A stretch of 35,580 bases of DNA, taken from Halorubrum lipolyticum DSM 21995 (GTDB lineage Archaea; Halobacteriota; Halobacteria; Halobacteriales; Haloferacaceae). The first letter of the stretch is position 1; the number at the start of each line of letters is the position of its first letter. The translations under genes were made by a program, and so were the position numbers. The notes under the pieces were generated by a model that saw nothing but the letters and a program-made list of their open reading frames with translations, had not been told where the DNA came from and did no database searches. Location: positions 117,047 through 152,626 of the forward strand of contig NZ_AOJG01000028.1 of NCBI RefSeq assembly GCF_000337375.1, in the 5' to 3' direction. This document shows, piece by piece, positions 1 to 35,580 of this stretch.

Positions 1-1601
1 ACGAGAATCAGGGCGACGAGGAGCGCATGACCGCTCTCGTCGAACACTGTCGCGAACGGGACGACCGTCGCCTGTACGCTTACGGCGCGAACAACTTCCT
101 CTCCTCGCCGCACCCCGGCGCGGCGGACGACTTCTTCGTCACCGCGAACGTCCCGAACGACCCCGCGGCCAGCCACTGGGACGTCGAGCGGACGCCCGTT
201 CGCGGCACGGGACACATCAACGACCAGCCGCCGTCGACGACCACCGAGTACGGCGAGAAGCTCGCACCGTACGACCTCCCCGTGATCACCCACGAGATCG
301 GGCAGTTCCAGGTCTACCCCGACTTCGACGAGGCGAGAAAGTACACCGGCGTCCTCGAAGCGCGTAACCTCGAGCGGTTCGAGCGGTCGCTCGCCGACCG
401 GTACATGGAGGGACGAGACGACGCGTTTCAGGCGGCGTCCGGCGCGCTCGCGGTCTCCTGCTATCGCGAGGAGATCGAGGCGGCGTTCCGCACGCCGGAG
501 CTCGGTGGGTTCCAGCTGCTGGGCTTGGACGACTTTCCGGGGCAGGGGACCGCTCTCGTCGGAGTCCTCGACGCGTTCATGGAATCGAAGGGGCTGATCG
601 CGCCGCACGAGTGGCGGCGGTTCTGCGCGGCGCGGGTACCGCTCGTCCTCATGGACGGCTACACTTGGACGGCCGACGAGACGTTCGAGGCGGAGGTGCA
701 ACTCGCCAACTACGGCCCCGATACGCTCACCGACGCGACGCCCACCTGGTCGATCGTCGACCCCGACCGGGGGGCTGACGCGGAGCCGCTCGCGGCGGGA
801 GCGCTCGCCACTCGGCACGTCCCCCAGGGCGAACTGGCGACGCTCGGAGCTATCGAGGCCCCCCTGGAAGCGGTGCGCTCCCCGGCGAAACTCGAGGTCG
901 AGGTCGTCGTCGAGACCGACGAGGCGGACGACCTCCGAACGTCCTATCCGATCTGGGTGTATCCGGACCCGGACGAGGTGCGGGATCCGGACGCCGCCGC
1001 TCTCGACGGCGTCACCGTCCGCACGCGGTTCGACGAGGGGACGCGGGCGCTCCTCGATGACGGCGAGCGGGTCCTCCTGCTCCCTGAGTCGGGCGCCCTC
1101 CGGTACTCTCTCGAGGGATCGTTCCAGCCGGATTTCTGGAACTACGAGGTGTTCAAGCGAAACGGGAAACCCGGGACGCTCGGGATGCTGTGCGACCCCG
1201 ACCATCCGCTGTTCGACGCGTTCCCGACCGACGGGCACAGCGACTGGCAGTGGTGGCCGCTGCTGCGCCGGTCGCGGCCGGTCGTCCTGGACGACGCACC
1301 GGCAGAGTTCGAACCGACCGTACAGGTCATCGACACGCTCTACCGCAACCACAAGCTGGGCGTCTACTTCGAGACCGCCGTCGGCGACGGGAGGCTGGCC
1401 GTCTGCACGCTCGACCTCTCGCGGACGAGCGCGCCGGTAGTCCGCCAGTTCCGCCGCAGTCTCGCCTCCTACCTCGCCTCCGAGGCCTTCGATCCGGAGC
1501 CCGACATCTCGACCGGCGTGCTCGAGAGCCTCCTCGCCGCCGGAGGCGACGAAAGCCGACGATACGGCGACGACGCCGGCGCCTGGGTCGAACACGAGTG
1601 A
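1..1601 (+). CDS. Glycoside hydrolase family 2-type enzyme, C-terminal part (5' truncated by window)
   Basis: The reading frame is open from base 3, upstream of the first ATG at 27, and the codons before that ATG spell ENQGDEER. Bases 1-2 fit the end of an Asn codon, so this is probably the GNE acid/base motif of the GH2 TIM barrel and the gene begins outside the window. The likely nucleophile is the Glu of THEIGQF (bases 294-296). A GGFQLLGLDDFPGQGTALVG segment and a C-terminal domain ending in YFETAVGDGRLAVCTLDL match a group of GH2 proteins common in bacterial polysaccharide loci. Such enzymes remove a terminal beta-linked sugar; the substrate cannot be told from sequence. The gene is followed by gfo6 on the same strand after 124 bases with its own TATA box. 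I am confident of the GH2 clan, not of galactosidase versus glucuronidase activity. Confidence 0.78.
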   Translation, partial: ENQGDEERMTALVEHCRERDDRRLYAYGANNFLSSPHPGAADDFFVTANVPNDPAASHWDVERTPVRGTGHINDQPPSTTTEYGEKLAPYDLPVITHEIGQFQVYPDFDEARKYTGVLEARNLERFERSLADRYMEGRDDAFQAASGALAVSCYREEIEAAFRTPELGGFQLLGLDDFPGQGTALVGVLDAFMESKGLIAPHEWRRFCAARVPLVLMDGYTWTADETFEAEVQLANYGPDTLTDATPTWSIVDPDRGADAEPLAAGALATRHVPQGELATLGAIEAPLEAVRSPAKLEVEVVVETDEADDLRTSYPIWVYPDPDEVRDPDAAALDGVTVRTRFDEGTRALLDDGERVLLLPESGALRYSLEGSFQPDFWNYEVFKRNGKPGTLGMLCDPDHPLFDAFPTDGHSDWQWWPLLRRSRPVVLDDAPAEFEPTVQVIDTLYRNHKLGVYFETAVGDGRLAVCTLDLSRTSAPVVRQFRRSLASYLASEAFDPEPDISTGVLESLLAAGGDESRRYGDDAGAWVEHE

Positions 1602-1693
1602 CGCCGAGTGTGAACGCCCCACAACCGTTTCAGACAGCTCTCGCCGACCGTCGCCCCGTGTCCCGGCTGACAACGGTCCCGGGCACACCCGAC

Positions 1694-1703
1694 GATTTTA
1701 ATA
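1694..1703 (+). promoter_or_regulatory. TATA element of the gfo6-like gene
   Basis: GATTTTAATACT is centred about 27 nt before the ATG at 1726. That is the spacing expected for a leaderless haloarchaeal transcript, and it supports the chosen start. Confidence 0.55.
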
Positions 1704-1725
1704 CTCGATAACCGACAGCAGACGT

Positions 1726-2799
1726 ATGCGAGATTGGATACGAACGTACGAGGAGCGCGACTGGCAAACGGCGACGGACGGGACGCTCCGCTACGCCCTG
1801 CTCGGACTCGGGTGGTGGACGCTCGACGTGGCGCTGCCGGCCATCGCGGACTCCGACCTGGGCGAAGTGACGGTGTTGGTCAGCAGTTCCACGGAGAAGG
1901 CCGAACGCGCGGCGGCCGACAACGACGTGGACCGCGGCATCAGCTACGACGAGTTCCACGACTCCGTGGCGAGCGACGAGTACGACGCCCTCTACGTCGG
2001 GACGCCGAACGCGCTCCACCTCGACTACGTCGAGACGGCGGCGGACCTCGGAACGCCGGTTCTCTGCGAGAAGCCGATGGAGTCGACCGTCGAACGCGCC
2101 GAGCGAATGGTCGAGGCCTGCGAGGCCGCCGACGTACCGCTGATGATCGCCTACCGGATGCACACCGATCCGGCCGTGAGACGCGCGCGGGAACTGATCG
2201 CGGACGGGTTCCTCGGCGAACCGGTGTCGGTCTACGGGCACAACACGCAGCCGATCCTCGAGATGAACCCGGACCCCGACCAGTGGCGCCTCGATCCCGA
2301 CCTCTCGGGGTACGGCACGTCGGTGATGGACCTGGGCATCTATTCGCTCAACACCGCGCGCTTCCTGCTCCGGAAAGAGCCGGTCGCGGTCTCCAGCGAG
2401 ATGCACTCGGGCCACGAGGCGTTCGACGACGTGCCGGACGAGCGCTCCTCCTCGCTCCTGCGCCTCGAGGACGACGTCACCATGGTCACGACGGCGAGTC
2501 AGAACGCGCACGCCGACACGCACCTCAAGATCACCGGGACCGAGGGCCAAATCGAACTCCACCCGGCGTTCCACGGCGAGGTGGCGCTCCGTCTCAGGCG
2601 AGACGACCTCTCGGTCGAAGTCACACACGAGAGCTTCGACGCCCAGCGCGAGATGCGCGAGGAGTTCGACTACTTCGCCGACCGTGTGCTCACCGACGGC
2701 GACATCTATCCCGACGGCCGCCACGGGTTACGAGACATGCGGATCGTCCGGGCGATCCACGAGGCCGGCGAATCGGGCGAGCGCGTCGACATCCGGTAG
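1726..2799 (+). CDS. gfo6: Gfo/Idh/MocA sugar dehydrogenase, D-xylose 1-dehydrogenase type
   Basis: The 357-residue protein has an N-terminal Rossmann domain (ALLGLGWWT near residue 25), the family EKP motif (LCEKPME, about residue 120) and a C-terminal sugar-binding domain with DLGIYSLN. The runs NALHLDYVETAA, MIAYRMHTDPAVRRA and PDPDQWRLDPDLSG closely resemble the haloarchaeal NADP-dependent xylose dehydrogenases (Haloarcula gfo6, Haloferax xacA), from memory. Those enzymes oxidise D-xylose, and some related sugars, at C1 to the lactone as the first step of the oxidative pentose pathway. It lies tail to tail with a sugar-acid dehydratase and near arabinose-releasing enzymes, so L-arabinose or D-galactose are plausible alternative substrates. 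The family is well supported; substrate is inferred. Confidence 0.8.
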   Translation: MRDWIRTYEERDWQTATDGTLRYALLGLGWWTLDVALPAIADSDLGEVTVLVSSSTEKAERAAADNDVDRGISYDEFHDSVASDEYDALYVGTPNALHLDYVETAADLGTPVLCEKPMESTVERAERMVEACEAADVPLMIAYRMHTDPAVRRARELIADGFLGEPVSVYGHNTQPILEMNPDPDQWRLDPDLSGYGTSVMDLGIYSLNTARFLLRKEPVAVSSEMHSGHEAFDDVPDERSSSLLRLEDDVTMVTTASQNAHADTHLKITGTEGQIELHPAFHGEVALRLRRDDLSVEVTHESFDAQREMREEFDYFADRVLTDGDIYPDGRHGLRDMRIVRAIHEAGESGERVDIR

Positions 2800-2876
2800 G
2801 ACGGTCGCCCCCTCGCTCCGACTCGTTCGGCCCGGGTGTGGAGGCTCCGTCGGCGTCGGCGCGCTCGGTACCGCTC

Positions 2877-4052
2877 TCAGCGCTTTTCCTGCGCGCGATC
2901 TTCCCAGCCGGACTCCCAGAGGTCGATGGTGTGCACCTTCTCCTCGGTGTACTCGTGCTCCTCGATGACGTCGTGCTCGAGCTCGATACCGTATCCGGGG
3001 CCGTCCGGGATCTGCATATAGCCGTCCTCGACGACGAGCGGCTCTTTCAGCAGGTCGTCGATCCAGTCCACGTCGTACGTCTGGAACATCTCTTGGATGC
3101 GGAAGTTCGGGACGGACGTACAGAAGTGACCGTAGATGGCTCCTGCGACGGGACCCTGCGGATTGTGCGGGGCGATGTCGACGTGGTCGGCCTCCGCGAG
3201 GCCGGCGATCTTCTTGCCCTCAGTGATGCCACCGGTGTTCATCAGGTCGGGCTGGAGGACGTCGACGTCGGTGCGCGTGACCAGCTCGTAGAAGTCGTGT
3301 TTGGTCATGTGCCGCTCGCCCGTCGCGACCGGGATCGGCGACTTCCGCGACACCTCCGCGAGGCTGTTGATGGAGTCCGGCGGGCACGGCTCTTCGAGCC
3401 AGGTCGGGTCGAACTCCGCGAGCTCGCGGGCGATCTCGACCGCCTGCCCCGCGGAGAAGCGGCCGTGACACTCGACGAGGAGGTCGACGTCGGGGCCGAC
3501 GGCCTCGCGGACCGCACCGACGATGTCGACCGCCCTGTTCTGCTCTTTGCGCGACATGGACTGCCACGCGGTGCCGAACGGGTCGAACTTCATCGCGTCG
3601 TAGCCGTCGTCGACGACGCGTTCGGCGGCCTCGGCGAAGCCCTCGGGGCTGCCCCCGGTGTCTTGGTACCAGCCGTTCGCGTACGCACGCAGCTCGGTGC
3701 CGTGAACCGGGCCGCCGAGCAGGTCGTACACGGGTTTGTCGAGTATCTTGCCCTTGATGTCCCAACACGCCATATCGACGGCGGAGACGACGGTGGTGTT
3801 AATGACGTTCTTGGAGAACCACTCGTCGCGGTACATCTCTAACCACAACGATTCGGTGTCGAACGGGTCTCGTCCGACGAAGAAATTGGACATCTCCTCG
3901 ATGGCCGTCGCGACCGTGCGGGGTTTGTCGTGCGTGGTCGCCTCGGCGATCCCGGTGACGCCCGCGTCCGTCTCGAGTTCGACGAACACCCAAGGCTTCC
4001 ACGGATTCGCGACCAGATATGTGTCTACGCCGGTGATGCTAACGCCTGACAT
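2877..4052 (-). CDS. Enolase-superfamily sugar-acid dehydratase (GalD/ManD/xylonate dehydratase type)
   Basis: The 391-residue protein has an N-terminal capping domain and a C-terminal TIM barrel. Visible active-site positions are K155-x-D157 (MKFDPFG), E194 (VECHGR), E220 (WLEEP), E246 (TGERHMT), D269 and H296 (APHNPQGPV). The APHNP and GER motifs are typical of galactonate, gluconate and mannonate dehydratases, which remove water from aldonic acids to give 2-keto-3-deoxy acids, with Mg2+ held by three acidic residues. Haloferax xylonate and arabonate dehydratases belong to this superfamily. I start it at the ATG at 4052 rather than 4094: a TATA-like ATAAATATAA lies at 4081-4090, so transcripts would begin near 4059. 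Together with gfo6 and xacF it would give sugar to lactone to aldonate to keto-deoxy acid. The exact substrate is unknown. Confidence 0.82.
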   Translation of the reverse strand: MSGVSITGVDTYLVANPWKPWVFVELETDAGVTGIAEATTHDKPRTVATAIEEMSNFFVGRDPFDTESLWLEMYRDEWFSKNVINTTVVSAVDMACWDIKGKILDKPVYDLLGGPVHGTELRAYANGWYQDTGGSPEGFAEAAERVVDDGYDAMKFDPFGTAWQSMSRKEQNRAVDIVGAVREAVGPDVDLLVECHGRFSAGQAVEIARELAEFDPTWLEEPCPPDSINSLAEVSRKSPIPVATGERHMTKHDFYELVTRTDVDVLQPDLMNTGGITEGKKIAGLAEADHVDIAPHNPQGPVAGAIYGHFCTSVPNFRIQEMFQTYDVDWIDDLLKEPLVVEDGYMQIPDGPGYGIELEHDVIEEHEYTEEKVHTIDLWESGWEDRAQEKR

Positions 4053-4353
4053 TACACTCGGGCAGTCTGGCACCGAACTATTATATTTATCCATCTATTT
4101 CCCGTCCCGTTCTCGGCACGACATCACGGGAGCGCGGCCGGTCACCCCTGCCGACCGGAGTGCGGTTTGAGACCGGAGTGCGGTTTGAGACCGGAGCGCA
4201 GTTTGAGGACCCGACGCACGAGACGCCCGCTCCCGACCGCTCGCAACCCCTCCGGGACCACGGCCTCGGAGGACGGCCGGCCGTCGGTCGCTCCGTACCG
4301 CTCTCTGTGCGACTGCAATACACTTATTTGCTTGAGGCAAACACCTAGTTACC
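4053..4353. other. Divergent intergenic region between dehydratase and usp genes
   Basis: About 300 bases without a gene. It holds a minus-strand TATA element for the dehydratase (4081-4090), a plus-strand TATA-like CTTATTT for the stress-protein gene (4323-4329, about 28 nt before its ATG) and an 18-bp tandem repeat (4153-4206). Short reading frames across the repeat look like shadows. Confidence 0.6.
4153..4206. repeat. 18-bp tandem repeat, three copies
   Basis: The unit GACCGGAGTGCGGTTTGA occurs perfectly at 4153-4170 and 4171-4188, then with two changes at 4189-4206. It lies between the two divergent promoters. No spacers and no associated genes suggest a CRISPR; it looks like a slippage or duplication product. 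Confidence 0.9.
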
Positions 4354-4818
4354 ATGGAGCACGCACTCGTCGTCATTAACGACACCGACGCGCACAGAGC
4401 ACTGCTCGCGGAATCCGGCCAGCTGGCTCACGACAACGGCGCGAAACTAACCGTGCTCTCGTGGATAACGCCGAGTGAAATCGACGAGGCCGCGAAGAAC
4501 CTCGAAGTGATCGAACACACCGAGGGAACGTCGTACAGCAGCCCCGATTCGTCCTCCGTCGCGGAGCGGTTCGCGAAGGAGTTCGCGACGGACGTGTTCG
4601 CTTCCCTCGACGATCGGATCGAGTTCACCCCCGATGGGATCGTCACCGAGGGGGACGAACGCGCCGAGAAGATCATCGAGACCGCGGAGCGACTCGGCTG
4701 TGACCACCTCTTCATCGTCGGCCGCCGACGCTCACCGACCGGAAAGGCGCTCTTCGGCGACTTCGCACAGCAAGTCCTGCTCAACTTCACGGGGACCGTG
4801 ACGCTCAAAATGGACTGA
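4354..4818 (+). CDS. Universal stress protein (UspA) family protein
   Basis: The 154-residue protein has the single-domain UspA fold pattern: an N-terminal beta strand HALVVINDTD, a run of helices, and a C-terminal IIETAERLGCDHLFIVGRRRSPTGKALFGDFAQQVLLNFTGTV with the loop positions usual in ATP-binding members (GRRRS, then G-K-A-L-F-G-D). Such small cytoplasmic proteins are abundant in haloarchaea and usually bind nucleotide; the specific role is unknown. It has its own TATA-like element and is followed after 72 bases by a Gfo/Idh/MocA gene with no clear promoter, so the two may be co-transcribed. Its place within a sugar cluster may be incidental. Confidence 0.85.
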   Translation: MEHALVVINDTDAHRALLAESGQLAHDNGAKLTVLSWITPSEIDEAAKNLEVIEHTEGTSYSSPDSSSVAERFAKEFATDVFASLDDRIEFTPDGIVTEGDERAEKIIETAERLGCDHLFIVGRRRSPTGKALFGDFAQQVLLNFTGTVTLKMD

Positions 4819-4890
4819 ACGGCGCGGGAGACGGAGTACCGCAACCGCTCGGCTGATACCGGCTCTCTCACATCCCCAAAAGCGATCTCG

Positions 4891-5979
4891 ATGACGTACC
4901 ACGGCATACAGGTCGGCACGGGCGGACAGGGCGCGAACTGGTGTGAGGAGTACCTCCCGCCTCACGTCGCCGAGGACCGGATCGAAATCGTCGCCGCAGT
5001 CGACATCGACGAGACGAACCACGGGAACGCGATCGAACACCTAGACGTGCCGCCCGAGCGGTGTTACACGGACGTCGAGACGGCGTTCCGGGAGGCGGAC
5101 GCCGACTTCTGTACGATCGTCGTCCCGCCGTGGGTCCACGAGGAGGTGGTCGACGCCGCCGTCGAGCACGACCTCGACATCCTCTCCGAGAAGCCGATCG
5201 CGGACACGCTCGAGGCGTCGGTTCGCATCGCGGAGAAGGTCGAACGGGCGGGGCTCAAGATGGGTGTCACGATGAGCCACCGGTACGACCGGGACAAGAC
5301 GACCATGCGGCGACGGCTTCGTTCCGGGGAACCGGGCCCGATCGACCACGTCGTCGGTCGCTTCGCCTGCAACGCTCGGTCGCACGGGGCGTGGGGCGCG
5401 TTCCGTCACGAGATGGCGGACGTGCTCCTGGTGGAAGGGGCGGTCCACCAGCTCGATTTCATCGACGACATGGTCGGGAGCCCCTGCGAGACGATCTACG
5501 CGGACACGTGGCTCCCGGACTGGGCCGAGTACGAAGGCGACGTGCAGGCGCTGGTCCAACTCCGCTTCGCGAACGGTGTCCGCGCCTCGTGGGAGGGGGC
5601 CAAAGCCAACGCGACCACGCTCAACGGGTGGGGGAGCGACTACCTCCGCGCCGAGTGCCGCGAGGAGACGCTCGTCCTCGACGACCGCGAGCTGACGCGA
5701 TACCCGTACGACGCCGACCGCGAAGGGGTCGTCGGGAGCCTCGACGAGGACCTCGGCGAGCCGATTCGCCTCGACGAACGGGACCGGTGGATGAACGCCT
5801 GGCTCGTCGGGCAGTTCGTGGCGTGGCTCGACGGCGGCGAGCCGATGGCGACCAACGTCCGCGACAACCTCCAGTCGATGGCGTTGATCGAAGCCGCGAT
5901 AGAGAGCAGCCGGACCGGAGCACCCGTCTCCGTCCAGACTCTACTCGAAGCGACCCGAGACGCCGTCTCGATCGACTGA
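4891..5979 (+). CDS. Gfo/Idh/MocA family oxidoreductase
   Basis: The 362-residue protein begins with a dinucleotide-binding motif (QVGTGGQGANW, residues 7-17), has LSEKPIAD as the family EKP motif near residue 109 and a likely catalytic region VEGAVHQLDFIDDM in the C-terminal domain, where the His and Asp are usually functional. Family members are NAD(P)-dependent dehydrogenases or glycosidase-like redox enzymes acting on sugars, inositols or uronates. It is one of four such paralogues in the window, all divergent from each other, which suggests different substrates. It lies between the usp gene and the LacZ-type galactosidase. The substrate cannot be read from the sequence. Confidence 0.85.
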   Translation: MTYHGIQVGTGGQGANWCEEYLPPHVAEDRIEIVAAVDIDETNHGNAIEHLDVPPERCYTDVETAFREADADFCTIVVPPWVHEEVVDAAVEHDLDILSEKPIADTLEASVRIAEKVERAGLKMGVTMSHRYDRDKTTMRRRLRSGEPGPIDHVVGRFACNARSHGAWGAFRHEMADVLLVEGAVHQLDFIDDMVGSPCETIYADTWLPDWAEYEGDVQALVQLRFANGVRASWEGAKANATTLNGWGSDYLRAECREETLVLDDRELTRYPYDADREGVVGSLDEDLGEPIRLDERDRWMNAWLVGQFVAWLDGGEPMATNVRDNLQSMALIEAAIESSRTGAPVSVQTLLEATRDAVSID

Positions 5980-9279
<3,300 letters not shown>

Positions 9280-9559
9280 GCGCCGGGAAGCGACCGATTC
9301 GATCGCTCTCGACCGCTGACGAACGGCGTGCCGAGGAACCGTACGCGGAGCTGGTCGACGGCGTCGCCCGCGTTATCGGGTGACGCCTGTAACGCGTCGG
9401 CGTCGACACGGAACCGACGCGACTGAACCCGACCTCACCGCGCGATCAGACGATCGAACCGCTCCGATTCGACCCGATTCCGACGCCCGGGTCCGGCCAG
9501 GAGGTGAGCGAAACTCCGTCCAGTGCCAACGACTCCCGCAACATCGGTATCCGAAGATA

Positions 9560-9576
9560 GTTCCCCAGAAGGGAAC
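9560..9576. promoter_or_regulatory. Operator-like inverted repeat, perfect copy
   Basis: GTTCCC, five bases, GGGAAC: a 17-bp perfect inverted repeat with the same half-sites and spacing as the copies at 11067 and 30764. It lies about 300 bases upstream of the TATA box of the SGNH esterase gene. No TATA element is visible right beside it. Confidence 0.7.
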
Positions 9577-9680
9577 AGAGGCGGTGGGAACGACCTTCGG
9601 CCACCGTCGCTGATCGACTTCCCGCTTTTCGCGCGCACGTCGTATTTCGAACCAGAGAAGGAGCGTGTACGGTATTTTCG

Positions 9681-9694
9681 GCGGAATATTCCGC
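9681..9694. repeat. Perfect 14-bp palindrome
   Basis: GCGGAATATTCCGC reads the same on both strands. It sits in the AT-richer part of the intergenic region, between two operator-like repeats. It could bind a dimeric regulator, but I see no second copy. Confidence 0.6.
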
Positions 9695-9776
9695 TGTTCG
9701 GACTCTCAGATCGGGCTCTGAACGTGCGGCTCCGAGTGTCTCTCCGAGAATTGTATTACACTAGTATGCCTGTAAC

Positions 9777-9793
9777 GTTCTTCTCTCGGGAAC
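9777..9793. promoter_or_regulatory. Operator-like inverted repeat, degenerate copy
   Basis: GTTCTT, five bases, GGGAAC. The right half is perfect and the left half differs at two positions from the GTTCCC-N5-GGGAAC motif. It lies about 70 bases upstream of the TATA element of the SGNH gene. Confidence 0.5.
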
Positions 9794-9899
9794 TCTGGTG
9801 TGAAACCCGCTGTGGCATCGGTGAACGGCCTCTCGAGATCGCGCGACCGTACCGGAAGACAGGTATAAGTGAGTCGAGCGAGAGCGTCGATCTGACTGT

Positions 9900-10919
9900 A
9901 TGCAACGGGATAATATTGAGTTTCACAACGTCGAGGCGCTCCAACGGGTGGACTCACACGACGGAGTTCGCCTCCTCCGCGTTTCGGAGGCCGTCAGAAG
10001 CGAGTTGAACGACGGCGCACAGACGCGAATGCCGCATCCGGCGGGGAGCGAGATCCGCTTCGTTCCGGAGGGACCGGTCCGCGTCACGCTCTCCTCGGAA
10101 GAGCGGGAGAGCCTGGTCCGGCCGTTCTGGGGCGACTTCCAGGCGACCGGAGAGGAGTTCGTGCTCGGCCCGGAGCCGAAGACCGTCGAACTGTCCTTCC
10201 CGGACCGGCTTTCGAACCTCGATTCCGAAGCGACGGGCGACATGCGGTACGCCCCGGAAGTCTGCCGGCTCGTCCTCGCCGGCGACCACCGCGGCGGCCA
10301 CATCTACTACCACGACGTCGAAGGCGAGCGCCGCCCGCCCGCGGCCGACGAGGTGCCGCAACTCCGATACCTCGCGTACGGCACGTCTATCACGGAGGGC
10401 GAGGCGCCGACCGCAGAGATGCAGACCTACGTCAATCAGGCCGCTCGTCGGCTCGGTGCGGACCCGATAAACCTCGGCTCGTGCGGGACCGCCTTCTGCG
10501 ATTCCGCGATGGCCGAGCATATCGCCGACCGCGGGGACTGGGACGTGGCGACGCTGTCGCTGTCGGTGAACATGGTCAACCGGTTCACGCCCGACGAGTT
10601 CCGAGAGCGGGCGGCCGCGATGATCGAGACGGTCGCCGAGGCGAATCCGACGAAGCCCGTCGCCTGTATCACGCTCTTCCCGCACGTGCGCGAGTACAAG
10701 CGGGACCACGAGGAGGCGGCGCTCTCCGAGACGTTCCGCGAGAAACTCCGGGAGGCGGTCGCCGAGTGCGGCCACGAGAACGTCCACCTCGTCGAGGGGC
10801 CCGACCTCCTGCCGACGGCGAGCGGACTGACGACCGACCTCGTCCATCCCGGGGACGAAGCGATGATCCGGATCGGCGAGAACCTCGCCCGCGAGATCGA
10901 ACCGCTCGTGAGCAACTGA
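9900..10919 (+). CDS. SGNH/GDSL hydrolase, probable carbohydrate esterase
   Basis: The 339-residue protein has an N-terminal beta-rich domain (about residues 1-150, VEGERRP at its end) and an SGNH hydrolase domain. The nucleophile is S163 in AYGTSITEG, block II Gly lies in NLGSCG (about 192-196), block III Asn in LSVNMV (N224), and the C-terminal dyad is D313 and H316 (DLVHPGDE). The two-domain layout with a GTSIT nucleophile resembles carbohydrate-active acetyl esterases. In this locus a role in removing acetyl groups from imported pectic oligosaccharides is likely but inferred. No signal peptide is visible. The TATA element GTATAAGTG (9863-9871) gives a leader of a few bases. Operator-like repeats lie on both sides of the gene. 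Confidence 0.82.
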   Translation: MQRDNIEFHNVEALQRVDSHDGVRLLRVSEAVRSELNDGAQTRMPHPAGSEIRFVPEGPVRVTLSSEERESLVRPFWGDFQATGEEFVLGPEPKTVELSFPDRLSNLDSEATGDMRYAPEVCRLVLAGDHRGGHIYYHDVEGERRPPAADEVPQLRYLAYGTSITEGEAPTAEMQTYVNQAARRLGADPINLGSCGTAFCDSAMAEHIADRGDWDVATLSLSVNMVNRFTPDEFRERAAAMIETVAEANPTKPVACITLFPHVREYKRDHEEAALSETFREKLREAVAECGHENVHLVEGPDLLPTASGLTTDLVHPGDEAMIRIGENLAREIEPLVSN

Positions 10920-11066
10920 TCGGCGTTCGCGGGACTGCGCTGCTCGCGGTCGACTCTCCGAACGGAAACCGCTACGTGAGCGGAAAAATCGGAATGCCAC
11001 GGTCGTCGGGGCGTTCCTTCGACGCGTGCGGCGACGTGTCTCACCGGTCTGCAGCGGCGCCAGGCT

Positions 11067-11083
11067 GTTCCCGACTGGGGAAC
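11067..11083. promoter_or_regulatory. Operator-like inverted repeat, perfect copy
   Basis: GTTCCC-GACTG-GGGAAC, 17 bp, with half-sites identical to the copies at 9560 and 30764. It lies 63 bases (six helical turns) upstream of a degenerate copy. Confidence 0.7.
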
Positions 11084-11129
11084 GACGCTGTGCTCAGACG
11101 CGAGACGATCGGGTCGCTAGCCGACCGGG

Positions 11130-11146
11130 ATTCCCTGTCGGGGAGC
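11130..11146. promoter_or_regulatory. Operator-like inverted repeat, degenerate copy
   Basis: ATTCCC-TGTCG-GGGAGC. Five of six positions match in each half-site and the spacing is the same. It ends 16 bases before the TATA-like element at 11163-11172, a layout similar to the operator and TATA box of the IclR gene and of the transporter operon. Confidence 0.5.
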
Positions 11147-11346
11147 GCCGTCGTGAGCCGCGTTTTTGTATTCGATCGTGTACATATGATTCTCATATTC
11201 ATGTCACGTGAGAGCCGTCTACCGGTTTGACGGCGTGTCGCGGCTCACCTCCGATCGGAGCAGGAGCGATCGCCTCCGGGGTCGACCGCTCTCGACGGGG
11301 CGGGGACCGCACCAACATTATTACTCGAGCGGCAGTATCGGTTCGT

Positions 11347-11697
11347 ATGAGTCGGTACACACCGGACACCGTCGATGGGACGCTGTTTCTCGTCGGAGCG
11401 GACGACCGCGTCGAGATCGGGGCCGTCGACGACGTCGTCGCTGCGGTCGGCGGCGAGACGTATACGATCGAATACGATCAGCGACAGCGGAAGCAGCCGT
11501 GGTTGCGAACCGATGAGGGGGAACTCGAGATAGACGTTCGCGAGGCGGTGACGACGCTGTCTCACGGCGGCGAAACGGTCTCCGAGATCCGCGCGTCCGA
11601 CTTGGAAACCGACCGGTACGGGCTTCCAACGCGAACGGTCGAGTTCGCGGACACCGTCGTCGAGATTCTCGAACGACAGGGCTCCCGAGACGCGTGA
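11347..11697 (+). CDS. Hypothetical haloarchaeal protein, 116 aa
   Basis: I do not recognise this protein. It is a soluble, acidic 116-residue protein starting MSRYTPDTVDGTLFLVG, with beta-strand-like stretches and a C-terminal helix ending VVEILERQGSRDA; no motif or membrane segment is visible. The start at 11347 is chosen over 11227 because CATTATTA is centred 27 nt upstream, giving a leaderless transcript, and the upstream extension lacks acidic bias. It may also receive transcription from the orphan TATA element at 11163. Nothing links it to sugar metabolism. Confidence 0.65.
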   Translation: MSRYTPDTVDGTLFLVGADDRVEIGAVDDVVAAVGGETYTIEYDQRQRKQPWLRTDEGELEIDVREAVTTLSHGGETVSEIRASDLETDRYGLPTRTVEFADTVVEILERQGSRDA

Positions 11698-11774
11698 CGA
11701 CCGGACCGAGTCGTTCCCGGATCGATCCGCGGCGGCCGGTCCCTACACGACAGTTCCCGTCCGCCGTTCCCGAG

Positions 11775-11996
11775 CTAGTTGGCACCGGACGACCACAACC
11801 GCAACGCGCCGTAGCCGAGAACGGTCCCGAGCACGAGGGAGACTCCCCAGATTCCGAACATCCCCGCGAGGACGCCCTCAGACAAGATCACACCGCCGAT
11901 TACAGACAGAACACCCATCGCGATGAGCATCCAGAACAGGCGGCTTTTCGGAACGAACGACGTCCCACCGGCCGAACTGGACTGTTGCGTGGCCAT
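11775..11996 (-). CDS. Small two-helix membrane protein, 73 aa
   Basis: The protein starts MATQQSSSAGG and contains two hydrophobic segments: LFWMLIAMGVLSVIGGVIL (about residues 20-38) and a second from about 43 to 65 (AGMFGIWGVSLVLGTVLGYGAL). These fit a small integral membrane protein of unknown function. The start at 11996 is preferred over 12038 because the TATA element TTTATATAT (12019-12027 on the minus strand) is centred 27 nt upstream of it; the longer version would place the TATA box inside the coding region. It is convergent with the 116-aa gene and looks unrelated to the catabolic genes. Confidence 0.75.
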   Translation of the reverse strand: MATQQSSSAGGTSFVPKSRLFWMLIAMGVLSVIGGVILSEGVLAGMFGIWGVSLVLGTVLGYGALRLWSSGAN

Positions 11997-12139
11997 ACAA
12001 TGCGAGTGGTAATCACTCATATATAAACGTTTTCCCACTCCGGTTCGTCACGGGCCGCCGACACGGCCATCGGCGCGTGTCGTATCTCCCGGAGGGAGAA
12101 CGCGTCGCCTGACACGCCATGACGAACGGGTGACACGTC

Positions 12140-12562
12140 TCAGAACTCGTCGGTGTATATTATGTTATTCATCTGCGTTCGGGCGGCTCCCGCCACGCAG
12201 AGCAGCCCGATAGCGAGCGCGCCGATCGGGACCTTCCCCCGCCAGCTGGACCAGTGGTACCGCTCTTCCAAGGTGACGATATAAACGGTGTCGTCACGCT
12301 CGTATAGCAACGGGAGATAGTCCGGCGCCGATTCGCGGGAGCGGTACCACTGCCCCTCCCCGTCACGGGCGGCATCGACGGTCGACTGCCGCTCGGGACC
12401 GAGTTCCTCGTACGCCGAGACGTCGTCGTCGCTCGTCGACTGGAGCGTCGATTCGGTGACGTGGTAATCGATGGCGTACACCGCGGAGACTGGAACCAAG
12501 ACGAACAGAAACACCGATCCGACGATACCCACGATGAAGAGACGGGTGTCAGAAATTGGCAT
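12140..12562 (-). CDS. Hypothetical membrane protein, 140 aa
   Basis: The protein starts MPISDTRLFIVGIVGSVFLFVLVPVSAVYAIDYHV, an N-terminal membrane segment at about residues 9-30. A soluble acidic domain follows (about 31-112, with LYERDDTVYIVTLEE), then a second hydrophobic segment near VPIGALAIGLLCVAGAA (about 111-127). The topology places the central domain on the extracellular side, or both termini in the cytoplasm. The family is not recognised. The start at 12562 is supported by a TATA-like run at 12584-12595, about 26 nt upstream; the longer frame to 12946 crosses the neighbouring gene and is Arg/Gln/His-rich, unlike a halophilic protein. Confidence 0.65.
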   Translation of the reverse strand: MPISDTRLFIVGIVGSVFLFVLVPVSAVYAIDYHVTESTLQSTSDDDVSAYEELGPERQSTVDAARDGEGQWYRSRESAPDYLPLLYERDDTVYIVTLEERYHWSSWRGKVPIGALAIGLLCVAGAARTQMNNIIYTDEF

Positions 12563-12663
12563 GTCCAGCGGTTTCACGCGGCGGATCAAAGGTATTGTGG
12601 TCCGTTCGTTGTCCGAGAGACCGGCGGAATCAACACGGATCGAGATGAGCCGATCGCTTGAAC

Positions 12664-12697
12664 GTCGAGTGGCAGCAGTCGTCGAGTGGCAGTTGTC
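12664..12697. repeat. 17-bp tandem duplication
   Basis: GTCGAGTGGCAGCAGTC (12664-12680) is followed immediately by the same unit with two changes (12681-12697). It lies just upstream of the T-rich TATA-like element of the gene at 12737. Confidence 0.8.
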
Positions 12698-12736
12698 GTC
12701 GAACCTTTTTTGCTCTCCGACAGCGACACTCGACGC

Positions 12737-12973
12737 ATGGCCTCGAAAACGTATATGGACCATCTCTGCGAGCGTGAGACGGGTATTCGGTACGTGTTCA
12801 TCATCTCTCTGCTGTCGATCGTCCTGTTGATGGGGTCTTTGACGGTCGTCACACCCGGGACGGGGACGTACTACATCGCGGTTATACAGGTGGTCACGTT
12901 CGGATTCTTGGTCGTGTTCTCGTTCGGACTGATGACGCTTTGCCACCGTCGCGAAACGCAGCGGGAGCTGTGA
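12737..12973 (+). CDS. Small membrane protein, 78 aa
   Basis: The protein starts MASKTYMDHLCERETGIRYVF and has two hydrophobic segments, VFIISLLSIVLLMGSLTVV (about residues 20-38) and a second at about 46-68 (YIAVIQVVTFGFLVVFSFGLMTL), ending in a charged tail. The function is not known. I use the ATG at 12737 rather than 12686 because the T-rich element near 12705-12711 is centred about 28 nt upstream. It is divergent from the 140-aa membrane protein across a 174-base gap; both may belong to an unrelated small-protein cluster inserted between the catabolic genes. Confidence 0.65.
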   Translation: MASKTYMDHLCERETGIRYVFIISLLSIVLLMGSLTVVTPGTGTYYIAVIQVVTFGFLVVFSFGLMTLCHRRETQREL

Positions 12974-13032
12974 GATCCGATGGAAAGGCGACCGGCTCGA
13001 CGCCGCTGTTATATCATACTATTTTGAGAAAT

Positions 13033-13049
13033 ATTCCCATTCGAGAAAC
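13033..13049. promoter_or_regulatory. Operator-like inverted repeat, degenerate copy upstream of the transporter
   Basis: ATTCCC-ATTCG-AGAAAC: five of six left and four of six right positions match the GTTCCC-N5-GGGAAC motif at the same spacing. It ends eight bases before the TATA element of the transporter operon, much as the perfect copy sits against the IclR promoter. On its own it would be weak evidence; position raises it. Confidence 0.4.
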
Positions 13050-13057
13050 ACTAACAG

Positions 13058-13066
13058 TTATATATG
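13058..13066 (+). promoter_or_regulatory. TATA element of the transporter operon
   Basis: TTATATATG, centred about 37 nt before the ATG at 13099, predicting a leader of about ten bases. It is the strongest TATA match in the region and heads the five-gene operon. Confidence 0.6.
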
Positions 13067-13098
13067 ATGGCCAGTAACGCGTTATCGTAGCAAAAACC

Positions 13099-14940
13099 AT
13101 GAAGGATAACAGCCCTTGGACTCGACGCAAATTTGTCGAAATCGGTGCGGTCGCCGGCACCGGTCTACTTGCTGGTTGTACGGGTGGAAGTGACTCGAGC
13201 GGCGACGGTGAGGACGGAAACGGTTCGAGCGGCGACGGTGAGGACGGAAACGGTTCGAGCGGCGACGGTGAGGACGGAACGAACCGGTTTAACGCCGTCA
13301 TCGGACGCCCGCTTCCGGAGGTGCAGTTCAACCCCTTCAACATCCAGAACTACGGCCAGACCATCAGCATGTACCTCAACGTGTCGCTCGCTGACGGGCA
13401 TGCCGACGGAACCGTTCAATCGCGGTTCTTAGAGGACATCTCGACGGACGGCAGAGAGATGACGATGTCGATCCCGGAGGGATGGACCTACTGGAACGGC
13501 GACGAGATCACGGCAGAGGATTTATATACTGGGTTCGAAATCCAGCGGTACCAGAACTACGACTCGACGAACTACGAGAGCCACGAAATCGTCGACGACT
13601 ACACCGTGAAGCGGACGTTCAAGAGCCGCGTCACGCCGACACTGATGCAGGCCTCGCTCGTCGGCGATTCCTTCGTCCATCCCGAGCTGTTCTCGGAGTA
13701 CCTCGAGCAGTACGAAGACGCGGGCTCCGCGGACGAGCGGGACAGCGTCACCGAAGAGCTCATCCAGTACACGATCAGCGCGGAAGACTACATCGACGGC
13801 GGATACGGAACGGGCGTGTATCGGCCCACCGAGTGGAACAACGCGCGACTCGATGCGGAACTGGTCGAGGACCACCCGATGGCGGAGTCGACGGACGTGC
13901 CCGGGGTCCGCATCTACGCCGTCGGCGGTGAGAGCGAGGCGATGGCGAGGAACAACACGCTCGACCGAGCGTACGCGCACCCCAACGACACGTGGATGGA
14001 AGGCACGGACCTGGAGATTGAGAGCACGATCAACTGGTTCCGCGCCCAGAAGTTCATCCTCAACTGGAACAACGAGCACCTCGCGAACCTGAACGTCCGC
14101 CGGGCGGTCATGGCCATCATGCCGCTCGATGCCATGAGCGCGGCCGCGAACGAGGCCGGGTACAACGCGGAACCGACCCAGTTGCAGACCGGTCTCCGAG
14201 AGTCGATTCACGAGGAGTACCTCGGGGAGGACTTCACTGACCAGCTCATCGAGTACCCGGTCGCGTCTGATTCGGAAGCCGCCGCGGAGTACATGCGTGC
14301 GGCCGACTACACCCAGGAGGGCGGAAGCTGGGTCAGTCCCGAGGGCGAGCAGGTCTCGTTCAACATCCTCTCGCGAAGTAACACCGGGCAGGCGCTCCCG
14401 ACGACGGCCTTCTCGGACGCGCTCAACCGCTTCGGGATCGAGACGGAGGTGAACGCCATCGGCGAGGACTACTACACGACGCTGCAGAACTGGGAGTTCG
14501 ACATGGGGTGGGTCTGGCACGTCGCGTCCGCGCTGTGGCACCCGACCTCCTACTTCTCGAACGACTTCTACGGCGTCCGTGTCGGCGACCCGGAGGAGAC
14601 GGAAGGGACCGGTGAGACCGGCATTCCGCTTACCACGACCATCCCGAGCGAGGTCGGTTCCGAGGAGATCAGCGGGAGCGGCCAAGAGATCCGTCCGGCT
14701 CAGTTGAGCAACGATCTCCCGGCGTCCGAGTCGACCGAGGAGGTCCGAGAGACGACCCGAACGCTGGCGTGGTGGTTCAACTACAGCCTCCCGGCGATCG
14801 CCTACATCCAGGAGAATCAGACCCGCGCGATGGACACGACGAACTACGAGGTCGTCCCGGATACCCAACCGCCGCTGGACGTGAGCGAACCGATCATGAA
14901 AGGGCTGTTCAACGGTCACATCCGGGAAAATAGCTCGTGA
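13099..14940 (+). CDS. Dpp/Opp-class ABC transporter substrate-binding lipoprotein
   Basis: The 613-residue protein has a Tat-type signal (TRRKFV, residues 8-13), a hydrophobic stretch and a lipobox LLAGC with C27 as the lipidation site. A Gly/Ser/Asp/Glu linker follows, made of a tandem 10-residue repeat (about 33-60), then a family 5 solute-binding domain; EGWTYWNGDEITAEDLYTGFEIQRYQ is the typical segment. It should be anchored outside the membrane and deliver ligand to the permeases encoded next. Family 5 proteins bind peptides, but in archaea the same class also takes up di- and oligosaccharides. With hydrolases on both sides, pectic oligosaccharides are the likely ligand; this is inferred from context. 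Confidence 0.9.
   Translation: MKDNSPWTRRKFVEIGAVAGTGLLAGCTGGSDSSGDGEDGNGSSGDGEDGNGSSGDGEDGTNRFNAVIGRPLPEVQFNPFNIQNYGQTISMYLNVSLADGHADGTVQSRFLEDISTDGREMTMSIPEGWTYWNGDEITAEDLYTGFEIQRYQNYDSTNYESHEIVDDYTVKRTFKSRVTPTLMQASLVGDSFVHPELFSEYLEQYEDAGSADERDSVTEELIQYTISAEDYIDGGYGTGVYRPTEWNNARLDAELVEDHPMAESTDVPGVRIYAVGGESEAMARNNTLDRAYAHPNDTWMEGTDLEIESTINWFRAQKFILNWNNEHLANLNVRRAVMAIMPLDAMSAAANEAGYNAEPTQLQTGLRESIHEEYLGEDFTDQLIEYPVASDSEAAAEYMRAADYTQEGGSWVSPEGEQVSFNILSRSNTGQALPTTAFSDALNRFGIETEVNAIGEDYYTTLQNWEFDMGWVWHVASALWHPTSYFSNDFYGVRVGDPEETEGTGETGIPLTTTIPSEVGSEEISGSGQEIRPAQLSNDLPASESTEEVRETTRTLAWWFNYSLPAIAYIQENQTRAMDTTNYEVVPDTQPPLDVSEPIMKGLFNGHIRENSS
13195..13279 (+). repeat. 30-bp in-frame tandem repeat in the lipoprotein linker
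   Basis: A 30-base unit is repeated perfectly about 2.8 times, encoding SSGDGEDGNG three times (last copy partial). Perfect DNA identity, not just protein similarity, points to recent expansion by slippage. It would change linker length by ten residues per unit without a frameshift. Confidence 0.95.
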
Positions 14941-15011
14941 GAACTCGGCGCTCACTCACCCGACAACAAATGGTAACAAAGAAACGGTAACGGAATAACG
15001 AAGACACACGC

Positions 15012-16031
15012 ATGAATCTAAACTATCTCACACGGCGGCTCGGGCAGGCCGTCATCACGTTCTGGGCGACGGTGACGCTCACGTTTGCGCTCTATCACAT
15101 GATGCCCGGTGGCCCGGTGGAGTCGATGCAGAACATCATCCTCCAGCAGGTCACGACGTCCGGCGGGTCAGTCGACCTCGAACAGATCGAACAGATGGTC
15201 GCGCTGTACGCGAACATCCAGCCCAACGATCCGGTGTACGTCCAGTATATCGACTACTGGCGCCAGCTGCTGTTCGAGTTCAGCATGGGACAGTCGTTCT
15301 CACACCAGGAGCCGGTCACGACGCTCATCGCCGAGCGCGTTCCGTGGTCGATGTTCGTCTCGGTGTACTCGCTCGTCATCGGGTACACGGCGAGCATTCT
15401 GCTCGGGTCCGCGATGGCGTTCAAAGAGAAGAGCCGCTTCGACTCGATCATGTCCAGCATCATGGTCGCGCTGCAGTCGACGCCGTACTACATCGTCGCG
15501 CTCCTGCTGATCTACTCGGTCGCGTTACGGCTCGGCTGGTTCCCGACCGGCGGTCGCGTCGGCACGGGAGTCGAGGCCGGGTTCAACCTGGAGTTCATGA
15601 CGAGCGTCGTTCACCACGCGGCCCTGCCGATCCTCTCGACGAGCATTCTCGGGATCGCCGGCGCGATCTCGCTGCGAGGAAACGCGATCCGCGTCCTCGG
15701 CGAAGACTACCTCCGAGTGGCGGAGCTCCGCGGGCTTCGCCCGACTCGGATCGCGACCGAGTACGTCGGCCGGAACGCGATCTTGCCGATGTACACGCGG
15801 TTCATGATCGGGATCGCGGGGGTGCTCAGCAGCTCGGTCATCCTCGAGCAGATCTTCTCGTACCCGGGAATGGGACTGCTCATGTACAACGCGATCAACA
15901 TCAGGGACTACCCGTTGCTGATGGGGACGCTGATCATCTTCACGTCGATCACCATCATCGGGATCCTGATCGCCGACTTGACCTACGGATACATCGATCC
16001 GCGGGCGAGCGGCGGAGGTGGTACTGAATGA
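15012..16031 (+). CDS. ABC transporter permease, DppB type
   Basis: The 339-residue integral membrane protein starts MNLNYLTRRLGQAVITFWATVTLTFALYHMMPGGP, the standard first helix of DppB/OppB-type permeases. Further membrane segments lie near SLVIGYTASILLGSAMAF, IVALLLIYSVAL and IMVALQSTPYYIV. The coupling-loop region (RGNAIRVLGEDYLRVAELRGLRPTRIATEYVGRNAILP, EAA-type) contacts the ATPases. FSYPGMGLLMYNAI is also typical of the family. It is separated from the binding protein by 71 bases without a strong TATA element and overlaps the next gene by four bases, so it belongs to the same operon. Confidence 0.92.
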   Translation: MNLNYLTRRLGQAVITFWATVTLTFALYHMMPGGPVESMQNIILQQVTTSGGSVDLEQIEQMVALYANIQPNDPVYVQYIDYWRQLLFEFSMGQSFSHQEPVTTLIAERVPWSMFVSVYSLVIGYTASILLGSAMAFKEKSRFDSIMSSIMVALQSTPYYIVALLLIYSVALRLGWFPTGGRVGTGVEAGFNLEFMTSVVHHAALPILSTSILGIAGAISLRGNAIRVLGEDYLRVAELRGLRPTRIATEYVGRNAILPMYTRFMIGIAGVLSSSVILEQIFSYPGMGLLMYNAINIRDYPLLMGTLIIFTSITIIGILIADLTYGYIDPRASGGGGTE

Positions 16032-17050
16032 GTGACTCAGAAGGCGATACACAGTCGGAACTGGAAGCACTGTTCGAGCCCCAGGGCACCGTCGAGTCGC
16101 TGACACGCTGGGAGCGGGTGAAACAGCAGTACGACCTGTACGTTCGGGCGCCGCTGAAGGTGGCGATCAACGACTGGCGGACGGTCGTCGGCCTTGGGCT
16201 GCTCATCCTGTTCGGCCTGGCGGGAACCGTCGGCGTCTGGTTCACGGCGGCCCCGTCGTCCGGTCAGGCGCCGTTCCTGCTCGGTCCGTTCGAGAACTGG
16301 GCGTATCCGCTCGGAACCGACGTGCTCGGGCGACCGATCCACACGCAGCTCATCCACGCGACGCCCGCCATGTTCCAGATGATCCTCGGCGGCGCCGGAC
16401 TCGCGATCGGTCTCGCGACGGTCGTCGGCCTGCTTTCGGGGTTCCTTCGGGACACGGTGGTCGACAGGGTGCTCATGACGATCGCCGACGTCGTTATCAC
16501 GATCCCGGGGCTCCCGTTGGTGATGGTGCTTGTCGCCGTCTTCCAGCCGCGGAACCCGTACGTCGTCGGGGTTCTCCTGGGTCTCGACGCGTGGCCCGCC
16601 TTGGCGCGACAGATCCGTTCGCAGGTGCTCAGCATCCGCGAGGAACACTACGTCGAGGCCTCGCGGATAATGGGACTGAGAATCTGGACGATCCTCCGGC
16701 GGGACCTGTTGGGACAGCTCACGCCGTACATCGCCATCAACGCCGCGTTGGCGGCCCGCGGGATCATCTTCGGGTCGGTCGGGCTGTACTTCATCGGCGT
16801 GCTCCCGTTCAACGCGTTGAACTGGGGAGTGATGATGAACATGGCGTACGCCTCGGGGGCGCTGAACGAGACCGCGAAGCTCCACTGGCTCCTCTGGCCG
16901 ATGCTAACGATCTTCCTGCTGTCGGTCTCGTTCGTCCTGCTGTCGCAGGGCCTCGATAGCGTTTTCAACGTCCGGCTTCGAGCGCGACACGCGCAAACGG
17001 CCGGCGAAGGCGACACATCCGCTTCAAAAGGAGAACACGATAACGCATGA
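16028..17050 (+). CDS. ABC transporter permease, DppC type
   Basis: The 340-residue protein has a cytoplasmic N-terminal stretch of about 50 residues, a first membrane helix near VVGLGLLILFGLAGTVGVWF, then the family segment PLGTDVLGRPIHTQLIHATPAMFQMILGGAGLAI. The coupling loop (RQIRSQVLSIREEHYVEASRIMGLRIWTILRRDLLGQLTPYI) matches the EAA motif of DppC/OppC. It pairs with the DppB-type permease to form the membrane channel. Its start overlaps the preceding stop as ATGA and its end overlaps the ATPase gene the same way, indicating translational coupling. Confidence 0.92.
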   Translation: MSDSEGDTQSELEALFEPQGTVESLTRWERVKQQYDLYVRAPLKVAINDWRTVVGLGLLILFGLAGTVGVWFTAAPSSGQAPFLLGPFENWAYPLGTDVLGRPIHTQLIHATPAMFQMILGGAGLAIGLATVVGLLSGFLRDTVVDRVLMTIADVVITIPGLPLVMVLVAVFQPRNPYVVGVLLGLDAWPALARQIRSQVLSIREEHYVEASRIMGLRIWTILRRDLLGQLTPYIAINAALAARGIIFGSVGLYFIGVLPFNALNWGVMMNMAYASGALNETAKLHWLLWPMLTIFLLSVSFVLLSQGLDSVFNVRLRARHAQTAGEGDTSASKGEHDNA

Positions 17051-18108
17051 AATCCGAACCGATAGCCGAAGTCGAGAATCTCAACGTGGCCTTTCCCATG
17101 GATCGGGGCGAGTCGCGGGTCGTCCGCGACGCCGATATCGACATTTATCAGGACGAAATTCTCGGCGTCGTGGGCGAGAGCGGCAGCGGCAAATCGATGT
17201 TCGCCGCGTCGCTGCTCGACGGCGTCGTCGAACCGGGCGTGAGCCGCGGCGAGATCACGTTCAATCCGCCCGACGGCGGCGATCCGATCTCCGTCTTAGA
17301 CCTCACCGAGGAGGAGCTTCGGCGGTTCCGCTGGGACCGGGTCGCCATGGTGTTCCAGGGGGCGATGAGCTCGTTCAACCCCGTCAAAACGATCGGGGCG
17401 CACTTCAAGGAGACGCTCCAGGACCACAACAAGAACGTCGAAGAGGGCCTGGAGCGCGGTCGACAGCTGCTCGAAGACCTGTACCTCGATCCCGACCGCG
17501 TCATGGACTCGTATCCGCACGAGCTGAGCGGGGGCATGAAACAGCGCGGGCTGATCGCGTTGAGCCTGCTTCTCGACCCGGACCTGTTGATCCTCGACGA
17601 GCCGACGGCGGCGCTGGACCTGCTGATGCAGCGGTCGATCATCTCGCTCCTTCGAGAGGTGCAGACCAACTACGACGCGACGTTCGTGATGATCACTCAC
17701 GACCTGGCGCTGCTGTCGAAGCTGGCGGACCGAATGGTGATCATGTACGCCTTCCAGTTCATCGAGATGGGCGAAACCGACGAGATCATCTGGAACGCCT
17801 CGCACCCTTACACCAGGGCGCTGCTCGCGTCGACGCCGAGCCTGGCCTCGGACATCGACGAGATGAAGCCGATCCCCGGTGACAAGCCGGACCCGGTCGA
17901 GCAGTTCCACGGCTGCTCGTACAGCTCGCGCTGCCCGCTCGCGGACGAGCGGTGTCGCGAGGAGGAACCGCCGTTGAGGGCGGTAGAGGGGTCGACCACG
18001 CAACAGACGGCGTGCTTCCACTACGAGGACGCGGCCGAGGCGATCCACCTGCCGTCCTCGCCGCAGGAGGCCGCCGAGTCCGCCGCCGCCGACGGGGAGG
18101 GACAATGA
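17047..18108 (+). CDS. ABC transporter ATPase, DppD type
   Basis: The 353-residue ATPase has Walker A GESGSGKS (residues 43-50), the Q-loop FQGAMSSFNPV, signature LSGGMKQR, Walker B LLILDEPTAALD and the H-loop HDL. The C-terminal extension, HGCSYSSRCPLADERC, carries the Cys pattern of oligopeptide-transporter ATPases, which in some homologues binds an iron-sulfur cluster. It powers import together with the next gene product. It overlaps both neighbours by four bases. Confidence 0.93.
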   Translation: MKSEPIAEVENLNVAFPMDRGESRVVRDADIDIYQDEILGVVGESGSGKSMFAASLLDGVVEPGVSRGEITFNPPDGGDPISVLDLTEEELRRFRWDRVAMVFQGAMSSFNPVKTIGAHFKETLQDHNKNVEEGLERGRQLLEDLYLDPDRVMDSYPHELSGGMKQRGLIALSLLLDPDLLILDEPTAALDLLMQRSIISLLREVQTNYDATFVMITHDLALLSKLADRMVIMYAFQFIEMGETDEIIWNASHPYTRALLASTPSLASDIDEMKPIPGDKPDPVEQFHGCSYSSRCPLADERCREEEPPLRAVEGSTTQQTACFHYEDAAEAIHLPSSPQEAAESAAADGEGQ

Positions 18109-19169
18109 GCGGAGCCGACCCGGTCGTCTCGATGCAGGACATCACCGTCGAGTTCGGTGAGAGCGGTTTCGGCCCGTTCGGCGACTCCGAGGTCGTGCGC
18201 GCCGTCGACGAGGTGGACCTCGACATCGGCGAAGGCGAGGTGATCGCCTTAGTCGGCGAGTCCGGCTGCGGGAAGACCACGCTCGGCAAGACCGCGATCG
18301 GCTTCCAGCGTCCGACCGGCGGCACGATCCGCTACCGCGGCCAGGACATCGGGGAAGCGCGCGACAGCCGCAACCCCGACATCCCGTTCAGCGAGATCCG
18401 GCGGTCGCTTCAGATCATCCACCAGGACCCCGGAAGCGCGCTCAACCCGAATCAGCGCGTGATCACCTCGCTGCTGTTACCGCTGAAGAAGAACACGGAC
18501 CTGGGTCGCGGCGAGTGCAAGGAGCGCATCTACGCGCTCGCCGAGCGCGTCGGACTCACTCCCGTCGACGACTTCATGAACCGCTACCCGCATCAGCTCT
18601 CGGGCGGCGAGCAGCAGCGGACGGTCCTGATCCGGGCGATGATGATGAATCCGGACCTGATCTTGGCCGACGAGGCGATCAGCGCGCTCGACGTCTCGCT
18701 GCGGATCGAGATGATGGACCTGATGCTGGAGCTGCGAGAGCTGTTCAACACCTCGTTCCTCTTCGTGTCCCACGACCTCTCGAACGCGAGGTACCTGACG
18801 AAAAAATCCGGCGGACGCATCGCCGTGATGTACCTGGGTGAGATCGTCGAGATCGGGACCGTCGAGGAGATCATCGAGAACCCCCAGCATCCCTACACGC
18901 AGGCGTTGAAGTGGGCGACGCCGAACCTCTTCGTCGAGGACGAGGAGGACTCGCCGCTCCGCGGGCTCGACATCCCGGACCCCACGGAGAAGCCCGAAGG
19001 GTGTTCGTTCCACCCCCGCTGTCCGGAGGCCCGTACCGTCTGCGAGACGACGCGGCCGGGAGCGTACGAGAGCGACGACAGCGAGTACCGGTGTAAGTGC
19101 TTCCGCGCGACGGACGAACACGAGTACTGGAACAGCGAGGAGCTGGCGGGTTCCGAACTCGTCGAGTAG
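18105..19169 (+). CDS. ABC transporter ATPase, DppF type
   Basis: The 354-residue ATPase starts MSGADPVVSMQDITVEF at an ATGA overlap with the preceding stop; the longer frame from 17952 would run deep into that gene and is rejected. Walker A is GESGCGKT (residues 51-58), signature LSGGEQQR, Walker B LILADEAISALD, H-loop HDL. The C-terminal region has the Cys-rich motif EGCSFHPRCPEARTVC. Last gene of the transporter operon. It is convergent with the Hyi-like isomerase gene, with only 70 bases between stops. Confidence 0.93.
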   Translation: MSGADPVVSMQDITVEFGESGFGPFGDSEVVRAVDEVDLDIGEGEVIALVGESGCGKTTLGKTAIGFQRPTGGTIRYRGQDIGEARDSRNPDIPFSEIRRSLQIIHQDPGSALNPNQRVITSLLLPLKKNTDLGRGECKERIYALAERVGLTPVDDFMNRYPHQLSGGEQQRTVLIRAMMMNPDLILADEAISALDVSLRIEMMDLMLELRELFNTSFLFVSHDLSNARYLTKKSGGRIAVMYLGEIVEIGTVEEIIENPQHPYTQALKWATPNLFVEDEEDSPLRGLDIPDPTEKPEGCSFHPRCPEARTVCETTRPGAYESDDSEYRCKCFRATDEHEYWNSEELAGSELVE

Positions 19170-19239
19170 CGCCCGCCCGCAGACGTCTTTTGGTCGGAGC
19201 GCGTCGATAGCGCGGAAACGGTCGCCTGGTGCGGCCGGT

Positions 19240-19992
19240 CTACCGCCAGTCGAGGACTGTTTCGACCGCCTCGTCGGCGTCGCCCGTCGGCGAGAACTCG
19301 CACCCGACGTACCCGTCGTACTCGGTGTCGTCGATCGCCTCGAGGATGGCTTCGTAGTTGAGCTCTCCCGTTCCCGGCTCGTGGCGCCCGGGCACGTCGG
19401 CGACGTGGAAGTGGCCGATCCGGTCGACGTTGTCGGTGATCGTCTGAATGAGGTTCCCTTCGGTGACCTGCTGGTGGTAGATGTCGTACAGCAGCTTGAC
19501 GCGTGACGATCCGACGGCGTCGACGATGTCGAACCCCTCCGCCGACGTCTCGAGGAAGTAGTCGGGGTGATCGACGGCGGTGTTCAGCGGTTCGACGACG
19601 AGGGTCACCCCCGCGTCTTCGGCGTCGGGCGCGACGGCGGAGAGCGTCTCGATGACGGCCTCGCGCTGCGTGGGTCGGTCCAGCCCGTCCTGGTCCGGGC
19701 CGGTCGTCACGATCAGGACGGGCACGCCGTGGTCGGCCGCGACTGCGATCGACTCGCGGATCGTCTTCGCCGCCTCCTCGGTTCCCTCGGGATCGGTCAG
19801 CGTGCCGCCGGCGACGAAGCCCGCGACCGGAATGTCGACATCGGCGGCGGTGTCGGCGATCGCCTGGAGGTCCCTCGCGCGCCAGTCCCAGAACTCGACG
19901 GCGTCGGCGCCCGCTTCGGCGGCCCGCGACACGCGGTCGACGAACGGGTCGTCGTCGTACACCATCTCCAGGCAGATGGAGATGTCTGGCAT
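19240..19992 (-). CDS. Hydroxypyruvate isomerase-like TIM-barrel sugar isomerase/epimerase
   Basis: The 250-residue protein matches the AP-endonuclease-2/xylose-isomerase-like TIM barrel, and the motifs VVEPLNTAVDHPDYFL, LYDIYHQQVTEGN, GHFHVADVPGRHEPGTGELNY and GCEFSPTGD are those of hydroxypyruvate isomerase (Hyi) and related ketose epimerases. Glu, Asp, His and Glu residues in these motifs form the metal site in the family. Length agrees with Hyi (about 258). Its ATG directly abuts the stop of the upstream Gfo/Idh/MocA gene, so the two are one transcript and probably one pathway. In this locus the substrate could be a keto-sugar or keto-uronate rather than hydroxypyruvate; that is inference. 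Confidence 0.82.
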   Translation of the reverse strand: MPDISICLEMVYDDDPFVDRVSRAAEAGADAVEFWDWRARDLQAIADTAADVDIPVAGFVAGGTLTDPEGTEEAAKTIRESIAVAADHGVPVLIVTTGPDQDGLDRPTQREAVIETLSAVAPDAEDAGVTLVVEPLNTAVDHPDYFLETSAEGFDIVDAVGSSRVKLLYDIYHQQVTEGNLIQTITDNVDRIGHFHVADVPGRHEPGTGELNYEAILEAIDDTEYDGYVGCEFSPTGDADEAVETVLDWR

Positions 19993-21105
19993 CTACTCGT
20001 CCCCCGCGTCGTCCGCCGGTTCCGGGTTCAGCGCACCGTCCTCGACCATCGCGTCGAGCGGGTTGTCGTCGACCGCGAGCGGGAAGTCGACCCGACCGCG
20101 TTTCCGAGCGGACTCCCACGCCCCGAAGATGAGTTCGGTCGCGTTCAGGGCGTTGTGCGCGCCCAGCTCCGGCGTCTCGTCCTCCTCGAGACAGCGGACG
20201 TTCTCGGCGATCGCGCGGTCGATGAACGCCCAGTCGTGGAGGCCGTCCTCGGTCTCGACGGTCGTCCACCCGTCGTCGCCGGGGCGACGGATACGCAGGG
20301 CGGGGAGCTCTTCGTCGTCGTCTCCGGACGGGCCGAGTTCGATCGTGCCGTCGCTGCCGATCAGGCGGTTGTGACACCGAACGGCGCCGGCCGGTCCGCC
20401 GTCGCCGGCGGCGTCGCTCGTGCCGAGGCCGTGGACGCCGTTCTCGTACTCCCACATGAGAACGGCCTGGTTCTCGTTGTGCGAGCCGAAGACGAGGTTC
20501 TCCTCGCGGTAGTCGACCTGTGCGAGGACCCAGTCGGCCGGCGTCTCGTCGTTGAAGTAGTTACACAGATCCAGCGAGTGGCTCCCGTAATCGAAGATGC
20601 CGACCGGCGCCGAGAACTCGACGCGCTCCAGCTCGCCGATCTCGCCGTCGTCGAGGAGTCGCTTCGCGGTGCGGACGGCGTCGCTGAACCGACGCTGATG
20701 GTTGAACGTGAGCTGAACGCCGTGTCGGGCGGCCTCTTGCGCCATCAGACGCGCGCCGCCGTACGTCTGCGCCATCGGCTTCTCGCAGTGGATCGCGTCG
20801 ACGCCGGCCCGGCAGCAGTCGATCGCGATCGACGCGTGAACCGCCGGCGGCACGCAGAGCGAGACGATGTCGGGCCGGACCGCCTCGAGCATCGCCTCGT
20901 ACTCCTCGAAGACGCGGTCCTCGGCGATGTCGTACTGGGCGGCGAACGCCGCCGCGTTCTCGGGGACGATGTCGGCGCAGGCGACGAGGTCGCACGCGTC
21001 GTGTTTCTCGTAGCCCTCGGCGTGGTGATACGCCATCGCGTACCCGTCTCGCCCGGGGTCGTCCGGTTCCGCACCAGTACCGATCACTGCCACTTGGTAG
21101 GACAT
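19993..21105 (-). CDS. Gfo/Idh/MocA family oxidoreductase, paired with isomerase
   Basis: The 370-residue protein starts MSYQVAVIGTGAEPDDPGRDG, a slightly extended dinucleotide-binding loop with an insertion after GTG. It then has the family HCEKPMAQ motif (about residue 116) and a probable catalytic GSHSLDLCNYF in the C-terminal domain. It oxidises or reduces a sugar derivative with NAD(P). The TATA-like ACTTATTA (21131-21138 on the minus strand) lies about 30 nt before its ATG and is divergent to the GH51 gene. Gfo/Idh/MocA plus TIM-barrel isomerase pairs are common in inositol and keto-sugar pathways. Confidence 0.86.
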   Translation of the reverse strand: MSYQVAVIGTGAEPDDPGRDGYAMAYHHAEGYEKHDACDLVACADIVPENAAAFAAQYDIAEDRVFEEYEAMLEAVRPDIVSLCVPPAVHASIAIDCCRAGVDAIHCEKPMAQTYGGARLMAQEAARHGVQLTFNHQRRFSDAVRTAKRLLDDGEIGELERVEFSAPVGIFDYGSHSLDLCNYFNDETPADWVLAQVDYREENLVFGSHNENQAVLMWEYENGVHGLGTSDAAGDGGPAGAVRCHNRLIGSDGTIELGPSGDDDEELPALRIRRPGDDGWTTVETEDGLHDWAFIDRAIAENVRCLEEDETPELGAHNALNATELIFGAWESARKRGRVDFPLAVDDNPLDAMVEDGALNPEPADDAGDE

Positions 21106-21288
21106 GTCACCTCATCCGTAGCGAACTGTCTAATAAGTACCCGATGCCGTCCGCTCAGAACAACCGCACGAACCAGAGACGCGTGCCGTCATCTCCACCG
21201 CCCCCGCCGTCTGGAAACCCGCTCTCTGCTCCGGCGCTGGCGTGGGACATATCTTTTTGAACACCCGCCGCAAACCGGCGAGACGGAC

Positions 21289-22782
21289 ATGACTGACGCG
21301 AAGCTCACGGTGCATACGGACGCGGTCGTCGGACACGTCGACCCGGAGATTCACGGTCACTTCGCCGAGCACCTCGGTCGGTGTATCTACGACGGGATCT
21401 GGCGGAGCGACGGCGACAACGAGACCGGCCGCCGTGAGGGGGTCTTCGAACTGCTCGCGGACCTCGAGGTCCCGGTCCTCCGGTGGCCGGGCGGCTGTTT
21501 CGCCGACGACTACCACTGGGAGGACGGCGTCGGTCCCCGCGAGGAACGGCCGCGTCGCCGGAACCTCTTCTGGGCGCAGGGGCCCGAAGAGCGCCCCGAG
21601 GAATCGAACGCGTTCGGCACCGACGAGTTCCTCCGGTTCTGTGAAGCGATCGGGACGGAGCCGTACCTGGCGGCGAACGTGGGGTCGGGAGACCCGCGGG
21701 AGGCGGCCGACTGGGTCGAGTACTGTAACTACGGGGGCGACACGGCGCTCGCGGATCGGCGCCGCGAGAACGGCCGCGAGGACCCGTACGGCGTTCGGTA
21801 CTGGGGGCTCGGGAACGAGAACTGGGGCTGTGGCGGCCGGATGAGTCCGGAGCAGTACGCCCGGGAGTACCGCCGGTTCGCGACCTACGTCGGCACGCAG
21901 TCGAACCAGATGCTCGATCACGACCTCGAGCTCATCGCCTGCGGCTACGAGCGGCACGAGTGGAACCGTCGGTTCCTCGAGGAGGTCGGGAACTCGCCGT
22001 GGGGGCCGGAGTTCCCGCTCGACCACCTCACGTTTCACCACTACTACGGTCGAACGATGAGCGTCTCCGAGGCCGACGAGGACGACTTCGACGCGTTCCT
22101 CGCCGACGCGCTCGTGATGAGCGAGCACCTCGAGACGATCGCGGGGGCGATCGACGCCGTCGCGACGACCCGCGATATCGGGGTCATCGTCGACGAGTGG
22201 GGCGCCTGGCACCCCGAGGCCGTCGCGGGCAACGGCCTCGAACAGCCGGGGACGGTCCTCGACGCGCTCTCCGCCGCGGCCGTCCTCGACATCTTCAACC
22301 GCCACAGCGACGTCGTCACGATGACGAACATCGCCCAGACGGTCAACGTGTTGCAGTGCCTGGTCGAGACCGACGGCGACGACGCGTGGGCGCGGCCGAC
22401 GTATCGCGTGTACGACGCCTACGCGCCGCACAAAGACAACGAGGCGATCCGGACGACGATCGACACGCCGACCCGCGAACGCTCCGACGGCGACGACCTG
22501 CCGCTGGTCCGCGGCTCGGCGTCGACCGACGGCGAGGGCGCGTTCGTCTCGGTGACGAACCTCGACTGCCGCGACTCGCGCGCGGTCGAGGTGGCTGTCG
22601 AGGGGAAGCCGATCGAATCGGCCGAGGCGCGCGTCCTGTTCGCCGACCACGACCCGAAGGCGACGGTCACGGCCGACAACGCGGGGGAGTTCGCGTCCGA
22701 GTCGCTCGACGTCGAGGTCGACGGGAGCACGGTCAGCATGGAGCTGCCGCCCGCGACGGTCGCGACGGTGGACCTCTCGTAG
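21289..22782 (+). CDS. GH51 alpha-L-arabinofuranosidase
   Basis: The 497-residue protein matches GH51 length and motifs: IHGHFAEHLGRCIYDGIW at the N terminus, RWPGGCFADDYHWEDGVGP, acid/base E177 in GLGNENWGCGG and nucleophile E303 in VDEWGAWH. NIAQTVNVLQCL and a C-terminal beta domain follow. It removes terminal L-arabinofuranose from arabinan, arabinogalactan or arabinoxylan oligosaccharides and retains configuration. No signal peptide is seen, so it is probably cytoplasmic. The open frame extends far upstream (from 19567) but that part is antisense to the neighbouring gene; the ATG at 21289 has an AT-rich element near 21251-21260 about 33 nt upstream. Confidence 0.93.
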   Translation: MTDAKLTVHTDAVVGHVDPEIHGHFAEHLGRCIYDGIWRSDGDNETGRREGVFELLADLEVPVLRWPGGCFADDYHWEDGVGPREERPRRRNLFWAQGPEERPEESNAFGTDEFLRFCEAIGTEPYLAANVGSGDPREAADWVEYCNYGGDTALADRRRENGREDPYGVRYWGLGNENWGCGGRMSPEQYAREYRRFATYVGTQSNQMLDHDLELIACGYERHEWNRRFLEEVGNSPWGPEFPLDHLTFHHYYGRTMSVSEADEDDFDAFLADALVMSEHLETIAGAIDAVATTRDIGVIVDEWGAWHPEAVAGNGLEQPGTVLDALSAAAVLDIFNRHSDVVTMTNIAQTVNVLQCLVETDGDDAWARPTYRVYDAYAPHKDNEAIRTTIDTPTRERSDGDDLPLVRGSASTDGEGAFVSVTNLDCRDSRAVEVAVEGKPIESAEARVLFADHDPKATVTADNAGEFASESLDVEVDGSTVSMELPPATVATVDLS

Positions 22783-22806
22783 ACCGGGACGCTTCCGCGG
22801 TGAGCC

Positions 22807-22842
22807 GCCGGCGGATCGCCTGCTGCCGGCGGATCGCCTGCT
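22807..22842. repeat. 18-bp tandem duplication
   Basis: GCCGGCGGATCGCCTGCT occurs twice in perfect tandem (22807-22824, 22825-22842) in the 110-base gap between GH51 and the second dehydratase. Each unit contains GGCG-GAT-CGCC, a short hairpin. It ends about 20 bases before the TATA element of the next gene. Confidence 0.9.
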
Positions 22843-22861
22843 GCGGGCGAGTCTACCCGAA

Positions 22862-22870
22862 GCTATATTG
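22862..22870 (+). promoter_or_regulatory. TATA element of the second dehydratase gene
   Basis: GCTATATTG is centred 27 nt before the ATG at 22893, indicating a leaderless transcript. It supports that start against the much longer open frame from 21960. Confidence 0.6.
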
Positions 22871-22892
22871 GACGGGCAGCCACGCCCTAGGT

Positions 22893-24029
22893 ATGCAGAT
22901 CTCCAGCGTCGAGGCGATTCCGCTCGAACACTCGCTTCCCGACGGGCACGGACTCGGCGACGCGCGCAACTTCGGTCACGCGAGACAGACGACGCTCCTG
23001 CGTCTCGAGACCGACACCGGTCTCGTCGGCTGGGGCGAGGCGTTCGCGCCCGGTCGGATCGTGGCGGCGACCGTCGAGGAGCTGCTCGTCGACGACGTGG
23101 TCGGGATGGACCCCTTCGCGGTCGAGTCGCTCGCGACCGACTCCTACACGAGCCAGTACCACTTCGGGGGCGACGTCTTCCTCCAGAGCGCGGTCAGCGG
23201 CATCGACATCGCGTGCTGGGACATCGTCGGGAAGGCCGTCGACCGGCCGATCTATCGGCTCCTCGGCGGCACCGACTGCGAGTCGCTCGACGCGTACGCG
23301 TCGACGATGTACTACACGGAGGCCGAGAGGCCGCCGGCGGCGCCGATACGGGACGCGGTCGACGCGGGATTCGACGCGGTGAAGATCAAGATCGGCGCGG
23401 GTACCGACGGCGACGTCGAGCGCGTTCGCACCGCGCGCGAGATCCTCGGAGACGGCGGCCGTCTCATGGTCGACATGAACGGGAACTATCGCCCCCACCA
23501 GGCGATCGAGACGGCGCGTGCGATCGCCGAGTACGGCGTCGACTGGATCGAAGAGCCCGTCCCGCCGGAGAACGCGAGCGGCTACCGGGACGTGACGGAC
23601 GCGATCGACGTCCCCGTCGCGGCCGGCGAGGCTCACTACGGGCGGTTCGCGTTCAAGGACCTCGTCGACGAGCGCGCGGTCGACATCGTCCAGCCGAACC
23701 TCGGTCGCTGCGGCGGGCTCTCGGAGGCGCGGCTCATCGCCGGCATGGCGACGACGGAAAACGTCGCCGTCAGGCCCCACGTCTGGAACAGCGCCGTCGG
23801 CGTGGCGGCGGCGGTCCAGTTCGCCGCGAGCGTCCCCGACTACCCCCACAGCCGCAACGTGCCGGAGCCGATGCTGGTCGAGTTCGATCGCAGCGAGAAC
23901 CCGCTCCGAGAGGACCTCCTCGAGACGCCGATCGACCCGACGGGAGGCGAGGTCGACGTTCCCCAGGGCCCCGGGCTCGGCGTCTCGATCGACGAGGACG
24001 CGCTCGATCGGTACCGGCTCGACGAGTGA
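22893..24029 (+). CDS. Enolase-superfamily (mandelate racemase/muconate lactonizing type) sugar-acid dehydratase
   Basis: The 378-residue protein has the capping domain and TIM barrel of the MR/MLE group. Catalytic positions are K164-x-K166 (VKIKIG), D194 (VDMNGN), E220 (WIEEP), E246 (AGEAHYG), D264 (VDIVQPNLGRCGG) and H296 (VRPHVWNS). This KxK/His pattern differs from the KxD pattern of the dehydratase at 2877, so the two should act on different acids. In this locus galactarate, galactonate, arabonate or L-rhamnonate are candidates. It is encoded just downstream of GH51 and just upstream of the oligogalacturonide lyase, each with its own promoter. Dehydratase activity is inferred from family and context; racemase or cycloisomerase is possible. 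Confidence 0.8.
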   Translation: MQISSVEAIPLEHSLPDGHGLGDARNFGHARQTTLLRLETDTGLVGWGEAFAPGRIVAATVEELLVDDVVGMDPFAVESLATDSYTSQYHFGGDVFLQSAVSGIDIACWDIVGKAVDRPIYRLLGGTDCESLDAYASTMYYTEAERPPAAPIRDAVDAGFDAVKIKIGAGTDGDVERVRTAREILGDGGRLMVDMNGNYRPHQAIETARAIAEYGVDWIEEPVPPENASGYRDVTDAIDVPVAAGEAHYGRFAFKDLVDERAVDIVQPNLGRCGGLSEARLIAGMATTENVAVRPHVWNSAVGVAAAVQFAASVPDYPHSRNVPEPMLVEFDRSENPLREDLLETPIDPTGGEVDVPQGPGLGVSIDEDALDRYRLDE

Positions 24030-24079
24030 CCGGCCCGCCCCCCGGCGGTTCGATCGCGACCCCTTCTCTGCGAGACATA

Positions 24080-24092
24080 AGGGTTAATTACC
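24080..24092 (+). promoter_or_regulatory. TATA region of the oligogalacturonide lyase gene
   Basis: AAGGGTTAATTACC is the only AT-rich stretch in the 92-base gap and lies about 35 nt before the ATG at 24122, giving a leader of roughly nine bases. Confidence 0.45.
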
Positions 24093-24121
24093 TTCACTGC
24101 GTCGGGTTTTGACAGTCACTA

Positions 24122-25333
24122 ATGACAGCACACGATGCGATCACGCAGGGACCGAGAGCGGGGAGCAACTGGCCCGCCGAGCGCGAGACGTACGACGACC
24201 CGCACACGGGCGCTCGGGTGACCCGCCTGACGAGCTATCCGAACGCGGACGATTACCACCTCTACTTTACCGAGGACGGCTGGTACGACGACGGCCGACG
24301 GCTGCTCTTCCGCAGCGACCGAACGGGAAGCCGACAGCTGTTCTCGATCGACCTCCAGTCGGGGCTCATCACGCAAGTTACCGACATGGACGACTTCCAG
24401 GGCCAGACCACGATCGACCACGAGTCGTCGGTCGCGTACTTCTGGGTCGACGAGAAGCTGGTCCGCTTCGACCTCGATCGCCTCCGCGCGACGGGCGTGA
24501 TCTACGAGGTTCCCGAGGGGTACGACCCCGGTTCGATGGACGTCAACGCCGACGGGAGCGTCGTCTACGCGTCCATCGTCGAGGCGGACGTGGAGCTCCC
24601 CGGGGAGGAACCCATGATGGACGAGATGATGGCCGCGCGGCCGCACGTACAGCTGCTCTCCGTTCCGACCGACGGGGGGGACCCCGAACGGCTCTACGAG
24701 GAGGACCGCTGGATCAACAGCCACATCAACGCCTCTCCGACCGCGCCCGAGCGGTTCATGTTCTGTCAGGAGGGCCCGTGGGACGCCGTCGAGCACCGCA
24801 TCTGGGTGTTCGACGCCTCGTCGGGTGACACGTGGAAGGTGCGCGAGGTGCCCGAGGCGGCCGGTATCGGTCACGAGTACTGGATGGCCGACGGCGAGCG
24901 GATCGGCTACCACGGCTCGATGCGCGATCCGCAGGGACGGGCCAAAGCGGAGACCCCGGAGCCGTTCGCCGGCAGCGCCCGGTACGACGACACCGACTAC
25001 CGCGAGGCCGACCTCCCCGACTCGGTGTACGCGCTGACCCACACGCACGCGAACTCGCCCGAGCTGTTGGTCTGTGACGGCTCCTTCACTAACGTACCGT
25101 ACAACATCGCCTACCGCTGGAACGACGCGTCCGAGGAGTACGAGGGACCGCGTTGCCTCGCGACGGTCGACTGGAACGAGGGCAGTCCGCACCCCCACTC
25201 TCGGTTCAGTCCGGACGGCTCGCAGGTCCTGTTCGACTCCGACCGGTACGACGGATCGAGCAACCTGTATCTGGTCGACGTGCCGGCGTTCGAGTCGCTC
25301 CCCGAATACGAGCCGTCTGAGTGGGACCGGTAG
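24122..25333 (+). CDS. Oligogalacturonide lyase, PL22 family
   Basis: The 403-residue protein has the seven-bladed beta-propeller pattern of oligogalacturonate lyase (about 390 residues in bacteria). Diagnostic stretches are INSHINASPTAPERFMFCQEGPWDAV (H201), GIGHEYWMADG (H251), GYHGSMRDP, ALTHTHANSPELLVCDG (H307, H309) and SPHPHSRFSPDGSQVLFDSDR (H357, H359). The His cluster is consistent with the metal site of the family. The enzyme splits unsaturated and saturated digalacturonate in the cytoplasm, giving 5-keto-4-deoxyuronate (DKI). No signal peptide. It faces tail to tail an SDR gene that could act on a product further down. It is the clearest marker that this region handles pectin. Gln replaces the His that many bacterial members have in the FC-x-EGPW motif, as I recall it. 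Confidence 0.88.
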   Translation: MTAHDAITQGPRAGSNWPAERETYDDPHTGARVTRLTSYPNADDYHLYFTEDGWYDDGRRLLFRSDRTGSRQLFSIDLQSGLITQVTDMDDFQGQTTIDHESSVAYFWVDEKLVRFDLDRLRATGVIYEVPEGYDPGSMDVNADGSVVYASIVEADVELPGEEPMMDEMMAARPHVQLLSVPTDGGDPERLYEEDRWINSHINASPTAPERFMFCQEGPWDAVEHRIWVFDASSGDTWKVREVPEAAGIGHEYWMADGERIGYHGSMRDPQGRAKAETPEPFAGSARYDDTDYREADLPDSVYALTHTHANSPELLVCDGSFTNVPYNIAYRWNDASEEYEGPRCLATVDWNEGSPHPHSRFSPDGSQVLFDSDRYDGSSNLYLVDVPAFESLPEYEPSEWDR

Positions 25334-25369
25334 ACGGAACGGGGCCGCGACGATGTCGCCCCGCGGCCG

Positions 25370-26152
25370 TCAGTAGATCGCGTGTCCGCCGTCGGCGTAC
25401 AGCATGTGTCCCGTAATAAACGAGGCGTCGTCGCTCGCGAGAAAGAGGTACGCGCCGGCGATCTCTTCCGGCGACGCCCGTCGTCCCATCGGGTTCGGTT
25501 TCTTCAGGCCCGAGTCGTCGACGCCGCTCTGCGACTCGGTCTCCGCGTTGATCTGGGTCTCGATCGGGCCCGGGGCGACCGCGTTCACCCGGATGTCGTG
25601 CCGCGTGCACTCGAGGGCGGCGACGCGAGTGAGCATCATGATCGCCGCCTTCGAGGGGTCGTACGCCGCGTGGTTGACCTGCGCGTATTCCGAGCTGATC
25701 GACGCCGTGTTGATGACGGAGCCGGCGACGCCGCGGTCGACCATGTCCGCGGCGGCCGCCTGCGACCCCGCGAAGACGCCGCGGGCGTTCGTCTCGTACA
25801 CCGTATCGAACGTCTCGGCGTCGATGTCGAGAAACGGGCCGCCCCGGAAGACGCCGGCGTTGTTCACCATGACGTCGACGCCGCCGAACTCGCGGGCCGC
25901 CTCGACGACGGCGTCGAGCGCGGCGGGGTCGGAGACGTCGGTCTCGACGAACGCCGCGCTCCCGCCGTCGCGCTCGATGCGTTCGTGCGTCGGCGGTCGA
26001 TCGGCGTCGCCTTTCGGCGACTCGCGGATGTCGGCGACGAGAACCGTCGCGCCGGCGTCGCCGAAGCGCCGCGCGACGGCGCGGCCGATCCCGGAACTGC
26101 CGCCCGTGACGATCACCGTCTCGTTGGCGAAGTCGTAGCTGCTCGAACCCAT
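25370..26152 (-). CDS. Short-chain dehydrogenase/reductase (SDR), possible sugar or keto-uronate dehydrogenase
   Basis: The 260-residue classical SDR has the cofactor motif TGGSSGIG (about residues 16-23), NNAGVF, the active-site Ser in NTASISSEYAQVNHAAYDPSK with the YxxxK pair, and GPIETQIN after it. VADIRES at the end of the second strand has an Asp, favouring NAD over NADP. In pectin pathways an SDR (KduD) reduces or oxidises 2,5-diketo-3-deoxygluconate, and haloarchaeal sugar dehydrogenases are often SDRs as well, so both readings are open. The start MGSSSYDF at 26152 is supported by an AT-rich TCATAAACG about 26 nt upstream. The gene is convergent with PL22. Confidence 0.8.
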   Translation of the reverse strand: MGSSSYDFANETVIVTGGSSGIGRAVARRFGDAGATVLVADIRESPKGDADRPPTHERIERDGGSAAFVETDVSDPAALDAVVEAAREFGGVDVMVNNAGVFRGGPFLDIDAETFDTVYETNARGVFAGSQAAAADMVDRGVAGSVINTASISSEYAQVNHAAYDPSKAAIMMLTRVAALECTRHDIRVNAVAPGPIETQINAETESQSGVDDSGLKKPNPMGRRASPEEIAGAYLFLASDDASFITGHMLYADGGHAIY

Positions 26153-26347
26153 ACCGCACCGCACGTGGACGGTTCGTTTATGAGTATCGACGGCGCCCGC
26201 CCGCGACGTCTCGCGACGATTCGCACTGACAAGGCGGCCGCCTCGGCGACTCGGTCATAAGTGGGTACCAGCACCGCCGCTCTTCCGTTTATAAACGGAC
26301 GCCGACACCGCTCTCTCACTTATAAATAACCGATCGCCCGAACCGAG

Positions 26348-28354
26348 TCACCGACTCCCGGTGTCGATCGACAGCGCCGTCCCGGGGGCGTCGACGACGG
26401 CGCAGTCGAACGCGCCGACGGTCTCGTCTCCGAGAAGTCGGTCCGCCGCTCCGGGGGCAGTCACCGACACCGGCTCGCTTCCGAAGTTCACCACCCACGC
26501 GGCGTCGCCGCGACTCGAGACGCGAACGGTCGACGGCAGCGGCTCGTCCAGGCGCGGCGTCTCGGCGCGGTCCAGCAGGTCCGCGACGAGCCGGCGCGCG
26601 AGGTCGTCGCTCGGCCAGACGCCGCAGTACGTCACCGCGCCCGCGCCGACCTCGTTCCTGACGATCGCCGGGTACCCCGCCGGCTCGCCCGCGTCGTACT
26701 CGCCGATTACCGTCGCTTCGGACGCGTCTAGGCGCTCGTTCCACGTGTGATACGCGTGCGTCTCGCCCTCGTACGTGACGGACTGCGCCTGTGACGGGTG
26801 TCGGCTCTCGTGTTCCTCGACCGTCGCGCCGACGAGCTCGGCGAACGGTCCGGGCGGGCGCGATTCGAGCAGCTTGTTGGCCCGGTCTTTGACGCCGGAC
26901 CGGATCGAGACGCACAGCTGTCCCCCCGCCGCGACGTACGCCTCGAGCCGCTCGGCCAGCTCGTCGTCGACGAGGTAGAGGGTCGGCGCGACGACGGCGG
27001 AATACTCGGACAGATCCGTGCTCGGGTGGACCACGTCGACGTCGACGCCGTGGCTCCGGAGCGCTTCGTAGTACGTCCGCTGGTGGTCGAAGTAGTCGAA
27101 GTCGGGCGAGTTCGGCTGGATACCGGTCGCCCACAGGTTCTCGTAGTCGTGAAGCAGCGCCACGTCGGCGTCGACGGCCCCGTCGGTCGGGAGCGTCGAG
27201 AGCTCCGACGCGGCGGCCCCCGCCTCGTCGTGGCCGCGTCCCGGCGAGTCGTCGCGTTCGAGCAGGCCGGAGTGATACTGCTCCTGTCCCTCGAGACACC
27301 GCCGCCAGCGGAAGTACACGACGTTGTCCGCGCCGTGACCGACGGCGTGGTGCGCCCAGAGACGCACGCTTCCCTCGGCGGGCTGGGGGGAGTACGGCGG
27401 CCAGTTGATGTCGCCGGGCTGCTGTTCCATCACCCAGAAGGGACCGTCGCCGGCCGAGCGGTACAGGTCGTGGTTGAACCCGATCTGGTCGGGATTTCCG
27501 GCGACGAGCTCGTCAGAGGACGGGTCGTCGAGTTCCTGGGCGAATCCCGTCGGATACGAGTCCCACGAGGCGAACTCCAGCGACTCGCTCACGTCGTAGG
27601 CGTCGAGCGCCTCGTAGTGGCCCATGAAGTTGTGCGTGACGAACCACTCGTCGTTGGCGGCGCGGAGGCGGTCGGCCTGTAGCTCGTTGTACGAGACCGC
27701 GCTGTCGCTCGAGAAGCGGTAGTAGTCGAGGAGCTGTCCGGGGTGGTGGTCGGCGGCGGTGTGGCGCGGCGGCAACACCGCGTCGAACGAGTCGTAGCGC
27801 TGGCTCCAGAAGTCCGTTCCCCACGCCTCGTTGAGCTCGTCCGGGTCCTCGTACCGCTCGGCGAGCCAGTCGCTGAAGGCGTCGGCGCAGTCGTCGCAGT
27901 AGCAGCGGAGCGTCCCGTGGCACCCGAACTCGTTGTCCACCTGCCACCCGGCGACCGAGGGGTGGTCCGCGAACCGGTCGGCGAGCGCGTCGACGATCCG
28001 CCTCGTCTCGAGCCGGTACGCCTCCGAGTTGAAACAGTAGTGGCGTCGGCTGCCGAACTCCCGCGTCGTTCCGTCCGCCTCCTCCTGTAAGATGCTCGGG
28101 TGATCGTCGACGAGCCACCGGGGCGGCGTCGCCGTCGGCGTACAGAGGACGGCGTTCAGCCCGTGGTCGTCGATCAGGTCGAGCACGGTCTCGAGCCAGT
28201 CGAACCGGAACGCGCCGCGTTCGGGCTCGAGCTGCGCCCACGCGAACTCGCCCATCCTGACGTACTCGACCCCGACCTCCGCCATGCGTTCGATATCGCG
28301 CTCCCAACGGGTACGCGGCCAGTGCTCCGGGAAGTAGCAGACGCCGATTGCCAT
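26348..28354 (-). CDS. bgaH: GH42 beta-galactosidase
   Basis: The 668-residue protein matches GH42 enzymes such as haloarchaeal BgaH. The N-terminal TIM barrel starts MAIGVCYFPEHWP. The acid/base is E142 (WQVDNEFG) and the nucleophile E310 (FWVMEQQPG). C107, C151, C153 and C156 are placed like the zinc site of thermophilic GH42 enzymes. A trimerisation domain (LLHDYENLWATG onward) and a small C-terminal beta domain follow. It cleaves terminal beta-galactose from galactosides, probably galactan or arabinogalactan fragments. No signal peptide. The ATG at 28354 has a TATA-like AACTAAATCG (28377-28386, minus strand) 27 nt upstream, divergent to the xacF gene. It is the second beta-galactosidase of the window beside the LacZ-type enzyme. 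Confidence 0.93.
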   Translation of the reverse strand: MAIGVCYFPEHWPRTRWERDIERMAEVGVEYVRMGEFAWAQLEPERGAFRFDWLETVLDLIDDHGLNAVLCTPTATPPRWLVDDHPSILQEEADGTTREFGSRRHYCFNSEAYRLETRRIVDALADRFADHPSVAGWQVDNEFGCHGTLRCYCDDCADAFSDWLAERYEDPDELNEAWGTDFWSQRYDSFDAVLPPRHTAADHHPGQLLDYYRFSSDSAVSYNELQADRLRAANDEWFVTHNFMGHYEALDAYDVSESLEFASWDSYPTGFAQELDDPSSDELVAGNPDQIGFNHDLYRSAGDGPFWVMEQQPGDINWPPYSPQPAEGSVRLWAHHAVGHGADNVVYFRWRRCLEGQEQYHSGLLERDDSPGRGHDEAGAAASELSTLPTDGAVDADVALLHDYENLWATGIQPNSPDFDYFDHQRTYYEALRSHGVDVDVVHPSTDLSEYSAVVAPTLYLVDDELAERLEAYVAAGGQLCVSIRSGVKDRANKLLESRPPGPFAELVGATVEEHESRHPSQAQSVTYEGETHAYHTWNERLDASEATVIGEYDAGEPAGYPAIVRNEVGAGAVTYCGVWPSDDLARRLVADLLDRAETPRLDEPLPSTVRVSSRGDAAWVVNFGSEPVSVTAPGAADRLLGDETVGAFDCAVVDAPGTALSIDTGSR

Positions 28355-28483
28355 ACGAGTACGTGCGACCGTCCCGATTTAGTTCAACCGATCACCGCGG
28401 TCGATCTCCCGGCAGCGACTCGGCGGCGATCGCCGTTCGGCATGAGAAGCTTACTTACTGATGGGCCCACAACGTCGAGTCGA

Positions 28484-29935
28484 ATGTCGAGAACCCACGG
28501 TAACTTCATCGACGGCGAATGGACGGACTCTCAGTCGGGAGAGACCTTCGAAGTGACGAACCCGGCGGCGGCCGACGAGGTCGTCGGCGTCTATCAGGCG
28601 TCCACCGAGGCGGACGTCGAGGCGGCGCTCGACGCGGCCGTCGCCGCACAGGACGAGTGGGCGTCGACGCCCGGCCCGTCCCGCGGCGCGGTGCTCCGCG
28701 AGGCCGGAAACAACCTCGAAGCGCGGAAGGAGGAGGCGACCGAGGTCCTCGTCCGGGAGGAGGGCAAGACGCGCTCCGAGGCTGGCGGCGAGGTGCAGCG
28801 CGCCATCGACATCTTCCACTACTACGGCGCGAAGGCGCGGGACGTCGGCGGCAGCGTCAAGTCCGCGAGCGCCCCCGGGAAGGACCTCTACACGAAGCAC
28901 GAACCCCTCGGGACGGTCGCGCTCGTCACGCCGTGGAACTACCCCATCGCCATCCCGGTCTGGAAGCTCGCCCCGGCGCTCGCCGCCGGCAACACCGCCG
29001 TCCTGAAGCCGGCGTCCGAGGCCCCGGGCGTCGTCACCGTCGTCCTCGAGTGCCTCGACGACGCGGGACTGCCGGACGGCGCGGCGAACGTCGTCACCGG
29101 CTCCGGCGGCGACGTCGGCACCCCGCTCATCGAGAGCGAGCGCGTCGACGGGGTCTCCTTCACCGGCAGCACCGCCGTGGGGACGATGGTCGCCGAGACC
29201 GCCGCGGTCGACCTCAAGCGCGTCCAGTGCGAGATGGGCGGTAAGAACCCGACCGTCGTGATGCCCAGCGCGGACATCGAGGAGGCCGCCGAGACCGTCG
29301 GCGTCGGCGCGTTCGGCACGACCGGCCAGTCGTGTACGGCCACCTCGCGCGCCATCGTCCACGAGGACGTGTACGACGAGTTCGTCGCGGCGATCTCCGA
29401 CTACGCCGAGTCGCTCGTCGTCGGAGACGGACTCGACGATCCCGACGTGGGGCCGCACGTCTCCGAGGACGAGCTGTCCTCGACGCTCGAGTACGTCGAC
29501 ATCGGCTCCGAAGCGGGCGCGACGCTCGAGACCGGCGGGAGCAGACTCTCCGGCGGCGACTACGACGACGGCCACTTCGTCGAGCCGACCGTCTTCTCGG
29601 GCGTCGACAACGACTCCCGGATCGCCCAAGAGGAGATCTTCGGTCCCGTGCTCGCGGTCGTCGAGGCCGGCTCCTTCGAGGAGGCGCTCGACCTCGCGAA
29701 CGACGTGGACTACGGCCTGTCGGCCAGCATCGTCACGCAGGACCTCAGCGAGGGCAAGCGCTTCGTCAACGAGGTCGAAGCGGGCGTCGCGAAGATCAAC
29801 GAGAAGACGACCGGCCTCGAGCTGCACGTCCCCTTCGGCGGCTACAAGGACTCGTCGACCAACACGTACCGCGAGCAGGGCGACGCCGGCCTCGACTTCT
29901 TCTCCTCGGTGAAGACGATCTACGAGAACTACTGA
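28484..29935 (+). CDS. xacF: Aldehyde dehydrogenase, 2-oxoglutarate semialdehyde dehydrogenase type
   Basis: The 483-residue ALDH has N152 (TPWNYP), K175 (VLKPASEAP), FTGST for the coenzyme, catalytic E250 (QCEMGGKNP) and C284 (GQSCTATSR). The motifs and length resemble the haloarchaeal semialdehyde dehydrogenase XacF, which oxidises 2-oxoglutarate semialdehyde to 2-oxoglutarate as the last step of oxidative xylose and arabinose degradation. In Haloferax xacF also lies beside an IclR regulator gene, as here (convergent, 21 bases between stops), which supports the call. The ATG at 28484 is used; the frame is open to 28100 but that part is antisense to GH42. A different semialdehyde or lactaldehyde substrate is possible. 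Confidence 0.82.
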   Translation: MSRTHGNFIDGEWTDSQSGETFEVTNPAAADEVVGVYQASTEADVEAALDAAVAAQDEWASTPGPSRGAVLREAGNNLEARKEEATEVLVREEGKTRSEAGGEVQRAIDIFHYYGAKARDVGGSVKSASAPGKDLYTKHEPLGTVALVTPWNYPIAIPVWKLAPALAAGNTAVLKPASEAPGVVTVVLECLDDAGLPDGAANVVTGSGGDVGTPLIESERVDGVSFTGSTAVGTMVAETAAVDLKRVQCEMGGKNPTVVMPSADIEEAAETVGVGAFGTTGQSCTATSRAIVHEDVYDEFVAAISDYAESLVVGDGLDDPDVGPHVSEDELSSTLEYVDIGSEAGATLETGGSRLSGGDYDDGHFVEPTVFSGVDNDSRIAQEEIFGPVLAVVEAGSFEEALDLANDVDYGLSASIVTQDLSEGKRFVNEVEAGVAKINEKTTGLELHVPFGGYKDSSTNTYREQGDAGLDFFSSVKTIYENY

Positions 29936-29956
29936 GCGGCGCGCCGCTCCGCCCGC

Positions 29957-30730
29957 TCAGGAGAACTTCGTGTTGAGCTCGATGACGTTCGCGGCGGACT
30001 GGACGCGGTCCGCGAGCTCGCCGTGGAGGCGGTCCTTCGTGAACCGGCTGGACGGACCGGTGATGCTGATCGCGCCGAGGACGGTCTCGTCGTTTTTCAC
30101 GGGCGCGGAGACGCATCGCAGGCCGTTGATGTTCTCTTCGTCGTCGATACCGTACCCCTGCTCGCGGATCGTTTCGAGCTCCTCGAACAGCTCTTCGGGG
30201 CCGGTGATGGTGTTCTCCGTCTTGGGTTCGTACTCCATTGCGGCCGCGATCTCCTCGATGCGTTCGGGGGGCAGATACGCGAGGATCGTCTTGCCGAGCG
30301 ACGTGGAGTACATCGGCTGCTGTGTTCCCACGCGCGAGAGCGTCTCGACCGCGTTCTCGCCCTGCGTCTTGTGCAGGTACGAGACCTTCCCGTACTCCTC
30401 GACGCCGAACTGGACGATCTCCCCGGTCTCCTCGGCCAGCGAGTCGACTTCCTTCTGGACGATGTCGAAATTGCCTATCTGGTCGCGGACGTGCGAGGCG
30501 ACGTCGAGAAAGCACAGGCCGAGCCGGTAGCCGTCGCCCTCGCGCACGATGATACGTCGCTCCTCGAGCGTTCGCAGGTGGCTGTGGACGGTGCTCTTCG
30601 AGTGACCGAGTTCGTCGGCGATCCTCGTCACGCCGATGCCTGCCTCCTCCTGGAGCAGGTCGACGATGTTGAAGGCGATCTGGACCGAGCGGATGGTCCG
30701 ACCGGGGCGTTCGTTCGGTTGCGGGCTCAT
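29957..30730 (-). CDS. IclR-family transcriptional regulator (XacR-like)
   Basis: The 257-residue protein has an N-terminal winged helix (about residues 11-72; SVQIAFNIVDLLQEE, VTRIADELGHSKSTVHSHLRTLEE, YRLGLCFLDVA) and a C-terminal IclR effector domain (TLSRVGTQQPMYSTSLGKTILAYLPPE, GYGIDDEENINGLRCVSAPV, SRFTKD). IclR proteins are dimeric or tetrameric and respond to small acids or sugar-derived ligands. In Haloferax the IclR-type XacR activates pentose catabolic genes. The gene is convergent with xacF and divergent from GH105. Its TATA element TATTTATGA and a perfect inverted repeat (30764-30780) lie right upstream, suggesting autoregulation. It may control the whole region, as repeats with the same half-sites occur near the SGNH gene and, degenerate, at the transporter. 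Confidence 0.88.
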   Translation of the reverse strand: MSPQPNERPGRTIRSVQIAFNIVDLLQEEAGIGVTRIADELGHSKSTVHSHLRTLEERRIIVREGDGYRLGLCFLDVASHVRDQIGNFDIVQKEVDSLAEETGEIVQFGVEEYGKVSYLHKTQGENAVETLSRVGTQQPMYSTSLGKTILAYLPPERIEEIAAAMEYEPKTENTITGPEELFEELETIREQGYGIDDEENINGLRCVSAPVKNDETVLGAISITGPSSRFTKDRLHGELADRVQSAANVIELNTKFS

Positions 30731-30750
30731 AGCGTATCAGTCGAACCAGA

Positions 30751-30762
30751 GTCATAAATAGT
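30751..30762 (-). promoter_or_regulatory. TATA element of the IclR gene
   Basis: On the minus strand TATTTATGAC, centred about 26 nt before the ATG at 30730, predicts a leaderless transcript. An inverted repeat ends three to four bases upstream, over the position expected for the BRE. Confidence 0.6.
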
Positions 30763-30763
30763 T

Positions 30764-30780
30764 GTTCCCTCCTGGGGAAC
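30764..30780. promoter_or_regulatory. Operator-like inverted repeat at the IclR promoter, perfect copy
   Basis: GTTCCC-TCCTG-GGGAAC, a 17-bp inverted repeat touching the TATA/BRE region of the IclR gene and about 150 bases upstream of GH105. IclR-family operators are short palindromes of this kind, so this is a candidate autoregulatory site. Confidence 0.75.
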
Positions 30781-30814
30781 GTTTCTGTCGGAACGAGCGA
30801 GCGCCTCCGAGGAG

Positions 30815-30848
30815 CCCGAACCGACGACCGGCCCGAACCGACGACCGG
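30815..30848. repeat. 17-bp tandem duplication
   Basis: CCCGAACCGACGACCGG is present twice in perfect tandem, between the IclR operator and the GH105 promoter. Confidence 0.9.
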
Positions 30849-30880
30849 CGCGACCGGCCGCCGTCCCGCGACGGCGCGCC

Positions 30881-30904
30881 GGGATGGGATACATTTTTCA
30901 TCCC
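30881..30904. promoter_or_regulatory. Inverted repeat upstream of the GH105 promoter
   Basis: GGGATG and CATCCC face each other across 12 bases. The repeat ends just before the T-rich element CGTTTTTAG that serves as TATA for the GH105 gene. It differs from the GTTCCC motif and may be another regulator site or chance. Confidence 0.35.
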
Positions 30905-30932
30905 CACGCGTTTTTAGATTCGTACTCTACTC

Positions 30933-32000
30933 ATGCCAGCAGACCAGCCGACACCAGTCCAGCGCGCCGCGTCCCGTCTCCGGTCGCTGGACATCGACGG
31001 GCAGTCGTGGATCACCGGCGTCGCCATCAACGGCCTCCTCGCCGAGGGGGGAGACGAGTCGATCGAGCGCGCGAAACACCTCGTCGACACCGCGGTGGCG
31101 ACCCAAGACGACGCCGGTCAGTTGAGCTACGGTCCCAGCTATCCGATCGAGGTCTTCAGCCACGGCCGCGAGTACGACGCGAGCTGGGAGCTGACCGTCA
31201 AGAAGTGTATGAACACGAACAACAGCACCGCCATCGGTCACGGCGTCCTCGACTTCTACGACCGCACCGGCGAGCCGCGCTACCTCGACGCGGCCGAACG
31301 CGCCTACGAGTCGCTTCTCTCCTTCGAGCGAACCGAGGACGGCGGTATTCCTCACCACGACCCCGAGCTCGCGGGCATCAAGTCGCTGTGGATCGACTCC
31401 GTCTACATGATGTGTCCGTTCTTCGCCCGCTACGCCGAGGCCTCGGGCGACGCCGACGCCTTCGACGAGGCGGTCGATCAGATCCTGGTCCACGCGAAGC
31501 ACCTCCGCGACGGCCACACGGGCCTGTTCCGACACATCTGGGTCGAACAGCCCAACCACTACCCGCAGGGCGCGTTCTGGGCGCGCGGGAACGGCTGGGT
31601 CGCGGCCGCGTCGGCCGACGTGCTCGAACGGCTCCCCGAGGACCACCCGAAGCGCGACGAGCTCGTCGACCTGTTCCGCTCGCACTGCGAGGCGCTGCTC
31701 CCGTTACAGGACGGCAGCGGCTTCTGGCCCAACCTCGTCGACGACCCGGACACGCCGCTGGAGTCGTCGGGGACGCTCATGTTCGCCTACGCCTTCGCCC
31801 GCGGTATCGATCTCGGCATACTCGACGAGGCGACCTACCGGCAACCCGCGGAAGACGGGCTCGCGGCCGTCTCCCGCGTCGTCGGCGAGGACGGCGCGGT
31901 CAACCGCGTCGCCGGGCCGCCGGGCGGTCCCGAGGCGCCCCTGACGAACACGCCCTACGGAGGGGGCTGGTTCCTGATGGCCGCGGCCGCGCTCGACTGA
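30933..32000 (+). CDS. GH105 unsaturated rhamnogalacturonyl hydrolase
   Basis: The 355-residue protein shows the alpha/alpha-barrel pattern of GH105 (YteR/YesR type, about 340-370 residues). WIDSVYMMCPFFARYA carries the likely catalytic Asp (D155), GIPHHDPE lies before it, and QGAFWARGNGWVAAASADVL and SSGTLMFAYAFARGI follow. These enzymes hydrate the 4,5-unsaturated galacturonyl residue left by rhamnogalacturonan lyases and release it from rhamnose. There is no signal peptide, so the substrate must be imported. It is followed after 72 bases by a Gfo/Idh/MocA gene without a clear promoter, so they are probably co-transcribed. GH88 is a more distant possibility. Confidence 0.9.
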   Translation: MPADQPTPVQRAASRLRSLDIDGQSWITGVAINGLLAEGGDESIERAKHLVDTAVATQDDAGQLSYGPSYPIEVFSHGREYDASWELTVKKCMNTNNSTAIGHGVLDFYDRTGEPRYLDAAERAYESLLSFERTEDGGIPHHDPELAGIKSLWIDSVYMMCPFFARYAEASGDADAFDEAVDQILVHAKHLRDGHTGLFRHIWVEQPNHYPQGAFWARGNGWVAAASADVLERLPEDHPKRDELVDLFRSHCEALLPLQDGSGFWPNLVDDPDTPLESSGTLMFAYAFARGIDLGILDEATYRQPAEDGLAAVSRVVGEDGAVNRVAGPPGGPEAPLTNTPYGGGWFLMAAAALD

Positions 32001-32072
32001 GGCTTCGGACCGGCACCACAGTTATCAGCTCCGACGCACATCAGCGAACGGAGTCCGGCGACAGCAGACACC

Positions 32073-33170
32073 ATGACCTACCACGCAGGCATCATCGGCA
32101 CGGGCGGCATCGCGGGAATGGGCATTCTCGGCATGCACGACGAGGACGCCATCGGCAGCGAGAAGATCGACGCGAGCCACGCGGGCGGCTACGCGTCGAC
32201 CGACGACATCGAGCTCGTCGCTATCGCCGACGTGGACGAGTCGAAGCTGGACACCTTCGGCGAGGCGTGGGACATCCCCGCCGACCGTCGATACGTCGGC
32301 CACGAGGCGATGCTCGAGGCCGAGGACCTCGACGCCGTGTCGGTCTGTACCCCGTCGTTCCTCCACCGCGACCACGTCGTCGACGCCGCGCGCTCCGCGG
32401 CCGACCCGTCCGTCATCTGGTGTGAGAAACCCATCGCGTCGGCCGTCAGCGACGCCGAAGAGATGGTCGACACCTGCGACGCGACCGACACGGAGCTCGT
32501 CGTCAACCACTCGTTCCGGTTCACGGACAAGCTTCGTCGGCTCCGCGACCTCGTCCGCGAGGAGGACCTCCTCGGCGACGTGAAGTCCGTGAGCGCGCAG
32601 TATCGCATGGAGCTCATGCGGAACTCGACGCACGTGCTCGACACGCTGGTCTACCTCCTCGACGCCCGAGCGTCGCGGGTGAGCGGGTACATCACCGGCG
32701 AAAACGAGGCGATCGACGCGCTGGACGCCACGGAGTCGGTCGTCGACGCCGGCGGCGGCGGCCACGTCGTCATGGACGACGGCACCTTCGTCACCGTGGA
32801 CTGCACGATCCCGCGAGACGTCTCCTCGATGACGCTGAGTTTCATCGGGACCGAGGGGAAACTCTACATGAACAACGACGACGGCGAGTGGCGCTACTGG
32901 TCGCTCGAGGACGGCGAGCACGTGGAGCGACCCCTCCCCGGCATCGAGGGCGCGTGGACGTGGGAGTCCGACTACGAGGGGTCGTTCGCGAACGCGGCGG
33001 CCCACGTGCGGGACCTGCTCGACGGGACCGCGGAGAACCACTCGCCCGGCGTCGCGGCGGCTCGCTCGCTCGAGATCATCGTCGGCTTCTACCTCTCGCA
33101 CTACACCGACTCGACGATCGACGTCCCGCTTCCGGGGCCGCTCCGCGAGGTCCCCGTCACGTCGTGGTGA
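32073..33170 (+). CDS. Gfo/Idh/MocA family oxidoreductase
   Basis: The 365-residue protein has a GTGGIAGMGILGMH dinucleotide-binding loop with an unusual long segment before the second strand (GSEKIDASHAGGYASTDDIELVAIADVD). It also has the WCEKPIAS family motif (about residue 117) and a candidate catalytic region MRNSTHVLDTLVYLL. It probably uses NAD(P) to act on a sugar or uronate. It lies behind GH105 and tail to tail with L-rhamnose mutarotase, so rhamnose or an unsaturated-uronate derivative are candidate substrates. Start from the ATG at 32073, preceded by CAGACACC and no TATA box at leaderless spacing. Confidence 0.85.
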   Translation: MTYHAGIIGTGGIAGMGILGMHDEDAIGSEKIDASHAGGYASTDDIELVAIADVDESKLDTFGEAWDIPADRRYVGHEAMLEAEDLDAVSVCTPSFLHRDHVVDAARSAADPSVIWCEKPIASAVSDAEEMVDTCDATDTELVVNHSFRFTDKLRRLRDLVREEDLLGDVKSVSAQYRMELMRNSTHVLDTLVYLLDARASRVSGYITGENEAIDALDATESVVDAGGGGHVVMDDGTFVTVDCTIPRDVSSMTLSFIGTEGKLYMNNDDGEWRYWSLEDGEHVERPLPGIEGAWTWESDYEGSFANAAAHVRDLLDGTAENHSPGVAAARSLEIIVGFYLSHYTDSTIDVPLPGPLREVPVTSW

Positions 33171-33204
33171 GCCGCGGGCTGGCCGTCCGCTCTGCCCGAG
33201 GCCG

Positions 33205-33507
33205 TCAGACCATTCGGTAGACTTCGTCCATCCAACTGTCGTCGGTCTCGACGGTCACGCCGCTCATGACCTCCGCCCACTCGGCCTGCGCCTCGCTGCC
33301 GTCCATCACCTCGCGGATGGCCTCGGGGTCGTCGACCTCCATGAAGCCGAAGACGTGACCGTCCTTCTCGAAGACGCTGTAGGTCTGTAACCCGGCGTCG
33401 GAGTCCACGTACGCGGATTCGAGCGCCTCGGGGACGTTCTCGTGTTTCGCTCGGTACTCCTCTCGCTTCCCGTCTCTGATCTCTAGGTGGAACGCGATTC
33501 GCGCCAT
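33205..33507 (-). CDS. rhaM: L-rhamnose mutarotase (RhaM/DUF718 family)
   Basis: The 100-residue protein has the family length and key residues: Y18 and H22 (EEYRAKHENVP), Y43 (GLQTYSVF) and W77 (EAEW-type helix), in the positions known for E. coli RhaM. It interconverts alpha and beta L-rhamnose, feeding a dehydrogenase or isomerase that is specific for one anomer. It supports rhamnogalacturonan-I as the polymer handled here. The ATG at 33507 gives the normal N terminus (MARIAFHLEIRDGKREEY); the longer frame to 33570 adds an unlikely leader. Convergent with the Gfo/Idh/MocA gene, 34 bases apart. Confidence 0.88.
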   Translation of the reverse strand: MARIAFHLEIRDGKREEYRAKHENVPEALESAYVDSDAGLQTYSVFEKDGHVFGFMEVDDPEAIREVMDGSEAQAEWAEVMSGVTVETDDSWMDEVYRMV

Positions 33508-33599
33508 CGACTCCCGATTCGCCGGCGTCCCTTTTAGCTCTTCGGCGGAGGGGGCGGCGGGCGCAAGCACTTTGTACGTGGTCCGTGTTATTGAGGCTC

Positions 33600-34556
33600 A
33601 TGAGCGTCCGGAGCGGAGCAACAGCGGTGTTCGGGGTGAGAGACGCGGAGTCAGCGACGGGTGACTGCGGGGGCCTCGCGTGTGAGTTCGCCGGGATCGC
33701 GACCGATCCGAGCGTGGTCACCGGTCTCGTCTTCGTCGGGATGGGGGTGCTGGTGGCGTGTGCGTACGTGCGAACCGCGAGCGAGGAGTGCCGGTGTGAG
33801 CGGCGCCGTCTGCTGAACGAACGCGACGCGTTCGACGCGTTCGCCGATCGCGTGGCGGCCCTGGACACCGTCTCTGCGGAGTCGTCGACCGCGGTGGCGG
33901 GCGGCGCGTCCACGAGACTCCACCAGTCGATCGGCGCGCGGAACGCGACGGACGTCACGCTGCGGCAGGTGGTGTCGATATATAAAGAGACGGTGATGTC
34001 GGTGTCGCACTACGAGGCGGAGTACGACGAGACGGTCACCGAAAACATGGCGGCCGAGTTGGGACAGGATACGACGGCGTCGCTGGCGACGAACGGGACG
34101 CTCTTCTCGCCCGCCCAGCGTGCGCTCGTGGACCGTGCCCACGAGGCGGCCGCCGCCCGCACCTCGCTGGCGGACGCGGTCGAGACGGAGCTGGACGCGC
34201 TGTCCGACGCCGAGACGAGGCTGACCGCGATCGACCGACGGCGTCGCCGGCTGGTCGAACACGTCGCGGAAGTGAACGGCGATAAGACGGACGCCGCGCT
34301 CGACGTGTGGAACCGGCTCGACGACCTCGAGACCGAGATCGAAGCGGTGACGACCGAGCGTCAGCAGAGCTTGCGCGAACTCCCGCTGCGGGTCGACCGG
34401 GCGAGGTTCGACGCCGGAGGAATGGGGTTCTATGACTATCTGTACGGCGCCACCGAGGGTCCTCGACACCCCGTGCTGTCGCAGGCCGCCGAGTTGGCCG
34501 CTACGGTTCGCGAGGATCGCGACGGAATCGCGAGTCGGATCGCCGACGGCGGATGA
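33600..34556 (+). CDS. DUF7260-like haloarchaeal protein
   Basis: The protein (318 residues from the ATG at 33600; a GTG at 33585 would add five) has one hydrophobic segment (VVTGLVFVGMGVLVACAYV, about residues 38-56). A mostly helical acidic region follows with coiled-coil-like stretches. VVSIYKETVMSVSHYEAEYDETVTENMAAELG and GTLFSPAQRALVDRA fit the haloarchaeal family I remember as DUF7260, which has no known function. The protein is probably membrane-anchored with a large soluble domain. It sits between rhaM and the MDR dehydrogenase gene and has no evident link to sugar breakdown. Confidence 0.6.
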   Translation: MSVRSGATAVFGVRDAESATGDCGGLACEFAGIATDPSVVTGLVFVGMGVLVACAYVRTASEECRCERRRLLNERDAFDAFADRVAALDTVSAESSTAVAGGASTRLHQSIGARNATDVTLRQVVSIYKETVMSVSHYEAEYDETVTENMAAELGQDTTASLATNGTLFSPAQRALVDRAHEAAAARTSLADAVETELDALSDAETRLTAIDRRRRRLVEHVAEVNGDKTDAALDVWNRLDDLETEIEAVTTERQQSLRELPLRVDRARFDAGGMGFYDYLYGATEGPRHPVLSQAAELAATVREDRDGIASRIADGG

Positions 34557-34612
34557 CACGACGAGGAATCCGAGGGACCTCGATCGGCGTCGTTCGCTTC
34601 ACACTGATGCCG

Positions 34613-34688
34613 TCCAACGTCGCACGGAATCACAGCCGTCGCCCAACGTCGCACGGAATCACAGCCGTCGCCCAACGTCGCACGGAAC
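34613..34688. repeat. 29-bp tandem repeat, about 2.6 copies
   Basis: A 29-base unit beginning CCCAACGTCGCACGGAATC is repeated at 34613 (first base differs), 34642 and 34671 (third copy partial, to about 34688). It lies in the 227-base gap upstream of the dehydrogenase gene. Copies are directly adjacent without spacers. Confidence 0.92.
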
Positions 34689-34749
34689 GGTCCACCCCGC
34701 ACCACGGCGCGTTTTTGCACAACCATTATATATCGCTCAACGTAACCGT

Positions 34750-34758
34750 TCTTTATCA
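34750..34758 (+). promoter_or_regulatory. TATA-like element of the MDR dehydrogenase gene
   Basis: TTCTTTATCA is centred about 30 nt before the ATG at 34784. A stronger AT-rich run, ATTATATATCG, lies at 34725-34735 and could be an alternative promoter with a longer leader. Confidence 0.45.
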
Positions 34759-34783
34759 GGGTTAGCCTGAGCACTCATCACAT

Positions 34784-35580
34784 ATGAAGGCAATCGTGCA
34801 AACCGGTGCCAGAGAGGTCGAGGTACAGGAACGTGAACAGCCGACGCCGGGACCCGACGAGGTGCTCGTCGAGGTCCACTCCGCGGGGCTCTGCGGGAGC
34901 GACGCCGGAGCGTTCGATTACGAGGGCGGCTACGAGTGGATCCCCGTGCCGCGGATCATGGGCCACGAGTATTCGGGCCGGGTCGCCGAGGTCGGCGAGA
35001 ACGTCGAGACGTTCGACGTCGGGCAGAAGGTGATCGAGGAGCCGATCCACGACTGCGGTCACTGCTTCCAGTGCAAGAACGGCCAGGAGAACGTCTGTCA
35101 GAACTTCTCGATCACGGGCATGCACAACGACGGCGCGTACGCCGACTACACCGTCGTCGGAGAGCGACACCTCCACGCGGTGCCGGAGGGGGTTCCGCTC
35201 CGAGAGGCCGCGATCACCGAGCCGACCAGCATCGCGACGCGGGCCGTCTTCGATCAGTCCCGGCTCACCCCCGGTGACGACGTGCTCGTCGAGGGGCCGG
35301 GACCGATCGGCGTGTTGACCGCCATCGTCGCCGACTCCGTCGGCGCGAACGTCGTGGTTTCGGGACTCGGGAAGGACGCCGAGTACCGGCTCCCGCTTCT
35401 CGACGACCAGGGTATCGAGACGGTGAACGTCCAGTCCACGACGATGGGCGACGTGATCGACGAGCGCACGGACGGTCGCGGCTTCGATCTGATCTTCGAC
35501 ACGACCGGTCACCGGTCGGGCGTCGAGGAAGCGGTCGAGCACGTCCGGAAGGGCGGTCAGATCGTCGTCGTCGGGATCCC
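34784..35580 (+). CDS. Zinc-dependent medium-chain dehydrogenase (MDR), 3' truncated by window
   Basis: The reading frame is open from the ATG at 34784 to the window end (265 codons). The N-terminal GroES-like domain has GLCGSDAGAF with the catalytic Cys, GHEYSGRVAEVG with the catalytic His, and four structural-zinc Cys in CGHCFQCKNGQENVC. The Rossmann domain begins at GPGPIGVLTAIVADSVGANVVVSG. The family includes sorbitol, L-threonine and galactitol dehydrogenases and dehydrogenases acting on keto-deoxy sugar acids. Its position next to rhaM and DUF7260 suggests a step in rhamnose, galactose or uronate oxidation, but the substrate is not evident. Confidence 0.86.
   Translation, partial: MKAIVQTGAREVEVQEREQPTPGPDEVLVEVHSAGLCGSDAGAFDYEGGYEWIPVPRIMGHEYSGRVAEVGENVETFDVGQKVIEEPIHDCGHCFQCKNGQENVCQNFSITGMHNDGAYADYTVVGERHLHAVPEGVPLREAAITEPTSIATRAVFDQSRLTPGDDVLVEGPGPIGVLTAIVADSVGANVVVSGLGKDAEYRLPLLDDQGIETVNVQSTTMGDVIDERTDGRGFDLIFDTTGHRSGVEEAVEHVRKGGQIVVVGI

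Follow-up and report, generated by a model that had tools for sequence, protein, structure and literature searches.

Operator-like repeats and an AT-rich tract upstream of 11347

The window, by which we mean the whole 35,580-nucleotide stretch of Halorubrum lipolyticum DSM 21995 DNA analysed here, contains a gap that has a GDSL/SGNH esterase gene (9900-10919, + strand) as its upstream neighbour and is followed by a gene for a conserved 116-residue haloarchaeal protein of unknown function (11347-11697, + strand). Within the gap lie a perfect IclR-type operator, GTTCCC-N5-GGGAAC (11067-11083, centre 11075, matching at 12 of 12 positions), a weak operator-like repeat (11130-11146, centre 11138, 10 of 12), a TATA-like element, TTTTTGTATT (11163-11172, + strand), and an AT-rich tract (11160-11206); here and below, operators, palindromes, tracts and spacers are given without strand. 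The presumed binder of the operator is an IclR-family regulator encoded at 29957-30730 on the - strand. The first-pass annotation had described this arrangement as a regulated promoter with no recognisable gene immediately behind it, and its measurements stand: the repeat centres are 63 bp apart, the TATA-like element begins 16 bases past the second repeat, and a 14-codon frame runs from 11186 to a stop at 11228-11230. Both repeats exist as described, but not at equal strength, the first scoring 25.3 bits and the second 3.0 bits on a weight matrix trained on 50 sites of relatives that match at 11 of 12 positions or better, a choice that makes the scoring strict.

Sites with at most one mismatch to GTTCCC-N5-GGGAAC number three in the window (9560, 11067 and 30764), all of them intergenic, against 0.15 expected, and none of 100 shuffles reached three. 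The perfect form occurs five times in the genome, every time on the window's contig (C28, of which the window covers 117047-152626). At its outer positions the operator also fits the IclR group-1 consensus GKTYCRYW3-4RYGRAMC (Suvorova and Gelfand, 2021, PMC8222616). The gap DNA itself proved to be single copy in the genome in a repeat check; a search of 52 genomes of the genus returned no relative of it beyond short chance matches, and a plasmid search matched only its coding neighbours, at 60-80% identity.

The second repeat, ATTCCC-N5-GGGAGC, has lost two conserved bases, and about 16 sites equally good on the weight matrix would be expected per window. By mismatch count alone, p is ~0.01 for finding a 10/12 match no more than 100 bp away and ~0.0005 for one at 62-65 bp, this spacing having been taken from operator pairs of Haloferax and genus g16. 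Its role as an operator is doubtful; we keep it as such rather than rejecting it because 63 bp is close to the 62-65 bp between the paired operators that Haloferax and genus g16 have ahead of their GDSL genes. The six helical turns originally read into this distance do not hold as a general rule: most of the other spacings in the regulon (116, 120, 139, 144, 160, 164, 200 and 216-219 bp) depart from multiples of 10.5.

The AT-rich tract is one of only three places in the window where the GC content over 40 nt is 32.5% or less, and the other two lie just upstream of genes. A perfect AT-rich palindrome, ATATGATTCTCATAT (11184-11198), the sole copy in the window, sits in this tract near the predicted transcription start. 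The TATA-like element might represent an upstream or alternative core promoter; because the start is predicted ~27 nt past it, at ~11195, the ATG at 11186 would precede the transcript. On the + strand, the frames behind the element span only 9-14 codons in the frame considered by the first-pass annotation. Its suggestion of a non-coding RNA or small peptide gained no support from closer analysis. A hidden RNA was rejected on the lack of an Rfam match and on folding no better than that of shuffled sequence (z = -0.29), and a hidden peptide on the tiny size of the frames and their lack of conservation in a gap without relatives in the 52 genus genomes. The gap yielded no conserved short reading frame, and no terminator-like site was found on the + strand before 11347.

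The IclR regulator and its predicted uronate/pectin regulon

An operator of the same type (30764-30780) is centred 42 bp before the start codon of the IclR gene, and it keeps this position, at 41-43 bp, in 11 of 11 annotated relatives with regulators 61-72% identical, the match being 11-12 of 12 in ten of them and 10 of 12 in Haloarcula marina. The proposed resemblance of the 11067 operator to an IclR promoter is thus borne out, while that to a transporter promoter is weak, the site at 13041 matching at 9 of 12 positions with ~1.4 such scores expected per window. Matches of at least 11/12 number 23 in 186 kb of annotated relatives, and every one of them falls outside the annotated genes; an operator-pair search across the order added matches in five genomes outside the family. 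The neighbours of the IclR gene include a 2,5-dioxovalerate dehydrogenase (815 bits, above the NCBIfam cut-off), a KdgD/DHDPS-family gene (below the cut-off), MR/MLE enzymes, GH28 and pectate lyases; judging from this gene content, the neighbourhood is a uronate/pectin regulon. The site at 11067 has the sequence, and belongs to the positionally conserved motif, expected of an operator of the window's IclR regulon, and we infer that 11067-11083 is a binding site of the uronate/pectin regulator encoded at 29957-30730. The motif would then be tied to a specific haloarchaeal regulator with a conserved autoregulatory position; in the literature searched we found no paper describing the operator motif of a haloarchaeal uronate/pectin regulator.

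Like IclR group-1 operators (PMC8222616), these sites have the outer bases GTTCC...GGAAC, a length of 17 bp and an autoregulatory copy near the regulator gene. Unlike them, they lie 84-497 bp upstream and are spaced by 62-219 bp, whereas the published bacterial sites are mostly at -20 to -80 relative to the gene start, with a tandem spacing of 18-22 bp. The known haloarchaeal IclR regulators of sugar use, XacR, GacR, RhcR and MscR, are activators (PMC11519228 and references therein). The window's protein resembles them at the family level, as an IclR-type regulator of a haloarchaeal sugar-catabolism cluster, but its cluster encodes the oxidative uronate route (2,5-dioxovalerate dehydrogenase, KdgD-like gene) together with pectin enzymes.

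In Haloferax and genus g16 the GDSL gene belongs to the targets of the regulon; its promoter in the window carries a perfect operator (9560-9576), a promoter-proximal operator of 10/12 (9777-9793) and a second palindromic motif of the regulon, TTACA-N10-TGTAA (9756-9775). The Haloferax and genus g16 promoters have the same operator as the gap, as a pair ~285-365 bp upstream of the start; the gap pair differs in lying 3' of the GDSL gene, in its weak second site and in the absence of TTACA-N10-TGTAA, for which the best match in the gap is 6/10. That motif, whose middle is often GTAC or GTAT, accompanies the GDSL gene and several other targets, not every site, and recurs near IclR operators in many relatives (L096 10546, L053 7836, L125 17912, L128 1612 and others, besides the window copy), with a chance rate of 0.005 per 10 kb. 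It is probably the site of a second regulator distinct from IclR.

Origin of the gap

Among named organisms, Haloferax species have the cluster's nearest relatives. Their gene order is KdgD-GDSL-AEC-ALDH-IclR-GH105-type, where AEC stands for a transporter gene and ALDH for the aldehyde dehydrogenase gene; in the window this order is broken between GDSL and ALDH. Of the KdgD-like (DHDPS-family) gene found ahead of GDSL in the relatives, a 33-residue 3' stub (9282-9380, + strand) is left. Downstream of GDSL, a retained spacer (10929-11010) is homologous to the Haloferax GDSL-AEC spacer, with the breakpoint to its right, before 11067; the homology has a z of 5.0 when the search is limited to the spacer and only 1.0-1.4 when it is widened to AEC, and it picks up again before ALDH (z of 5.6-6.3). 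The AEC gene is missing from the locus, with only a 47% paralogue elsewhere, and no AEC or ALDH remnant was found in the gap. Relative to Haloferax, ~17 kb (11011-28440) stands in place of AEC, with the 11347 gene, an ABC transporter, an arabinofuranosidase, an oligogalacturonate lyase and GH42.

Because the retained spacer homology ends at ~11010 with no AEC DNA beyond it, the 11067 operator falls, on this comparison, within the replaced DNA and close to its left edge, and is not the old promoter of AEC. A leftover AEC promoter was likewise rejected on the grounds that the operator is outside the ancestral spacer and that AEC has no operator in the relatives. The earlier idea of a promoter left over from a deleted target gene, to be checked by synteny, is therefore correct in that AEC has been lost relative to Haloferax, but the operator cannot be attached to that gene.

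Control of the 11347 gene and competing explanations

The gene most likely served by the operator is that at 11347. A search of 170 genomes found its family in 16, and the 16 sequences share 13 invariant residues. Family members occur in company with carbohydrate clusters, and in several cases the homologue adjoins the ATP-binding gene of a solute transporter. The protein model is confident (pLDDT 85.5) and gave no structural match in the PDB at E<=0.001. The closer homologues carry a ATTATTAC-like (CTATTATTAC-like) element ~30 nt ahead of the ATG, as does the window, so a leaderless promoter of its own is most likely for the gene, predicted at ATTATTAC (11317-11324, + strand, ~30 to 23 nt before the ATG). 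The 11067 operator is 272 bp and the degenerate site 209 bp from its start, distances that are unremarkable because in annotated relatives the regulon operators other than the autoregulatory one are 84-497 bp away from the closest suitable start; those of the GDSL gene lie 118-365 bp upstream. The earlier statement that no recognisable gene follows must be withdrawn, given this conserved family with its own conserved promoter and the routine occurrence of distal operators in the regulon. At the xylose promoter of H. volcanii, regulation depends on DNA 250-750 bp upstream (PMC10448506). In one genome with a 68% IclR orthologue, an 11/12 operator begins 125 bp ahead of a 42% relative of 11347, and none of the closer homologues (58-71% identical) has an operator within 500 bp; the link between operator and 11347 is therefore known only in the window and one distant relative.

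We propose, with moderate confidence, that the 11067 operator controls the 11347 unit from upstream. The regulator would bind 11067-11083 and act on the gene from there, whether or not the degenerate site assists, through the leaderless promoter as the working core promoter; by analogy with XacR and MscR, it is probably an inducer-dependent activator. The TATA-like element at 11163 may provide a second, upstream start, giving a leader of ~150 nt to 11347, so that a separate RNA or peptide would be unnecessary. What had seemed a promoter without a gene then probably amounts to normal regulation within a gene cluster that has been rearranged. Such a scenario predicts distal control in archaea and draws a conserved family of unknown function into a testable regulon. 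Against it stand the lack of operators near the closer homologues of 11347, the absence of TTACA-N10-TGTAA from the gap, and the AT-rich tract immediately past the weak site, whose promoter-like character exceeds what distal control of 11347 would call for.

Operators in gene-poor DNA are also found elsewhere. Four strong ones lie in a ~1-kb gene-poor stretch at C28:176006-176759 (L096 10007-10760). Their neighbours are an intact gene of the KdgD family, along with the GDSL promoter elements, and a GDSL copy that has decayed; the four may act on the adjacent transporter, and the spacers around them have no homology to the gap beyond the operators. Two perfect operators also stand 120 bp apart on a Haloarcula marina plasmid (L123 3787-3923), flanking an AT-rich tract; the gap that holds them separates two convergent genes and has no annotated gene start.

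The main rival to control of 11347, and in our view an unlikely one, is that the operator and AT-rich tract are relics of a gene lost in the ~17-kb replacement, with nothing useful transcribed now. The rearranged locus fits such a history, with its truncated KdgD-like gene, interrupted Haloferax order and missing AEC, and so do the degenerate second repeat and the position of the operator directly right of the left breakpoint. The first operator, however, is perfect and the AT-rich tract intact; AEC is operator-less in relatives, and no gene remnant was found in the gap. The C28:176k operators, moreover, retain 46 of 48 consensus bases despite the decayed GDSL copy (P<0.001 under drift with 25% divergence), which suggests selection to maintain operators even where the adjacent gene is dead.

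Those same four operators, with the Haloarcula marina pair, lend some substance to a different thought, that 11067 is an accessory operator, one of a spread set looping to other sites or titrating the regulator and no particular gene's promoter; both examples have genes within looping distance, though, and the PLSDB annotation is incomplete, and we regard this as improbable. Its broader form, in which haloarchaeal uronate IclR regulators keep gene-distant operators as a looping or titration network that includes 11067, strikes us as very improbable. It also seems quite improbable that a short RNA or micro-ORF is expressed under IclR control from ~11195: the promoter-like elements past the second repeat and a 9-codon frame that would begin at 11201, near the predicted start, would suit such a transcript, but they have to be set against the ATG at 11186 ahead of that start and against the negative outcomes for Rfam, folding, genus-wide conservation and a terminator given above.

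A last observation concerns another genome of the set (G115, L098 10988-11709), in which ALDH is missing and a 720-bp gap separates AEC from IclR; within this gap, the site at 11408 is a perfect operator and the one at 11572 matches at 10 of 12 positions.
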